Translations under genes and position numbers: made by a program
DNA from: Planctomycetota bacterium
GTDB lineage: Bacteria; Planctomycetota; Phycisphaerae; Phycisphaerales; UBA5793
Assembly (NCBI GenBank): GCA_963205185.1
Contig: CAUJHZ010000063.1
Span: 1-64,000, forward strand
Direction of reading: 5' to 3'
DNA length: 64,000 nucleotides
Notes under the pieces: model-generated
The model's database searches: none
Seen by the model: only the letters and a program-made list of their open reading frames with translations
What the model was told of the DNA's origin: nothing
In this document: positions 1 through 64,000 of the stretch, piece after piece
Position numbering within the stretch: the first letter of the stretch is position 1
Layout: each line of letters opens with the position of its first letter

Positions 1-97
1 CCCCGAACCGCCCCCGACAGCGCACCACCGGCCTCCTCACCACCGCCTGCATCCTCACCGCCCACGCGGCGGCGGCACGCGCCCCACCCCCCCCCCC

Positions 98-140
<43 letters not shown>

Positions 141-247
141 CCCCCGCGCGCGGGCGCCTTGTGGTATGATGCACAGGTGCACCCGGTCGTGCGCCGGGGA
201 TTTGATGGGGTCGAGGCTCCCTCGGGAGCAAATGAAAGGCGGCGCAG

Positions 248-634
248 ATGAAGGTTCGTGGCTCAACCAGATCGATGCGGCCAGTGAAATATGCTCGATT
301 CATCGGTGCAGCGGCTGCGGTTGTTGTTGCCGCCGCTTCGCTCGGCCGGATCCCGCAGCGCGTCTGCTGGGGTCCTCCCAGCGGGTTTTGCAACGATCCT
401 ATCGGAGACTGCGCTTTCAAGCCCGAGGGTATGTGGTGCAATCACTGTGATGGGCCCAACAAGGCAATCGGCGGGGTGTGTGTTTACAAAGTGGATGCCA
501 CTTGTATCAATGATCCCAATGCCCCGGTTGCGTGCGGCACGCAGCGGCGCGGAAACTGCGACTGGCTCGGGTTCTGCGTCGGGCAAGTGTACGTCGCTGA
601 TTGTATTCTCTTCCCATGCAATATAGAAACGTAA
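248..634 (+). CDS. Small cysteine-rich secreted protein
   Basis: The 128-residue product starts at an ATG with AAAGG (235-239) upstream. Residues 1-31 form a signal-peptide-like segment: a basic N terminus (KVRGSTRSMR), then an alanine/valine-rich core. The mature part has 12 cysteines in about 90 residues, at almost regular spacing, which suggests a disulfide-bonded exported peptide. It lies about 40 bases upstream of another exported protein on the same strand. No family was recognised. The reading frame is supported by the signal peptide and cysteine pattern rather than by homology. Confidence 0.6.
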   Translation: MKVRGSTRSMRPVKYARFIGAAAAVVVAAASLGRIPQRVCWGPPSGFCNDPIGDCAFKPEGMWCNHCDGPNKAIGGVCVYKVDATCINDPNAPVACGTQRRGNCDWLGFCVGQVYVADCILFPCNIET

Positions 635-675
635 GTTCGTTCGCTCACAGTTCGTCGAGTCCCCGGAGGCGTATC

Positions 676-1875
676 GTGCCGATGAGGTTTGTCGTCTGTA
701 CCTGCGGTGCGCTCCTTTGGGTCTTGGGCACGAAATCGGTAACGGCGCGGGCCGCCCAGCATGCCTCCTTGGATCGCCAGGAAATCGCGGCCGCTCTCGC
801 GGAGATGGAGCAGCTGCGTTCCTGCTACAGTCTTGAATCCTCCATTACATATCACTATGAGGTTGACGGCATACTAGATCGATCGCTCGTGACCCATCGC
901 CTCTCGGATGGAGATGGGCGCCTCCGATGGCAAAGGTGGCTCAAGAAGCCGGGACGGCCTACGACGGAGACTGAACTCGCGCGTTGGGATGGCGCGGCCT
1001 TCTATTCGGACGTGCATCGTGTCGACCGGGTCGCTCCGCCGCATTACGTTTTGTTTTCCGCGGAGGAGTGGGGTGGAGACTATGTGGATGATATCGAGAA
1101 TGTGCTTGGGCTTGGCATTCCGTATCAGGTGAGTCCGACAACTCCTCGGCTTCGCCTGAGCAAAGCCATAGCAAACCCCGACACTCCCGTAACAATTGAG
1201 GCAGTCTCTGAAGGCGGGGGCTCTCTAATTCGAGTGCGGATTATGGGGCCATGGGGAGGTAAGGGCAATGGGCACATCTACGACTTCGATCCAAGCCGGC
1301 AGTGGCTCGTAACGCGCATCGAATACAGGGTCTACCAGACTTACGACCAGTACCTCGCCGACGAGTCGCGCAACATCATGACCTACACGACGACCAAGGC
1401 CCAGGAGATCGACGGCGTCTGGATGCCGCGCGAGGTGGAGATGCTCACGCGCATGGCCGACAAGATCGGCCCCGATGCGAAGTGGGAAGAGTATCGGGCG
1501 ACACTGCGCCTCGACGCGATCACCCTTCATCCCGAGTTCACCGATGATGACTTCAAGATCACGCTCGATGGCATGCCCGACGGCACCTCGGTAGCGGATG
1601 CGCGCCTGGGAATCTCCTATAAACTTGGCCAGAATCTCATCTACGCCGATGGCATTCTGCACGAAGTCGATGCGCCGATCGACCACGAACTGACAGCACG
1701 CGAGGCGGAGGACCTGCTCGCGTCTTCAACGTCTCTCATTGACCCCGAACTGGCGAATGTCGATCTCAAGCCCGTCGGCGGCAATGGCCTCGCCTGGGCG
1801 GGCCGCATCGCCGGCGGCGCGACGGTCGCGCTGCTCGCCGCCGTCGGCGTCGTCCTCTACCGCCGCCGCGCCTGA
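676..1875 (+). CDS. Secreted protein with C-terminal membrane anchor
   Basis: The start is taken at GTG 676 because GGAGG (665-669) sits six bases upstream; ATG 682 is an alternative and an ATG at 601 is less likely. The product is about 399 residues. It has an N-terminal signal peptide (core around FVVCTCGALLWVLG), a long exported region rich in beta-strand-like sequence, and a final hydrophobic helix (GGATVALLAAVGVVLY) followed by RRRA, typical of a C-terminal anchor. The layout resembles planctomycete outer-membrane-lipoprotein-sorting-like proteins, but no domain was firmly recognised. It is 12 bases upstream of the DUF1573 gene, so the two are probably cotranscribed. Confidence 0.7.
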   Translation: MPMRFVVCTCGALLWVLGTKSVTARAAQHASLDRQEIAAALAEMEQLRSCYSLESSITYHYEVDGILDRSLVTHRLSDGDGRLRWQRWLKKPGRPTTETELARWDGAAFYSDVHRVDRVAPPHYVLFSAEEWGGDYVDDIENVLGLGIPYQVSPTTPRLRLSKAIANPDTPVTIEAVSEGGGSLIRVRIMGPWGGKGNGHIYDFDPSRQWLVTRIEYRVYQTYDQYLADESRNIMTYTTTKAQEIDGVWMPREVEMLTRMADKIGPDAKWEEYRATLRLDAITLHPEFTDDDFKITLDGMPDGTSVADARLGISYKLGQNLIYADGILHEVDAPIDHELTAREAEDLLASSTSLIDPELANVDLKPVGGNGLAWAGRIAGGATVALLAAVGVVLYRRRA

Positions 1876-1887
1876 AGGAGTTCTGCT

Positions 1888-2655
1888 ATGCCGCCTCAAG
1901 GGTCGCTGGGTGCGTTGCGCGTTCTTCCAAAGCGCAAGTCCGGCTCCATTCTGCTCCGGGCCGTCTGCGCACTGGCCGTCTGCACCGCCGCCTTCGCAGC
2001 CTGGCGCTACGCCTGGCAAGGCGAATCGACCGCGCCACCCTACGCCCAGGCGCAGCACGCTCGCAAGCCGCTCATGGTCGGCGTGATCCCCGTGACCGTC
2101 CGCCACGAGTTCAACTTTATCAACACGACCGAGGCGCCGCTGAGCATCGCCAAAGTCGAGACAACCTGCTCGTGCACCTCCCACGAAGAGTCCGCTGAGC
2201 CGATCGCGCCCGGCGAGACCGGCTTCGTCCGCCTGACGATGGCCATGTACCAGAGCGGGCCTAAATCGACGCAGGTGAAGATCCTGTGGTCATCCGGCGA
2301 GGAGACCATCTACACGCTCCAGGGCGAGGCAAGGGCGCTGGCGGAACTCGGCGCGGATAAGCAGCGCATCAACCTGCGCCCGGGCGAATCGGCCGAGGTG
2401 GCGCTGTGGCTCTCCACGCTCTCGGATGAGATGCCTGATCTGTCGATCAAGGGCTCCAACGCGCACGTGTCTGCGGAGTCGGAAGCGTGGCGGGTGGTGA
2501 GCGCCGGTGAGATCGAAAAGGGCATCAGCCGCCGGTACGCGGCCCACATCAGAATTACCGCCGCCGCCGGGGCTCCAAAGGAGACGACTCTGCAGATTCG
2601 CGCTGCCGGGGCGGAACCGATCGGCGTGCTCGTGCGGATTGACGATGCCGGCTAG
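1888..2655 (+). CDS. DUF1573-type exported protein
   Basis: The 255-residue product has an N-terminal membrane segment or signal anchor (about residues 24-42) and then an Ig-like DUF1573 domain (about 64-145). That domain shows the typical pattern: FNFINTTEAPLSIAKVET, then the conserved cysteine motif TTCSCTS, then IAPGETGFV. DUF1573 proteins of Bacteroidetes and Planctomycetes are exported beta-sandwich proteins of unknown function. The remaining C-terminal half is probably a second beta domain. AAGGAG at 1875-1880 precedes the ATG by seven bases. The gene lies between the anchored protein and the prepilin gene on one strand. Confidence 0.75.
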   Translation: MPPQGSLGALRVLPKRKSGSILLRAVCALAVCTAAFAAWRYAWQGESTAPPYAQAQHARKPLMVGVIPVTVRHEFNFINTTEAPLSIAKVETTCSCTSHEESAEPIAPGETGFVRLTMAMYQSGPKSTQVKILWSSGEETIYTLQGEARALAELGADKQRINLRPGESAEVALWLSTLSDEMPDLSIKGSNAHVSAESEAWRVVSAGEIEKGISRRYAAHIRITAAAGAPKETTLQIRAAGAEPIGVLVRIDDAG

Positions 2656-2675
2656 ACTCCAAGCGGTGGTGGACT

Positions 2676-2680
2676 GGAGG
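2676..2680 (+). promoter_or_regulatory. Ribosome binding site defining an ATC start
   Basis: GGAGG lies five bases before an ATC codon at 2686. No ATG, GTG or TTG upstream of the prepilin motif lies in frame, and a TAG at 2653 closes the frame above. This site is the main reason for choosing ATC as the start of the following prepilin gene. Confidence 0.55.
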
Positions 2681-2685
2681 CGAAG

Positions 2686-3456
2686 ATCGCGCACCTGAGG
2701 CCCGCCAACTCGTTCCCGTTCGCGGATCGCGGCTTTACGCTGCTCGAGCTGCTCGTGGTCATGAGCGTGATCTCGCTGCTCATGTCGCTCCTGCTGCCGG
2801 CGCTGGGCCACGCGCGCGAGCGCAGCCGCGATCTCAAGTGCCGCAGCAATCTGCACCAGATCGGGCTAGCCGTGGGGCAGTATTCCGGCGACTGGTTCGA
2901 CATGGTGCCGCGCGAGGGCATTGCGCCGTGGTACGACCGATTGTCGGGCTACGAGCACATTCCCTGGGTCGAGGCGGTGCGGAAATACATCGTCGGCCAA
3001 TCGGCGGACCAGCTCGCCTCGCCGGTCTACCTCGATCCGTCTCATCCGAATCCGAACCACCTCGTGCACTACGTCATCAACGGCATGCGCATTCCCATCA
3101 AGCAGGGGCGCTTCGAGTTCATCCAGGCGGATCGGCGGCCGGCCGGGCCCGCGTCGCAGATCCGCTTCCCCGACCGCATGATCTACATGACCGAACTCAC
3201 GGACGACCGCGACAACAGCATCGCCCGGCAGGTTGGCGTGTGGAACCTCAAGAAGGCCGCCGGGCTGTACGACGTGTGGAACAACCACCACATCTTCGGC
3301 AAGGACATCAACTCGGACCCGCAGGCAATCTACATCCGCCGCATCGGTCCCAACCGCCACGGCCACAACAACAACGTGATGTTCATCGACAGCCACGTGG
3401 AGCCGCTGCCCAGCGAGGAACTGCTTGAAGCGAAGCGCTGGGCGGACGGCAGCTGA
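2686..3456 (+). CDS. Type II/IV prepilin-like protein (H-x9-DS type)
   Basis: From ATC 2686 the product is 256 residues, beginning MAHLRPANSFPFADRG and then FTLLELLVV. This is a short leader with the prepilin peptidase site G/FTLLE, followed by a hydrophobic helix to about residue 38. The internal GTG at 2755 would remove the cleavage site and cannot be the true start. Near the C terminus HGHNNNVMFIDSH matches the planctomycete H-x9-DG prepilin motif with DS in place of DG. Such proteins are membrane-inserted pseudopilins that occur in many copies in Planctomycetes; individual roles are unknown. CTG 2674 or 2695 are other conceivable starts. Confidence 0.8.
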   Translation: MAHLRPANSFPFADRGFTLLELLVVMSVISLLMSLLLPALGHARERSRDLKCRSNLHQIGLAVGQYSGDWFDMVPREGIAPWYDRLSGYEHIPWVEAVRKYIVGQSADQLASPVYLDPSHPNPNHLVHYVINGMRIPIKQGRFEFIQADRRPAGPASQIRFPDRMIYMTELTDDRDNSIARQVGVWNLKKAAGLYDVWNNHHIFGKDINSDPQAIYIRRIGPNRHGHNNNVMFIDSHVEPLPSEELLEAKRWADGS

Positions 3457-3478
3457 GATCAAAACGCAGCGGGCGGCT

Positions 3479-4471
3479 TCAGTGCACGCCCTGGTCGGCG
3501 AGCCAGCGTTCGGCGTCGATGGCGGCGCGGCAGCCCATGCCTGCCGCTGTGATCGCCTGCCGGTACACCGCGTCCGCCACGTCGCCCGCCACGAACACGC
3601 CCTCGATGTTGGTGTTCGAGCGGTGCGCAACGGGCATGAGCACATAGCCCTTGTCGTCGAGCGCGATGCCCGAGCCTTTGAGGAACTTCGTCGCCGGCGT
3701 GTGGCCGATGGCGATGAACAGGCCCTTGACGTCAAGTTCGCGCTTGGCGCCGGTGCGCGTGTCGCGCAGGACGATGCCGCTGATCACCTCGTCGCCGAGC
3801 ACATCGACGACCTGCGAGTGCCACTGCACCTCCACCTTGGGGCTCTCGAGCACGCGCTGCTGCATGGTCTTGCTGGCGCGGAACTCGCCGCGGCGGTGGA
3901 TCACGTGCACCTTGCGGGCGAACTTGGTCAGGTACGAGGTCTCTTCCATGGCCGTGTCACCGCCGCCGACCACGGCGAGCACCTGGTCGCGAAACGCGGG
4001 CAGGGCGCCGTCGCACACGGCGCAGGCCGAGACGCCGCCGCCGCTGCGGGCCAGGCGCATCTCATTTTCGAGGCCGAGCCAGTTGGCCACGGCTCCGGTG
4101 GCGAGGATCACGCTGTGCGCCTTGACGGTCGCGCCCGACGAGGTCGTGAGCGTGAACGGCCGCCGGGAGAAGTCGCACGAGTCGATGTCTTCGCCGACGA
4201 TGCGCGTGCCGAAGCGTTCGGCCTGCTTCTGGAATTTGTCCATCATCTCCGGGCCGGTGACGCCGTCGGGGAAGCCGGGATAGTTCTCAACCTCGGTCGT
4301 GAGCATGAGTTGCCCACCGGGCAGGATGGGGCTCGGGTCGGTCTTGGGCACACCGACGTAGCAGATGGGGTTGAGATTGGCGCGGGCGGCATAGATGGCG
4401 GCTGTCCAGCCCGCCGGTCCTGATCCGATGATGACGACCTTTTCGACGGCGTCTGACGCGTGCTGGTTCAT
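3479..4471 (-). CDS. trxB: Thioredoxin reductase
   Basis: The 330-residue length is normal for a low-Mr, NADPH-dependent thioredoxin-disulfide reductase. The FAD-binding motif GSGPAGWTAAIYAA is at residues 16-29, the redox pair CAVC at 150-153 (usually CATC), the NADPH motif GGGDTA with HRRGEFRAS just after it, and the second FAD motif GVFVAGDVAD near the C terminus. It would reduce cytosolic thioredoxin and maintain thiol balance. It is convergent with the upstream prepilin gene, and its start faces away from the next minus-strand gene. Confidence 0.95.
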   Translation of the reverse strand: MNQHASDAVEKVVIIGSGPAGWTAAIYAARANLNPICYVGVPKTDPSPILPGGQLMLTTEVENYPGFPDGVTGPEMMDKFQKQAERFGTRIVGEDIDSCDFSRRPFTLTTSSGATVKAHSVILATGAVANWLGLENEMRLARSGGGVSACAVCDGALPAFRDQVLAVVGGGDTAMEETSYLTKFARKVHVIHRRGEFRASKTMQQRVLESPKVEVQWHSQVVDVLGDEVISGIVLRDTRTGAKRELDVKGLFIAIGHTPATKFLKGSGIALDDKGYVLMPVAHRSNTNIEGVFVAGDVADAVYRQAITAAGMGCRAAIDAERWLADQGVH

Positions 4472-4517
4472 GAGTCCTCAGAATACGTGCGCGGTCGGAG
4501 CGGAGTTCGGATCGCCA

Positions 4518-6107
4518 TCAGCGGCGCCGGGCCTGTCGGGCCATCGCATCGACGTTGGGAAAGAAGACGATTTCGCACTGGTCGCCCTTTTGCGGCTCGG
4601 GCTTGTGCACGAGCGCCTTGCCCAGGTCTTCCGACTGGTCCGGGCCAAAGGAGTACAGCAGCGGCCAGAATTCCTCGAGCGTCACACGGCCCTCGGGTGT
4701 GTCAATCGGGTAACCCTCGTGCGAGAAGCGGGGGTCGGTGTTGCGGATCACGGCGTAGTGCAGTTTCACATCGCCCGATTGATACAGATCCAGCAGCGTC
4801 GTCTCGTAGCTCACGAACGACGGCTGCACCTGGGCGAGGCGGGCTGGAACTTCGCCCTCGCGCATCGCTTCGCCGGGCACGAGTTTGGCTCGCTCGCGCG
4901 TGATGTAAGCGTGGATGCCCGCCGCCGTCGCCGTGCCGTTGAGTTGAGTCGCCAGCGGGATGCGCAGGTCAAAGAGGTTCTGCAGGTCGCGGATGGGCCG
5001 CTTGACCGCCGCGTACTCGAGGTCGTCCAGCTGCTCGAACTCGGAGTCGGGCGCGAGCGAAACGTGCAGCGGCAGGCGCCAGCGGAGTTTCCAGTTGTCC
5101 ACGGCTTCGCGGAGCGCGACTTCGACCTCGCGCTTGGAGCGGTGCTTGTCCACGACCTGCTGCCAGTAGGCTTCGGCCTGGAAGCGCCGCAGCGGCGAAT
5201 CGAGCGAGTCGAACGTGGCCATGACCTCGGGGAACTTGTTTTTGTCCACGCGGTTGTCTGCGCCGTAGATCTGCTCGATCAACTGCTGGCCGATGAGTTC
5301 CTCGCCGGTGGGCAGCTGAATGCGCTCAAGGCCGAGGCGTTCGAGTTCGAGGGCGATTCCGCTGAAATCCTCGATGGTGAGTGTGTCGCGGTAGTACCAC
5401 ATGAAGTCGCGGATCTCGATAAACGAGTCGAGCAGCATGTTCATGCCCAGATGCTTCTCGTCGTAGAAGCGACGATCGCACAACTGCCGGGTCATGCGCG
5501 TCATGGCGAGGATTGCCTCGCAGGCGCCGCTCGTGTCGCCGTTCTCAGCCCGCCGGAACGCCTCGGCGCGAAGCAGCGCCACGAGTTCGCGGTAGCGCGG
5601 CAGGTAGGCCTCTTCGCGGTCAAACAGCAGGTCGTCGCGCAGGTACACCACAAAGTCGCTGATGATCAGGTCGTCATCGACGTTGTGCGTGCCGTACGGC
5701 AGGCCGAAGATCTTGCGCTGCGTCGCATTGGAGCCGCGGCGGTTCTTCTCGAGAATGAGGCCCACCGCCTCCTGCTGTCCGGGTTCGCCCGCCCAGCCGA
5801 TGGCGTCCTGAAAGGTGCTCGACCCGGGATCGAGACTCGTCATCGCCGCTGCAAGCCGCTCGTCGGCGACGTCGATGAGTTCGTGCGCTTCAAAGTAGAT
5901 CTTGTACGCCCGCTCGTCTTCGGAGACCGCCAGGATCGGTGCATTGAGTTGATCGACGAATCCGCGCGGATCGTTGTTCTGCGCCAGAGCGGTCGCGGGC
6001 AGTGCCGCGGCGAGGGCGGCGGCGGACAGGGTCCATGCCGGCAGCAGCCGCGAACGAGCAGCCCGGCGGCGTGGCAGAGGCGAATTCAGTGCGAGGCGAT
6101 CAGGCAT
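4518..6107 (-). CDS. Exported protein of unknown function
   Basis: The 529-residue product has a clear signal peptide: arginine-rich N terminus (RRRAARSR), hydrophobic core and likely cleavage after ATALA, before QNND. The mature protein is hydrophilic and mostly helical in appearance, with no membrane helix and no motif that I recognise. It is transcribed divergently from ald across a 219-base spacer and ends 46 bases upstream of the trxB start, so readthrough into trxB is possible. Confidence 0.75.
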   Translation of the reverse strand: MPDRLALNSPLPRRRAARSRLLPAWTLSAAALAAALPATALAQNNDPRGFVDQLNAPILAVSEDERAYKIYFEAHELIDVADERLAAAMTSLDPGSSTFQDAIGWAGEPGQQEAVGLILEKNRRGSNATQRKIFGLPYGTHNVDDDLIISDFVVYLRDDLLFDREEAYLPRYRELVALLRAEAFRRAENGDTSGACEAILAMTRMTRQLCDRRFYDEKHLGMNMLLDSFIEIRDFMWYYRDTLTIEDFSGIALELERLGLERIQLPTGEELIGQQLIEQIYGADNRVDKNKFPEVMATFDSLDSPLRRFQAEAYWQQVVDKHRSKREVEVALREAVDNWKLRWRLPLHVSLAPDSEFEQLDDLEYAAVKRPIRDLQNLFDLRIPLATQLNGTATAAGIHAYITRERAKLVPGEAMREGEVPARLAQVQPSFVSYETTLLDLYQSGDVKLHYAVIRNTDPRFSHEGYPIDTPEGRVTLEEFWPLLYSFGPDQSEDLGKALVHKPEPQKGDQCEIVFFPNVDAMARQARRR

Positions 6108-6326
6108 GGGCGGCGCTCCGGGAAAGGCCCGATCCGGTCCAAAGCACCTCGCCGGGCCTCAAGTTGCGTGGATTGTCATCCTAGCATAGTCAACCGTTTC
6201 GGGCGGCGCGGAACCCGCGCCGGGCCGTGTGGTCCAATCCAAACCCGCCGCGCGCCGACAATCTTCCGGCGCCGCGCCGAGGTCGAGTCGAATCAGGTTC
6301 TGTTTCCTGCATACGGGAGAATCGCG

Positions 6327-7430
6327 ATGATCGTCGGCTGCCCCAAAGAGATCAAGACCCAGGAATACCGCGTGGGCATGTTGCCGGTCGTCGCGGAGAT
6401 GCTCGCCAGAGCCGGGCACAAGGTGCTCATTGAGCGCGGCGCCGGCCTGGGCAGCGGCTTTGCTGACGAGCTGTACACCGATGCCGGCGCCGCGCTGTGC
6501 GATTCCGCCGCCGAGGTCTTCGCCAAGGCCGACATGATCGTCAAGGTCAAGGAGCCGCAGAAGACCGAACTGGCCATGCTCCGCGATGGGCAGATCCTGT
6601 TCACCTACCTCCACCTTGCCGCCGACAAGGCCCTGACCGAAGGCTGCCTGCGCAGCAGGTGCATCGGCGTCGCCTATGAGACGCTGACCGATGCGCGCGG
6701 CCGGCTGCCGCTGCTCACCCCCATGTCCGAAGTCGCCGGCAAGATGTCCATCCAGGAAGGCGCCAAGTACCTCGAGCGACCCTTCGGCGGGCGCGGCGTA
6801 CTGCTGGGCGGCGTACCCGGCGTCGAGCCCGGCCACGTGCTTGTGCTCGGCGGCGGCGTCGTCGGCACGTGCGCTGCGCGCATGGCCGCGGGCCTGGGCG
6901 CGAAAGTCACCCTGCTGGACATCAACCTCGATCGCCTGCGCGAACTCGATGAATGGATGCCCGCCAACGTCACCTTGCGCTACTCCGACGCTCACACCGT
7001 GCGCGAGTACCTCGCCTGGGCCGATCTCGTCGTCGGCGCGGTGCTCATTCCGGGAGCCGCCGCGCCCAAACTCATCCGCCGCGACGATCTCAAACTCATG
7101 CGCCCCGGCAGCGTGATCGTCGATGTCGCCGTCGATCAGGGCGGCTGCGTGGAGACGACGCACCCGACGACGCACAACGACCCGGTGTTCGAAGTCGAAG
7201 GCGTTGTGCATTATTGCGTGGCCAACATGCCCGGCGCCGTGGCGCGCACGAGCACCATCGGCCTCAACAACGCCACCATGCCCTGGACGCTGCGCCTGGC
7301 CAACGAGGGCCCGATGGCGCTGGCCCGGGCCAGCAAGGGCTTCGCCGATGCCATCAACGTCGATCGCGGCCGGCTCACCAACAAGCCTGTCGCCGATGCC
7401 CACGGCCTGACGTTCGAGCCGCTGCTCTGA
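6327..7430 (+). CDS. ald: Alanine dehydrogenase
   Basis: The ATG at 6327 follows GGGAGA at 6315-6320. The 367-residue product matches the family's usual length of about 370. It begins [18 protein letters not shown], the conserved substrate-binding start, and contains the NAD-binding loop [20 protein letters not shown] and the motif [10 protein letters not shown]. The enzyme converts L-alanine and NAD+ reversibly to pyruvate, ammonia and NADH in the cytosol. A much longer open frame runs in from 4395, but it lies antisense to the exported-protein gene and is not coding. Confidence 0.95.
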
Positions 7431-7458
7431 TCGGCCGATGTTCTCCAGCGAGGCACGC

Positions 7459-7989
7459 ATGCGCTGGTACCTGAGCAATGATTCGTATCCCGAGATGCGC
7501 TCCGTCGAGTCGTTCTGGGAGCGCCATCGCACGTGGTGGAAGGCGTTCGGATCTTCGCTCAACGATCCGAAGATGTGGGGCTTTCTGTGCGTCTCGTTTT
7601 CGCTCGCGTGCCTCGGCGGCGCGCTCAATCTACTCATCGATGTGAGCGATCTGATCGGCTCGCGTGGCGACCGGGCGACCATTGCCGCGAACCTGCTGTG
7701 CGTTTTCGTGACCGTCGGCTCCGCCGCGGCGCTGTCGCTCACCTGGGGAGGTGAGATCATGCGGCCGCACCTGCGGCGGGTGAACGTCCGCTGTCGGCAG
7801 TCGTGCCCGGAATGCGGGTTCTGCATGGTGAGCCAGTTGCAGTCCGGCCGCGGCGTGTTTCAGTGCCCCGAATGCGGCCAATGGCTCAACCGCCGGCCTT
7901 TCGAAGAGCCGTATCCTTGCGATGTGCGGCCGACGCCGTCTTCCGTGGCCCTGGCGCAAAATGACGGCCGCGCCGAGAAATCCGAATGA
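7459..7989 (+). CDS. Membrane protein with C-terminal zinc ribbon
   Basis: ATG 7459 is preferred because AGCGAGG (7447-7453) lies five bases upstream; ATG 7438 is in frame but has no ribosome binding site. The product is about 176 residues. Two hydrophobic helices (one beginning MWGFLCVSFSLACLGGALNLL, one around AANLLCVFVTVGSAAAL) are followed by a zinc ribbon made of CPECG and, about 20 residues later, CPECG. The function is unknown. It adds to the unusually large set of zinc-ribbon membrane proteins in this window. Confidence 0.65.
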   Translation: MRWYLSNDSYPEMRSVESFWERHRTWWKAFGSSLNDPKMWGFLCVSFSLACLGGALNLLIDVSDLIGSRGDRATIAANLLCVFVTVGSAAALSLTWGGEIMRPHLRRVNVRCRQSCPECGFCMVSQLQSGRGVFQCPECGQWLNRRPFEEPYPCDVRPTPSSVALAQNDGRAEKSE

Positions 7990-8152
7990 CTTGACGCCTT
8001 TTGGACGATATCATTGATCGACCCGGTGATGGCGATGGCCGTGTTGCCCGCCTCCGGTTCCTTTCAGTTCCACATCTGCTCCGTCCTGCAGGCCGACCTC
8101 GGCTGGCGCTTGTGTGCCACAGGTGTGTGATACGACAGGTGACATCTCAAGC

Positions 8153-8758
8153 ATGTTGACAGAAAAAAGAACGTTCAAGTTCGGGGACAGCGTCCTCAAC
8201 ACCGCCCGTCCAGAGTGGGGGCCCGGCACCGTGACACGCGCTGAACGCGTCATCCACGAGGGCCAGGCCGCCCAGCGGCTTAATGTCCGCTTCCCCACGG
8301 TCGGCCTCAAGACGCTCCATACCGGCGCCGTCGATCTCGTCCCTGCCGATGAGAACTCCGCCGCTCAAAGCGTCGCCCAGCGCAGCGGCTGGATCGCTGA
8401 ACTCGAAGGCAACAAGCCGGCCGACATCATGGTCCGCCTGCCGGCCGACGCGTCCGATCCGTTCAAGTCGCTCTGGCAACGGCTGCAATTCACGATCGGC
8501 CTGTATCGGTTCTCGCGCGAGCCAAGGGCGCTGACCGACTGGGCCGTGGCTCAATCCGGTCTGACGGATCCGCTCACGCGCTTCTCGCGCCACGAACTGG
8601 AGACCTTCTTCGACCGCTGGGCCCGCAACCGCGACGCCCACCTCGTCGAACTCGTCCGCGAAGCCAGCCGCACCGATCAGCGGCAGGTGGATCAGTTGCT
8701 CGCGGCCGCCCAGCCGGAGGTTCGCCAGGTCCTCCGCCGCCCCCACGCGCGGCGCTAG
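8153..8758 (+). CDS. DUF3553-domain protein (CarD-like N terminus)
   Basis: ATG 8153 is chosen; a GTG at 8114 would add 13 residues that do not fit. The product is about 201 residues. Residues 5-60 match DUF3553: FKFGDSVLNTARPEWGPG, then VTRAERV and RLNVRFPTVGLKTL. DUF3553 is a small beta-barrel related to the RNA-polymerase-interacting Tudor-like domains of CarD. The rest is helical and charged, with conserved-looking WAxxRDxHL segments. A role in transcription or DNA association is plausible but inferred from the domain alone. Confidence 0.75.
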   Translation: MLTEKRTFKFGDSVLNTARPEWGPGTVTRAERVIHEGQAAQRLNVRFPTVGLKTLHTGAVDLVPADENSAAQSVAQRSGWIAELEGNKPADIMVRLPADASDPFKSLWQRLQFTIGLYRFSREPRALTDWAVAQSGLTDPLTRFSRHELETFFDRWARNRDAHLVELVREASRTDQRQVDQLLAAAQPEVRQVLRRPHARR

Positions 8759-8975
8759 TTTCCCTGACAATCCGGGACGCAAGTGCCTGCCGCCTGGTTC
8801 GCGTTCTGCGGCTGGCGCCGGCGGCTGTTCACCCGAACACCCGCGGAATTATCGCGCCTGCCCCTACAGACTGACCGCGCGAACCTCGCGACGGGGCTGA
8901 TTCGCTTCCCCTGCGGCGATTGTGGTGCATGCTTGCTCCGGCCCGCACGCACCCACAACCGAAGACAGGAAGCCG

Positions 8976-9290
8976 ATGATGGACCCCCAGCATCTCAACG
9001 AAAAGCTCGCCCAGCTCATGGACGAGATCAAGGACCTGCCCCTCGATGAGCAGGCCCGCATCCGCGACCTCGCCTCCGAAACCAAGGCCCGGCAGGACAA
9101 GATGCGCGAGACCATCTCGCAACTGACCGAGAGTCTCGACTACCTCCGCCTGAGCGTGAAGTACCTCGTCTTCGATCTCGAAGCCACCCGCCGCGAGAAC
9201 AAGTATCTGCGCGAAATGCTCGAGACGCTGACTGAAGGTCGCGTCGAAGAGGGCGAGGATGACGACGACGTGGATGACGACGAAGCATGA
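8976..9290 (+). CDS. Small acidic coiled-coil protein
   Basis: The product has 104 residues from ATG 8976 (103 if the adjacent ATG is used), with ACAGGA upstream. It is a heptad-rich helix over residues 5-90 and ends in an acidic tail of DDDDVDDDEA. No known domain was recognised. A convincing intrinsic terminator follows at 9359-9390. The codon use and the coiled-coil register support it as a real gene. Confidence 0.65.
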   Translation: MMDPQHLNEKLAQLMDEIKDLPLDEQARIRDLASETKARQDKMRETISQLTESLDYLRLSVKYLVFDLEATRRENKYLREMLETLTEGRVEEGEDDDDVDDDEA

Positions 9291-9358
9291 TCAACGGCTG
9301 AAACTGCGGACGCACTCCTTCCGCCGACGGCATCGGTGTTTCACTCCCTTCCAGCAAA

Positions 9359-9390
9359 CCCCCGCGCCAACCCGCGGGGGATTTGTTTTT
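9359..9390 (+). terminator. Rho-independent terminator
   Basis: A perfect 8-bp stem (CCCCCGCG at 9359-9366 with CGCGGGGG at 9373-9380, loop CCAACC) is followed by ATTTGTTTTT. It terminates the plus-strand coiled-coil gene and lies in the convergent gap before hutI. Confidence 0.85.
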
Positions 9391-9454
9391 GGGAGCGTGG
9401 CGCACGCAGCCGTCCGCCCTCGCCAGCCGGATCCGCTGGCGCCGTCGCCTCGAC

Positions 9455-10693
9455 TCAGGGTTCGCCGCGCACCATGGCGCCGCCTGCCACGACGAGCGCT
9501 GCCGGCGGCCCCGCCAGTTCGTAGCACAGGGCCCTCTCGTCGCGCTCGTCCCACAGCGCGATATCCGCCGCCATGCCCGGAGCGATGCGGCCCGCGCAAC
9601 TCGCCAGCCCGAGCACGTGCGCGGCGTTCACCGTGCACGCGGCGATTGCCTCGGCCGGGAGCAGTTTCATCATGCGGCACGCCAGCGCCATGGCCAGCGG
9701 CACCGAAGGCGATGGCGCCGAGCCCGGGTTGTGATTACTCGCAATCGCCACCGCGGCCCCGGCGTCGATGAGCCGCCGCCCCGGCGCGTAGCGCCCGTCG
9801 GTGCACAAACCCGAGATCGGCAGCAGCACCGCCGTGGTGTCTGACTCGGCCACCAGCGCGATGTCCGGCTCGGCGATGGCTTCGAGATGATCGACGCTGA
9901 GCGCGCCCATTTCGACGGCCAGGCGCGTCGCGCCGAGCGAATTGAACTGATCGGTATGGATCCGCAAGCCGCACCCGAGCGCCTGCGCGCGCTCGAAGAG
10001 CCGCCGCGTCTGCTCGAGCGACCACGCACCCTCTTCGCAGTAGGCGTCGCAGGCGATGCCCGGCTGCATTTCCGCGATCCTCGGCAGCGTTTCATCGATG
10101 GTGCGCTCTACGAAATCGCTCTGCTCGCGGTCGATCGCATGGGCGCCAAGGAAGGTGGGGATCACCCGCATGGCGCTGCAGCCTTGCCCCTGCGTCGCTG
10201 CGCGGATCGCTTCGAGCATGCGGCACTCGGCCTCGGTGCTCAGGCCGTAGCCGGTCTTCACTTCCGCCGTGGTCGTGCCCAGCGCGAGCATGCGGTCGAG
10301 ATGGGCGATCGTCAGGGCGCGCAGCTCTTCGACGGTGGCGCTGCGCGTGGCGCGGACGGTGGACATGATTCCGCCGCCGGCCTTGAGGATGCTGAGATAG
10401 TCCTCGCCCGCGAGGCGTCGTTCGAATTCGTCGAGCCGGTCGCCGGCCCAGCAGGCGTGGGTGTGGCAGTCGACAAAGCCCGGCAGCAGCACCCGCCCGC
10501 GCGCATCAACCTCCGTTTTCGCCGAGGCGTCGAGGTTCGGTCCGACTGCGGCAATCAGGCCGCCGCGCACCAGCACGTCGCCGCGCTCGATGATGCTCAG
10601 TTGCCGCAGCGCCGAGCGCCGGCGCGGCACGTCTCCGGCTGCAAGGGTGACGATTCGTGCACTTCGGATAAGCAATTCGCCGCGGCTGGTCAT
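9455..10693 (-). CDS. hutI: Imidazolonepropionase
   Basis: The 412-residue amidohydrolase hydrolyses imidazolone-5-propanoate to N-formimino-L-glutamate in histidine degradation. The metal motif HTH (residues 77 and 79) is in VDCHTHACWAG, the loop GGGIMSTVRATR follows, and RIHTDQFNS carries the next metal histidine. The C-terminal signature reads ASNHNPGS, with Asn at residue 320 (codon AAT at 9734-9736) where the family normally has the metal-binding Asp (TDFNPGS). Activity is therefore less certain. Its start overlaps the end of hutG by four bases, so the two genes are translationally coupled. Confidence 0.9.
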   Translation of the reverse strand: MTSRGELLIRSARIVTLAAGDVPRRRSALRQLSIIERGDVLVRGGLIAAVGPNLDASAKTEVDARGRVLLPGFVDCHTHACWAGDRLDEFERRLAGEDYLSILKAGGGIMSTVRATRSATVEELRALTIAHLDRMLALGTTTAEVKTGYGLSTEAECRMLEAIRAATQGQGCSAMRVIPTFLGAHAIDREQSDFVERTIDETLPRIAEMQPGIACDAYCEEGAWSLEQTRRLFERAQALGCGLRIHTDQFNSLGATRLAVEMGALSVDHLEAIAEPDIALVAESDTTAVLLPISGLCTDGRYAPGRRLIDAGAAVAIASNHNPGSAPSPSVPLAMALACRMMKLLPAEAIAACTVNAAHVLGLASCAGRIAPGMAADIALWDERDERALCYELAGPPAALVVAGGAMVRGEP

Positions 10694-11640
10694 GAGCGCT
10701 CCGCCACGCCGGCGAGGAAGTGCAGCAGCAGGTGCACCGCCAGCCTCGCCGTGCGCCCCTGCACGTCGTGCGGCGGACTGAGTTCCATGAGATCGAAGTA
10801 GCGCAGATTGTTGAGTCGCCCCAGCGAGCGGCAGAGAAGTGATGCCGTGACCGGCGTGAGCCCCATCGGGTTGAGCGCGCTCACGCCCGGCGCCACCGAC
10901 GCGTCGAGCACATCCAGGTCGAAACTCGCAAACAGGTTTGACGCGCTGCTCATCTGTTCGAGCAGATCGAGGAACCGTTCGAGCAACTGGTGCTGGTCGC
11001 CGTCGAAGATGAGCAGGCTCGAGCCGCGGTCACGCAGCCATTCAATGTGCCGCAACTCATTGCTGAACGCGCCGACGCCGACGGTGGCGAAGGTCCGCGG
11101 CTCGACGACGCCCTGGCCATCTTCAATGATGCGCCGAAACGACATGCCTGAGCCGACGCGCTCGCGCACATCCAGGTGCGGGTCGATGTTCAGGCCGCCG
11201 AGTTTTTCGTTCCGTTCGCGCAGGCGCCTGGTCAGCGCCGCCACGCCGGGAAACGTGAGGTCGTGTCCGCCGCCGATGCACACGGGGAGCAAACCCATCT
11301 GCAGGATCGCATCCACAGCTTCGCTGACCCGGATGTGCGTGCGGTGGATTTCGTCGCCGGCCGGCTCGACGTCGCCCGCGTCGAACAGCCCAAGTGCGGC
11401 AAGGTCGCGGCCCGAGACGGCGTCATGCGCCGTGCCGTAGCGCGCCATCGCTTCGCGAAACGCGCGCGGCCCCTGGCGGGCGCCGGCGCGGCCGCCGTTG
11501 AGCGACACGCCCGTGTCATCGGGCAGGCCCAGCAGCGCGATGCGGCAGCCCTCGGGCGAACTGCGGATCGACCGCGCCAATCGACCCTCGGCCGGGTGCA
11601 GGCTCGACCAGTCGAACGCCGTCGTGTGCGGGACGACCAT
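10690..11640 (-). CDS. hutG: Formimidoylglutamase (ureohydrolase family)
   Basis: The 316-residue arginase-fold hydrolase is expected to split N-formimino-L-glutamate into glutamate and formamide, the step after HutI. Manganese-binding motifs are visible in order: GGGHD, NIDPHLDVRE (a DxHxD site) and SFDLDVLD followed by APGVSALNP. The gene precedes hutI with a four-base ATGA overlap. No hutU, hutH or hut regulator is in the window. An agmatinase-like activity is the main alternative, but the neighbour favours HutG. Confidence 0.88.
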   Translation of the reverse strand: MVVPHTTAFDWSSLHPAEGRLARSIRSSPEGCRIALLGLPDDTGVSLNGGRAGARQGPRAFREAMARYGTAHDAVSGRDLAALGLFDAGDVEPAGDEIHRTHIRVSEAVDAILQMGLLPVCIGGGHDLTFPGVAALTRRLRERNEKLGGLNIDPHLDVRERVGSGMSFRRIIEDGQGVVEPRTFATVGVGAFSNELRHIEWLRDRGSSLLIFDGDQHQLLERFLDLLEQMSSASNLFASFDLDVLDASVAPGVSALNPMGLTPVTASLLCRSLGRLNNLRYFDLMELSPPHDVQGRTARLAVHLLLHFLAGVAERS

Positions 11641-11720
11641 GCTCTTATCTTGACGACGCGCTGCGCGGCGGTCAAGGCGAAGCGCGCGGAAGATTCGGCC
11701 GGTCGCGGCTAACGTGCTCC

Positions 11721-12545
11721 ATGCCCGAGTCGCTGCACACCGTCGAGCCCGCCGAACCCAAGACGTCGACCAAGCCGCCGCCGACCCAGACCCCGGAGGG
11801 ACCCATCTGGGGACACGCGCCCGGCTCGGAAGAACAGATCCGCTTCCTCCACGGCCCGCAGGGACGCACGACCGAGTTCTTCCGCCTCCTGCGCATCATG
11901 GCCGAGTTCGTGCGCGGCTTCCGTCGCCTGCACTTCATCGGCCCGTGCGTCACCGTCTTCGGTTCGGCCCGGTTCGAGGAAGATCACCGGTATTACAAAC
12001 TGGCGCGCGAAGTCTCCGCCAACATCGCCCGGCACGGCTTCACCATCCTCACCGGCGGCGGGCCCGGCATCATGGAAGCCGCCAACCGCGGCGCCAAAGA
12101 CGTCGGCGGCAAATCCATCGGCTGCAACATCGTCCTGCCCGTTGAGCAGGAGCCCAATCCCTACGTCGATCAGTTCATCACCTTCCGCTACTTCTTCGTG
12201 CGCAAGGTGATGCTCGTGAAGTATTCCTATGCGTTCGTCGCATTGCCCGGTGGCTTTGGCACCATGGATGAAATCTTCGAAACCGCCACGCTCATCCAGA
12301 CCGGCAAGATCCTCGACTTCCCGCTCGTGCTCATGGGCCTGGACTACTGGCAGCCGCTCATCGAGTTCGTCCGCACGCGCATGATTCCGGAAAAGACCAT
12401 CAATCCGGAAGACGCCACGCGTGTGATCCTCACCGACGACCCGGAAGAGGCGGCTCACGAAATCCGCCAGTGCGCCATGGATCGATTCGGCCTCTCCTAC
12501 GAGGAGCCCGTGAAGAAACGATGGTTCCTCGGCGAGCGCGGGTGA
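11721..12545 (+). CDS. LOG-family nucleotide phosphoribohydrolase
   Basis: The 274-residue Rossmann-fold protein carries both LOG/lysine-decarboxylase-like motifs: GGGPGIMEAANRGA at about residues 113-126 and PGGFGTMDEIFE at about 175-186. Family members cleave nucleoside 5'-monophosphates (cytokinin ribosides or purine/pyrimidine nucleotides) to a free base and ribose 5-phosphate. The proline-rich first 40 residues are probably disordered. It is divergent from hutG and convergent with the sulP gene, so it is probably monocistronic. Confidence 0.88.
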   Translation: MPESLHTVEPAEPKTSTKPPPTQTPEGPIWGHAPGSEEQIRFLHGPQGRTTEFFRLLRIMAEFVRGFRRLHFIGPCVTVFGSARFEEDHRYYKLAREVSANIARHGFTILTGGGPGIMEAANRGAKDVGGKSIGCNIVLPVEQEPNPYVDQFITFRYFFVRKVMLVKYSYAFVALPGGFGTMDEIFETATLIQTGKILDFPLVLMGLDYWQPLIEFVRTRMIPEKTINPEDATRVILTDDPEEAAHEIRQCAMDRFGLSYEEPVKKRWFLGERG

Positions 12546-12581
12546 CCGCTCAACGCGCACACGCGTCCGCCCGTCGAACCG

Positions 12582-14369
12582 CTACGACGTCCCGTGCGCA
12601 GTGCGCGGCAGGATCTGCTGCGCCCTGGCCAGCGCGGCGTCGAGATCGGTTGCGATGTTGGCAGATCCGATGACGCGATCGAGGCCGGCTTTGGTCAGCA
12701 CTTCCAGCGGCTGCGTGTGAATGCCCGAGAGAATCAGCGCTGTGCCCTGCCGATGGCACTTGTGGTAGAACTCCTCGAGTGCGTGCAGGCCGGTCGCGTC
12801 GATGGCCGGGACGCGGCGCATGCGGAGGATAAACGCGCGCGGCGGCGGCTCGAGCCCCTTGAGCGTGTCCTTCAGGCGATCGGCCACGCCAAAGAAGAAC
12901 GGGCCGTCGATCTCGAACACTTCAACATCGTGAGGGATGCTGCGATTGGCCAGCGCCATCGGATCGCGCTCTTCGGCCAGTTCGCGCTCGTCGATGTGAT
13001 TGGCGAGCATTTCGTCAGTGATCTCGCTGACGTTGGAGACGGTGCTCATGCGCTTCATGAAGAGCATGCTCGCAAGCACCATGCCCACTCCCACGGCGAT
13101 CGTCAGGTCGGCGAAGACGGTCAGGCCGAAGGTGGTAAGCAGCACGAGAATGTCGCTGCGCGGCGCGCGGAGAATGAAGCGGAAGTGATCGATCTCGCTC
13201 ATGTTCCACGCGACCATGATCAGAACCGCCGCGAGCGTGGGCAGCGGGATGAGCTTGGCCAGCGGCGCGAGAAAGAGCATGAACGCCAGCAGCGTGGCGG
13301 CGTGGATCATGCCGGCAAAAGGCGTGCGACCGCCGGACTTCACGTTCGCCGCGGTGCGGGCGATGGCGCCGGTGGCCGGGATGCCAAAGAAGAGCACCGA
13401 GCCGATGTTCGCCAGCCCCTGAGCGACCAGTTCGCAGTCGGACTTGTGCCGCGTGCCCAGCATGCCGTCGGCGACAACCGCGGCGAGCAGCGACTCGATG
13501 CCGGCGAGCACCGCGATGGTCGTGGCGTCGGGAATGAGGTCGCGCACCATCGACCAGTTGAAACTCGGCAGATGCGGCATGGGCAGCATCTTGGGGATGC
13601 CCTGCGTGAAGCGCGAGCCGATCGTCTCGACGCTGCCGCCGAGGGATTTGTCCATCCCCGCAAAGTGCACGACCACCGACGCGAGAATGACCGCGACGAT
13701 GGCGCCGGGCACGCGCGGCCAGAAGCGGCGCATGATGAGGAGCACCGCCATCGAACCCAGCGACACCGCCACCGTCGGCCAGTCGATGGTGTCGATGGAC
13801 GCGGCGATGACCTGCAGTTTGTGCACGAATTCGGGCGGCAGCGGCACCGGCTGGCCGGCGGAGTCGTGCGGCGCGACGCCGAGAAACTCCTTGATCTGCT
13901 GCGAGGCGATGATCACGGCAATGCCGGTCGTGAAGCCGGTCGTCACCGGATAGGGGATGAACTTGATCATCGAGCCGAAGCGAAACAAGCCCATGAGGAT
14001 GAGAATGACCGCCGCCATGAGCGTGGCCGTGGCCAGGCCTTCGTACCCGTGGCGCGCTGCGATGCCGTAGATGATGACGATGAACGCGCCGGTCGGCCCG
14101 CCGATGAGCACCCGCGAGCCGCCGAAGAACGACATGAGAAACCCGGCGACGACGGCGGTGAACAGGCCCATCGCCGGAGGCGTGAGCCAGGGATGGACCG
14201 CCGCGAGTTCGGCCGCGACGTTCTCGGGAATGCTGCTGATGCCAAAGGCCATCGCCAGCGGCAGCGCGATGACGCCCACCGTGATGCCGGCGATGAGATC
14301 GCTGACAAACTTGTGCGCGGTGTAACCTTCGCGGAGGCAGACGACCCACTTGGGAGTCAGAAAGTGCAT
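12582..14369 (-). CDS. SulP-family anion transporter with STAS domain
   Basis: From the second in-frame ATG (MHFLTPKW) the product is 595 residues. It has a polytopic SulP transporter core of about 430 residues, including the signature GGSRVLIGGPTGAF. A C-terminal STAS domain (about residues 450-560) contains VPAIDATGLHALEEF. Such proteins move sulfate, bicarbonate or other anions across the inner membrane; the substrate cannot be told from sequence alone. It is divergent from the zinc-ribbon array and convergent with the LOG gene. Confidence 0.92.
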   Translation of the reverse strand: MHFLTPKWVVCLREGYTAHKFVSDLIAGITVGVIALPLAMAFGISSIPENVAAELAAVHPWLTPPAMGLFTAVVAGFLMSFFGGSRVLIGGPTGAFIVIIYGIAARHGYEGLATATLMAAVILILMGLFRFGSMIKFIPYPVTTGFTTGIAVIIASQQIKEFLGVAPHDSAGQPVPLPPEFVHKLQVIAASIDTIDWPTVAVSLGSMAVLLIMRRFWPRVPGAIVAVILASVVVHFAGMDKSLGGSVETIGSRFTQGIPKMLPMPHLPSFNWSMVRDLIPDATTIAVLAGIESLLAAVVADGMLGTRHKSDCELVAQGLANIGSVLFFGIPATGAIARTAANVKSGGRTPFAGMIHAATLLAFMLFLAPLAKLIPLPTLAAVLIMVAWNMSEIDHFRFILRAPRSDILVLLTTFGLTVFADLTIAVGVGMVLASMLFMKRMSTVSNVSEITDEMLANHIDERELAEERDPMALANRSIPHDVEVFEIDGPFFFGVADRLKDTLKGLEPPPRAFILRMRRVPAIDATGLHALEEFYHKCHRQGTALILSGIHTQPLEVLTKAGLDRVIGSANIATDLDAALARAQQILPRTAHGTS

Positions 14370-14707
14370 GGGTGGTGGCAGGCGCCTCACCGGAGCCGCG
14401 CGGCCCAGGCCCGCGGAAGCGGACGGCGCTCAAGCCGTCCGGAGTCATCGTCTTCGCGAACGCCCGCGAAGCGCGAAGCATGATCGTATACCTCGCCGCA
14501 ATATCGGCAGGATCAGCCTGCAGGATTCGAGCGTTTACCCGACCGCTGCGGCGGCGCGCCAAGGCGCAACCGGGTTGCACGGGCTGGCGAGATAAGTTTG
14601 AAATCGGCACCCATTTCGCCCCCGCCGCGCATCCAGATCGGGTAGACTGGAGTAAGCACAGGCAGCGACTGACCCCACAGCACGGGGCGAGCGGAGGTCG
14701 CGGAACC
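14370..14707. other. Divergent spacer before the zinc-ribbon array
   Basis: This 338-base stretch separates sulP from the first array gene. No conserved short gene or RNA was recognised. It must carry the promoters of both sides. A GGGTAGACT sequence at 14641-14649 resembles an extended -10 but has no clear -35. Confidence 0.4.
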
Positions 14708-16273
14708 ATGGCGGCGGTGATATTTCTCCTCTTTGGCGTCGGCGGACTGCTCGTCGCGGCCGGCTGGTTCGGCCGCCGTCTCGACAATCACCCCTGGTGC
14801 GTCAAATGCGGCCACGACCTGTTCGGCGTGTCGGATTCGACGCGCTGCGCCGAGTGCGGCGCCGATCTGACGCGGCGCCGGGCAACTCGACGCGGTCATT
14901 GGCGCAAGCGCCGCCCGCTCATCGCCTTTGGGGCGCTGCTGCTCGTCGCTTGTGCCGTTCTGACCGCCGGCGAGACATGGGGATGGGCGCAGACAGTCGA
15001 ATGGGAGCAGCACAAACCGATGTGGTGGCTGATGCGCTCGGTCCGGGCCGATGCGCCCGAAACCCGCCGATCGGCGCTGGAGGAACTGCTCCGCCGCGCC
15101 GGGCGCGATGAAGTCAGCGCCGATCGGCTGCTTGAACTCGCGGAGATGGGTCTCGCCTGCCAGAACGACGAAAGTATCGAATGGGAGCCGCTCTGGGGCT
15201 CGATGATCGATGCAGCGATCGATGGCAAACTTCTCTGCGCCGAACAGATCGGCGCCTACTTCGAGAACGCGGTCACATTTGAACTCATGCTGTCGCCTGG
15301 CCGCTTCTCCGTGTTGGAGCGATGGAACGTCAGATACCAGGTCTCTTCCGGTGCTGCGCCCACGGCCCCTTTTGCGTCCAGCCAGTGGGACTCGGTGGAG
15401 TTGAATCTGATTGCTCAGTGGAATCGGGCTGGAGCGGAGGGCCGGTACTATGAGAGCAAGTGCGACGTCTTGAGCGTCTTGCTCGGTGATGTGGCGATTC
15501 CAGAATCGCTCTATCGAGACCCGGTGCATCTGAACTCGATTACGCTGGGTTCGGGTTACGGCTACGCCCAGTCGATCGCGCCATTGATTCCCGTGGTCGT
15601 CCCGCCAGGCGAGTATGAAGTTCGCGCGAGCATCCATATCGAGATCTTCGCGAATCGGTCGGAGAACGAACCTCTACACACGCTGGATCTGCGACTGAGC
15701 GCGCCGGTGACCGTGACACCCGCTGCGCCTGATGCCGTGGAGATCGTGATCGACGAGGAATCGTCACAACTTGTGCGCGAAGCGGCGCACATCACCGTGG
15801 TCGGTTACCGACACCTGCCGACGCACGCAGATCCGCAGCAGGCCGCCCCAGGGTTGATCTGCTCGGTTTCGACTGGGGAGCGCGGCTGGTTCGGATTCGG
15901 AGATGCAGGTGCGAATTGCCCGCTGAATGCCAATCTGGACATCAGTGTATATGCCGGAGGCGTGTACGTTGAGACGATGTCAGTCAGCCTTCCCAACTCA
16001 TCGACCTTCAACCACGTCAGCGCACCGGATCTCACTTCTCTTGACCTGATCGTGCGACCCAGCATCAACAGCCGCTCCACCGGGGTTTTCAACCGCAGGA
16101 CCGGCAAGCCCAAGCCGAGATGGATGGGCCCTGAATTCACTGTTCGCATCGATAACGTGCAGTGGTACGACTCGATCGACGATCCGGCCTGCCCTCCGGA
16201 GCATCGTGAGATGATCCAACGCTTTGTCGAAATGCGGGAACGCAGGGACGGAGTCACCCGGCCGAACCGCTGA
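14708..16273 (+). CDS. Zinc-ribbon membrane protein, array member 1
   Basis: The 521-residue product is the first of six tandem paralogs. Residues 3-20 form a membrane helix, residues 31-50 a zinc ribbon (C31, C34, C47, C50, ending RCAECGADL) and about 70-88 a second membrane helix. The exported part begins VEWEQHKPMWWLMRS, continues with a helical segment containing IEWEPLWGSMIDAA, a beta-rich domain with PPGEYEVRASI, and ends near WMGPEFTV and VQWYDSIDDP. The expected topology is a cytoplasmic zinc ribbon and a large exported domain. The function is unknown. The start is an ATG at 14708; a much longer upstream extension is noncoding. Confidence 0.8.
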   Translation: MAAVIFLLFGVGGLLVAAGWFGRRLDNHPWCVKCGHDLFGVSDSTRCAECGADLTRRRATRRGHWRKRRPLIAFGALLLVACAVLTAGETWGWAQTVEWEQHKPMWWLMRSVRADAPETRRSALEELLRRAGRDEVSADRLLELAEMGLACQNDESIEWEPLWGSMIDAAIDGKLLCAEQIGAYFENAVTFELMLSPGRFSVLERWNVRYQVSSGAAPTAPFASSQWDSVELNLIAQWNRAGAEGRYYESKCDVLSVLLGDVAIPESLYRDPVHLNSITLGSGYGYAQSIAPLIPVVVPPGEYEVRASIHIEIFANRSENEPLHTLDLRLSAPVTVTPAAPDAVEIVIDEESSQLVREAAHITVVGYRHLPTHADPQQAAPGLICSVSTGERGWFGFGDAGANCPLNANLDISVYAGGVYVETMSVSLPNSSTFNHVSAPDLTSLDLIVRPSINSRSTGVFNRRTGKPKPRWMGPEFTVRIDNVQWYDSIDDPACPPEHREMIQRFVEMRERRDGVTRPNR

Positions 16274-16299
16274 CTGCGAACGCGATTCCTTGCTTTGCC

Positions 16300-17763
16300 A
16301 TGAACGCTCCAGCCATCATCCTCCTGATCCTGCTCGGACTTGCTGGCGTGTCAGCATTGCTGCTGGGCCTGCGCGGCAGGCGCGTGGATGATCACCCGCA
16401 CTGCCGGCGCTGCCGGTTCGATCTGTTCGGGCTCGGCGCAGCGGCAGCGCGCTGCCCGGAGTGCGGGGCCGATCTCGCGGGTCGGCGTGCGATCGTTCGA
16501 GGCCTGCGCCGACGCCGGCCGATCGTCGCGGCGCTGGGCGCCATGCTGCTGCTCGCCTGCAGCGCCTGGATCGCGCTCAGCGCCAGCGGCACACTGTCCA
16601 AGATCGATTGGAATCACTACAAGCCGGCGTGGTGGCTGGCAATCGAAGCGCAGTCGGCTGATATGGACAAGTCTGATGCGGCGCTGCACGAACTGGTGGT
16701 TCGACTCGGCAGCAGGAAGCTCAGTCAAGCCCGCATCGACGCCCTCGTCACGACCGCCACCACGCTCTTCGAGTCGCCGCCGGCTCATCTCTCGCGCCAC
16801 TGGGATCGGTTCGTGACCGGCGCCTGGGACGGCGGCTACCTTGATGACGCTGCAGCGTGGCAATACGCCATGGACACCTTCCGGCCGGAGGTGTACCTGG
16901 AGGCGGCCACGTTCGATGGGCGGCCGGCGGGCGTCGTGGGCGCCCGCGTCGTGCCGGCGCGGCGTTACACCGGCGGCTATTACGTCTGCGAACTCGTGGA
17001 GTTGAGCATTGACGGCATGGGCATCGAACTGTCTCCCAGGCGGACCATTGTCGAAAGCCTCGAAAGCCAGCGCCCTCATTTGCTCTCGCCCGCGATCGAC
17101 TTCTCGCCGCACCGGCCGCATCTCGTCGAGGCCACGGTGCAGTGGACGCTGGCGACGCATAACCAGGAAAAGGTGACGCCTTCTCCCGGCAAAGCGGCGG
17201 ATCGATTCAAGTACACGCAGAAGTGCACTTTCAACAGACCGGCTGCGAGTCCGACTGTGGTCGCTCTCGAACTGGTTTCGGATGCTCAGACGCGGGCGGC
17301 GATCGTGGAGGCCACGTCAATCCTGCTGTATGCAGCGCGTGGCCACGGCCGGAGTACCCCGACGATGTACATGGGTCTCTCGCTGGACAATCTCCCGGTT
17401 GCCGTTGATGCTGCTGTCCGACTGGAGGCTCCCGACGGACGCCTGGTCCATTCGACCCACGTCAAGACCCGCGTCCGTGATACATCTGAGACTCCGTATC
17501 GCGGCGGAGTGAGCTTCTACTACGGCGCCGCCGGCCTGATGATTCCCACCGTGGACATCGTGCTGGCCACCGGCTGCCTCAATTATCCGGAGATGGACGG
17601 GCCGAAGGTCTCGCCGATCCGCATGTGGTGCGGCGAGATCCGCTGGTGCGACTTCCCGGTGCAGTGGGTGGAGCGCGACACACCGCTCGTCGCGGACGCG
17701 ATCCGCGCTAACCTCGGCGTCCCGCGCACTCGGCCGGAGCCAACGGCAGCAGGAGGGCGCTGA
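16300..17763 (+). CDS. Zinc-ribbon membrane protein, array member 2
   Basis: The 487-residue paralog keeps the architecture: N-terminal helix, zinc ribbon CRRC followed by RCPECGADL, second helix, then IDWNHYKPAWWLAIEA. It is more diverged downstream: the WEPxWG segment reads LSRHWDRFVTGAWDGG, and the terminal motif is VQWVERDTP rather than WYDSIDDP. It starts 26 bases after member 1 and ends six bases before member 3, consistent with one transcript. Confidence 0.78.
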   Translation: MNAPAIILLILLGLAGVSALLLGLRGRRVDDHPHCRRCRFDLFGLGAAAARCPECGADLAGRRAIVRGLRRRRPIVAALGAMLLLACSAWIALSASGTLSKIDWNHYKPAWWLAIEAQSADMDKSDAALHELVVRLGSRKLSQARIDALVTTATTLFESPPAHLSRHWDRFVTGAWDGGYLDDAAAWQYAMDTFRPEVYLEAATFDGRPAGVVGARVVPARRYTGGYYVCELVELSIDGMGIELSPRRTIVESLESQRPHLLSPAIDFSPHRPHLVEATVQWTLATHNQEKVTPSPGKAADRFKYTQKCTFNRPAASPTVVALELVSDAQTRAAIVEATSILLYAARGHGRSTPTMYMGLSLDNLPVAVDAAVRLEAPDGRLVHSTHVKTRVRDTSETPYRGGVSFYYGAAGLMIPTVDIVLATGCLNYPEMDGPKVSPIRMWCGEIRWCDFPVQWVERDTPLVADAIRANLGVPRTRPEPTAAGGR

Positions 17764-17769
17764 CGGCGC

Positions 17770-19254
17770 ATGTTTGCTTCTGTGATTAACCTCTGCTTCT
17801 CGCTTGCGGCCGTCGGCGCTCTGCTCATCGTGCACGGCCGGCGCGCGCGGCAGCGCCTCGGCGATCGGTGGTGCCGCGCGTGTCGGAGCATTCTCCCTGC
17901 GGAACGCCTCGCCGAGGCGAAGTGCGGGAGCTGCGGCGGCGATCTTTCGGCAATTGTCGCGGTTGGAGTCGGAAGGAGAAGGCGGCGACCGGGGCTGATC
18001 GCGCTCGGATCGCTGCTGCTCTGGGCGGCGCTGTCGGTCGTGCTGGCGCGCGGCATTGACTGGCTCGAAGCGGTTGACTGGCAGGTGCACAAGCCGCAGT
18101 TCGTGCTGTTGAGCGAGGCCAGGTCAACAGATGCCGCCGCTTCGCTCTCAGCGATCAACGAACTGCTTCGGCGCGAGCAGGCGGGTCTGCTGTCGAGCGA
18201 TCGACGCAGCGAACTGATCGATCTGATTCTCGGACGGGTGCTCCCGACGGATGCTCAAACCACGATCCGATGGCTCCCGCTTGTCGAGCAAGAGTGGCTT
18301 GCCGGGCGGCTCAGCCGGGAACACAGCCTCCAACTCGCAAAATATGTCACCAGCCTGGCAGGTCTTGTGCACAGTCGCGATGCGCTCCGTCAAGGCACAT
18401 TCATTCGCTTCACACTCAACCCGTCGCAGCGCGAGCGACTGGCCGAATCAACGATTTTCGTCAAAATCGAGCCGCTTGAAGTGACTCTCGACGGCGAACC
18501 GGTCGCTTCTGAAATCGACGAGTCTGACGGCCCGGCAGTCATCGCCCCGGGGATGCAGCACGGCGGCGGCATGCGCGTCCAGTTTCCGCTGATCGCCTCT
18601 CCGGGCGATCACACGCTCGACTCCGCGTGGAAGGTGGAATTCGAGGTCAGCGGTTATCCCGAAACCGCGATGACCTGGATCGAGAAGCACTCTCAGGAGA
18701 TCACCGTTGCGCCGCCGGACGATCGGTCGCGAGAGATCCGCATCGACGTCGAATCGTCGCAAGCCATGCGCGCCGCGACGCGGGTTGATCTGGTCGGCGT
18801 GCGCGGACTGCATCCCGATACCGGTGAAGATGTCATCATTGGCGTCATCGACCCTCAACCGGCCGAACTGCAGTTCGAGCCGGACTACGAAGTGTGGTAC
18901 GGCGGCGAACTCGTGCAGCAGTCCACGCAGGGTCGGATGCTCTTTGTCTGCATCCCACTTGGCAATCGCACCCGCGACGCATCACTCCGCATTCTGATGC
19001 GCTCGCGGGCCGTGCGCGTGCCTGACTTCGTGTCGCCCCGGTTCAAACCGGACCTGCGGGCGATCTGGTATGGTCCGGCGATTCTGATTGAGCCGGAGCC
19101 GGTCGAATGGTTTGACTCGCTCGACGACCCGCGAATTGCTGAGACGATTCGCAGGCGGCGCTGGGAGTCAGTCATCCGCCGGCTGCAGGCGCCTGTGGTG
19201 ACCGAACGCAAGGGCAGCCACTGGACGGATCCCGAAGGGTGGGACGAGCGATGA
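17770..19254 (+). CDS. Zinc-ribbon membrane protein, array member 3
   Basis: The 494-residue paralog has the N-terminal helix, a modified ribbon (CRAC, then CGSCGGDL, so all four cysteines remain) and a second helix. The post-membrane motif has lost its tryptophans: VDWQVHKPQFVLL. The exported part retains IRWLPLVEQEWLAGRL, SPGDHTLDSAWKVEF, WYGPAILI and VEWFDSLDDP. Its TGA overlaps the ATG of member 4 by four bases, so the two are translationally coupled. Confidence 0.78.
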   Translation: MFASVINLCFSLAAVGALLIVHGRRARQRLGDRWCRACRSILPAERLAEAKCGSCGGDLSAIVAVGVGRRRRRPGLIALGSLLLWAALSVVLARGIDWLEAVDWQVHKPQFVLLSEARSTDAAASLSAINELLRREQAGLLSSDRRSELIDLILGRVLPTDAQTTIRWLPLVEQEWLAGRLSREHSLQLAKYVTSLAGLVHSRDALRQGTFIRFTLNPSQRERLAESTIFVKIEPLEVTLDGEPVASEIDESDGPAVIAPGMQHGGGMRVQFPLIASPGDHTLDSAWKVEFEVSGYPETAMTWIEKHSQEITVAPPDDRSREIRIDVESSQAMRAATRVDLVGVRGLHPDTGEDVIIGVIDPQPAELQFEPDYEVWYGGELVQQSTQGRMLFVCIPLGNRTRDASLRILMRSRAVRVPDFVSPRFKPDLRAIWYGPAILIEPEPVEWFDSLDDPRIAETIRRRRWESVIRRLQAPVVTERKGSHWTDPEGWDER

Positions 19255-20804
19255 TCAGCGAGGCGCAGTTCATTCTGGGCGGCGCGGCGGCTTCTGGTCT
19301 GCTAATCGCGGCGGCAATGCGCGGCGGCAAGACGCCCGGACGGAAATGGTGCGCTCGCTGCCGCTACAGCCTCGATGGCGCCGCCGTCGATTCGCAGCGG
19401 TGTCCCGAATGCGGGTCAAGTCTCCGCGCGTATGACGCGGTGGTGTCTCGCAATCGCGCGCCTCGGCCGCGCCTGCTCAGGCTCGGCTTGGTGGTGCTGG
19501 CGATCACCGCAATCACGCTGGGTGTGCGCCTCGTCCAGCGCATTGATCGCGTCAACTGGACCGCTCACAAGCCCGTTGCATGGCTGGCGTTTCGCGCCGG
19601 CTCCGGGCGCATCGCGGTTGCTCAGGCCGCTCTGGGGGAGCTGAGCCGCCGAGCAGATAGCGGCGGCATCAGCGATGAAGCCCTGGCCGAACTGGCGCGT
19701 CGTGGCCTGGCCTTACAGGCGGACGCGGCCGCTGAGTGGGAGCCGCTCTGGGGGACGTTCATCGAGCGGGGCATCACCCGATCGCTGTTGACCGATGACG
19801 AGCGCCGGGAATACCTGCAGCGGTGTCTGGAGTACTCGATGGCGCTGCAGCACTCGGGACACCGCCAGGGCGTTTCCTTCGGTCCGCAGCGCGACCAGGA
19901 ACTCGAAGCACGACGGCGCAGCCGCGAGCCGCTCGACGTGGCGAGGCACGATCTGATGGATGTCGAGTTTATCGTGAGTCCGGAGCGATTCGCACAGCGG
20001 TCCCGGCTGGCTCTCGATGTGCGTTGTCTGAGCGCGACCATCGGCGATTGGGCGTGTCCCGACTTCCCGGTCCAGCGACCCTCAGCCTCAGTCATCAGCA
20101 GTTCGATCTTCCGCAGTCCCATGCGAGCGAGGCGGATGTTCTGGATTCCGATCGCGGTCGAGCCGGGTCGATACGAGGTGACGCTGCGTTGGGAAGTTCA
20201 GGTGCGGCTTGAGGACGAGCCGCCCGAGACGGCGATCACCGAGGTCTTCGACTTGCGGGACGCCGTGGTCGTGAGCGAGCCCCGGGAAGGATCCGTGCCG
20301 ATCGAAACGGATGCCGCGGCTACGGAAGTGCTTCGCAGCGCCTTCGCCGCGAGCGCTCTGGGCTTTCGGTCCTACCAACTCACGCAGCGTCGCAAAGATG
20401 TCGTGTCGATCGTCTACTTTCGGTTCGACTGCGGTCCTCACCAGCGGCTCAAGCCTGAAGAGCCTCTTGCTCCATTCAATGGATCGATCGATGTGGAGAT
20501 ATCGAGTCACGGCGAGCAGTTGCGCCGAGTCGGAGCGCATCTTCCGGCGGGGTGGGTGTCGTTTCTGGTGGATGATGATCGTTTGGCGTCGGTCGACGTC
20601 GAGGTTCACTACAGCAGGACGAGCACCTCGCTGGGCGTGGGCACGGGTCTCGGTTTCGGCCCTCCGCAACAGATTCCGCAGCCATACTGGATGGGCCCGC
20701 CCTTCGAAGTCCGTGATGTGCCAGTCACATGGTTCAATACGATTGATGACGTGGATCTGAGCGAAGACGAACTCGAATCGATACAGCGCGCCGAACCGAA
20801 TTAG
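19251..20804 (+). CDS. Zinc-ribbon membrane protein, array member 4
   Basis: The start is ATG 19251 in an ATGA overlap with member 3. The 517-residue product has an N-terminal helix, ribbon CARC with RCPECGSSL, second helix, VNWTAHKPVAWLAFRA, AEWEPLWGTFIERG, EPGRYEVTLRWEVQV, WMGPPFEV and the C-terminal VTWFNTIDDV. It is the longest of the first five members, with an insertion between the WEPLWG segment and the beta domain. The function is unknown. Confidence 0.78.
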   Translation: MISEAQFILGGAAASGLLIAAAMRGGKTPGRKWCARCRYSLDGAAVDSQRCPECGSSLRAYDAVVSRNRAPRPRLLRLGLVVLAITAITLGVRLVQRIDRVNWTAHKPVAWLAFRAGSGRIAVAQAALGELSRRADSGGISDEALAELARRGLALQADAAAEWEPLWGTFIERGITRSLLTDDERREYLQRCLEYSMALQHSGHRQGVSFGPQRDQELEARRRSREPLDVARHDLMDVEFIVSPERFAQRSRLALDVRCLSATIGDWACPDFPVQRPSASVISSSIFRSPMRARRMFWIPIAVEPGRYEVTLRWEVQVRLEDEPPETAITEVFDLRDAVVVSEPREGSVPIETDAAATEVLRSAFAASALGFRSYQLTQRRKDVVSIVYFRFDCGPHQRLKPEEPLAPFNGSIDVEISSHGEQLRRVGAHLPAGWVSFLVDDDRLASVDVEVHYSRTSTSLGVGTGLGFGPPQQIPQPYWMGPPFEVRDVPVTWFNTIDDVDLSEDELESIQRAEPN

Positions 20805-20841
20805 CCGCGATTGCTCCTCTGTGTCCCGCTGAACAAGACCC

Positions 20842-22281
20842 ATGCCCGACTTCCTCACCATTCTCTTCATCGGTCTGGCGGCGCTGGGGGGCTGGCTGCT
20901 CGCCATCGGCTGGCGCGGCAGGCGCGTGGACAACCATCCGTGGTGCCGCAAATGCCGCCGCGACCTGCAGAGCGTCTGGCCCGGCGCGGCGAAGTGCCCG
21001 GAATGCGGCGTCGATCTCGAACGCATCGACGCCGTCGAACTCGGCCAGCGCGCCCGCCGCCCGGTGCTGGCGGCGCTCGGGGCGCTCATCCTGCTCTGCT
21101 GGGCCGGCTGGCTCGGCATGGGACTCTGGCGATCCGTCAAAACCGTCAACTGGTCCGACCACAAGCCCGACTGGTGGCTCATGCGCGAGGCGCACTCGAG
21201 CGACGCCGAGACGGCCGCCGCCGCGCTCAAGACTCTCAGGGCGCGCATGGCGAATGACGAACTGAGCGAGGCCACCATCGCCCGCCTCGTGCAGCATGCA
21301 TTGCAGATGCAGGCGGACGACTCGACGAATTGGGAACCCTTCTTCGGCCAACTCATCGAAGATGCGTGGATCGACGGCGCGCTCACGCCCGAACAGTGCC
21401 TCGCGTTCGCCCAGCGCAGCGCCTTGTTCGCGTTCGCGCCGGCATCGGAGGTCGTGCGGCAGTGGGATCTGAGTTCAGTCAAGCTCGAGTGCATCGACAC
21501 GCGAACCGGCGGAGGCGAACTCTTCTACACCATCTCTCCTTCATCGCTCACGATCGGCGAGCTTGACATTCCCTTCGACCCGAGCGAGAGCAAGGAGATG
21601 CGCGTATCGCCCCGGCCGGGACGGCTGGACTTCTCTCTGCTGCTTCCCGTCGCGGCGGCGCCCGGCGAATACGAGGTGCGCAGCACGTGGCGCGTGCAGG
21701 CGCAACCCGGCAAAGCCCCAGGCGCTGCGGCGACGTGGGACATCGAGCTGGCCGCGCCGATCAAGGTGCTGCCGCCCGATGCTGATGCGCCGGTGCTGGT
21801 CATCGGCCCGGATGCCGATGAGCGGCTTCTCGCCTGCTTCCGTTTCGAGGCGATCGGTTTTCGCCTCAGTCCGTTCAGCGACGGGCGCGCTCAGGCTGAC
21901 GTGGCGGTGCTCGGCCGGACGAGCGTCTTTCCGTTCAGCGCCGAAGTGGCGATCGCCGGCCCCCGACCTATCACCCAGCGCGCATCGAACATGCGGTTCA
22001 TGGTCGGGCAGTCGTATCGCGGCGTGATCGTCGTCCCCCGCCTCTCCGACAAAATAGAACAGGTCGAGTTGACCCTCGCGCCGAACATCGGACGCGGGCG
22101 CAGCGCCGAGTCCTGGCAATTGCAGCAACTCTGGTACGGCCCGCCGCTGTCAATGGGCCCGATTGCAGTGACGTGGTACGACTCGATTGATGATCCGAAT
22201 CTGCCCGAGGACCTGCGCCAGCGCTGCATGGAAAGCGGCTGGCAGCCGGTGACGCCAGACCCCACCGAGCCGAGCCAATGA
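20842..22281 (+). CDS. Zinc-ribbon membrane protein, array member 5
   Basis: The 479-residue product is the closest relative of member 6. It begins MPDFLTILFIGLAALGGWLL, then WRGRRVDNHPWC, the ribbon (CRKC, KCPECGVDL), a second helix, VNWSDHKPDWWLMREA, NWEPFFGQLIEDAW, APGEYEVRSTWRV, WYGPPLSM and VTWYDSIDDPNLPEDLRQR. This copy is the best reference for the family motifs. A palindrome at 22291-22316 follows its stop. Confidence 0.8.
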   Translation: MPDFLTILFIGLAALGGWLLAIGWRGRRVDNHPWCRKCRRDLQSVWPGAAKCPECGVDLERIDAVELGQRARRPVLAALGALILLCWAGWLGMGLWRSVKTVNWSDHKPDWWLMREAHSSDAETAAAALKTLRARMANDELSEATIARLVQHALQMQADDSTNWEPFFGQLIEDAWIDGALTPEQCLAFAQRSALFAFAPASEVVRQWDLSSVKLECIDTRTGGGELFYTISPSSLTIGELDIPFDPSESKEMRVSPRPGRLDFSLLLPVAAAPGEYEVRSTWRVQAQPGKAPGAAATWDIELAAPIKVLPPDADAPVLVIGPDADERLLACFRFEAIGFRLSPFSDGRAQADVAVLGRTSVFPFSAEVAIAGPRPITQRASNMRFMVGQSYRGVIVVPRLSDKIEQVELTLAPNIGRGRSAESWQLQQLWYGPPLSMGPIAVTWYDSIDDPNLPEDLRQRCMESGWQPVTPDPTEPSQ

Positions 22282-22290
22282 ACGGGCCGC

Positions 22291-22316
22291 CAAAAAAGTA
22301 CCTGGTACATTTTGTT
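22291..22316. other. Imperfect palindrome with A-rich and T-rich arms
   Basis: CAAAAAAGTACC is followed by TGGTACATTTTGTT, an imperfect palindrome centred on CCTGG. It lies 10 bases after the stop of array member 5. The arms look like a weak bidirectional terminator, but the stem is short. The rest of the 285-base gap before member 6 contains a degenerate hairpin repeat around 22464-22490 (ATGCC, GCAGGCATGACG). Confidence 0.45.
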
Positions 22317-22566
22317 GAGATGGGGACGGACGGGACGCGTTTGCCATGAGTCAGTCATTCACCACCGTCTGGGACCTCGTCGGCGCGCTGGCCATCCTCG
22401 GTGCGACCGAACCCCTCCGCGAGTCACGCGATAGGCCATCCTTCCTGTGCACACTCGACTCGATGCCCTCTTGCGCAGGCATGACGATCGAGTGAGTCGC
22501 TGCCCTTCGCCGCCACGGGCGCGCGGCGGCGATAGTATCGAGACGAGTGATCCGACCGGCGAATCC

Positions 22567-24087
22567 ATGCTCGATCTCCTGACCATACTGTTTGTCTTCC
22601 TCACGCTGCTCGGTCTCGCGCTGTTCACGCGCGGCTGGCGGGGCCGGCGACTGGACAACCATCCCTGGTGCCGGGCGTGCCGGTTCAATCTGCAGGGACG
22701 CTGGCCGGGCGCGAATCGGTGTCCCGAATGCGGCGCCTCGCTGGAAACCATTGGCGCAGTCGAAGTCGGACAGCGCCGGCGGCGCTGGATGCTTTCCGCC
22801 ATCGGCCTGCTCCTGCTCATCGGATGCGGCGTCTGGTTGAGCCGAAGCATCGTCCAGACGGTTGGCCCGGTGGATTGGATGCAATACAAGCCGGACTGGT
22901 GGATCGTGCGGAACGCGCATTCGGCCGATGACGGCACAGCCGACGCGGCGCTGGCGGAACTCGTCAAGCGCATCGACGCTGGTGAACTCAGCAGCGCGCG
23001 CCTGGCCGCCCTTACCGCCGACGGGCTGGAACTGCAGGCGGATGAAAGCGCCGCATGGCGCGCCGGCTGGGGGGATGTAATCGAAGCAGCGTGGAAGAAC
23101 GGTTCACTTTCATCTGAGCAGATTCTCAAGTACGCGCAGCATGCGGTGGACATCCAGATGGTGGCCGAAGCGCCGAAGGTGCGGCGATGGGAGATCGCTC
23201 GCGCCGGGCTGCAGCCGACGCTGCTCCGCACGGGTAGCGGCGACCTGACACTTCAATTGTCGATCGTGGATCAGTCGTTTGGCGGCATCGAACTTCGCGC
23301 CAATCCCGATGAGGGCGCGCTGTTCACCACACTGCGCGCGACTACCAATGCGCTGATGGCCACAACATTCGCTGTGCTGCCCGAGCCGGGCGAGCGCGAA
23401 TTGAACATCACCTGGAGCGCGACGCTCGCGCCGCGCACCCAGTCATCCATGGTCAGGCCGCTCACGGTGCCGTCGCCGGCGACTTGGGACATGCCGCTCG
23501 CGACGACAATCACCGTGCTCCCGCCCGCGGATGGCGCCGCAGAACTCGTGACCGATGAGGCAGTGACCGCAGCTCTGCGAGAAAGCATTGAAGTGCAGGC
23601 CATCGGTCTGCGCGTGCCACCTCCGGTCATGGGCACGCCGAGCGGCCGATCCGTCGGCGGGCGCATTGTCGTGCTCGTCACCTGGCGGAACGTGCCGATC
23701 GCGGCTCAACTGCAACTCGTGACGCGGCATTCCGGAATGCCATCTGGGAGCAGACAGGTGCCGTTGAACCTGCAGCGAGGCTCGTCAATGCAGGTGCGGC
23801 TGTTCATCCATCCTCACCCCGATGACGAGCCGCAGTACATAACCGCTCAGTTCACAGCCGATGTCAACAAGGCCACCGGTCGAATGTTCCCTCAGCAGCA
23901 CTCAGATCAGACTTGGTACGGCCGGCCCATCGAATTCAGCGACATTCCTGTAACCTGGTATGACACGGCCGACGATCCGCAAGTGCCGGCCGATTTGCGC
24001 CCGATTCTGACTCAGCCGCAGGGTGGAGGTCCACTGCCCGGCACATTTGAACGCGGAACGATACGGCGCAGAGCGGATGGGCCGTAG
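22567..24087 (+). CDS. Zinc-ribbon membrane protein, array member 6
   Basis: ATG 22567 is chosen because the paralogs begin the same way (MLDLLTILFVFLTLLG); an upstream ATG at 22447 reads through repeat sequence. The 506-residue product has the helix, WRGRRLDNHPWC, the ribbon (CRAC, RCPECGASL), a second helix, VDWMQYKPDWWIVRNA, AWRAGWGDVIEAAW, EPGERELNITWSA, WYGRPIEF and VTWYDTADDPQVPADLRP. A 285-base gap separates it from member 5, so it may be transcribed separately. Confidence 0.8.
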   Translation: MLDLLTILFVFLTLLGLALFTRGWRGRRLDNHPWCRACRFNLQGRWPGANRCPECGASLETIGAVEVGQRRRRWMLSAIGLLLLIGCGVWLSRSIVQTVGPVDWMQYKPDWWIVRNAHSADDGTADAALAELVKRIDAGELSSARLAALTADGLELQADESAAWRAGWGDVIEAAWKNGSLSSEQILKYAQHAVDIQMVAEAPKVRRWEIARAGLQPTLLRTGSGDLTLQLSIVDQSFGGIELRANPDEGALFTTLRATTNALMATTFAVLPEPGERELNITWSATLAPRTQSSMVRPLTVPSPATWDMPLATTITVLPPADGAAELVTDEAVTAALRESIEVQAIGLRVPPPVMGTPSGRSVGGRIVVLVTWRNVPIAAQLQLVTRHSGMPSGSRQVPLNLQRGSSMQVRLFIHPHPDDEPQYITAQFTADVNKATGRMFPQQHSDQTWYGRPIEFSDIPVTWYDTADDPQVPADLRPILTQPQGGGPLPGTFERGTIRRRADGP

Positions 24088-24156
24088 ATTCAGTTTCCCA
24101 CGAGTCGTACATCGCCATGCCTGCGCAGGCCGTCGTGGCACTGCGCGTATCCGTGC

Positions 24157-25272
<1,116 letters not shown>

Positions 25273-25450
25273 CGGCACAAGGATAGCGCACGATCGGCCG
25301 GCGATGGGCGGGCGCGGCGAGACGAGGGGGGATGCTCACGGTGGCATGGGCAGCACAAAACGCCTACCCTTGCGGCCCGACGCGGCGTGTGGCTGCGGCG
25401 GGGTTTTTCGGCCTCTCGGCCGCCTGTCCGGCTTCGGTTGGGCCTCGCGC

Positions 25451-25864
25451 ATGAAATTCAACCTCGTGGACAAGGTGATCGAGCAGACCGAGCAGCGCAT
25501 CGTCACCGTCAAGGCCGTCACCATCGCCGAGGAATACCTGCAGGATCACTTTCCGACCTATCCCGTGCTGCCCGGCGTCCTGATGATCGAAGCCCTCGTC
25601 CAGGCGGCACGGCAGATGCTCACGCCGGTCAGCGGCGACCCGCGACTGGTGCTCGGTGAGGTCAGGGCCCTGCGGTACGGAAGTTTCGTGCGGCCGGGCG
25701 AGGCGCTTAAGGTAGAGGTGTCGCTGGTCAGTCAGGAAGACGGGCGGTACAACTGCAAGGGCGTCGGCTACGTGCTGCGGCCGGGCGAAGACAGCCGGGC
25801 CGCCGAGCCCCCGACCGCCGTAAGCGGGCGATTCAGCCTGCGGCCGATCCGCGCTGCGTCCTGA
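25451..25864 (+). CDS. FabZ-like 3-hydroxyacyl-ACP dehydratase
   Basis: The 137-residue single hotdog-fold protein has the FabZ catalytic pattern DHFPTYPVLPGVLMIEALVQ, which includes the active-site His and Glu. It would dehydrate 3-hydroxyacyl-ACP to trans-2-enoyl-ACP in type II fatty acid or related lipid synthesis. ATG 25451 gives the canonical length. It is followed after 53 bases by an acyl carrier protein and then by a second FabZ-like gene, suggesting a dedicated acyl pathway. Confidence 0.88.
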   Translation: MKFNLVDKVIEQTEQRIVTVKAVTIAEEYLQDHFPTYPVLPGVLMIEALVQAARQMLTPVSGDPRLVLGEVRALRYGSFVRPGEALKVEVSLVSQEDGRYNCKGVGYVLRPGEDSRAAEPPTAVSGRFSLRPIRAAS

Positions 25865-25917
25865 TCACAGACCAGGCGCAAGAAAACACGAGTGAGAGAC
25901 AACGGAGCAATTGCCCC

Positions 25918-26301
25918 ATGGATCGCGATGAAATCTACGCCAAGGTGACTGAAGTTCTCGTCGAGGCTCTGGGCGTCGATGAAGATGAAGTCAGCCCCAG
26001 CGCCACGCTTACCGGCGACCTCGGCGCCGAGTCGATCGACTTTCTCGACATCGTCTTCCGCCTCGAGAAGACCTTCGGCATCAAGATCGACCAGGGTGAA
26101 CTCTTCCCTGACAACGTCGCCCAGAACCCCGACTACGTCGAGAACGGCCAGGTGACGGCCAAGGGCATCACCGAACTCAAGGCGAAACTGCCCCACGCCG
26201 ACTTCTCGGGCCTCGAATCCGATCCCTCCGTCGAAAACGTGGGCGAGGTGTTCACCGTTGATGCGGTCGTCAAGTTCGTTGAGAAGAAGCTGAACAGGTA
26301 A
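25918..26301 (+). CDS. Elongated acyl carrier protein
   Basis: The 127-residue product has an ACP fold in its first 60 residues, with the phosphopantetheine attachment serine at S39 in LGAESIDFLDI (a variant of the DSL motif). It is about 45 residues longer than a usual ACP; extra sequence (about 64-105, including VTAKGITELKAKLP) precedes the final helix FTVDAVVKFVEKKL. Similar long ACPs sit next to FabZ-like genes in other planctomycetes, as I recall. It probably carries acyl chains for the flanking dehydratases. Confidence 0.88.
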   Translation: MDRDEIYAKVTEVLVEALGVDEDEVSPSATLTGDLGAESIDFLDIVFRLEKTFGIKIDQGELFPDNVAQNPDYVENGQVTAKGITELKAKLPHADFSGLESDPSVENVGEVFTVDAVVKFVEKKLNR

Positions 26302-26335
26302 GCCGCGCGCGGCCGGGCGTCGCAACGGGTGGATC

Positions 26336-26854
26336 ATGCGCTGGTCGTGGATCGACATCATCACGGACGTCGAAAAAGGCAAGCGGCTGGTCGCGATCAA
26401 GAACGTCTCGATGGCCGAAGATGTGCTGCACGATCACTTTCCTGCCCAGGTCGGGCCGGCCGGGCAGGCGCTCGATCCCGCGCCGGTGATGCCGGCTTCG
26501 CTGCTCATCGAGGGCATGGCCCAGACCGCCGGCCTGCTCGTGGGCTACACCGGCGACTTCGAAGAGAAGGTCATCCTCGGCAAGATCGTCAAGGCGACGT
26601 TCGAGCGCGAAGTCACGCCCGGCCAGACCGTGCGCTTCGAAGCTCATCTCGAACGCATGGACCCGAGCGGCGCCAACACCACGGGCACGATCACCGTTCT
26701 CGATCACAGGACGGGGCGCCACGAACACGTCGCACATGTCGAACTGATCTTCTCGCACATCGATCAGAACATGGCCGGCACTGAGTTCCCCGAAGAAAAC
26801 TTCGTCTTCACCGACAACTTCCGCTCCCTGCTCCGCGCTGCCGGGATGATCTGA
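26336..26854 (+). CDS. FabZ-like hotdog dehydratase, second copy
   Basis: The 172-residue hotdog protein has the active-site region DHFPAQVGP, an insertion of about 11 residues, then PVMPASLLIEGMAQTAG, so the catalytic His and Glu are kept but spaced further apart than in standard FabZ. It probably acts on ACP-bound 3-hydroxyacyl or related substrates. It starts 34 bases after the ACP gene. No ketosynthase or reductase is adjacent, so the cluster is not a complete elongation module. Confidence 0.83.
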   Translation: MRWSWIDIITDVEKGKRLVAIKNVSMAEDVLHDHFPAQVGPAGQALDPAPVMPASLLIEGMAQTAGLLVGYTGDFEEKVILGKIVKATFEREVTPGQTVRFEAHLERMDPSGANTTGTITVLDHRTGRHEHVAHVELIFSHIDQNMAGTEFPEENFVFTDNFRSLLRAAGMI

Positions 26855-26906
26855 ATCTAGTAGCCAGCCTCCGCTGTCGCATCGATGATCCGGGAGACCT
26901 CTCCAG

Positions 26907-27395
26907 GTGGCTCAGCGAAACCCGGTTCCATCTCGCAAGCGGCAGCGAAGCCTGATTGTCATCGCCCTTGCCACCATCGCGGTTGTCGTGGCCGGCTTGC
27001 TGTATCGCTTAAGTCAACCTCGCGACATCGTGGATCTGGTGCGACGACGCGGTGCGCCGACGCTCGTTGCGCGGACCGTGAATCTGGAAATCTGGGACCC
27101 TGACTCGACATCCGTCATCAGATCGCGCCAACTCACGGTCGAATCACCGCGGGATTGGTCGGATCAGTTTGTCCCAGCCGCTGATTGCACCTTGGTGTAT
27201 TGCGACAATCGCAGTTTCATTACGTACTGGGAGGCGTTTCGCGATGGCGAGATACTCGCCCGGCACGCGGCAACATTCGCGCTTGGAGAGCGAGTGAAGG
27301 CGAGATGTTACGAGGTTGGCGCTGATGGCGTGGTCAATCGCAGTTGGAGCGCCACATTCACTTTCGCGTCGTTCAGGAAAGGCAACGGGCAGTAG
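26907..27395 (+). CDS. Small membrane-anchored exported protein
   Basis: The 162-residue product starts at GTG 26907, with CGGGAGA nine bases upstream. A basic N terminus (SRKRQR) precedes one hydrophobic helix (residues 15-33), then an exported region of about 125 residues with two cysteines and beta-like sequence. No family was recognised. It follows the FabZ-like gene on the same strand after 52 bases. Confidence 0.6.
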   Translation: MAQRNPVPSRKRQRSLIVIALATIAVVVAGLLYRLSQPRDIVDLVRRRGAPTLVARTVNLEIWDPDSTSVIRSRQLTVESPRDWSDQFVPAADCTLVYCDNRSFITYWEAFRDGEILARHAATFALGERVKARCYEVGADGVVNRSWSATFTFASFRKGNGQ

Positions 27396-27759
27396 GTCGG
27401 CACAAGCCTCTGCGCAGGCCCAGCGCTCATCCGGCGCGGCGATTCGCAAATCAACGAGGCCGAAGGCAGCCGCGCCTGTGAGGAAGCGGTATTGGGCGCG
27501 TGCGCGCGGCGGGTGAGCGAAGTCGTTGGGCGCGCCGTCTGCAGTCTTCATGTATGGCATGGCCTTGCGCTTCGCGTGGCTATCCCGTGCGTTCCTCGAC
27601 GTACGATCCCGCCTGCTCGCCGGAGCATAGCGACGCGAAGCCCCGCGCGCTTCGATCACATTCGCGAAGGCTGGTATCCGGCGAGCGCCGCTTCCTCACA
27701 GGTGCGGCTCGTCTCGGCCCGCGGCCCCGTGTCTTTCTGCGCCTCCGCGTGAGGCGACT
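27396..27759. other. Gene-free spacer with an inverted repeat
   Basis: No gene is supported here. CCGCGCCTGTGAGGAAGCGG at 27470-27489 is matched in inverse orientation by CCGCTTCCTCACAGGTGCGG at 27688-27707, with one mismatch in 20. Both arms resemble the GTAAGGAAGGGTCTTCGCC core of the 107-bp repeats at 55.9-57.1 kb, so they may be diverged copies of that family. Confidence 0.6.
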
Positions 27760-28857
27760 CTACTCCCCGATAAACTCCGCGAGGCTCTGGCGGCCGGCGA
27801 CGGTGATCGTGATATCCGGCGAGATGAGTTCGAGTTGTCCGCCGTCGCGAACGATGGCCAGGTGGGTGCTCGTGTGGCCGAGGATCAGATCGGATGCGGC
27901 AGCGCCGGTCGAGTCGCCGCGCAGCAGGAGGCTGCGCTGCTGATCCACCTGCGAAGCGATGCAGTTGGTCATCGAAGCGGCCGTGAACAGAGCCGCGATC
28001 GCGAAGCCGCACAGCACCAGCGTCAGCGCGCGGAGCCAGAGCATCCAGCGCAGGCGCACCGCCACGAGCAGCCAGACCACCGCGGCCGCCAGCGCGATGA
28101 GGTCGACCCCGGCGGTGATGCGCACCGACTCATGCCACGGCGCGAAAGCCTCGGCCGTCCACGGCATCACTTCTCCCAGCGCCGCCTGCGAGCGCGCGAT
28201 GACCCAGACGATCTGAGCGATGCTCACGAGCGCACACACCACCAGCCCCAGCGCCGCCGCAACGCGTGCGGTCGGCGAAGGTTCCGCGACGTCGCCGCTC
28301 TCATCGATCGATCGATTGCCGATGAGCGCCAGCGTCAACGCGCCGGCGCCGGTGACGACGAGCAGCATGGCGAGCATGAGCGAAAGCGTGTCGGCCAGTC
28401 CAGCTTCGAAGATGCGCAGCGGGGCGGCGAGGATGAGTTGCACCCCGTCAGTCAGGCTCGAGCCAAACTGCCTCTGCAGGTCGGGCACGCCGACGCTCTC
28501 GGCAAAGCCCTGGCGATAGCCGATGAGTCCCGCGAGCGGCACGGTGACGAGGGCGGCAGCAACGATCATGAACGTGCGCAGCCATGCGGCCAGCTCGATC
28601 ACCACCGGCGCGGGTTCGCCGGTCTGCGTCGGCGGAGGCGGGGCCTTGCCATCAGGGGCGGGGCGCGACCAGATGTAAACGCGCATCGGCGTGGCGGGCC
28701 GGCTGCCGCGCCGGATGCGCACCGCCGGACGCGGAGTCGTCGAAGCCGCATCGTTGGTTCGCTGAGGGTTCAAGCGCAGGGCTCGCTCATTGCTGCTGGT
28801 CGCATTGCTCCGATCCTTTCGCCCCGCGGAAGCGCGAGGTTCAGGCGAATTGCTCAA
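27760..28857 (-). CDS. Polytopic membrane protein of unknown function
   Basis: The frame has about 365 residues from TTG 28857, which overlaps the previous stop as TTGA; ATG 28686 (MRVYIWSRP) is an alternative start. The first 90 residues are polar and proline-rich, followed by four to five hydrophobic segments and a short polar tail. No domain was recognised. Its overlap with the upstream zinc-ribbon gene suggests a two-gene operon. Confidence 0.65.
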   Translation of the reverse strand: MSNSPEPRASAGRKDRSNATSSNERALRLNPQRTNDAASTTPRPAVRIRRGSRPATPMRVYIWSRPAPDGKAPPPPTQTGEPAPVVIELAAWLRTFMIVAAALVTVPLAGLIGYRQGFAESVGVPDLQRQFGSSLTDGVQLILAAPLRIFEAGLADTLSLMLAMLLVVTGAGALTLALIGNRSIDESGDVAEPSPTARVAAALGLVVCALVSIAQIVWVIARSQAALGEVMPWTAEAFAPWHESVRITAGVDLIALAAAVVWLLVAVRLRWMLWLRALTLVLCGFAIAALFTAASMTNCIASQVDQQRSLLLRGDSTGAAASDLILGHTSTHLAIVRDGGQLELISPDITITVAGRQSLAEFIGE

Positions 28858-29804
28858 CCGCCGCCGGATTCATCCGCGGGCTGCTCAGCCGGCCCGACGC
28901 CTTCGCTGGGCGGCTCGTTGCCGGTCGTCTGGCCGGCGCCAGAGGCCGGACCCGGCGCCGCGTCACGGTTCGCCCCCGACGAGCCGTCAATGCCCGGAAC
29001 GGCGAACGGCAGCGAGATCGCGCCCGTCCACGCGAGCACCCACAACAGCACCACGGCCGCGATCAGAACCGTCACCACGCCGACGCCCGCCTTGATCATT
29101 CTCTGGCGCCGCTCGCGGCGGAGGCGTTCGACGGTCAGTTGGCCGGGGGTGAGCTGCTCCTTGACGATGCGGCGGCGGCGCGGCTGGCGCGGCACGCCGA
29201 GGTGGTCGGTCGAATCCATTGCCTCATCAGCCGCATCCGCCAGCGCCGAGCGGGCCGCCTCGCCCGACTCGGCCTGCGAGGCGGCTTCGACTGCCGCCCG
29301 CAGTCGGTCGTAGCCGACGGAGGCGAGCGGGTCCTTCACGCCCTCGTCGGCTGGCGGAATCTTTCCTGCCGCGATCTTTTCGAGATCGCGCACCGGCGCC
29401 AGGCCGAGCACCTGTCGCTCGTCTTCTTCGGTGAACATCGCCCCGCAGAACTCGCAGCACACGTCGGTGCGGCCGACGCGCTCGCCGCACGAGAAGCACA
29501 CGCCCATGAGGTGCGACAGGCCCTGCACCTGGTCGGCGCGCTTCCAGAACTGTTGCGTGGTGGGGCCGCGCACGATGGTGGCCGGTCCCACCCTGCCGCG
29601 TTCAATCATGCGCACGAGCACGTCGTAGCAGCAGCCGGGACGGAAGGGTTGGGCCTCGTCACGGATGAACCACGGGCCCATGGCGTTCTGGGTGGCCTGA
29701 CGGCTGAGCGGCTCGAAGAGGCCGCCGCAAACGTCGCAGCGCGTGGCGCCGGTCTGTGAGTGGCCGCAGTACGGACAGATGACTTCGGGCTGGGAATCGC
29801 TCAT
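28854..29804 (-). CDS. Zinc-ribbon protein with GYF-like domain and membrane anchor
   Basis: The 316-residue product begins with a zinc ribbon (CPYCG and CDVCGG at residues 10-27). A GYF_2-like module (about 40-100) starts GPWFIRDEAQPF and contains GRVGPATIVRGPT. A second CxxC pair set follows (CFSCG and CEFCG). After a charged linker one membrane helix occurs near residues 240-265, then a short glycine/proline-rich tail. GYF-like modules usually bind proline-rich peptides, and the downstream partner has a proline-rich N terminus, so a complex is possible. The function is unknown. Confidence 0.75.
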   Translation of the reverse strand: MSDSQPEVICPYCGHSQTGATRCDVCGGLFEPLSRQATQNAMGPWFIRDEAQPFRPGCCYDVLVRMIERGRVGPATIVRGPTTQQFWKRADQVQGLSHLMGVCFSCGERVGRTDVCCEFCGAMFTEEDERQVLGLAPVRDLEKIAAGKIPPADEGVKDPLASVGYDRLRAAVEAASQAESGEAARSALADAADEAMDSTDHLGVPRQPRRRRIVKEQLTPGQLTVERLRRERRQRMIKAGVGVVTVLIAAVVLLWVLAWTGAISLPFAVPGIDGSSGANRDAAPGPASGAGQTTGNEPPSEGVGPAEQPADESGGG

Positions 29805-29916
29805 GACCGCTCAGATCTCCGCCGGGCACGCGGTTGACATCCTGTCTTCTCGACGGTCTGATCAAGGACCCATGTCAGCGTATTCAGAAAACCCGCTATC
29901 GCCAAGGAAATCGCCC

Positions 29917-30846
29917 ATGCCGCACTTTTCCCGCCTTGCCGCACCGCTCCTGGCCGGGGCGGCCGTGCTGTGCATTCTGCTGCTCCCCGGAGCCGGGGCC
30001 GTCAATCCGCCTGATGACGATACGCCGGCCGCGCTGGTGAATGGCCAGGCGGTGGAGTGGCCGCAACTGCGCGACCTGCTGGCCGAAACGGCCGGCGGCG
30101 CCATCCTCGAGGAACTCATCCTCGACAAACTCCTGTCCCAGCGCCTCGTGCGCGAACGCCAGACGGTCGATGCCGCAGCGATCGAAAGCGAGCGCCTGCT
30201 GATGATGGAGGTGCTCGATTCGGACCCGACCCGGGCGGCGCTAAGCCTTGAGGCCGTGCGCCAGAGGCGCTCGCTGGGCGACCGCCGGTTTCAACTCATG
30301 CTCAAGCGCAACGCCATGCTCCGCGCGCTGGTGAAAGCTGACGTCGAGATAAATGAGACCATGATCCGATCGCAGTACGAGCAGCTTTACGGCCCGAAGT
30401 ACCGCGTGCGGCTGATCACGTCGGCGACGATGAACGAGGCGGCCACGGCACTGAGCCGCATCCGCGCCGGCGAGCCCTTCGCCGAAGTGGCGGCGCTGGT
30501 CAGTACGGATGCCGCCAGCGCGCAGCGCGGCGGATTGCTGGATGCAATCTCGCCTTATGACGCCTCCTATCCCATGGCGCTTCGGCAGGTGCTGGCGGAC
30601 CTCGAGGAAGGCGATCTCTCGCCGATTATCCCGCTGGAGAGCGGCTTTGCGCTCGTTCAGATGGTGCAGCGGGTTCCGCGGAGCAACATCGCTTATGAGA
30701 TGGTCAAGTCCGACATGGCTCGCGCGGCGCGGCTCGCGCAGGAGCGCATCCTCATGGACAACCTCGCGCGCCAACTGCTGAACTCCGCTGATGTGGCCGT
30801 GCTCGATCCCGCACTCAACGACGGCTGGAAGCGCAGCCACCCGTAA
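29917..30846 (+). CDS. Exported parvulin-type peptidyl-prolyl isomerase
   Basis: ATG 29917 is chosen because AAGGAAA lies six bases upstream and a signal peptide follows directly (MPHFSRLAAPLLAGAAVLCI). The product is 309 residues. A helical N-terminal chaperone region (about 30-150) precedes a PpiC-like domain (about 160-255) with FAEVAALVSTDAASAQRGG and the typical LxxGDLSPIIPLESGFALVQM pattern. It probably helps fold exported proteins. It is divergent from the GYF-like gene and convergent with the MMPL gene. Confidence 0.8.
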   Translation: MPHFSRLAAPLLAGAAVLCILLLPGAGAVNPPDDDTPAALVNGQAVEWPQLRDLLAETAGGAILEELILDKLLSQRLVRERQTVDAAAIESERLLMMEVLDSDPTRAALSLEAVRQRRSLGDRRFQLMLKRNAMLRALVKADVEINETMIRSQYEQLYGPKYRVRLITSATMNEAATALSRIRAGEPFAEVAALVSTDAASAQRGGLLDAISPYDASYPMALRQVLADLEEGDLSPIIPLESGFALVQMVQRVPRSNIAYEMVKSDMARAARLAQERILMDNLARQLLNSADVAVLDPALNDGWKRSHP

Positions 30847-30941
30847 GAAGTGCAGGAACCCGCAAAAGTGCAGTAACATTCCTTTGCGCCACAAGTAGGG
30901 CACTCGCGCACACTTGCCCGCGCACGCGCCGCGATCGCCGC

Positions 30942-33617
30942 TTACCGATGCACATCCTCGGCGGCGGTGCGCAGGCGGAGGATTGCCGGGAGCACGGTGT
31001 AGCAGGCGATGAGTGTGATGGTCAGGCCGACGACCATGGTGATGCCCAGGCCGCGAATACCGCGATGCTGCGCCAGGGCCATGCAGCCGAATCCGATGAC
31101 GGTGGTGAGGGTGGTGAGCAGGATGCCGCGCCCCGTGCCGCCCGAGAGGCCGCGCGGCACGCCGGTCGGGTCGTCGCGCCAGCGGTGCACGATGTGCACG
31201 CCCGCATCCACGCCGATGCCGAAGATGAACGGCATGACGATGATGTTGGCGAAGTTGAGCGGCAGATCCGTCACGCCCATCACCGCGAACAGCCCGATGA
31301 ATCCCACCACGACGGGCAGCAGCGCCAGCAGCGAATCCGCCAGCGAACGGAAATCCAGCAGCAGCAGAATCAGAATCGCCGCGACGGCCAGGCACGTGGC
31401 GATCGTGTAGGCGCGCGAGATGAGCGAGGTCGATTCGTGAATCTGCACGGCCGGTCCGAGCACGTCAGCATCGACGGCGCGCATCGCCGACACGAACCCC
31501 TGCAGCCGCTCGGGATCGAGCACCGAGCCGCCGCGGTCCGCCGGTTGAATGCGAAGCAGCAGCCGCCCGTCGGACGAGATGTTGAGCGTGCGCAGCGGCA
31601 GGGGCAGATCGTCGAGCGTCTGCGGCCGCGGGTCCGCGACGGCCCGCCAGGTCTCGATGAGCGACTCCCGGTCGCGCTGCCACGCGTGCGCGACATTGGC
31701 CCAGAGGCTCTCGGCATCCGGCCCGCGCAGTCGTTCGAGCAGCGCATCAGCCGAGGCGAGCACCTGCGTGAGCGCTTCGCGCAGCGCCGGGTCGATCGCG
31801 TCGCTGGTTTGGATGTCGCCGCCGGCCGCTGCTTCGATGCCGCCGCGCAACTGGGCGATGAGTTGCGTCGCCTGAGCGGCTGTCGCAGGTGAAGTAGCGG
31901 GGATGTCGCGCGGCATGTCCTGCGCGAACGCCGTACGCCGCTGCTCGCGCGCCGGGTGAAACAGCGAACCCACGCCCTCGACGGCGGCGATCTCGTCATG
32001 CTGGAGAAACGCAAGGGTCTTGCGCTGCGCCTGCTCAAGCGAATCGACGATGCTGATGCCGATCCACGCCGAACGCTGGCTGTCTTCGGTCAGGCGATGC
32101 TCCCAGATGACGCTCTCGACGCCCGGGGGGTGCAGGTTGAGCAGGTTGGGGTCATAGCGCGTGCGCAGCGCCGCGGGGATTGCAGCGGCGACGAGCAGCA
32201 GCGCGATGATCAGCACGGTGCGCGGCCGGCGATCGACTACGTCGAGGCGGCCGTGCGCGAAGTGCGCATCCTCTCCGCCCAGCCGGTGCCGCACGCTCTT
32301 GCGCCAGTCGGGGCGCAGCGAGAGCAGCGCGGGATAGACGCTGAGCATGGCGATGAGGCACAGCAGGATGCCCCCGGCCGCGATGGCGCCCATTTCCGCC
32401 ACGCCCTTGAAATCGGTCAACAGCATGACGGCGAACGACGCGGCAGTCGTGACCGCGCCGGTGATGATGCCCGGCCCGATGCCGCGATAGACGCGCGACA
32501 GCACATCGCCAAGGTCTTCGTGCTCTTCGCGCGTCAGTTCGAGTCGCGCGGTCAGGTGCAGCGCGAAGTCGATGCCCAGCCCGAGCAGGATCACCGTGAA
32601 CACCACGCTGAGCACCTGCAGGTGACCGACGACGAGCGTCGCCCATCCGAAACTCCACGCGACGGCAATCAGCAGCGTGACGGCGGCGCAGATCGGCACG
32701 ACCACGCCGCGAAACACGATCACCAGAAGCAGAGCGATCAGTGCGAAGGCGAGGACGGAGGTGAACGTCGAGTCGGCCATCGACTGCGCCGTCTCGTCGT
32801 TCTCGATCGCACCCACGCCGGTCACCCCGGCTTCGATGCCGGCAAACAGCCGCGTGGATTGCAGATCGGCGATGTGCCGGCGGATGGCGGCGATGCCTTC
32901 GTTCAGGCCCGACACCGAGCCCCCCTCGCGCCGCAAGCCGACCGAAAGCAGCAGGTAACGACCTGAATCGCTCTCCAGCGGCCGCCAGCCCCCGGCTGCT
33001 GGAAGCACTTGCGCCGCCGGGTCATCCATGGCGCGATCGATCGATCGCAGCAGGTTGTTTAGCCCTTCAAGCGATGCCGGTGCGCGGGCCGGATCGGCAA
33101 CGGCGCCGGAAAGACCCGTAAGCGTCGCCCTGAGCAGATCGACCATCGACGTGGACTCGACGACGACGCGCGAAGTGCGAAACTCGGCCAGCGAGCGCTC
33201 GTAGGCATCCTCGGGCAGCGTGAGCATGAGCCGCGCGAAGTGGGGGTGAAAGGTGTAGCCGTCGAGCACATCCAGCACCGCCGGATCGTCGCGCAGCCGC
33301 TGGGCCAGCGAGCGCACAAACGCGGCCGCCCGGTCGAATTCGGGTGACTCGCCGAGTCTCGCGTTCTGGCCTCGATCGACGGCGATGATCACGTCGCCCC
33401 AGCGCGGAAACTCCTCCTTGTAGGCGAGGTAGGCGGCGTTCCAGGTCAGATCGGGTGATACGAGAAAACTGCGGTCGGTCTGCATGGTCAGGCGCGCCAG
33501 CGCCAACCAGACGCTCCCGGCCACGAGCAGCAGTGCCGCGAGCAGCACGGGCACGCGGCGGCGTATGACAAACCGCCCCAGCCAGCCGAGAAACTCATCG
33601 CGCACCCGCTCATGCAT
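30942..33617 (-). CDS. MMPL/RND-family membrane transporter
   Basis: The 891-residue protein starts at ATG 33617 (MHERVRDEFLGWLGRFVIRRR). It has the RND layout: a membrane helix, a large exported loop, a block of five to six helices (around residues 270-430), a second exported loop and a final helix block. It resembles the MMPL/HpnN group that exports lipids, hopanoids or other hydrophobic compounds using the proton gradient. The substrate is not evident. No membrane-fusion protein is adjacent. Confidence 0.88.
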   Translation of the reverse strand: MHERVRDEFLGWLGRFVIRRRVPVLLAALLLVAGSVWLALARLTMQTDRSFLVSPDLTWNAAYLAYKEEFPRWGDVIIAVDRGQNARLGESPEFDRAAAFVRSLAQRLRDDPAVLDVLDGYTFHPHFARLMLTLPEDAYERSLAEFRTSRVVVESTSMVDLLRATLTGLSGAVADPARAPASLEGLNNLLRSIDRAMDDPAAQVLPAAGGWRPLESDSGRYLLLSVGLRREGGSVSGLNEGIAAIRRHIADLQSTRLFAGIEAGVTGVGAIENDETAQSMADSTFTSVLAFALIALLLVIVFRGVVVPICAAVTLLIAVAWSFGWATLVVGHLQVLSVVFTVILLGLGIDFALHLTARLELTREEHEDLGDVLSRVYRGIGPGIITGAVTTAASFAVMLLTDFKGVAEMGAIAAGGILLCLIAMLSVYPALLSLRPDWRKSVRHRLGGEDAHFAHGRLDVVDRRPRTVLIIALLLVAAAIPAALRTRYDPNLLNLHPPGVESVIWEHRLTEDSQRSAWIGISIVDSLEQAQRKTLAFLQHDEIAAVEGVGSLFHPAREQRRTAFAQDMPRDIPATSPATAAQATQLIAQLRGGIEAAAGGDIQTSDAIDPALREALTQVLASADALLERLRGPDAESLWANVAHAWQRDRESLIETWRAVADPRPQTLDDLPLPLRTLNISSDGRLLLRIQPADRGGSVLDPERLQGFVSAMRAVDADVLGPAVQIHESTSLISRAYTIATCLAVAAILILLLLDFRSLADSLLALLPVVVGFIGLFAVMGVTDLPLNFANIIVMPFIFGIGVDAGVHIVHRWRDDPTGVPRGLSGGTGRGILLTTLTTVIGFGCMALAQHRGIRGLGITMVVGLTITLIACYTVLPAILRLRTAAEDVHR

Positions 33618-33717
33618 AAGCCCAAGTTTAGATCGCGCATCGCCTTCGCGAGGCTGCGGGAAGCCCCAAGGCTCCATCCGGCGTCATCGCAGCCCGCGGG
33701 CGATATCCTTTCTTACC

Positions 33718-35385
33718 ATGCCAAGCCTCCAGCCGGTCAACACGCCGTTTGTTCTGCTCATCCGCGACGGATGGGGTGAGAACCCCAACCGCCAGCACGA
33801 TTCGTTCAACGCCGTGCGTCTGGCGCGCACGCCCGTGGCCGAGCGGCTCATGGCGGAGTACCCGACAACGCTCATCCACACGAGCGGCGAAGACGTCGGC
33901 GTGCCCGAGGGGACCACCGGCAACAGCGAGGTGGGTCACCAGAATCTCGGCGCGGGGCGCATCGTCAACCAGGATTCAGTCCGCATCAGCCAGGCGATCC
34001 GTGATGAAACCTTCTTCTCCAACGAGGTGTTCCTGCACGCCACCGAGCGCATCCGGCAGTCCGGCCGGCATCACCTGCACCTGCTGGGCATCTGCTCGGA
34101 CGCCGGAGTGCACGGCCGCCTCGAGCATCTTTACGCGCTGCTCGAATTGTGCCGGCGCGAAGGGCTGCGGCCCGAGTCAGTCTGCGTGCACCTCTTCACC
34201 GATGGGCGCGACACGGGGCCGTTCACCGGCGTTCACTTTGTGGAGCACGTTGAGGGCCGGCTTGCGGAGATCGGCGTGGGCCGCGTCGCGTCGGTGATGG
34301 GCCGCTACTGGGCAATGGACCGCGACAACCGCTGGGAGCGCATCCGCCGCGCGTGGGACTGTCTGACGTGGAGCGCCGACTCGGCGGGCGCCGCGCCGCC
34401 GCGCGCCAAACGCGCCAGCGACGCCGTGCAGGAGTACTACGACCATCCGCCCGACGAACAGATGCGCGGCGACGAGTTCGTGACACCCACAATGGTCGGA
34501 GCCAGCGAGGAAGACGCGATGTCCGGCCGCATTGATCCCGGCGACATCGTCATCTTCTACAACTACCGCGGCGACCGGCCGCGCCAACTCGTGCGCGCGC
34601 TCGCCATGCCCGAATTCCATGGCCAGGTCAAGCCGTCGCCCGACACCGGGCTGCGCGGCTTCAACCGCACCGGCGAGAGCGATGACCAGCGCAATGTGCA
34701 CGTCATCACCATGTGCGAGTATGAGAAGGAACTCAACCAGTGGGTAAAGGTCGCCTATCCCAAGCCGCCGCGCCTCGATGACATCGTCGGCGAGTACCTG
34801 TCGCGGCTTGGGTTCATGCAGTTCCGCTGCGCCGAGACGGAGAAGTACGCGCACGTCACGTTCTTCTTCAACGACTATCGCGATGAGCCCTTCGAAGGCG
34901 AGCACCGCCAGATCATCCAGAGCCCGAAAGTCTCAACATATGACCAGCAGCCGGAGATGAGCGCTGCAGGCGTGCGCGATGCGGTGCTGGCGCGGCTGGC
35001 CGCGCCCGACTGCGAAGACTTTCTCATCGTCAACTTCGCCAACGCGGATATGGTCGGCCACACGGGCAAACTTGACGCAGCCATCAGGGCCGTCGAGACG
35101 GTGGACGACTGCGTCGGCGCGATCGTCGATGCCGCTCTTAAGCGCGGCGGCTCACTCATCGTCACCGCTGATCACGGCAACGCCGAGCAGATGTATGACC
35201 CGGCCACCGAAGGCCCGCACACGGCACACACGATGTACGACGTGCCGCTCATCCTCGTCGGCAAGGCATTCACGGGCCGCATCCTGCGCACCGGCGGCCG
35301 CCTGGCCGATGTCATGCCCACCGCGTTTGACATGACGGACATCGCCATCCCCGCCGCGATGACCGGACGCTCGCTGCTCGAATAG
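33718..35385 (+). CDS. gpmI: 2,3-bisphosphoglycerate-independent phosphoglycerate mutase
   Basis: The product has 555 residues, about 40 more than usual. It interconverts 3- and 2-phosphoglycerate in glycolysis with two Mn ions. The catalytic Asp is D17 (RDGWG) and the phosphorylated Ser is S70 in GNSEVGHQNLGAGR. Further motifs are LFTDGRDTGP, MGRYWAMDRDNRW, YRGDRPRQL, NFANADMVGHTG and TADHGNAEQM. The extra length includes a segment around residues 220-275. The start is ATG 33718, divergent from the MMPL gene. Confidence 0.95.
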   Translation: MPSLQPVNTPFVLLIRDGWGENPNRQHDSFNAVRLARTPVAERLMAEYPTTLIHTSGEDVGVPEGTTGNSEVGHQNLGAGRIVNQDSVRISQAIRDETFFSNEVFLHATERIRQSGRHHLHLLGICSDAGVHGRLEHLYALLELCRREGLRPESVCVHLFTDGRDTGPFTGVHFVEHVEGRLAEIGVGRVASVMGRYWAMDRDNRWERIRRAWDCLTWSADSAGAAPPRAKRASDAVQEYYDHPPDEQMRGDEFVTPTMVGASEEDAMSGRIDPGDIVIFYNYRGDRPRQLVRALAMPEFHGQVKPSPDTGLRGFNRTGESDDQRNVHVITMCEYEKELNQWVKVAYPKPPRLDDIVGEYLSRLGFMQFRCAETEKYAHVTFFFNDYRDEPFEGEHRQIIQSPKVSTYDQQPEMSAAGVRDAVLARLAAPDCEDFLIVNFANADMVGHTGKLDAAIRAVETVDDCVGAIVDAALKRGGSLIVTADHGNAEQMYDPATEGPHTAHTMYDVPLILVGKAFTGRILRTGGRLADVMPTAFDMTDIAIPAAMTGRSLLE

Positions 35386-35412
35386 CGTCGATGGCCGGCA
35401 GGCGCGCGAAGT

Positions 35413-36624
35413 CTACCGCCGCCGCTCGACGGCGCTCAGGCCCGCTTTGCCCACGAGGCCGCGGATCTGCAGAATCGTCAGGTCCGCCTGCAGCGCGTGG
35501 ATCGGCAGGCCGGTGCGCGCTGAGAGTTCATCGAGTTCCACCGGCTGGCCGTCGAGCGATTCGAGAATCTTCTGCTGACTGGGCGTGAGGTTGAGTTGAC
35601 CGATCGGGACCGGCTTGGAGTCCGTTGCCGCCGCCGCGCCTGACTGCGGCGCAAACAGCGATGCGCTGTCATCGATCCCCGCATGCTCCATGGCGCCGGC
35701 GACGAGGTGCTCGCTGCCTTCGAGCGATTCGAGAATGTCTGCAGCGCCGGTGACGAGCTTGGCCCAGCCTTCGCGGATCATCTTGTGGCAGCCCGAAGCG
35801 CGCGGCGAATCGACGTTGCCGGGTATGGCGAACACTTCGCGGTGATGCTCTTCGCACGCCAGGCGCGCGGTGATGAGCGCGCCGCTGCGCTCGCCGGCTT
35901 CGATGACCAGCGTGCCCAGAGACAAACCCGAGATGATGCGGTTGCGGCGCGGGAAGTTCTCCTTGCTCGGGCCCAGGCGCATGGGAAACTCGCTGATGAG
36001 CGCGCCGCGGCCCTCGGCGACCACGGATTCGAACAGCGATTCGTTCTCGGGCGGATAGTGGTGAGACAGGCCGCAACCCATGACGATGAGCGTTCGCCCG
36101 CCGCCGCGCATCGCGCCGCGGTGGGCTTCGGTGTCGATGCCGCGCGCGCCGCCGGAGATGATCGCCAGCCCGCGCGTCGCCAGCGCCGCCGCGAGGCGCC
36201 CGGCCTGGTCGCGCCCGTACGCCGAGCAGTTGCGCGTGCCGACGATGGCGATGGAGTACACGTCGGCCGGTGCGATCGAGCCGCGTACATAGATCACCGG
36301 CGGCGGGTCGGGAATCTGCTTGAGCAGCGGCGGGTAGTTCGCGTCATCGATGCTCAGCACCGCGGCCCCGCGCGCTTCGGCCTCGGCCAGCTCGACGTCG
36401 ATCTCGCCCTCATCCACGCCGCGCCCAATCGCCCGGGCCTTCTCAGCGCTGATGCCCTGCACCTGCTGGAGATGCGTGATCGGCGCTTCGAGGATGGCGT
36501 GCGCCGAGCCGAACCGCTCGCGCAGCCGCGCGATAAGAATCGGCCCGATGCCCGGCGTCATGCTCAGGCGCAGCATGGCGCGGACATTGGCGGGCTGGTC
36601 GGCAGAAGCCGTCATCGGAGACAA
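35413..36624 (-). CDS. dprA: DNA-processing protein DprA
   Basis: The 403-residue protein protects incoming single-stranded DNA and loads RecA during natural transformation. It has an N-terminal helix-hairpin-helix-like region (MTPGIGPILIARL), the Rossmann-like DprA core with VGTRNCSAYGRDQA, SGGARGIDTEAHRGA, GCGLSHHYPPEN, FPRRNRIISGLS and EAGERSGALITA, and a C-terminal winged helix (about 335-395). No other competence genes are adjacent. Confidence 0.95.
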   Translation of the reverse strand: MSPMTASADQPANVRAMLRLSMTPGIGPILIARLRERFGSAHAILEAPITHLQQVQGISAEKARAIGRGVDEGEIDVELAEAEARGAAVLSIDDANYPPLLKQIPDPPPVIYVRGSIAPADVYSIAIVGTRNCSAYGRDQAGRLAAALATRGLAIISGGARGIDTEAHRGAMRGGGRTLIVMGCGLSHHYPPENESLFESVVAEGRGALISEFPMRLGPSKENFPRRNRIISGLSLGTLVIEAGERSGALITARLACEEHHREVFAIPGNVDSPRASGCHKMIREGWAKLVTGAADILESLEGSEHLVAGAMEHAGIDDSASLFAPQSGAAAATDSKPVPIGQLNLTPSQQKILESLDGQPVELDELSARTGLPIHALQADLTILQIRGLVGKAGLSAVERRR

Positions 36625-36725
36625 TATATCACATTGCCGTCAGGCGGGCAGGATCGATCAAGACCGCATTTTCGGGGCCGCTGCACCGCAATATGCCTGA
36701 ATCCAGCGAATCCGGCGAGATTCGC

Positions 36726-36755
36726 TTGACACATCCGCCATGTGTGAGGCAGAAT
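36726..36755 (+). promoter_or_regulatory. Putative sigma-70 promoter
   Basis: TTGACA at 36726-36731 and CAGAAT at 36750-36755 are separated by 18 bases. They lie 65 bases upstream of the start of the secreted repeat-protein gene, in the spacer divergent from dprA. The -35 is perfect and the -10 matches three or four of six consensus positions. Confidence 0.5.
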
Positions 36756-36819
36756 GTAGTGAGCGGCGTTCGAATCACGGCGCCGATGCGCAGACATTCC
36801 TGGAGAGGGGAGGTGGAGG

Positions 36820-38229
36820 ATGCAGACTATCCTGAAGCGGATCGGCTTTGGCGTCAACCTGAGCGGTCGCGCCATGCGATGCCTCGCCGCGTGCTGCGCG
36901 GCTTTGGCTGTCAGCCCTTCGACGCTGGCCCAATGCGATGCGTGGCATCCGATGGACCATGGTCTCGACGGCACCGTCGAGGCGCTCACCGTTTTTGAGG
37001 GGCCGCTGATTGCCGCCGGCAGTTTCACTACCGCCGGCGGGCAACCGGCCAATCACATCGCGCGTTGGACGTGGGGCGTTGGATGGTGGCCGTTCGATAC
37101 CGTCGGCTTCGACGACGATGTCTTCGCGCTGACCGTCTTTGACGGGCAGCTCATCGCCGCGGGTGCGTTCACGTCCGCCGGCGGGCAGAGCGCGATGCAC
37201 ATCGCTCGATGGGATGGCATCAATTGGCAGCCGCTTGGCGGCGGGCTGGACGGCGAGGTCTATGCTCTGACCGTTTACGACGGTGAACTCATCGCCGGCG
37301 GGTTCTTCAGCAATGCAGGCGGACAGAGTGCCAGCCGCATCGCGCGATGGAACGGCTCGAGATGGGCCGCGCTGGGCAGCGGCATGGACTGGCCCGTCTC
37401 CGCGCTCGCGACGCACAACGGCGATCTCATCGCAGGCGGCGGCTTCACGCAGCCCGCGAGTCACATCGCGCGCTGGAACGGCACGAACTGGTCCGGCCTG
37501 GGCGGCGGCGTCGATGACACCGTCTACGCCCTCACCGTGCTCGATGGCGATCTTATCGCAGGCGGCGACTTTACCGCGGCGGGCGGGCAAAGCGCCAACC
37601 ATGTTGCGCGCTGGAATGGGTCGGCGTGGGCTCCACTCGACGCCGGTACGAACGGTCGTGTGAACGCGCTCATCGGCTACGGCGGTGACCTCATCGCGGC
37701 GGGCGCATTCACCACCGCCGGACGCGCCGTCGCCAACCGCATCGCGCGGTGGAACGGCTCGGCGTGGGGCGGCATGGGAAATGGCATGAACGACGCCGTC
37801 AACGACCTGACCATCTGGGACAGCAATCTCATCGCCGGCGGCGCCTTCACACAGGCCGAGGGGCAGGACGCGAAACGCATGGCGCACTGGCAGGACTGCA
37901 GCGGCGGATATCCGGTGCTCGCCGTGACCCCCACCTGCCCGACTGGCGGGCCCATCGAAGTGTCGTGGTCGGGCGCGACGCCCAACGGCGAAGTCGCACT
38001 GATCTTCGCGCGAAGCGAAGGCTCCTTCATTGTGCCCAACCAGTACCCGTGCGCCGGCACGCAACTCGGCCTGGGCACATTGCAGATCCAGATCGCCTAC
38101 CGCGGCAGCGCGGGCCAGAGCGGCTCGCGCACACTCAACGCCACCGCCGGCCCGGCCATCTGCGGCGGCTACGTGCAACTGCTCGACCTCGCATCATGTC
38201 GAACGAGCAACGTGGCGCGGATCGAATAA
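36820..38229 (+). CDS. Secreted propeller-like repeat protein
   Basis: The 469-residue product has a signal peptide ending near STLAQ. Seven to eight repeats of about 40-45 residues follow (about 40-360), with the pattern LTVxDGxLIAGGxFTxAGGQ, then IARWNG, then LGxGxDxxVxAL. These resemble the delta-60/kelch-like repeats of beta-propellers. The last 110 residues form a separate beta domain with several cysteines (TPTCPTGGPIEVSWSGATP). It is probably a cell-surface or extracellular protein; the ligand is unknown. A strong GGGGAGGTGGAGG tract precedes the ATG. Confidence 0.82.
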   Translation: MQTILKRIGFGVNLSGRAMRCLAACCAALAVSPSTLAQCDAWHPMDHGLDGTVEALTVFEGPLIAAGSFTTAGGQPANHIARWTWGVGWWPFDTVGFDDDVFALTVFDGQLIAAGAFTSAGGQSAMHIARWDGINWQPLGGGLDGEVYALTVYDGELIAGGFFSNAGGQSASRIARWNGSRWAALGSGMDWPVSALATHNGDLIAGGGFTQPASHIARWNGTNWSGLGGGVDDTVYALTVLDGDLIAGGDFTAAGGQSANHVARWNGSAWAPLDAGTNGRVNALIGYGGDLIAAGAFTTAGRAVANRIARWNGSAWGGMGNGMNDAVNDLTIWDSNLIAGGAFTQAEGQDAKRMAHWQDCSGGYPVLAVTPTCPTGGPIEVSWSGATPNGEVALIFARSEGSFIVPNQYPCAGTQLGLGTLQIQIAYRGSAGQSGSRTLNATAGPAICGGYVQLLDLASCRTSNVARIE

Positions 38230-38257
38230 CGGGCGCGCGAGGAGCGGCCGCAAGAAC

Positions 38258-38719
38258 TCAAATCGCCTCGCCGCACTCCGGGCAGCGCGGCTCCTTCAAG
38301 CCGCGCAGGAGATGGTGGCACCGGCGGCAGCGGGTTTCGCCGGACGCATCATCCATCGTGCGCGGAAGAAAGAAGGCTCCGGCAAGCATCGCACCAAAGC
38401 CCAGCCACTCGGCTCCGAGTTCGAGCAGGTCGCCTTTCAGCTGGAGTGAGCTTTCATCCACGATGATCCCGGCCGCGTAGACGATCATGATCGAACCGAT
38501 GACGCACGCAGCAGTTGGCAAGGGAATCTGACTCGGCTTGACGCTCAGAAGCGCACATGTCGCTCCGACGATGGCCAGCGCGAGCGACAGAGCCGTACAC
38601 AACCACGGCAGGACCGTGCTGCCGGCCGAGGTCCACAGCGAACCGGTGCGAATGAGCCAGGCGATCGCCAGCAGCACGATCGGAGTCAGAACGAACCCGA
38701 CGAGACGCTGATGGTCCAT
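38258..38719 (-). CDS. Four-helix membrane protein with C-terminal zinc ribbon
   Basis: The start is ATG 38719 (MDHQRLVGFVLTPIVLL); a longer upstream frame has no membrane or domain signal. The 153-residue product has four hydrophobic helices and ends in a zinc ribbon (CRRCHHLLRG, then RCPECGEAI). The ribbon has the same layout as those of the array at 14.7-24.1 kb but sits at the other end of the protein. The function is unknown. Confidence 0.7.
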   Translation of the reverse strand: MDHQRLVGFVLTPIVLLAIAWLIRTGSLWTSAGSTVLPWLCTALSLALAIVGATCALLSVKPSQIPLPTAACVIGSIMIVYAAGIIVDESSLQLKGDLLELGAEWLGFGAMLAGAFFLPRTMDDASGETRCRRCHHLLRGLKEPRCPECGEAI

Positions 38720-38868
38720 AAACACGCTCCGTTGCCGCGCCAATCCTAGATTATCAACGATGCGGCATCTTGAGCATCCGAGTAATGCGCTCCGCCTCGG
38801 ACGAGTCAACTCTGGCCCGCTGGCCACAAACGTGTGGTATGATCGAGCGTCTGAACCTGTGTAGAAGC

Positions 38869-40839
38869 ATGCCCGGATTCCTTCCGTCTCGCTTTGCTGT
38901 TCTTTCCGCCCTGCTCCTGGTGCTGGGGACACTCTCATCCATCGGCGTCGCCGTTGGGGATGGTATCCTCGACAAGCCGATTCTGGCTCGCTGGAATCCT
39001 CTGCAGTGGTCGAGCCCGTATTGGTATTCATGGCAGGGATGGAACGTCGCCGAGTTCCGCGGGGTGGCGTCGGTCGCGCTCTATCGCAGCCGTCCCTCGG
39101 GTCGCAATGAAATTCTCTCGCCGATGGTCCAGGAGCCGCCGTGGTGGTGCCCGGAGATCAGCCCGACAATTCGTCGAGCGTGCGATTTTGCGCATGGCTG
39201 GCCGCTGCCGGCGCTGCGCGTCACCTGGCCGGATCCTGTGAATCCGTTTGCCTCGGCCGATGAAGCGCTCGACGCCGGCGTTCTCGTGGAGCGCGTGCGG
39301 CTGCCGTGGATTCACGAGGCGCCTCCCGGCGCCGGCGGGGTGCTCTGGCAGCCCACCAGAGAGTACGCGGCGCTGCGCACGCGCGCGGCCGTGCCGTTCA
39401 GGCCGGTGCCCATCGGTCTGCTCGTCGATTCTTTGGCGCACGCTGCGGTTTGGCTGGGTCTGATGATCGTGGTATCGCTGCCGGTGGCCACTCGGCGCGG
39501 CGTGCGGCGACGAAGAGGCGCGTGCATCTCGTGCGGCTATTCGATGCGCGGGGCGATCTCGGATCGATGTCCGGAGTGCGGGTGGAATCAGCGAGAGCGC
39601 TGGCCCTGCCCGTCGCGCACGCACCTCAGAAGCGCAATCGGGCTCATCGTCATGTCGTGCCTGGTGCTCTTGGGACTGGCGGCCCTCACTTTCTTCCGCG
39701 CCGTTCGGCTGGATCCCATTTTCATCGCAGCGGCACGCGGCGATGTGGATGAAGTGCAGCAATTGCTCGCGGCGGGCATTTCGCCGGATTGTCGTACGAC
39801 TGGGACCTCTGGCTACGTTCCATGGCCTGCAGACTCGACGCCGCTCATGTGGGCGGCAGCGCACGATCAGTTGGAGGTGATGGATCTACTTCTCGATGCA
39901 GGTGCCAACATTAATGCGGGGGATGGCGTGAATTGCGCCCTCGAAGTCGCAGTTCGTCACGGCTCGCTCTCGACGGTTCAGTTCATGCTTGAGCGCGCAG
40001 CGATTCTCAATCGCAACAAGGCAATCGTTGACGCTGCGCACTACGGCTCGACGGAGGTGCTTGCCTTTCTGCTCGAGATGGATCCAGATGCGGCCCACAG
40101 CGTGGCGTTCTCAAAGGCGCTGCAAGTCGCGGCCGGCGGCGGGAGAACTGATAATCTCCAGTATCTTCTGTCGCTCATCGAGGACTCTCACTCGGTCGAG
40201 ATGCAGTCGGTGCTTCAAGCCGCGCTGCTGTCAGCCATCAGTTGTCATGAACGTGAAGCGACGGCGTTGCTGCTCGAAGGCGGAACCCGGCTCCAATCCA
40301 CGGACCAGTCGGCACTTTGGGACGCTGCTGCTCGAACCGGCGCGGACATCGTGCAACTTCTGCTCGAAAACGGCGCCGATGCGAACTGCGCGTTGGAGAG
40401 CGTGCATGAGCCCACCCCGCTCTGGGCGGCAGTCAAATGCTCCAATGAGCCAGTCGTGCGGTTGCTGCTCAAATCAGGCGTCGACTCGCTGCTTGAAGAC
40501 GATGAGGGGCGATGTGTGCTGTTCGCCATTCGCTGGCATACGGCGACAGATGAACTCATTGAACTGCTCCTGAGTGCCGGCCTCAACGTCAACCACCAAG
40601 CCAAAGATGGAGCAACCGTTCTGATGTTGGAATCCATCAGCTGCAGCGAGCGAGGCGTCGCCCGCTTGCTCGCACTCGGGGCCGACCCGCTAATGAAGGA
40701 TGATCTTGGGCGGTCAGCGCTCGACCTCGTCAGGATAAGGCGATCGCTTGAACAGAAGCAGTCCGCGTTCTTCAACCCAACGCCCTATGACGCTATCGAG
40801 AAGCTCCTCAAGGAAGCGATCTCATCGCGCGAGCCGTAG
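38869..40839 (+). CDS. Membrane protein with zinc ribbon and ankyrin repeats
   Basis: From ATG 38869 the product is 656 residues (ATG 38839 is possible). It has an N-terminal membrane helix, an exported loop of about 160 residues with WW- and WP-rich segments, a second helix, a zinc ribbon (CISCGYSMRG, then RCPECGWN), a third helix, and then about nine ankyrin repeats (about 285-640), for example TPLMWAAAHDQLEVMDLLLD. The ankyrin region probably faces the cytoplasm or binds a protein partner. TGGTATGAT at 38835-38843 resembles an extended -10. Confidence 0.8.
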   Translation: MPGFLPSRFAVLSALLLVLGTLSSIGVAVGDGILDKPILARWNPLQWSSPYWYSWQGWNVAEFRGVASVALYRSRPSGRNEILSPMVQEPPWWCPEISPTIRRACDFAHGWPLPALRVTWPDPVNPFASADEALDAGVLVERVRLPWIHEAPPGAGGVLWQPTREYAALRTRAAVPFRPVPIGLLVDSLAHAAVWLGLMIVVSLPVATRRGVRRRRGACISCGYSMRGAISDRCPECGWNQRERWPCPSRTHLRSAIGLIVMSCLVLLGLAALTFFRAVRLDPIFIAAARGDVDEVQQLLAAGISPDCRTTGTSGYVPWPADSTPLMWAAAHDQLEVMDLLLDAGANINAGDGVNCALEVAVRHGSLSTVQFMLERAAILNRNKAIVDAAHYGSTEVLAFLLEMDPDAAHSVAFSKALQVAAGGGRTDNLQYLLSLIEDSHSVEMQSVLQAALLSAISCHEREATALLLEGGTRLQSTDQSALWDAAARTGADIVQLLLENGADANCALESVHEPTPLWAAVKCSNEPVVRLLLKSGVDSLLEDDEGRCVLFAIRWHTATDELIELLLSAGLNVNHQAKDGATVLMLESISCSERGVARLLALGADPLMKDDLGRSALDLVRIRRSLEQKQSAFFNPTPYDAIEKLLKEAISSREP

Positions 40840-40845
40840 CGCTTG

Positions 40846-42132
40846 TCACGCCCCGCTGCGATTGGCAAGGCCCAGTGTGGCGATGATCAGCGCCAGGTCG
40901 AGCACCGGGCCGCGGTGGGCGATGTAGGCGAGGTCGTATTCGATGTGCTCGTGGATCGGATCGTTGCGATGCGGCGAGACCTGCCACAGCCCCGTGATGC
41001 CCGGCTTGACGAGCAGCCGCCGCCGCTGGCGCTGGTCGTAGTCTTCGACGATGAAGGGCATCTCCGGCCGCGGGCCGACGAGGCGCATCTGCCCGAAGAG
41101 CACGTTGACGAGTTGAGGAAACTCATCGAGCGAGAGGCGGCGCATCCACCTGCCGACGCGCGTGACGCGCGGGTCATAATCGCCGCGCGGACTTTCCCCG
41201 TACTTGTCCGCATCGATGCGCATGGTGCGGAACTTGTAGACGGTGAAGATGGCGCCGTTGAGTCCGACACGCTCCTGTGAGAAGAAGACCGGACCGCCAT
41301 CGTCGAGTTTGATCAGCGCCGCCATGAGCAGCACGAGCGGCCAGAGCGAGAGTGTGGCGACAAAGGCGATGGCTCGGTTGAGCCAGTCGAGGATCATGTT
41401 CATCACCGGGCCGGCGGGCCGGGCCATCGAGGCGAACAGCAGGCAGTCATCGCCGATGATCACGTCGCCGCACAAGCGAAGTCGCAGCGCGAGGTTGCGC
41501 AGTTGAGGCTCGAGGACGAGCACCGTCTCGCCGCGCTCAACCCAGGCGCGGATGCGCCGCTCCCAGGCGTCGATCTCAGGCCGGTCGGCGCGGAATGGCG
41601 CGAAGCGGCAGCCCGCGTGGCCGAGCAGGTCGAGGCATTGATCGAACGTGCCCACGGCGGCGCCGAGGTTCGACGGGCTGCCGAGAATGCGCACCCACGA
41701 CGCCGGCTTGCCCCGAAAGAACAGCGCCTGGCCGGCGAGCGCGGCGAACGTGATGCCCTGCAGGAGCAGGGGCAGCCAGATCGGCTCGCCCGTCAGCCAG
41801 GCCAGGGCCGCAGCCGGGGTTCCCACGAGCAGCAGCACGCGCAGCAGATCGGCGATGACTTCGGCGGGCAGGCGCACCGACCAGCCGCGCAAGGCGCGGG
41901 TGCGCGCCAGCGTCCACATCCACGCAAAGAAGCCGGCGCTGAGCGCGGCCGAGACGACCGGCGCGCGCGTCGCCGCCCACGCGATCACGGGAATGTGCGT
42001 GAGCATGAGCAGTGCGACCGCCATGCGGCGGCGCTTCCAGTAGCCGAATGGCAGCGAAGCGCCGATGTTGCGGCGCGGGCGCATCGCCTGCGGCAAGGAC
42101 TGGACGGCTCTGGTCAATTCAGCACCGGTCAC
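40846..42132 (-). CDS. Polyprenyl-phosphate sugar phosphotransferase
   Basis: GTG 42132 is chosen because GGGAG (42142-42146) lies nine bases upstream; the product is then 428 residues. The N-terminal half has several membrane helices and a degenerate nucleotide-binding-like region. The C-terminal 200 residues are a bacterial sugar transferase: a membrane helix, then GPVFFSQERVGLNG, FTVYKFRTMR, RRLSLDEFPQLVNVL, MRLVGPRPEMP and KPGITGLWQV. It would transfer a sugar phosphate to undecaprenyl phosphate to start exopolysaccharide synthesis. No glycosyltransferases are adjacent. Confidence 0.9.
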   Translation of the reverse strand: MTGAELTRAVQSLPQAMRPRRNIGASLPFGYWKRRRMAVALLMLTHIPVIAWAATRAPVVSAALSAGFFAWMWTLARTRALRGWSVRLPAEVIADLLRVLLLVGTPAAALAWLTGEPIWLPLLLQGITFAALAGQALFFRGKPASWVRILGSPSNLGAAVGTFDQCLDLLGHAGCRFAPFRADRPEIDAWERRIRAWVERGETVLVLEPQLRNLALRLRLCGDVIIGDDCLLFASMARPAGPVMNMILDWLNRAIAFVATLSLWPLVLLMAALIKLDDGGPVFFSQERVGLNGAIFTVYKFRTMRIDADKYGESPRGDYDPRVTRVGRWMRRLSLDEFPQLVNVLFGQMRLVGPRPEMPFIVEDYDQRQRRRLLVKPGITGLWQVSPHRNDPIHEHIEYDLAYIAHRGPVLDLALIIATLGLANRSGA

Positions 42133-42437
42133 GATCCACCACTCCCAGGTCCCATACACCCGACTGCACCGCGTGCAGTCCCGCTTCAAGCGTGCCATAC
42201 GGCGGCGGTGATGTCGAACCGGGCGCAGCAAAGTGCGCCGGCTGTCCCGGCGCGGCGCGCTACAGGTGCTACAGACCGCGCGGCTCGCGGGCGATAACGC
42301 GCCCAGCGGCGCAGCGCGGCCGATTCGCGTTGCAGCCGCGGCGGCGGCTCATCCGCGCCGGCAGCGCATATGCTTCATCAGCCGCCTGCCGGGGCGAATC
42401 TGCACCGGAGGCGCGCTTCAAGCCGAATATCGGGCCT
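42133..42437. other. Divergent spacer, sugar transferase / ATPase
   Basis: These 305 bases hold the divergent start regions. They are very GC-rich. No conserved short gene, RNA or clear promoter was recognised. Confidence 0.35.
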
Positions 42438-43955
42438 ATGAACGTTTCCACCTTTCTCAAGCACTGGTCGATCCGCGAGAATCCGTTCATGGCGGAAGAG
42501 GCGCGGCAGGACGAGGTGCTGGCGCGCCTGCACGGCCAGTCGCCGCATCCCGATTTCTACAAGGTGCTTGGCGATCTCAACCGCCCTGCGTCATCGGTTG
42601 TCTTTGGCGAAAAGGGCAGCGGCAAGACCGCCATTCGACTCCTGCTCGAAGAACGCATCAACGAATACGACGCCGCCCAGCCCGGTGGCAAGGGACGCAC
42701 GCTCGTCATCGCCTACGACGAGTGGAACCCCGTGCTCGATCGCTTTGCGCGCCGCCTCAAGGGCAAGACCCCGCTCGAATCGCTCCAGCAGTTGCGGCTG
42801 GTCGATCACATCGACGGTTTGCTCAGCGTCGCCGTGGCCGATCTCGTCGATGCCGTCGTCGGCCGCAAGGGCGAAGGCCACGTCGAACTGGGCCCGGATG
42901 CGCGGCAGACGATCCGCCGCCTCGATCGCGACACGCAGAACGACTGGGTCATTCTGCAGACGCTCTACGACCGGCCCGACCAGGCGGTCAACCGCGGCCG
43001 GCTGCTGCGCCGGGCCATGCGCGATCGGCGCGGCTCGTGGATCAACGTCATGCGCTGGGTGCGCAACATCCTCTGGACTCTCCTCGTCGTCGCGGGCATC
43101 GCCTACGCCTGGCAGCACTATCAGGAGCAGACTGACTGGCTCATGCACATCGGCCTGGGATTGCTGGCGCTGCTCACGCTGGGCGTCAGCGCCAAGGTGC
43201 TCTACGACCGGCTGCGCCTGTCGCGCCTCTCGCGGCAACTCTCGGGCCAGTTGCGCGTGCTCGATCGATCGGGCGAGTCGTTCCGCGCTTCGCTCGAGCA
43301 GTTGCCTGCGGATCTGCGCCGCGCCGGCGGCTGGCCGGTGGATGACCTGGATGACCCGCGCTACGCCATGCTCGACCGCCTCCGCCGCGCCGTGCAGCCC
43401 TTCGGCTTCGAGCGGCTCATCGTGCTCATCGATCGCGTGGATGAACCGACGCTGGTGAGCGGCGACGTGCAGCGCATGAAGGCCGTCGTCTGGCCCCTGT
43501 TCAACAACAAGTTCCTCCAGCAGAGCGGCATCGCCTTCAAGATGATGCTGCCCATCGAACTGCGCCACGAACTGCACCGCCAGAGCAGCAACTTCTTTCA
43601 GGAAGCCCGCCTCGACAAGCAGAACCTCATCGACCGCCTCACGTGGTCGGGCGCCATGCTCTATGACCTGTGCACGGCGCGCCTGCACGCGTGCATGGAT
43701 GAAGGAGCCGAGCCGATCGGCCTGACGGCGCTGTTCGACGAAACGGTCAAGCGGCAGGACATCGTTGATGCGCTCGACCAGATGCGCCAGCCGCGCGATG
43801 CGTTCAAGATGATGTACCGCGTGATTCAGGAGCACTGCAGCAATACGCCCGAGGAAGAGGCGAGCTGGAAGATCCCGCGACTTGTGCTCGACCAGGTCCG
43901 CCGCCAGCAGGCCGAACGCCTGGAGGGATTGCAGAGAGGTTTGCGGCCGGCATGA
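42438..43955 (+). CDS. P-loop ATPase with transmembrane insertion (KAP-like)
   Basis: From ATG 42438 (MNVSTFLKHWSIRENPF) the product is 505 residues. Walker A is GEKGSGKT at about residues 58-65. Two adjacent membrane helices follow (about 208-224 and 236-255), and Walker B-like LIVLIDRVDEP lies at about 331-341. A P-loop NTPase interrupted by a membrane pair is the layout of KAP-type ATPases, which act at membranes and occur in some defence and polarity systems. Family assignment is tentative. The gene is divergent from the sugar transferase and is followed by the repeat cluster. Confidence 0.75.
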   Translation: MNVSTFLKHWSIRENPFMAEEARQDEVLARLHGQSPHPDFYKVLGDLNRPASSVVFGEKGSGKTAIRLLLEERINEYDAAQPGGKGRTLVIAYDEWNPVLDRFARRLKGKTPLESLQQLRLVDHIDGLLSVAVADLVDAVVGRKGEGHVELGPDARQTIRRLDRDTQNDWVILQTLYDRPDQAVNRGRLLRRAMRDRRGSWINVMRWVRNILWTLLVVAGIAYAWQHYQEQTDWLMHIGLGLLALLTLGVSAKVLYDRLRLSRLSRQLSGQLRVLDRSGESFRASLEQLPADLRRAGGWPVDDLDDPRYAMLDRLRRAVQPFGFERLIVLIDRVDEPTLVSGDVQRMKAVVWPLFNNKFLQQSGIAFKMMLPIELRHELHRQSSNFFQEARLDKQNLIDRLTWSGAMLYDLCTARLHACMDEGAEPIGLTALFDETVKRQDIVDALDQMRQPRDAFKMMYRVIQEHCSNTPEEEASWKIPRLVLDQVRRQQAERLEGLQRGLRPA

Positions 43956-43988
43956 TGATCGCGCGGTTCGACGGAACAGCGCAAAGTC

Positions 43989-44355
43989 CGTCATCCCCGC
44001 GCAGCAGGAATCCACAAAGCTGCGATGACACCCGTCGTCATTCCTGCGCAGAGCCCGCCCCTGCGCAGGCAGGGGCAGGAATCCACGAACGTGCAATGGC
44101 GCTCGTCGTCATTCCTGCGCAGAGCCCGCCCCTGCGCAGGCAGGGGCAGGAATCCACGAACGTGCAATGGCGCTCATCGTCATTCCTGCGCAGAGCCCGC
44201 CCCCGCGCAGGCAGGAATCCACGAACGTGCAATGGCGCTCGTCGTCATTCCTGCGCAGGCAGGAATCCACGAACGGGCAACGGCGCACAAACACGTCTTA
44301 CAGAAACGAGCGCCAAAGCCCGCTCGACTGGATGCCTGCCTTCGCAGGCATGACG
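43989..44355. repeat. Hairpin-repeat (REP-like) cluster
   Basis: Two identical-length 71-bp units (44033-44103, 44104-44174) are followed by a 65-bp unit (44175-44239) and a 48-bp unit (44240-44287). Each contains CGTCATTCCTGCGCAG at its start and GCAGGAATCCACGAACG near its end, forming an ATTCCTGC/GCAGGAAT hairpin. The longer units carry a nested second hairpin. A degenerate copy starts at 43989, and an ATGCCTGC/GCAGGCAT hairpin with loop CTTC is at 44332-44351. Frames reading VIPAQAGIH or FLRRQEST here are not genes. Confidence 0.9.
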
Positions 44356-44401
44356 GCATGCGCTCTGACGGCGAATCCCTCCGCAGGCAAGACGACCTCG
44401 C

Positions 44402-45037
44402 TCACAGATTCGGCTGCGGCGTGTAGCGCAGGTACGGCTTCACCTCGCGGTACCCCTTGGGAAACTTGGCCGGAATGTCCGCCGTCGCCACGGCGGGGAC
44501 GACGATGCACTCCTGCCCGTGCTTCCAGTTGGCCGGCGTTGCCACCTGGTAGTCCGCCGTGAGTTGCAGCGAGTCGATCACGCGCAGCAGTTCGTCGAAG
44601 TTGCGCCCCGTCGAGGCGGGGTAGGTGAGCGTGAGTTTGATCTTCTTATCCGGCCCGATCACGAAGACGCTGCGCACCGTCGCCGTCTCCGACGCGTTCG
44701 GGTGGATCATGCCGTAGAGGTTGGCCACATTGCGATTGGCGTCGGCGATGATGGGGAAGTTCACATCGGCGTTCTGCGTCTCATTGATGTCGCCGATCCA
44801 GCCGTGATGCGATTCGAGGGGATCGACGCTCAGCGCCGCGACCTTTACACGTCGCTTCTCGAACTCGCCCATGAGCCGCGCGCACGCGCCCAGTTCGGTC
44901 GTGCACACCGGCGTGTAGTCGGCGGGGTGCGAAAAGAGAATGCCCCAGCCGTTGCCGAGCCAGCGGTGAAACTCGATCGTGCCCTGCGTGGTCTGGGCGG
45001 TGAAGTCGGGCGCGATGTCCCCGAGTTGCAGTGCCAT
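44402..45037 (-). CDS. 1-Cys peroxiredoxin (Prx6 type)
   Basis: ATG 45037 gives a 211-residue product of normal family length. The peroxidatic cysteine is C45 in the Prx6 motif HPADYTPVCTTELG. The C-terminal domain has PANWKHGQECIVVP and the family's PKGYREVKPYLRYTPQP end. It would reduce hydrogen peroxide and organic or lipid peroxides, and may link to the trxB-dependent thiol pool. It lies 64 bases downstream of the HPF-like gene on the same strand. Confidence 0.95.
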   Translation of the reverse strand: MALQLGDIAPDFTAQTTQGTIEFHRWLGNGWGILFSHPADYTPVCTTELGACARLMGEFEKRRVKVAALSVDPLESHHGWIGDINETQNADVNFPIIADANRNVANLYGMIHPNASETATVRSVFVIGPDKKIKLTLTYPASTGRNFDELLRVIDSLQLTADYQVATPANWKHGQECIVVPAVATADIPAKFPKGYREVKPYLRYTPQPNL

Positions 45038-45101
45038 GTGGTTCTCCGGGTTCGCAGCGGTGATGGGCGATGGTCTGCCGAACAGGCGAATGCGGCCGGC
45101 G

Positions 45102-45419
45102 TCACTTTCCGCCGTACTCGCGCTCCTTCTCAACCAGTTTGCGCACGGCCCGCTCGAGTTTGCCCGCCGCGCCGATGATCGCGTCATACATATCCGTTGA
45201 AGTGTCCTCGACCGCCAGCGGCTTGTGCGAAGCCGGCCGGGCCTCCATGACACAGCGCTTGTCCGGTCCGGCCTTCGGGCCGTTGTCGTCGTGCAGGTGC
45301 ACCTCGACGCGCGTGATGCGGTCTCGGTAGATCTTCAGCGCTTTCTCCACCTCGTTTTCGACGTGCGTGATGATCGCCGGCGTGCTGTGAAACTCGGCTG
45401 CGTTCACCTGGATGAGCAT
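45102..45419 (-). CDS. HPF/RaiA-family ribosome-associated protein
   Basis: The 105-residue product has the single N-terminal S30AE-like domain: MLIQVNAAEFHSTPAIITHVE, then RITRVEVHLHDDNG and a C-terminal helix KLERAVRKLVEKE. Relatives bind the 30S subunit and promote ribosome hibernation. It lacks the C-terminal dimerisation domain of long HPF. AGGAGG at 45426-45431, six bases before the ATG, is one of the strongest ribosome binding sites in the window. Confidence 0.82.
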   Translation of the reverse strand: MLIQVNAAEFHSTPAIITHVENEVEKALKIYRDRITRVEVHLHDDNGPKAGPDKRCVMEARPASHKPLAVEDTSTDMYDAIIGAAGKLERAVRKLVEKEREYGGK

Positions 45420-45521
45420 GTTCTTCCTCCTGTGTGGCGGTTCATCCGGGGGTCGAGCGCCCCTCGTGGCGCCGCGTGATTGTAGTGAGCGCCCGACCGG
45501 TTTGATGCGCGAGGCGCTGGT

Positions 45522-45893
45522 TCAAGGCGCCGGCGGCGCCATGGGCGCGGGGTGGCCGCGGAACATGAAATACACCGCGCCGCAGATGCACAGGCTCGCC
45601 CAGAGGTAGTCCAGCCTCATCGGCTGGCGCATGTACAGCACCGCGAATGGGATGAACACGATCAGCGTGATCGCCTCCTGCATGATCTTCAACTGGTCGA
45701 GGCGCAATTCCGTGTACCCGATGCGGTTGGCGGGCACCTGAACGAGGTACTCGAAGAACGCGATACCCCAACTGACCAGCGCCGCGATGAACCACGGCTT
45801 GTGGTTGAGGTCCTTAAGGTGTGCGTACCACGCAAAGGTCATAAAGAGGTTCGAGACGACGAGCATGAGCGCGGTTTTGATGATGACTGCCAT
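45522..45893 (-). CDS. DUF486 / DMT-like small membrane protein
   Basis: ATG 45893 (MAVIIKTALMLVVSNLFM) gives 123 residues with four membrane helices. The core FMTFAWYAHLKDL, WGIAFFEYLVQVPANRIG and ITLIVFIPFAVLYM matches the DUF486 family of the drug/metabolite transporter superfamily. Its substrate is unknown. The last residues (HPAPMAPPAP) are a proline-rich tail. Confidence 0.85.
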   Translation of the reverse strand: MAVIIKTALMLVVSNLFMTFAWYAHLKDLNHKPWFIAALVSWGIAFFEYLVQVPANRIGYTELRLDQLKIMQEAITLIVFIPFAVLYMRQPMRLDYLWASLCICGAVYFMFRGHPAPMAPPAP

Positions 45894-45964
45894 GGCGGCC
45901 TCGCGAAAGGGGGCGAATTGTACCGCACACGGATTCGCCGTCGAAGCCGCCTGCCGCGCCTCAA

Positions 45965-46615
45965 TCACTCGGCTGGCCGCATCATGGCGATCGTCGCATC
46001 GTGCCCGCCGAGGTAGTCCTGGCGGAAATGCGTCACTGGAGTGGCCCGAAGAGCCCAGTCGATCCAGGCCAGCGTGTCAAAGCGCTGCGCCGGGCCGGTG
46101 TCGCAGCTCAGCGCTGCCGGCGCAGCGCGGTTGGAAAGGAAGTTGAACACCACGCCCCGTCGCGCCGTCTCCCACGCCCGCGCGATTACTTCACGGGCCC
46201 GCTGCTCGGGCACGGTGTTGAGCGAGCCTGAGAAGTAGATCACATCCGGCTCGCCGATGTTCAGTGCTCCCGCATCCGCCACGAAGTCGCGGCAGTGAAA
46301 CTCGGCGCGCGGCAGGTTCCGGCTTGCGGCCCCCGCGATGATCTCTGCCACGCCGTCCACGCCAACGTATCGCTTGAATCGCACGTTGCGCTCGGCCAGG
46401 AACTGACACAGGTCGCCCAGGCCGCAGCCGGCGTCGAGCAGCACGAGGTCATTCAGATCGACCATCTGCCGCAGCACGTCGAAGCGCACCATCTGATACT
46501 GCCGGTTGTGCCAGAGCGTCGCGTCAAAGGTCGCGCCGAAGTGCTCCACGGCCCGGCGATACGGCTCGAGGTACGCATCGCCGCCCTGCCCGCCGTGGTC
46601 TTCGCCGCTGCTCAT
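45965..46615 (-). CDS. Class I SAM-dependent methyltransferase
   Basis: ATG 46615 overlaps the upstream permease stop as ATGA. The 216-residue product has the SAM-binding motif LLDAGCGLGDLCQFLAE (about residues 57-73), then YVGVDGVAEII and FHCRDFV, and the post-motif DVIYFSGSLNTV. The substrate is not evident. Overlap with an LptF/LptG-type gene suggests a role linked to envelope lipids, but this is inference from position only. Confidence 0.85.
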   Translation of the reverse strand: MSSGEDHGGQGGDAYLEPYRRAVEHFGATFDATLWHNRQYQMVRFDVLRQMVDLNDLVLLDAGCGLGDLCQFLAERNVRFKRYVGVDGVAEIIAGAASRNLPRAEFHCRDFVADAGALNIGEPDVIYFSGSLNTVPEQRAREVIARAWETARRGVVFNFLSNRAAPAALSCDTGPAQRFDTLAWIDWALRATPVTHFRQDYLGGHDATIAMMRPAE

Positions 46616-47730
46616 GTCTCGACTCGCATCATGCGCCACACCGCCAGGGGCAGCAGGATCAGCAGGGGAATGGCGAACACCGACGCCGCGGGCGGCGCCC
46701 ACGGAATGCCGACCGTCACGCCCACCGCCCCGCCGATCTGCGCCGTCAGGCCGACTGCTGAGCAGTTCACCGACTGCACGAGCAGGTTGCGCGGCTCGCG
46801 GATGAGGAAGAATGGGAGGGTCATGAGAAGAGTCAGAATGTTGATGAGCACCTGCGAGAACCGGCCAAAGCGCATGCGCTCGAGTTCGTCAACGCCGCGC
46901 GTGCCTTCGCGCTGCACGAGTTCGCCCAGTTGCCGCAGGTTGAGCATCTGGCGGAACTCGAGATGGCGTCGCATGAGCAGCGCCGTCGGATCAAGGTGAG
47001 ACTGGATCTTCGCGACGGGTTGCGGCGTCGGAGCGGTCATGGTGTCGGCCTGGCTCAGCGGCGTGGCCTTGCCGTCGGTCAGGGCCCAGCCGTCGCCGGC
47101 CCAGGTCGCGCTGGTTGCGGTGATCAGCCGCGCCAGTTCGTCGTTGTCGTCATATTCCCAGATGAACGGTTTTTCGAGTTCGGCGGCGGCAGGGGAGAAG
47201 TGCCGGGCGTAGATGACGCGATGCGCGCCATCGCTGGCCATGTTCACGCGGAAGCCCTCGACTTCCGAGCGGCCGATCTCGCCGTGGTTGCGCAGCAGCA
47301 GCGGCGCCAGGCGCGGCAGCATCACCTCGCGGTTCACGAGTTGCAGCACGTTGAGGCCGATGACCGCGAGAATGAGCGGCATGGCCACGCGGTGCAGGCT
47401 CACACCCGCGGCCAGCACGGCCGTCATCTCGCGATGCCGGTGCATCTGCACGAGCGTAAAGCCGATGGCGCCGATGCTGATGATGCCCAGCAGGAACGAA
47501 TAGAACTGGAACACGCGCGGCGCATAGAAGTCGATCACCATCCACGCCGTGGCCCAGGCCCGCGCCAGCCCGCTGAGGCCCTCGCCCGCCACCGTCGCAT
47601 CCACCGCCTCGACAAAGCGGTCGATGTTCAGGAACAGGTCGATCATGCACGTGAACACGAACAGCAGCAGGAACAGCAGCACGAAGTTCAGCAGGAACTG
47701 GCGGAGGATGTAGCGATCGAGAAACGTCAT
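46612..47730 (-). CDS. LptF/LptG-family permease
   Basis: The 372-residue YjgP/YjgQ-family protein starts MTFLDRYILRQFLLNF, has three N-terminal membrane helices, a periplasmic jellyroll-like region (about 130-270) and three C-terminal helices. In Gram-negatives LptF and LptG form the permease of the LptB2FG exporter that extracts lipopolysaccharide from the inner membrane. It starts 13 bases after the stop of the second permease gene, so the two belong to one operon. lptB is not in the window. Confidence 0.88.
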   Translation of the reverse strand: MTFLDRYILRQFLLNFVLLFLLLFVFTCMIDLFLNIDRFVEAVDATVAGEGLSGLARAWATAWMVIDFYAPRVFQFYSFLLGIISIGAIGFTLVQMHRHREMTAVLAAGVSLHRVAMPLILAVIGLNVLQLVNREVMLPRLAPLLLRNHGEIGRSEVEGFRVNMASDGAHRVIYARHFSPAAAELEKPFIWEYDDNDELARLITATSATWAGDGWALTDGKATPLSQADTMTAPTPQPVAKIQSHLDPTALLMRRHLEFRQMLNLRQLGELVQREGTRGVDELERMRFGRFSQVLINILTLLMTLPFFLIREPRNLLVQSVNCSAVGLTAQIGGAVGVTVGIPWAPPAASVFAIPLLILLPLAVWRMMRVET

Positions 47731-47742
47731 GGCCTGCTGCGC

Positions 47743-49419
47743 TCAGTTGCGCATCACCCTCCGCAGAAAGCCCAGCGCCATGATGGCCATGAGCAGGTTG
47801 CCCGACCACATGACGATCAGGCCGACCACGTCCGCGTACCTGAACTCGCTGACGTCGTTGACGACGTCGGCGCCTGAACTGATCACCACCAGCCCGAGAA
47901 TCGCGGGGACGAACGACCAGAAATAGACGGTCAGGGGCAGGGCGTTGCGCATCGCGATGGCGAGGATTGAGCCCAGCAGCATCATGACCAGGCAACTCAC
48001 GCTCATGGCGGCCCGTTCGTGAATTCGCGCCACGATGTTGCGAAGCAGTCGCGTCACTTCCGTACGAATCGCCGTGTCCAATCGCCGCAGCGTCGCGTCG
48101 TCGCCGTATTTCTGCGCCGTTTTCACGAGTTCGCGGGCCGGCTGGTTCTGGAGTTCGTGCACGATGGGCGCATCGACGCGCAGGTACGGGATGCTCTGCC
48201 GCTCGAAGAGCCTCGAACGGTTCGGCGTCGTGTCGAGCGCGATCTGCGTGACCTGGGAGAACTCGGCGTCAAGCGTCGGCTCTTCGGGGAGCAGGCGGAT
48301 GCGCGGCCGCAGCCTGACCTCCGTGCTCTCCAGCGCCGTGGTCCGCTTGATGCCTTCGGTGATGGTGAGCCGCACCGGCCCGCCGCCGCTCGGCGGCAGC
48401 ACCGTCCACGATGCCTCGTCTACCGCCGCAAGACCGCCGGCGGCCAGTTCCGCCTGCGCCGCCACGGGCTGGTTGTCGCGGCCGAGGCGCGTGGTCGTGA
48501 AGCGCATCGTCCCCGTCTCGCGGAGACGCTGATCGATGTGGTGAAACAATTCGCGCTGCGTCATCCAGCGCCGGAGTTCATCGATCTTCCGCGCCACGCG
48601 CGAATACGTCTCCGGCGCGTGGTGCACCGCCTTGAGCCGGCTGACGTCCATGAAGCGCGGCGAGCGCTCGATCTCGTCTTCCACGATGAGTTCAGGCAGC
48701 AGCGCCGCCGAGGCGCTCACCCGCACCTGCGCGCCTTCATCCTTGATCTGAAACATGCGGCCCTGATCCATGATGGGGGTGATGACCGTCATGTTGCCGG
48801 TGTGCTTGAGGTAGATGACGCACTGCCGCGCCGTCTGCGTCGAAACCACCTCGCCTTTGAGCATGTTCACCGCCAGCACGCGGTCGAGCCCGATCGCGGC
48901 GTCGGCATTGACGCCCTCGGGCACGGCGATGCGCTGGGCGTTGCGGGCGTAGAGCGTGAGCGTGTCGGTCTGCACCGGCTCGCCGCGCGAGATGCGCCCG
49001 ACCACGACTTCGGCGACGCTGCGCGTGCTCGTGCGGGCCATGGCCTCCCAGAATGCGGGGCTGATGTAGTTGCTGATCAGAGACAAGGCAATGGTGAGCA
49101 CCACGCCCAGCGTCGCCGCGGGCAGAAGCAGTTGCGGATACGACACGCCGCTGGCCGCGCACGCCGCGATCTCGTTATCGGAGGTCATACGGTGGTAGAC
49201 CATGGTGGCGCTGAACGCCGCCGAAAACGGCAGGGCGAACTGCAGCATGGGGGGCATGGCCAGCAGGATGTACTTGAGCAGCGCCACCGGGCCCAGCGTC
49301 CCGTCGCTGAGCGGCTTGATCGCCGCCCCGAACGAGATGATGGTCACCAGCACCGCCGTCGAAATGGCCAGCACCTTCAGCAGGTCGCGCAGGATGTACC
49401 AGAAAAGCAGCAGGGGCAT
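47743..49419 (-). CDS. LptF/LptG-family permease, long form
   Basis: ATG 49419 (MPLLLFWYILRDLLKVLAIS) begins the recognisable family start; upstream sequence is repeat-rich and not coding. The 558-residue product has the same helix-jellyroll-helix layout as its neighbour, but its periplasmic part is nearly 200 residues longer. It retains LPFSAAFSATMVYHRMTSDNE, a typical loop after helix 3. It is probably the first gene of the three-gene permease/methyltransferase operon. Confidence 0.86.
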   Translation of the reverse strand: MPLLLFWYILRDLLKVLAISTAVLVTIISFGAAIKPLSDGTLGPVALLKYILLAMPPMLQFALPFSAAFSATMVYHRMTSDNEIAACAASGVSYPQLLLPAATLGVVLTIALSLISNYISPAFWEAMARTSTRSVAEVVVGRISRGEPVQTDTLTLYARNAQRIAVPEGVNADAAIGLDRVLAVNMLKGEVVSTQTARQCVIYLKHTGNMTVITPIMDQGRMFQIKDEGAQVRVSASAALLPELIVEDEIERSPRFMDVSRLKAVHHAPETYSRVARKIDELRRWMTQRELFHHIDQRLRETGTMRFTTTRLGRDNQPVAAQAELAAGGLAAVDEASWTVLPPSGGGPVRLTITEGIKRTTALESTEVRLRPRIRLLPEEPTLDAEFSQVTQIALDTTPNRSRLFERQSIPYLRVDAPIVHELQNQPARELVKTAQKYGDDATLRRLDTAIRTEVTRLLRNIVARIHERAAMSVSCLVMMLLGSILAIAMRNALPLTVYFWSFVPAILGLVVISSGADVVNDVSEFRYADVVGLIVMWSGNLLMAIMALGFLRRVMRN

Positions 49420-49855
49420 GGGGAATCGCCCAGACGATAGCGAACCGCCCGCGCCATCGCCAAGCGCAGGCCCGGATGAACGCGTTTTCAAGAAGCGCGA
49501 GCGCGCATCCCCCTCCCTCGGCTCTGCGGGGGAGGGGAAGGGGAGGGGGCGAGAGCATCTCGGGACAATCCGACGATGCGAGGCGCACAACACGTCGAAC
49601 AACCCCCTCCCGGCCCTCCCCGCAAAGCCGGAGGAGGAAGTCACGCCAATCGCTGATGCAAACGCGATTGGCCTGAAGCGCGGGCCGATTCTTCTCGGTC
49701 GTGCCCGCCCGGGGATCGATTTCCGGACCCGCCTGACGCGAAACTGCGGTATCCATGCCGCTCGTTCACGCCAATTGCCGCGACGGCGGGCCGGATCGCC
49801 TGCCGCCGCTCCCGCACGGGGATGGAACATTCGATAGTTCATCCGGAGATTCCCC
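49420..49855. repeat. Gene-free spacer with CTCCCCGCAGAGCCGG-type element
   Basis: This divergent spacer lacks a supported gene. It carries two copies in opposite orientation of an element whose core is CCTCCCCCGCAGAGCCG: one on the minus strand at about 49510-49537, and one on the plus strand at 49611-49641 (GGCCCTCCCCGCAAAGCCGG, then AGGAGG). A third copy is inside the methyltransferase fragment at 60572-60600. Confidence 0.7.
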
Positions 49856-50332
49856 ATGAGCCCTGCGGCCCATAACAGCCCGATGGCCCTCTGCCCGGCG
49901 CGGTGCGCCACCGCACGCGGCTTTACGCTGCTCGAAGCGCTGGTGGCGTCCGTGATCATGTCGCTGACGGTCACCGCCGTGGCGATGGCCCTGGGTGGCG
50001 GGCGCCAGCACGCCCTCGAGGCCCGCGACCAGTTGCAGGCCGGGCTGGCCGCCGAGGCGCTGATGGATGAGATCCTTGCCGCCGACTACGCCGACCTGAT
50101 CTCCTACGACGGCCACGACGAGCCGCCGGGCTCGATGGTCACATTCGACGATGATCCCTATCCGGATTCGTTCTATCGCATCGGCCGCCGCGCTGCCGTC
50201 GTCGAGCAGTTGCTCAGCATCGGCGCCCTTGGCGCGAAGATCAAAGGCATGGACATCGCCGTCGAGGCCTACGACTTGGAGGGCCGCATCATCGTCACGC
50301 TGTCGCGCTTCGTTCCGGAGCCGGCGCCATGA
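49856..50332 (+). CDS. GspI-like pseudopilin, cassette 1
   Basis: The 158-residue product has a 22-residue leader and the prepilin site G/FTLLEALVASVIM, followed by a membrane helix. The segment ALGGGRQHALEARDQLQ recurs in the second cassette. It resembles minor pseudopilins of the GspI/PilV type that prime or cap a type II secretion or type IV pilus filament. CGGAGA (49843-49848) precedes the ATG by seven bases. Its stop overlaps the next start as ATGA. Confidence 0.85.
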   Translation: MSPAAHNSPMALCPARCATARGFTLLEALVASVIMSLTVTAVAMALGGGRQHALEARDQLQAGLAAEALMDEILAADYADLISYDGHDEPPGSMVTFDDDPYPDSFYRIGRRAAVVEQLLSIGALGAKIKGMDIAVEAYDLEGRIIVTLSRFVPEPAP

Positions 50333-50976
50333 CCTGCCGCTTCCGTCCTACTCTTCGGGCTGCTCGCCGCGGGCTCACCCTGCTCGAGTTCATGATCTCG
50401 ATCCTGATCACGGCGCTGATCGCCGTGACCATGGGCGGCATGATCACCGCCGTGGCCCGTTCCGTCGAAGCCGACCGCTACAGCCGCGAATCGATCGTGC
50501 GCGGCCAGGCGCTGGACGTGCGCCTGGGCAGTTACATCCGCCCGGCGCTGTGCATTCTCGATGCGAGCGCGCGTCCGGAATCCGCCGTCATCTGGCTCGA
50601 AGACTCGCGCGTCAGCGGCACCGTGCACCTGACCGAGATTCGCTGGATCGAGCGCGACGCCGCGACCGACACCGTAGTGATTCACTACGTGAGCTTTCCC
50701 GACAGCATGACGCAGATCGAGCGCGACACCCTGGATGTCGAAGTGCCCGTGGCCGGCGCCGACTGGTGGGCCGCACTTGCGACCATGCAGGCCTCCGGCT
50801 ACACCGCGCAGATCCGCCTGTGCGATGAAGTGGCTGCCCTGACCATCTCTCACAGCACCTCGACGAGTCAGGCCAAGCGCATGATCACCGCTCAGGTGCA
50901 GTTCACGGCCGACGTCGGCGGCGATTCGATCATCACCGCTGCGAGCATTCGTCAACTTCAGGAGCCTTCCTCATGA
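50329..50976 (+). CDS. GspJ-like pseudopilin, cassette 1
   Basis: The 215-residue product has the leader RPTLRAARRG and then LTLLEFMISILITAL, a prepilin-type start with a long hydrophobic helix. It continues with RGQALDVRLGSYIRPALCILD, a polar region typical of GspJ/PilW-like minor pseudopilins. It overlaps both neighbours by ATGA, so all three genes of the cassette are translationally coupled. Confidence 0.83.
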   Translation: MTCRFRPTLRAARRGLTLLEFMISILITALIAVTMGGMITAVARSVEADRYSRESIVRGQALDVRLGSYIRPALCILDASARPESAVIWLEDSRVSGTVHLTEIRWIERDAATDTVVIHYVSFPDSMTQIERDTLDVEVPVAGADWWAALATMQASGYTAQIRLCDEVAALTISHSTSTSQAKRMITAQVQFTADVGGDSIITAASIRQLQEPSS

Positions 50977-52703
50977 GGATTCGTGTTGAAGCAATCCGAG
51001 TTTCCAGCGCCATGTTCGGCCCGACCCGGCCCGACCGGCGGGGCGTGGCGATCGTGCTCGTCATCGTCGCCGTCGCGGCTGCGGCTGTCATCGGCTCAGC
51101 GTATCTGGCCAGCCACATGAACGCGCCGCAGATCGTGTCCAACGTGAACGACGGCATCGAGTCGCGCTACATCGCCGACTCGGGGGCCGATCTCGCCACC
51201 GCGATCATGGAGTGCGAGACTTTCGACTGGCGCAACGTCCAGAACAACGGCGTTCTCGTGAGCGACCTGCCCATCGGCAACGGTAAGGTGGATATTCGCG
51301 TCAAGGACGTCTCCGGCGCCAATCCCGACGCCACTTGCGAGTACCCCGTCGTCGTCACGAGCGGCTCCGTGGGCAACATGCGCCAGCTCGTGGGCATGCA
51401 GGCCCACACGCCGCTTCCTGAGAAGCTCGAGGCAGACTCCGTCAGCGTCGATCTCAGCGAGTTCGCCGCGTTCGGCGCCTCCTCCATCAACGTCATGAGC
51501 GGCTGGGTCACGCGCTGGCCCGCCGCCAGGATGTCCGAACTCGGCCTGCCTGTCAAGGTGGGCACCAACGCCACGACGCGAGGCTCGCTGATCATCGCCG
51601 GCAAGACCAACGCGCCCGACGCCGCCGGCTACGTGATGGCCACCGCCGCGGCCGGCACGATCTGCGATTCGACGCAGACCACCGTGCCCATTCGCCGCGT
51701 GGATTTCTCCAACAACGAGACCGTCCTGCTGCCGGCCTGTCCGACGCCCGCTCTGGGCAATCTGCTGTGGGCCAACGCGAGGACGCCGTCCATCACCGCC
51801 AGCGCCACGGTCGTGTCGCCCGGCGATCGCCGCTACAACAGCCTGACGATCGACAACAAGGCCACGCTGAAACTCGACCTCGGCGGCGTCAAGCGCACGA
51901 TGGCCATCTCCGGCCCGCTCACGATTCAGAACGAGGCCGTGCTGCAGATCGAAAACGGCCAGCTCGACATCGTCGTCACCGGCGCGTTCAACATGTTCAA
52001 TCGCGCGGCCATCGAACTCGGACCGGATGTGAGCCTGCGCATCTTCGCGGGCGGCACCATGTCCATCAACGACTCGGTCATCGGCCTGCCGGTGCGCTGG
52101 CGCGATTTCTCGCGCGATGCGCGCAAGGGTATGGATGAGTACTTCGACCCGCACCTGTGCACGATCTACCGCATCACGTCCATCAATTCGGTCGATCTCA
52201 ACCTGCTTGATCTCGACACCGCGGCCACGTGGGTCTGGAGCGACGCCGCGAGCAAGTCCTGGATCTTCAACCAGGGTTCCTACATCTGCGGCCGCATCTA
52301 CGGCGCCGCCAAGGCCGACATCTCCATCGACAACCGCACGGCGATCTTCGGCAACGTGGTGGGCCGGAGCATCATCGTCGCCAACGAGAGCGCCATCTAC
52401 TACGACCACAGTCTCGATGAGGGCATGGGTTATACCAATCCCCGCAGCGCGCTCTACGCCGCCAACATGGACCTGCGCGACGATATCCGCCTGCTGCTGA
52501 CCGACCTGAACGACAGCACGCTGGGCTCGATCCTGGCGCTGCTCTCGGCTCCGCCGCCGCTGCCCGTTCCCATCGATCCCCTTGCCGCCACGCCGCGCGA
52601 CAAGGCCCGCGTCACGGCGCGGTGGATGAAACGCTACGGCGTCAAGGTCGAGCGCGACCGCGCCACGGCCGTCGAAGACGTCATCGCCGCGGGAGGAAAC
52701 TGA
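50973..52703 (+). CDS. GspK/PilX-like protein, cassette 1
   Basis: The 576-residue product has one N-terminal membrane helix (RRGVAIVLVIVAVAAAAVIG, about residues 24-45) but no canonical FTLLE site, like PilX/GspK proteins. The segment NAPQIVSNVNDGIESRYIADSGADLA follows. Residues 300-400 read as short beta strands (LTIDNKATLKLDL, LTIQNEAVLQIENGQLDIVV), suggesting a beta-helix. It may be a large exported filament-tip or adhesive subunit. The TGA shares one base with the next ATG. Confidence 0.78.
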   Translation: MRIRVEAIRVSSAMFGPTRPDRRGVAIVLVIVAVAAAAVIGSAYLASHMNAPQIVSNVNDGIESRYIADSGADLATAIMECETFDWRNVQNNGVLVSDLPIGNGKVDIRVKDVSGANPDATCEYPVVVTSGSVGNMRQLVGMQAHTPLPEKLEADSVSVDLSEFAAFGASSINVMSGWVTRWPAARMSELGLPVKVGTNATTRGSLIIAGKTNAPDAAGYVMATAAAGTICDSTQTTVPIRRVDFSNNETVLLPACPTPALGNLLWANARTPSITASATVVSPGDRRYNSLTIDNKATLKLDLGGVKRTMAISGPLTIQNEAVLQIENGQLDIVVTGAFNMFNRAAIELGPDVSLRIFAGGTMSINDSVIGLPVRWRDFSRDARKGMDEYFDPHLCTIYRITSINSVDLNLLDLDTAATWVWSDAASKSWIFNQGSYICGRIYGAAKADISIDNRTAIFGNVVGRSIIVANESAIYYDHSLDEGMGYTNPRSALYAANMDLRDDIRLLLTDLNDSTLGSILALLSAPPPLPVPIDPLAATPRDKARVTARWMKRYGVKVERDRATAVEDVIAAGGN

Positions 52704-53158
52704 TGATCCACGCCTCCCGCGCGCATTCCGGTCGGCTTCGACCTGCGTTCACACTGCTCGAAGCCATGATTGCGCTGGTGATCATGTCGCTCACCGTCAC
52801 CGCCCTTTCCATGGCGCTTGGCGGCGGGCGGCAGCATGCCACGGAGGCTGTCGATCAGATGCAGGGCGCCCTCGCCGCTGAGGCGCTGCTCGCCGAAGTC
52901 ATGGCCCTCGATTACGACGCGATGGATACCTACGACGGCCGCGACGAAACACCCGGCACGATGCAGACCTTTGCCGGCGTCAACTACCCTGAATCCTTCT
53001 ACCGCGTCGGCCGGCGCGTCGCCGTGCTCGAACTGCTCAAGGACATGCCCGAGTGGGGCGTCAAGGTGCGCGGCAAGGAAGTCGCCGTCGAAACCTACGA
53101 CCTCAACGACCGCACGCTCGTCACCCTCGTCGTGTTCATCGTGGAGCCCGCATCCTGA
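52703..53158 (+). CDS. GspI-like pseudopilin, cassette 2
   Basis: ATG 52703 gives 151 residues. The prepilin site is A/FTLLEAMIALVIM, and the helix continues as SLTVTALSMALGGGRQH, nearly identical to cassette 1. The C-terminal pattern also matches (FYRVGRRVAVLELL against FYRIGRRAAVVEQLL). It clearly arose by duplication of the 49856 gene. GGGAGGAAAC upstream provides a strong ribosome binding site. Confidence 0.85.
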   Translation: MIHASRAHSGRLRPAFTLLEAMIALVIMSLTVTALSMALGGGRQHATEAVDQMQGALAAEALLAEVMALDYDAMDTYDGRDETPGTMQTFAGVNYPESFYRVGRRVAVLELLKDMPEWGVKVRGKEVAVETYDLNDRTLVTLVVFIVEPAS

Positions 53159-53802
53159 TGAGGCCGCCGCGCCACATCCCGACGCCCCGGCATGCACGCC
53201 GCGCCATGACGCTGCTGGAGTTTCTCCTGGCGCTCATGGTCACCGCGCTGATCTCCGTGGCCATGGGAGGGATGGTCACCGCCGTCGCCCGCGCCACCGA
53301 ACTCGACCAGCACACCCGCCAGACCACCGTCCGCTCGCAGGCCGCCATGGTGCGCCTGGCCAGTTACATCTCGCCGGCCCGCTGCGTGCTCTCGTCCGAG
53401 ACCAGCCGCCTGGTCATCTGGCTCGACGACACGCGCGAGAGCCAGACCGTCCACGCCACCGAAGTCCGCTGGATCGACCACGATCCCGACACGGGCACCA
53501 TCGAACTCCACTACGTCTCGTTTCCCGACTCGCTCTCGCCCGTCGAGCGCGATCTGCTCGACGTCGTGCTGCCCGTGGCCACCACCGACTGGTGGGCGAC
53601 GCTGCAGTCCTACGACTGCATGTCCTACATCAGCACCGTCCGCCTGTGCGACGGCGTGGGCGACTTGGACATCCACCACCTCACCAGCACCGAGCAGGCC
53701 AAGCGCCTGGTCACTTTCACCATCACGTTCGAAGACGCCATTGGCGGCGCCGCCGTCGTCACGGCCGCGAGCGTCCAGCAGTGGGAGGAGCCGACATCAT
53801 GA
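53158..53802 (+). CDS. GspJ-like pseudopilin, cassette 2
   Basis: ATG 53158 shares a base with the previous TGA. The 214-residue product has the prepilin site A/MTLLEFLLALMVTAL and GGMVTAVARATELD, and the later segment RLASYISPARCVL corresponds to RLGSYIRPALCIL of cassette 1. Downstream, VRWIDHDPDTGTIELHYVSFPDS parallels its cassette 1 counterpart, so this is the second copy of the GspJ-like gene. Confidence 0.84.
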   Translation: MRPPRHIPTPRHARRAMTLLEFLLALMVTALISVAMGGMVTAVARATELDQHTRQTTVRSQAAMVRLASYISPARCVLSSETSRLVIWLDDTRESQTVHATEVRWIDHDPDTGTIELHYVSFPDSLSPVERDLLDVVLPVATTDWWATLQSYDCMSYISTVRLCDGVGDLDIHHLTSTEQAKRLVTFTITFEDAIGGAAVVTAASVQQWEEPTS

Positions 53803-55421
53803 AACGCGCTTCAACCGATCTCTATCGCCTGACGGTCCATTCTGCGCCCGCCGGGCCGCGGCGCGGCATCGCGATGATGCTTGTGGTCTTCTGTCTCGCT
53901 GCCGCCTCCATCATGGCCGCAGCCTACATCGCCAGCCGCGAGAATGCGCCGCAGCTGAGCAGCAACGTCGTGAGCGGCTCGACCGCGCGCATGGCCGCCT
54001 CCGCCGGACTGCAGATGGCCCGCGCCGTGTTCGAGTGCGAAGACGCCGACTTCCGCGACTCGATGGTCAACGGCGTGCTCATCGAAAACGAACCGGTCGG
54101 CAACGGCACGGTCACCGTCAAAGTCACCGCGCTCGATGGCACGCCCGTCGCCCAGGACACGCAGTACTTCCACATCACGGCCACGGGCTCGTGCAACGGC
54201 ATGACGCAAATCGCCGAAGCTCGCGCCAGTGTCGAACTCGACGATGCAGCGCCCATGCCCACCTTCGCCGACTTCGCCCTGTTCGGGATCGACTCCATCA
54301 GTCTCGATGACTCCACCCTCACGCGCTGGGAGCAATCGCCTGGCGCCGGCTGGGGCGCCCCCGTCTGGGTCGGCTCCAATTCCATCTCGTCGGGCGCCAT
54401 CACCTTCAGCGGCCCTGCCCGCGTCATCGACACCAACGTCCACGTAGACAGCGACGGCGGCGCCCCCGTCGTGCGCGACAACAGCAGTTCCGGCGCCAAT
54501 CTCACCACCCGGTCACTCGCAGGCAGTCGCAGCCTCCCCGTGCTCCTCGCGCCGCCCGCCAACACATCCATGTGTTCGCCCTCGCCCACGCCAAACGTCA
54601 CCATCTCGAGCGGCACCGTCCTCTCCAACGACTCGTGGATCCTCACCTCGGTGAACATCAATGGCACCGGCACCGTGCGCGTCAACTCCGGCTCGCGCGT
54701 CACCCGTCGCGTCACCGGCAACGTCGTCATCGAAGGCGGCGGCAAACTGCTCGTCGAAACCGATCACGACTTCGTCATCGACGGCGACCTGACCATCCGC
54801 AACGGCGGGGCCATCGTCGTCAACGAAGGCGTTCGCTTTCGTCTCTGGGTTGGCGGCAGCCTGACCGTCGATCGCGGGGCCCTGGGCGTCTCCTACGCTC
54901 AGGCTCTGGCCATCGGCGATCCCGCGGTGGGCCTCACCACCTACAAGAACCCTGCCGAGTGCTCCGTCTACCAGATCAACGGCTCAGGCGCGCAGAACTG
55001 GGTCTTCGATCACAACTCGCTCATCGTGGCCCGCGTCTACGCCAAGGACGTATCTCTCCGCATCGACCATGAAGTCTGCATCCACGGCGCAATCCTCGCC
55101 AGAAACCTCGACATCCAGCACGACTGCGCCATCCACTACGACCCCTGCCTCGACAACCGCGGCGGCTACACCAACACGCAGGGCCCGCTGTATAACGACG
55201 ACGGCACGCTCAACACCGTCCTGCTCGCCACCGTCACCAACATCAGCGACGCCTCGCTCGCATCCCTCGCCGCGGCGCTCAACATCCCGCTTCCGCTTCC
55301 GCTGCTGGGCGTCAACGATCCCAGCCCGCGCAACCGGCTCGTCGAGTGGGCGCTGCTTCGCACCGGCATCGAGCCCGCCGGCAATCAGACCGATACCGCT
55401 TCCGTAGACGTCGGCGGCTGA
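53799..55421 (+). CDS. GspK/PilX-like protein, cassette 2
   Basis: ATG 53799 overlaps the previous stop by ATGA. The 540-residue product has one N-terminal membrane helix (RRGIAMMLVVFCLAAASIM), then YIASRENAPQLSSNVVSG, parallel to YLASHMNAPQIVSNVNDG of cassette 1. The second half contains strand-like repeats (VTGNVVIEGGGKLLV, FVIDGDLTIRNGGAIVV) as in cassette 1. It is shorter overall and diverged in the middle, so the duplication is not recent. Confidence 0.8.
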   Translation: MKRASTDLYRLTVHSAPAGPRRGIAMMLVVFCLAAASIMAAAYIASRENAPQLSSNVVSGSTARMAASAGLQMARAVFECEDADFRDSMVNGVLIENEPVGNGTVTVKVTALDGTPVAQDTQYFHITATGSCNGMTQIAEARASVELDDAAPMPTFADFALFGIDSISLDDSTLTRWEQSPGAGWGAPVWVGSNSISSGAITFSGPARVIDTNVHVDSDGGAPVVRDNSSSGANLTTRSLAGSRSLPVLLAPPANTSMCSPSPTPNVTISSGTVLSNDSWILTSVNINGTGTVRVNSGSRVTRRVTGNVVIEGGGKLLVETDHDFVIDGDLTIRNGGAIVVNEGVRFRLWVGGSLTVDRGALGVSYAQALAIGDPAVGLTTYKNPAECSVYQINGSGAQNWVFDHNSLIVARVYAKDVSLRIDHEVCIHGAILARNLDIQHDCAIHYDPCLDNRGGYTNTQGPLYNDDGTLNTVLLATVTNISDASLASLAAALNIPLPLPLLGVNDPSPRNRLVEWALLRTGIEPAGNQTDTASVDVGG

Positions 55422-55438
55422 ACACGAGAGACCCGATC

Positions 55439-55939
55439 ATGAACCGATTCGCAACTGCACAACGACGCGGCTTCACCCTCTTCGAAGTCCTGCTCACGGC
55501 GCTGCTGATGATGATCGCCGCCTCCATGGTCATTCCCATGTTCGGCACATCCGACTCCGCCTACGTCTCCGCCGGCGCCGCGCTGATGATCAGCGACCTC
55601 GACTTCGCCCAGGCCACCGCCATCAACGAGCCGAGCGACGACGTGGCCGTTCACTTCGACATCGCCAATGCCCGCTGGTGGATCACGCCCGCATCGGATC
55701 CCGGGACGCCGTTCACGATGACCAACGGCGACCCGTACGACACGACCATGGGCGTCGGCCGCGCCGATCTCGCCGTGGACGTCGCCATCGCCGTCTCAGG
55801 CATGGTCGATGACGAGTTCGCCTACGACGCCTATGGCCGCCTGAGCCAGAGCACCGACGCCGTCATCACCCTCTCGCGCGGCACATCGCAGACGGTCATC
55901 ACCATCGACGCCGAACTCGGCTTCCTCACGGCGCAGTAA
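55439..55939 (+). CDS. GspH-like pseudopilin
   Basis: ATG 55439 gives 166 residues with the prepilin site G/FTLFEVLLTALLMMIAASM after a short basic leader (NRFATAQRR). The rest is a compact beta domain typical of GspH/FimT-like minor pseudopilins. It follows cassette 2 by 17 bases and closes the operon. Its last three codons and stop (GCGCAGTAA) are identical to the start of the 107-bp repeat that follows, so the repeat reaches into the gene end. Confidence 0.82.
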   Translation: MNRFATAQRRGFTLFEVLLTALLMMIAASMVIPMFGTSDSAYVSAGAALMISDLDFAQATAINEPSDDVAVHFDIANARWWITPASDPGTPFTMTNGDPYDTTMGVGRADLAVDVAIAVSGMVDDEFAYDAYGRLSQSTDAVITLSRGTSQTVITIDAELGFLTAQ

Positions 55940-56100
55940 CCCCTGAAGCGAGCCCCGCCCGTAAGGAAGGGTCTTCGCCCGCTCACCAGCCTTCGCTGCA
56001 CCGCTCGCGCTGTCGACGCCGAACGTGCGGTCTCCCCGCGCACCAATCGCTGAAGCGAGCCCCGCCCGTAAGGAAGGGTCTTCGCCTCGCGGTGGCGCGG
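55931..56100. repeat. 107-bp tandem repeat, upstream array
   Basis: Unit 1 is 55931-56037 and a partial unit 2 starts at 56038. Both contain GCGAGCCCCGCCCGTAAGGA followed by AGGGTCTTCGCC. Unit 1 continues with an AGCCTTCGCTGCACCGCTCG segment and ends before CCGCGCA. The same 107-bp period recurs downstream of the DUF305 gene. From 56101 to 56394 no gene or further repeat was seen. Confidence 0.85.
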
Positions 56101-56394
56101 AAGATCTGCATCCACAAACGGGCAGCCACGCCCCCTCTGCCCGATGCACGGGTGCCGCTGCGCATCCGGCTCTGCGGCTGAGTGCAAAGGTGCAGCACGG
56201 TCTCTTCACGCCGCGTCCGCGTTCCTTCAGGTCCTCTAGGCCGCCTGCTTAGGCCCCTGCCGTGCCGCGCAGGCTATACCTCCTTTGCCGCAACATAGAA
56301 CGACGTTTTCCACCGTCGGCAGCGCGCTGCAGCGACGCGAAGTGCTGCACGTCAGAGTGCCTCCGCGTCGGATGAAGTCAAAGGAACGCCCGTC

Positions 56395-56847
56395 ATGAAC
56401 CCCTACGTTCGCTTCGCCCTGATGATCGCCACTTCGATCGTCTTCATGTACTTTCTGACGTATCTGAATTCGTATCAGATCATCGGGCATGCGCACTTCA
56501 GCGAAACGCGGGTGTTCATGGCGCTCATCATGGGCGCCTGCATGGCGGTCATCATGCTCACATTCATGCTCAGCATGCACAAGAACCGAGCCCTCAACGT
56601 CGCCATCTATCTTGCCAGCGCCGCGATCTTCGCGATCTCGCTCTGGCTGGTGCGCAGCCAGGCGACGGTCGATGACGTGGATTACATGGAGGCCATGATC
56701 CCGCACCATTCGATTGCCATCCTCACCAGCGAACATGCCCGCATCAGCGACCCGCGCGTTCGAGAACTCGCCGATGGCATCATCGAAGCGCAACGCCGCG
56801 AGATCGAGGAAATGAGACAACTCATCGCGGAACTCTCAGCGCGATGA
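56395..56847 (+). CDS. DUF305 membrane protein
   Basis: The 150-residue product has three membrane helices (about residues 5-24, 37-60, 68-87) and then a DUF305 segment with the signature MIPHHSIAILTSEHA (about 100-114) and a C-terminal helix QRREIEEMRQLIAEL. DUF305 domains are ferritin-like helical bundles whose paired histidines may bind metal. They often occur near metal-handling or redox genes; no such gene is adjacent. It is flanked on both sides by the 107-bp repeats. Confidence 0.85.
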   Translation: MNPYVRFALMIATSIVFMYFLTYLNSYQIIGHAHFSETRVFMALIMGACMAVIMLTFMLSMHKNRALNVAIYLASAAIFAISLWLVRSQATVDDVDYMEAMIPHHSIAILTSEHARISDPRVRELADGIIEAQRREIEEMRQLIAELSAR

Positions 56848-57645
56848 AGATGCGGTCCCGCGGCAAGTCCGACCCGGGGTGGAGATCGCCAGCCCCGCGC
56901 CGCAACCCCTGAACCGAGCCCCGCCCGTAAGGAAGGGTCCTCGCCCGCTCATCAGCCTTCGCTGCACCGCTCGCGCTGTCGGCGCCGAACGTGCTGTCTC
57001 CCCGCGCAGTAACCCCTGAACCGAGCCCCGCCCGTAAGGAAGGGTCTTCGCCCGCTCACCAGCCTTCACTGCCCCGCTCGCGCTGTCGACGCCGAACGTG
57101 CTGTCTCCCCGCGCCGCAATCGCTGAACCGATCCCCGGCGACCACACCCGCCGCGAATCGCTGCACGCGAACCGTTCCCCACAAAGGACTCCAGGGCACA
57201 AACCGCGAGCGAAGGAATCCAAAGAGCCGCGCCGGTGAGGGTCTGTGGCTCAAAGGTGCGCCAGCACCATCATGCCTGCGCAGAGCCCGCCCCTGCGAAG
57301 GCAGAGGCAGGCATCCACGAGCGTGCAGGCGGCCGTGCAACGTGTTTGGTTGCGCGTGACGCATCGTGGATTCCCGCCTTCGCGGGAATGACGGATTTGG
57401 GCAACAGACCCGTGAGAAAGCGGTCTTCGCCGATCACCAGCCCTCGCCGCCGCGCCACCGCGCCGACACACGCCCACCTGTCAGGTTCCACCTGACCTGC
57501 CGGCTGCCGCCTCAACCCCGGCGGGGTAAGAGAACGTAGCCACGGGTGCAGCGCCGCCGCGCCGCGGCGAAGCGCCACCCGTGGAAATCATTGAAACCCG
57601 ACCAAAGCCCCGAAGGGGCGAAAGAAGCTTCCAATGCTCGCGTTG
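56848..57645. repeat. Repeat-rich spacer downstream of DUF305 gene
   Basis: No gene is supported. 107-bp units lie at 56897-57003 and 57004-57110, with a partial unit from 57111. Hairpin repeats of the 44-kb type follow at about 57268-57325 and 57366-57393 (ATTCCCGC/GCGGGAAT, loop CTTC). A third element at about 57515-57620 combines CCCCGGCGGGG, CCACGGGTG (57540-57548) paired with CACCCGTGG (57576-57584), and GCCCCGAAGGGGC (57607-57619), a composite I recall from planctomycete intergenic regions. Confidence 0.8.
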
Positions 57646-57891
57646 TCAGTGCGGCAAGCGGATACGGTAAGTTCCACGATCGTCAATGAATTCGAGAACG
57701 CCGATGTCGCGCAGCTCTTGACAAACTCGCTGCAGCGTTTGGCCCGGCGTGCGACCAGTTGATCCGGTGTCCCGAACAATCCGCTTGAGTTCGTACACCT
57801 TGAGTTGCTTGAGCGTAATGATTCCATCCGGATACCGCTCAAGCATCCGACCCAGCGCTGCCTTAACCGCATCGTGCCAATGAAGGCTCAT
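57646..57891 (-). CDS. Small winged-helix protein
   Basis: The 81-residue product reads as a compact winged helix: ALGRMLERYPDGIITLKQL, then TLQRVCQELRDIGVLEFID and GTYRIRLP at the wing. The pattern of two helices, then LRDxGxLxFxxxGxYR, resembles the C-terminal domain of Dam-replacing/DpnI-like endonucleases. It is adjacent to a nuclease-like gene on the same strand and may be a DNA-binding or regulatory part of that locus. A GCCCC/GGGGC hairpin lies 27 bases downstream. Confidence 0.65.
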   Translation of the reverse strand: MSLHWHDAVKAALGRMLERYPDGIITLKQLKVYELKRIVRDTGSTGRTPGQTLQRVCQELRDIGVLEFIDDRGTYRIRLPH

Positions 57892-57968
57892 CCAAAATCT
57901 CTCCGCAACTCAAGGCTTGGACCGTTCGCTTTACGTCCAGTGCGTCGCTTATCCAGCCTGCTTGCTCG

Positions 57969-58871
57969 TTACCTCAGTCCGCTCGAAGGCCGGGTCTGCC
58001 CAAAGACATTGCGATATGGGAAGAGTGCCTCGTTCGGTCCACGATCACCTCCGAACTGGTCCAGGAGCCAATCCAGCCCAGTCGTAGTCACGAACTCCAC
58101 GTGCGAGATCGTATAAGATGTGGATCTCAGTTGATCGCCACCTGTTGCCACCGCGTTGAGCAAATACGGGCAACGATTGGTGCGATCCGGCCCGGAAACG
58201 AGCTTGCCGTCTTGATCGAAGTCCGCGGACCACAATCTGTCATCGGGTACGACCATAACGGGAAGGACCATCGACAGTATCCATCCTTCCTTGTTCGACG
58301 GTATGTCGGCACATTCGTAGTCAACCAGCCCGCGCGCGGAGCTGATCGCCTGACTCCACTTCTCAAATGCCTCACTACTGTTCGCTACGATAGCACCGTT
58401 CGCATCTCTCCCGACCTGCGTGCATGACTTTCCAACCGGCGTCTTTGCTTCGTACAGACACTGAGTCGGAGCGACTCTGAGATTTTTCGCGTACCTCTGG
58501 AATGCAGGCACCATTATGGACTGCGCTTCGTCGATGTCGTGCTTTTCCGGGTCAACGATGAGTAGCACCTCATGAAACGACTCCTCATTCCGGCGCGGGA
58601 CGCGAAGAACCATCAATGGGAAATGCGGTCGCAACTGTTTGCACTCGACGGCGAGCGCTACTCGCGCGTACCCATACTTCCGCCTCGCGCGCAGATCAAA
58701 TTGTCGCAATTTGCCACTGATAGGGTCTTCGTAAGTCCCGCCGTGTTCGCAATCGAACCCATGCCGAACAAGTTGCTGCTGGACTTTCAGCTCGAACGCG
58801 AAATCCGAACTGGTATCGAGGTATTCAGTCAGATCTTTCGGGCTGACCTCTGCCTCCTTCAATCTCGCCAT
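57969..58871 (-). CDS. PD-(D/E)XK nuclease-like protein
   Basis: ATG 58871 (MARLKEAEVS) gives 300 residues; a GTG at 58886 is possible. Residues 35-90 show a nuclease-like core: LVRHGFDCEHGGTYED, then RQFDLRA and after 12 residues AVECKQLR, which fits D-x(n)-ExK. The remainder shows no known motif. Its position directly after the methyltransferase remnant suggests it was the cognate endonuclease. Its sequence is visibly less GC-rich than its surroundings, consistent with transfer. Whether it is active is unknown. Confidence 0.65.
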   Translation of the reverse strand: MARLKEAEVSPKDLTEYLDTSSDFAFELKVQQQLVRHGFDCEHGGTYEDPISGKLRQFDLRARRKYGYARVALAVECKQLRPHFPLMVLRVPRRNEESFHEVLLIVDPEKHDIDEAQSIMVPAFQRYAKNLRVAPTQCLYEAKTPVGKSCTQVGRDANGAIVANSSEAFEKWSQAISSARGLVDYECADIPSNKEGWILSMVLPVMVVPDDRLWSADFDQDGKLVSGPDRTNRCPYLLNAVATGGDQLRSTSYTISHVEFVTTTGLDWLLDQFGGDRGPNEALFPYRNVFGQTRPSSGLR

Positions 58872-58889
58872 TGCGGTGCGCCTCACTCT

Positions 58890-59190
58890 CTACATCTTCT
58901 GCACCCACTCCTCATCCAGAATCTCCTGGACGATGAGGAGTTTGATGATTCTACCCGTTCGTTTATGGAAGGCGGCTGCTTCGCGGTCGGCGTCGGTGGA
59001 GTAGGAGAACGCCACGAAGAAGCCGCGCTGGCGATCCCACGAATCATCGCCGCCTCGAAGGCGTTGATGTCCGGCCGGCCGACCTTCTCGGTCTGCTTCA
59101 CCTGGATCGGAAACCAGTCGCCCGCGAACATCGTATCCTCCGCGCATCGCGGACGGCCGCTCAACAACAACAGCCAATGGGTGCTACCTC
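58890..59190 (-). pseudogene. C-terminal fragment of DNA methyltransferase, frameshifted
   Basis: On the minus strand one frame reads AEDTMFAGDWFPIQVKQTEK, then VGRPDINAFEAAMIRG. The homology then jumps to another frame: DRQRGFFVAFSYSTDA, and further on TGRIIKLLIVQEILDEEW. Together these resemble the C-terminal, Mrr-like tail of site-specific DNA methyltransferases (WFPIQVKQ, GRPDIDxFE, GFFVAF, EILDE). The frame changes near 59040-59055. There is no complete methyltransferase; its N-terminal part lies at 60244-60681. Confidence 0.7.
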
Positions 59191-59194
59191 GACC

Positions 59195-60247
59195 CTATCC
59201 ATGTCGAATGCGAATCTCGCGAACTACTCCAGCGTACGGCTTTCCTCCATCGACGATATCGCAGTAGACGTAAGCGTGCCCCCAAACATCGGGGACCTCG
59301 TCATCACTGATTTCATCATGGGTTAGCCGCACAAGCCAAGGTCGCGTCTTCGTGTCTTCATTTGCGAATAAGTGCACCAAGCCGACGAGGCCATCTGCCG
59401 TGCGGCCGAAGCACACGATATGAGCCACGTCGGCTGGTGATTCAGGAGGCGGCACGCTGTCATCCCCTACCGACACGACAGGTGGCTGAGCAGCCATTCC
59501 TGTTGTTATGAAACGCCTGATTTCGTCAAAACGCGGCTCACGTCCCGATTCCTGAGTGGTGGACCAACACAAGTAATGATGGAATGCGATCTTGGCAATA
59601 GCTCTGAAGTAGTGCGTGTTCACCGTGTAGACGTTCACGCCCTTCACCCGATGCACGCCGGCCGCCAAGACCGATGTCTCCCTGTAGCTCGCTCGCGGAA
59701 TCAGCGTCTCCAGCATACTGACGATCTCGGCATGCCGCTCTTCCGCGACGCTGACGAAGACCTCTGTGCCTTCGACCCATCCCGCGGCAAGCAACTTCCT
59801 TGCCAATGCTCGCGCCCCCATTCTCGGGAACACCGACACCGTGGCTTCCGATCCGTCCGCACGGCGAAAGACAATACAATCAGAGGGCTCGACTGAATTC
59901 CCGTGCCTTTGTCGCACTGGAAGGTGACGGCCATCGATCTCAACCGTCCGCGAAGGTGCCGGTGCTCCCATCGCGCCCTTACTCATGCCGCTACGCCGCT
60001 TCGCATGTCTCTCAGACCTTAATGTTGCGTAGTCACGATACTCGGATTCGATGCCGCATCGGAGCAATTGTGCAGCGCCCTGATCGCACTTGGAGTGGCA
60101 CGAGTCGCACAGACCGAAAAAGTTGCGCGCTTTGAAGAACTCTCCGTATGCCAATGGGATAGTGTGGTCGCCTTCACCAGACGCGTTGAGTGGAAGCCCG
60201 CAGTAGATGCAGGACGTGGCTGAAACTTCGGAATGGCCATGCTTCAA
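59195..60247 (-). CDS. HNH-nuclease-like protein
   Basis: The 350-residue frame starts at TTG 60247, overlapping the preceding stop as TTGA; the reading frame continues open upstream, so the native start is uncertain. Residues 13-54 show an HNH/zinc-finger pattern: CIYCGLPL, DHTIPLAYG, then ARNFFGLCDSCHSKC. The remaining 290 residues have no recognised domain but are well-formed. The gene sits exactly where the catalytic middle of the methyltransferase should be. It may be a restriction or homing-type endonuclease. Confidence 0.65.
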   Translation of the reverse strand: MKHGHSEVSATSCIYCGLPLNASGEGDHTIPLAYGEFFKARNFFGLCDSCHSKCDQGAAQLLRCGIESEYRDYATLRSERHAKRRSGMSKGAMGAPAPSRTVEIDGRHLPVRQRHGNSVEPSDCIVFRRADGSEATVSVFPRMGARALARKLLAAGWVEGTEVFVSVAEERHAEIVSMLETLIPRASYRETSVLAAGVHRVKGVNVYTVNTHYFRAIAKIAFHHYLCWSTTQESGREPRFDEIRRFITTGMAAQPPVVSVGDDSVPPPESPADVAHIVCFGRTADGLVGLVHLFANEDTKTRPWLVRLTHDEISDDEVPDVWGHAYVYCDIVDGGKPYAGVVREIRIRHG

Positions 60248-60681
60248 GGCAGATTTGCTCTTTCTGTGCGTCGGATAGTCGACGCTTGCACGCAGCGCGG
60301 CCGCATGTAGTCGATGTACGCCTGGGTGCTCTCGTGGCGATCCTCGAAGGCCCGCTTCTCTTTCGTCTCGCCCCAGAAGACTTCGTAGTTGCGATTGGAG
60401 TTGAATGGCGGATCGATGTAGATGAGGTCGATGCAGTCATCCGGGAGTTTTTCCAGTTGCTCCAGACAGTCGCCGCAGTAGATCACGCGGGTGTCGATCA
60501 GGGAAGACGCCTTGCCCTTGCCCGACGCAGCGCCCCCCACCTCGCCACGGCGAGTCGCTGCGGCGACCTGACCCTCCCCCGCAGAGCCGGAGGAGGGAGA
60601 CTCGTTGCCGCGGCGCTTCGATGCCTCGGCACTCGAAGCCTTCTTACGCGGCACCGACTTGCGGCGGACCCTCTTTGCCAT
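60244..60681 (-). pseudogene. N-terminal fragment of DNA methyltransferase
   Basis: From ATG 60681 (MAKRVRRKSVPRKK) the frame encodes the start of an adenine/cytosine-N4 methyltransferase: VIYCGDCLEQLEKLPDDCID, then LIYIDPPFNSNRNYEVFWG (DPPF catalytic motif IV), FEDRHESTQAYIDYMRPRC. Homology stops at about 60290; the expected VLKPTGSFYYHCD segment is absent and the frame ends in 15 unrelated residues. The N-terminal linker contains the dispersed repeat of 60572-60600, read as ESPSSGSAGEG. The fragment cannot be active alone. Confidence 0.78.
60572..60600. repeat. Dispersed CCCTCCCCCGCAGAGCCGG element inside a coding frame
   Basis: The element core CCCTCCCCCGCAGAGCCGG, followed by AGGAGGGAGA, matches copies at 49510-49537 and 49611-49641. 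Here it lies inside the reading frame of the methyltransferase fragment and keeps it open. Confidence 0.7.
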
Positions 60682-61330
60682 CGAATGCCAGTGTACGACT
60701 TCCCGATGTTCGGTCAAGGTCAGGGGCGGCGGCGAAGCGCCGTGAGAGGTGAGAGGAGACAGTTGAGCAGGAGAACGAGCGGCGTGAGCAACCTTTGTGC
60801 CTGCTGGAAACTTTCCGGCGCACGCCAGCGCTCCTTCTTTCGATTCGCGCGCTGGCGCTCGCTTTGGCGCACAGGCGCGCACCGCGCTGCGGCCTCATCA
60901 CCCGCTCGGAGCCCCCGCGCGCCGGCGCACCACCTCAGGCGCATCCTGTGCGCTGAGCCTCTGAAAACGGAGTGAAAGGCGCGCACCCCGGTCGTTTCGG
61001 GGGGGTCAGATTTTTGAAAATCGCTCAAAAGCGCTGAAACGCGCTACCACCTCTGTGCGCTTTGGCCATTCTGGCGCCCTGGCGCGCACGGCCGTGCTCA
61101 CTTTTGCATCTCTGTGCGCCGCCTCGGGCGCACATGTGCGCCCGCCGCGCGCATCTCCGTGCGTGGCACGCCATTTGCGCCCCCGACTTACGAACGCCGC
61201 CGCGAAGCGCTGCCAGCCGCGCTGGACCGCCGGCTTCCGCCGACGGCTATCGCGGCCTCACTCGCGCCCTCGATCCCTTGATGCCCCGATGCCTTGATGC
61301 CTTGATGCCTTGATGCCTTCCACTCCCCCC
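60682..61330. other. Gene-free spacer rich in GTGCGC/GCGCAC motifs
   Basis: No gene is supported in this 649-base gap. It has an unusual density of GCGCAC and GTGCGC hexamers from about 60820 to 61180, including an 18-bp perfect palindrome, GGGCGCACATGTGCGCCC, at 61126-61143. A GATTTTTGAAAATCGC stretch at about 61010-61025 is a short AT-rich inverted repeat. An octamer repeat ends the region. Confidence 0.6.
61276..61315. repeat. Octamer tandem repeat (CCTTGATG)x5
   Basis: Five consecutive 8-bp units, four exact CCTTGATG and one CCCCGATG (second position), end 15 bases before the stop codon of the NtrC-type gene. Copy number may vary between strains. Confidence 0.85.
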
Positions 61331-62719
61331 TCACCTCAACCCGTACTCCTTGAGCAGTCGATACAGCGTCCGCTCGCCGATGCCGAGCATCCTGGCCGTC
61401 TGTTCGCGGTTGCCGCCGGTGAGTTTGAGCGTCTCGCGGATGGCCCGCTTCTCGAGTTCGGCCAGATCGATGCCGGCCAGCGATGCCGAGCCGCCCGCGC
61501 TGCTCTCTGCAGAGCCGGTGATCTCTGCGGGCAGGTGCGCGGCTTCGAGCTGCCCGCCGTCTTCCGCGAACACGCACATGAGTTCGATGACGCGGTTGAG
61601 TTGGCGCACGTTGCCGGGCCAGTCATAGGCCATCATGCGCTGCGCCGCATCGTCGGCCAGGCCGACCACGTTGCGGCCGTTGCGCCGGTTGAGCAGGTTG
61701 ATCTGGTGCTGCGCAAGAAGCGGGATGTCCTCGCGCCGGTCGCGCAGCGGCGGCAGGCGGATCTCCGCGCCCTTGATGCGGAAGAACAGGTCCTGGCGGA
61801 ACGTCTCATCCTTGACCATCGTCTCGAGGTCGCGGTGCGTCGCCGAGATGAAGCGCACATCGACGGTGCGCGGCTCGTTGGAGCCGACGCGCACCACCTC
61901 GCCCGATTCGAGCACGCGAAGCAGTTTGCTCTGCATGCCCAGCGGCATGTCACCGATCTCGTCGAGAAACAGCGTGCCGCCGTTGGCGTATTCGAACACG
62001 CCCTCGGTGTTCTTCTCCGCGCCCGTGAAGGCGCCCTTGACGTGGCCGAACAGTTCGCTCTCGAGCAGCGACTCGGTGAAAGCGGCGCAGTTCACGGGCT
62101 TGAAGCGCTGCTTGCCGCGGCGGGAATGCTGGTGAATCACGCGGGCGACCAGATCTTTTCCCGTGCCCGTTTCGCCGATGAGCAGCACAGGGATGTCGGT
62201 CGGCGCGATCTGCCCGAGCGTGCGGACGACCTGCCGCATCGCCGGGCTTGCGCCGACGATGCCCTGCAGGGAATACTCCTCGCCGAGCTGTTCGCTGAGC
62301 GCATCGACCTGGGCCCGCAGCACCGCGGCCTCGGCGGCCCGGTTGACGAGGTTGCGGAACACCTCGAGATCGAGCGGCTTTTCGATGAAGTCGTACGCCC
62401 CGCCGCGGATGGCTTCCTTGGCGGTGGGGATGTCGCCGTGGGCCGTGACCATGATCGTTCGGGCCCCGGGTTGGCGGGTGCGGGCCTCGGCGAGGATGGT
62501 CATGCCATCGGGCCGGCCGTGCATCATGAGATCGGTGACGATGACATCGAAGTGTCCGCCATCGAGTTCGACGCGGGCCTCGTCGAGGCTGTGTCGGACG
62601 GTGCAGATGTGGCCGGGCTTTCGCAGCGCATCGGCCATGACGTCGGCGTGATCGGCCTCGTCGTCGATGATGAGGACCTGCGCAGTGGGAGTGGCGGCGT
62701 CTCTGGGCATGGGGGGCAT
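61331..62719 (-). CDS. NtrC-type sigma-54 response regulator
   Basis: The 462-residue protein has a receiver domain (about residues 14-128) with phospho-acceptor D63 in IVTDLMM and K113 of the EKP motif. An AAA+ domain (about 150-380) has Walker A GETGTGKD, the sigma-54 loop GAFTGA and Walker [12 protein letters not shown]-terminal Fis-type helix-turn-helix (about 420-460) reads [19 protein letters not shown]. It activates sigma-54 promoters after phosphorylation by an unidentified histidine kinase, which is not in the window. Confidence 0.95.
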
Positions 62720-62772
62720 TGTATGGTGCCGCCGCGGATCGCGCGGCGGCGCGTGAAGGCCGCACCGGCACC

Positions 62773-62814
62773 GAGAAAAAGCACATGACCACGCCGGCGA
62801 GCGACGTGGTCATG
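62773..62814 (-). terminator. Rho-independent terminator of the RRM gene
   Basis: CATGACCACG (62784-62793) and CGTGGTCATG (62805-62814) form a perfect 10-bp stem with an 11-base loop. On the minus strand it is followed by TGCTTTTTCTC. It lies 38 bases after the RRM gene stop and before the NtrC-type gene, so it separates the two transcripts. Confidence 0.85.
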
Positions 62815-62851
62815 GTGGGCTGACGAGTTGTCAGTGGCGAAGCGATCGGGC

Positions 62852-63178
62852 TTAGTAGCCGCGATTGCCGCCGCGACCGCCGCCGCGGCCGTAACCGCCG
62901 CCGCCGCCGCCACCGCCGCCACCGGAGCGCGGCTCGCGCGGGCGGGCTTCATTGACAGTGAGGGTGCGGCCGCCGTACTCCTTGCCGTTGAGTGCTTCGA
63001 TGGCTGCCCGCGCTTCGTTGGCGTCGGGCATTTCCACGAAGCCAAAGCCGCGCGACCGGCCGGTCTCACGGTCCATGACAGCGTTGGCGCGGTCCACCTT
63101 GCCGTGTTCGCTGAACAGGGCTTCGAGTTCCGCGTCGGTGGTCTTGAAGGAGATGTTGCCTACGTAGATGTTCGTCAC
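62852..63178 (-). CDS. Glycine-rich RRM RNA-binding protein
   Basis: The 108-residue product has one RRM domain (residues 1-80): RNP2 is IYVGNISF and RNP1 is RGFGFVEM, followed by the helix [19 protein letters not shown]. The tail is almost pure glycine with arginine and tyrosine. Such small RRM proteins are common in cyanobacteria and planctomycetes, where they may bind mRNA, for example in cold or stress response. It has its own terminator. Confidence 0.93.
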
Positions 63179-63365
63179 GATGCAGATTTCCAGCCCGAGA
63201 AGATTGTCATACTGTTGCCGCTGCGGATACCCGGGCTCTCACCTGCTTTGGCGTTCGGCCTGTGGGGCGGGACCCCCATGGCAGGCAGAACTGACGCCCA
63301 TCAGTATAGCCGCCCTCCGAGCCCACAGCAACAGGGGGCTCGGAGCGGCCGCCGCCGCCATCCTC

Positions 63366-64000
63366 TCAGGCACTGAAGTACTTCGCCGCCGGGTGGTGGA
63401 CGACCAGGGCGCTGACCGACTGTTCCGGGTCGATCTGGAAATTCTCCGTCAACTGGCAGCCGATCCGCTCAGGCTGGAGCAGGCGAAAGAGGATCGCCTG
63501 GTCCTCCATGTTCGGGCAGGCCGGGTAGCCGAACGAATAGCGGCTGCCGCGGTAGTTCTGGCTGAACAGGCGGCGGATCTCCGTCGCGTCGTCGCCGTCG
63601 ATGCCCAGTTCCTGGCGCATCCGCTTGTGCCAGAGTTCGGCCAGGGCCTCGGCGGTCTCGACGCCCATGCCGTGGGTATAGAGGTACTCGGTGTACTCGT
63701 TGCCCTCGAACAGGCGGCGGGCAACTTCGCTCACCTTCGGCCCCATCGTGCACACGAACAGGCCGAGCACATCCCGCGCTTCGGGCCCGGCGGGTCGGAA
63801 GAAGTCGGCGATGCAGCGGCGCTTGCCGGTCTGCTGGCGCGGAAACGTGAATCGCTCGATCTCGCGCTGCGGGTCGCTGGGATCGAAGACGATGACGTCG
63901 TTGCCCTCCGATGCGACGGGGTAGTAGCCGTAGACGACGCGCGGTGTCAGGATTCCCTTTTCGCGCATCTCCGTCTTGAGGCGGGCGAACAGCGGCTCGA
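63366..64000 (-). CDS. metH: Cobalamin-dependent methionine synthase, C-terminal part
   Basis: The gene runs off the window edge; only about the last 211 residues are visible. They match the activation (AdoMet-binding) domain of MetH: TPRVVYGYYPVASEG, FPRQQTGKRRCIADFF, LGLFVCTMGP, YLYTHGMGVETAEALAE, RYSFGYPACPNMEDQ and the final TENFQIDPEQSVSALVVHHP. This domain binds S-adenosylmethionine for reductive reactivation of oxidised cobalamin. The rest of the enzyme lies beyond base 64000. Confidence 0.95.
   Translation of the reverse strand, partial: EPLFARLKTEMREKGILTPRVVYGYYPVASEGNDVIVFDPSDPQREIERFTFPRQQTGKRRCIADFFRPAGPEARDVLGLFVCTMGPKVSEVARRLFEGNEYTEYLYTHGMGVETAEALAELWHKRMRQELGIDGDDATEIRRLFSQNYRGSRYSFGYPACPNMEDQAILFRLLQPERIGCQLTENFQIDPEQSVSALVVHHPAAKYFSA

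Follow-up and report, generated by a model that had tools for sequence, protein, structure and literature searches.

A tandemly expanded, undescribed family of membrane zinc-ribbon proteins in Phycisphaerae, with predicted exported beta-sandwiches related by sequence to receptor-kinase ectodomains of other planctomycetes

The window (the whole 64,000-nucleotide stretch analysed) contains six successive genes encoding proteins of common layout: a transmembrane (TM) helix, a four-cysteine ribbon, a second TM helix and an exported domain. All lie on the plus strand: member 1 (14708-16273, 521 residues), member 2 (16300-17763, 487 residues, its C-terminal half the most divergent of the array), member 3 (17770-19254, 494 residues), member 4 (19251-20804, 517 residues, with an ATGA overlap with member 3), member 5 (20842-22281, 479 residues, the protein used for structure modelling) and member 6 (22567-24087, 506 residues). 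ORF coordinates and alignment bear out the preliminary description, which had reported six same-strand genes of 479-521 residues sharing one architecture, with short gaps, one ATGA overlap and a longer gap before member 6; the successive gaps are 26, 6, -4, 37 and 285 bases. Because every pair aligns by BLASTP (E ≤1e-12; 23-38% identity full-length, 23-40% over the best segment), the genes are paralogues and not chance look-alikes. To the left lies a divergent SulP-type sulfate permease with a STAS domain (12582-14390, minus strand) and to the right a convergent purM gene (AIR synthase; 24157-25278, minus strand), both assigned by Pfam and both outside the family. The flanks are housekeeping by Pfam: on the left are an amidohydrolase, the permease and two further proteins, one of the arginase family and one LOG-type, with a hut-type gene among the neighbours; on the right are purM, a pair of FabA-like genes and the gene for an acyl carrier protein. 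A promoter scan found no sigma-70-like site and was uninformative. Elsewhere in the window, 28854-29804 (minus strand) encodes a protein whose first half contains two CxxC knuckle pairs and which has a TM helix at its C-terminus; Pfam gives nothing for it at E 0.001.

Synteny of the SulP-array-purM locus extends to the congeners compared, namely G003, Phycisphaerales bacterium UBA5793, the MAG PLA1 and planctomycete PLA5. The SulP neighbour is syntenic with G003, UBA5793 and PLA5, and purM with G003, UBA5793, PLA1 and a sister genus (G005). Of the seven array genes in G003, six are orthologous one-to-one to those in the window (79-91% identity, against 94-97% for flanking proteins); the orthologue of member 1 (L071:14728-16290) is 81% identical. 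UBA5793 has three array genes, 52-54% identical to members 2 and 5, and a purM at 94%; member 2 has orthologues at 84% in G003 and 52% in UBA5793. PLA1, labelled Vicinamibacteraceae in what is probably a mislabel, has one family gene, which adjoins purM, and the PLA5 contig stops within a member-5-like gene directly after SulP. In the sister genus a single family gene lies 21 bases from purM, convergent as in the window.

The 285-base interval before member 6 (22282-22566, unstranded) marks where a seventh member was deleted, since both the start and the 3' flank of the seventh G003 gene, located at the same place (L071:7213-8655), remain there. By BLASTN, 22346-22405 corresponds to the first 60 bases of the lost gene (93%) and 22449-22561 to its 3' flank (77%), while an inverted 23-base fragment of that gene (22403-22425, 96%) suggests a complex deletion. 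In a quick tree of 89 homologues the purM-side loci form one group (SH-aLRT 93), and the arrays of other genera form separate lineage-specific groups; at L074, L077, L079, L109, L117, L119, L122, L123 and L124 each array falls on one side of a branch. Judged from this tree, the arrays in other lineages arose separately. It is well supported that the array in the window expanded in place, as the preliminary description had proposed, next to purM and with members both gained and lost: a single gene occupies the purM-side spot in the sister genus, the congeners have 1, 3, 6 and 7, these loci form one clade, and a scar marks a loss. Copy number thus varies between related genomes, as that description had suggested checking. 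The neighbours are conserved at the purM locus within the genus and sister genus and not between genera elsewhere. Outside the purM locus no conserved partner genes were found, only unrelated genes each common to three or four loci.

Between the window and its G003 orthologues, the array has a dN/dS of 0.18-0.30, its flanking genes one of 0.04-0.11. The array evolves fast, yet under purifying selection. Diversifying selection is not upheld, as values well below 1 reveal no positive selection. The same values, together with the identity of the congener orthologues, mark the array ORFs as real genes. A drifting family with little present function, its size changed by unequal recombination, would account for the copy number of 1 to 8, the deletion scar and the rapid divergence relative to the flanks. 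Such drift is nevertheless very unlikely given these dN/dS values, the intact frames and cysteines of every member, and the retention of the family across a bacterial class.

All six members have two hydrophobic helices and the four ribbon cysteines (C35, C38, C52 and C55 in member-5 numbering). The ribbon loop between the helices contains 12-14 K/R against 4-7 D/E, giving it a net charge between about +5 and +10, and because of this excess the positive-inside rule predicts a cytoplasmic ribbon, in support of the placement first proposed. A basic cytoplasmic ribbon might bind nucleic acid, the ribosome or RNA polymerase and in this way respond to outside events by tethering DNA, RNA or transcription to the membrane. 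The loop charge is consistent with this, and there is a weak likeness of CPxCG ribbons to ribosomal eL37 and to zinc fingers (a PDB sequence search with the ribbon returned CPECG-type zinc fingers and eL37 only). However, the likeness is confined to short CPECG knuckles under every curated cut-off, and topology by itself predicts basic residues next to TM helices, so that such a role appears distinctly improbable. Generic zinc-ribbon families (DZR, Zn_ribbon_3 and HVO_2753) have CxxC...CPxCG knuckles in common with the array ribbon but match below curated cut-offs, the best Pfam zinc-ribbon score being 14.8 bits against the 27.3 required for DZR and NCBIfam giving none over cut-off; unlike them, the array ribbon lies between two TM helices and is lineage-specific. 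A zinc- or redox-responsive switch akin to zinc anti-sigma factors, with the ribbon as sensor, would likewise be membrane-bound with zinc-type cysteines in the cytoplasm. It is very improbable, since the array has CxxC...CxxC and not HxxxCxxC (absent by inspection) and no sigma factor occurs among the flanks (SulP, LOG-type, hut-type, purM, FabA-like and ACP genes).

Structure prediction, one of the checks proposed at the outset, yields a helical domain and two beta-sandwiches for the exported part. The AlphaFold2 model of member 5, built on a 38-sequence alignment, has a mean pLDDT of 87.3 (87.0 for the second sandwich modelled alone) and comprises TM1 (2-25), the ribbon (26-73, sitting between two strands), TM2 (74-101), the helical domain (102-193) and beta-sandwiches D1 (194-313) and D2 (314-450). 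Sequence and model together thus delineate a predicted anatomy in which a four-cysteine ribbon, cytoplasmic by charge, lies between two TM helices and is followed by an exported helical domain and two beta-sandwiches. The sandwiches are modelled as Ig-like/transglutaminase-beta-like, a kind typical of binding modules. Against the PDB, D1 reaches Z 6.5-8.4, mostly with rmsd 2.6-4 Å over about 100-110 residues, and D2 reaches Z up to 6.5; with Z at most 8.4, these matches are generic and within the range of common arrangements. Likeness to Ig-like folds (transglutaminase beta-sandwich, arrestin, Spo0M, RbmA) lies in the sandwich arrangement, whereas sequence identity of about 3-14% and middling Z suggest that the arrangement is a common one and does not amount to membership. 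In a viral structure library the matches were generic Ig-like and tail proteins, and viral contigs gave one match, of 24 residues. A CcmK-like D2 (weak PDB sequence match, E 0.01-0.02) was rejected because the D2 model is a beta-sandwich and not a BMC fold. A relationship of the helical domain to HEAT repeats drew no support from a comparison with one HEAT-bearing TM-ribbon-TM protein (hhalign probability 0.1%), and the Pfam scan gave no HEAT model.

The five conserved marks initially described in the exported domain are right in outline but overstated, several being missing from members 2, 3 and 4. The first is spaced W-x2-[HY]-K-P, not W-x3, and the WW that follows is present in four of the six members. 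W-x-P-x-WG is exact in members 1 and 4 but not in the other four; the PGEYEV strand is exact in members 1 and 5 and varied in 3, 4 and 6; W[MY]G occurs in five members, member 2 having WCG; and three members have the terminal W[YF][DN]S-x-DDP exactly, with near forms in 4 and 6. Member 2 lacks both the PGEYEV and the DDP marks. Among homologues some marks are kept and others are not, the terminal one being unseen in the sequences aligned from other genera. Over the whole class, conservation in the exported part is highest at R135, P109, G275, P364, E131 and W431 (member-5 numbering), and the conserved exported residues (W, P, G, R, E, L) are of a structural kind, with no evident catalytic set among them.

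A profile of the exported domain matches at least 68 of 298 Phycisphaerae genomes and, outside the class, at least one genome in a 392-genome phylum sample, both counts being lower bounds with five to six candidates scored per genome. By these searches the family is almost confined to Phycisphaerae. A four-cysteine ribbon lies upstream in 93 of the 99 ORFs that include the start of the exported domain, nearly all with two TM helices, and four of the six exceptions (L085) have an altered, still cysteine-bearing ribbon. All 38 aligned homologues keep the four cysteines, and across them mean pairwise identity is 0.45-0.49 in the ribbon, about 0.28 in the helical domain and 0.16-0.20 in the sandwiches (D1 about 0.16, D2 about 0.19). 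Scans of Pfam and NCBIfam gave no family above cut-off for the array proteins, PADLOC anti-phage defence models no match at E 0.1, and Pkinase (PF00069) no match in any of the six. The original description of the exported domain as undescribed is therefore sustained, no well-characterised family having been found by profile, and a literature search found no account of such proteins in Phycisphaerae or planctomycetes. The array thus represents a real, undescribed and class-wide planctomycete protein family, as defined by profile, with repeated tandem expansion.

The ribbon extends beyond this family. In the window's own genome (4.55 Mb), matches to a DNA pattern for CxxCxYDLx[GA] number 54, against none for a reversed-pattern control; three other Phycisphaerales have 12-15, and more than 100 other planctomycete genomes have essentially none. 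Two placements are seen in the own genome: N-terminal between two TM helices, with a tail of 400-520 residues that is in some cases made of HEAT repeats, and in the final 20-45 residues, behind a C-terminal TM helix, also in tandem runs. Both should be cytoplasmic and beside the membrane. Proteins of the first kind whose exported part matches HEAT repeats lie at L020, L027, L022 and L017, the last below the Pfam cut-off. Runs of the second kind lie at G000:C49:5100-8400 (L037), G000:C7:70100-71300 (L035) and 182600-184200 (L023), G000:C76:155100-157200 (L038), G000:C72:2600-4500 (L026) and G000:C37:72200-73000 (L034); their proteins are about 100-310 residues long, with a CxxCxYDLxG...CPECG-type ribbon after the TM helix, and have no Pfam domain besides weak ribbon matches. 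A broader, rather unlikely proposal is that the Phycisphaerales ribbon (CxxCx[YF]DLxG...CPECG) is a shared cytoplasmic docking tag on dozens of membrane proteins, borne in an N-terminal hairpin or at the very C-terminus, through which many exported sensors would address one inside partner, standing in for the large transmembrane kinase families of other planctomycetes.

The sole out-of-class match of the exported profile is a Ser/Thr kinase of G322 (L127; Pkinase E 3e-43) in which the kinase is followed by a TM helix and then D1-D2. The match covers profile positions 131-346 (E 5e-11) and scores 43.7 bits, while 2000 shuffles reach 11.3 at best; the kinase half and reversed ORFs give no match, and hhalign relates this ectodomain to the family with 95% probability. 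It leads in turn to two further kinases of similar layout in other families, at L134 (G312; Pkinase E 1e-41) and L139 (G452; a Pkinase match, and E 1e-20 to a kinase-ectodomain profile), which tie to the array family mainly via L127, direct hhalign comparison giving E 6e-4 and 3e-3 at low probability. The L139 protein (3304-6399, minus strand) is a multi-TM kinase of 1032 residues with an N-terminal CxxC...CxxC ribbon and a related ectodomain. The match of the kinase relatives leaves out the helical domain. At the level of sequence, then, the D1-D2 pair and the ectodomain of transmembrane Ser/Thr kinases from other planctomycetes are homologous. Like these PknB-like receptor kinases of Planctomycetota, which include the related proteins of G322, G312 and G452, the array proteins combine a cytoplasmic module, a TM segment and a C-terminal exported domain; they differ in having the four-cysteine ribbon between two TM helices instead of the kinase, and an added helical domain. 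A homologous outside part is thus joined to a kinase in some planctomycetes and to the ribbon in Phycisphaerae, where no kinase fusion of the exported domain was seen. Pkinase matches number 40-88 in G322, G312 and G452 against 11-17 in the family-bearing Phycisphaerales tested. Phycisphaera has been reported to have no or very few transmembrane Ser/Thr kinases (PMC11032199). The ribbon may have taken over the kinase's job.

These relationships bear on whether the array proteins are instead structural or adhesive components of the envelope, their exported domains connecting adjacent proteins, the wall or the matrix while the ribbon acts as no more than a stable zinc-held turn that fixes the hairpin. 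Foldseek matches of the paired beta-sandwiches include the matrix protein RbmA and pilus chaperones, HEAT repeats on other TM-ribbon-TM proteins of the genome are scaffold-like too, and no signalling genes lie nearby. On the other hand, the ribbon is conserved beyond its cysteines more than a passive turn requires, its YDL form is found 54 times in the genome, and related beta domains sit on kinases. An envelope scaffold is possible, though on the unlikely side.

The reading we tentatively prefer, with confidence that stops a little short of halfway, is a tandem family of receptor-like inner-membrane proteins, for which the recurrence of D1-D2 as a kinase ectodomain is the best evidence. In the periplasm each exported domain would bind a ligand, a polymer or a partner, several specificities would come from the array, and the near-constant cytoplasmic ribbon would dock on a common inside partner, holding the place taken by the kinase in the kinase-fused relatives. 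The constant inside and variable outside, the architecture kept in 93 of 99 ORFs and the reuse of the ribbon on many membrane proteins are consistent with this reading, and a repertoire of binders fits repeated, separate tandem expansion; binding-type sandwiches and conserved residues of a structural kind agree with it as well. Against it stand the absence of a conserved neighbour outside the purM locus, the lack of positive selection, the generic fold matches, the largely indirect tie of L134 and L139 to the family, a kinase match that leaves out the helical domain, and the lack of any kinase fusion seen within Phycisphaerae. The earlier suggestion of diversification for different ligands or partners is accordingly only partly retained: the contrast in identity between ribbon and D1/D2 and the presence of D1-D2 on kinases elsewhere speak for it, whereas the selection data do not. 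The six proteins probably form a group of surface receptors or binders that are diverging from one another.

The array family is thus real and undescribed, while ligand binding and ribbon docking are functions that it may have. Describing it ties the family to receptor kinases through sequence homology and brings to light a cytoplasmic zinc-ribbon module, spread over the whole genome, in bacteria with a cell envelope whose biology is little understood. Should the ribbon prove to be a shared docking tag, a single pull-down could reveal the hub of an entire signalling or envelope network.
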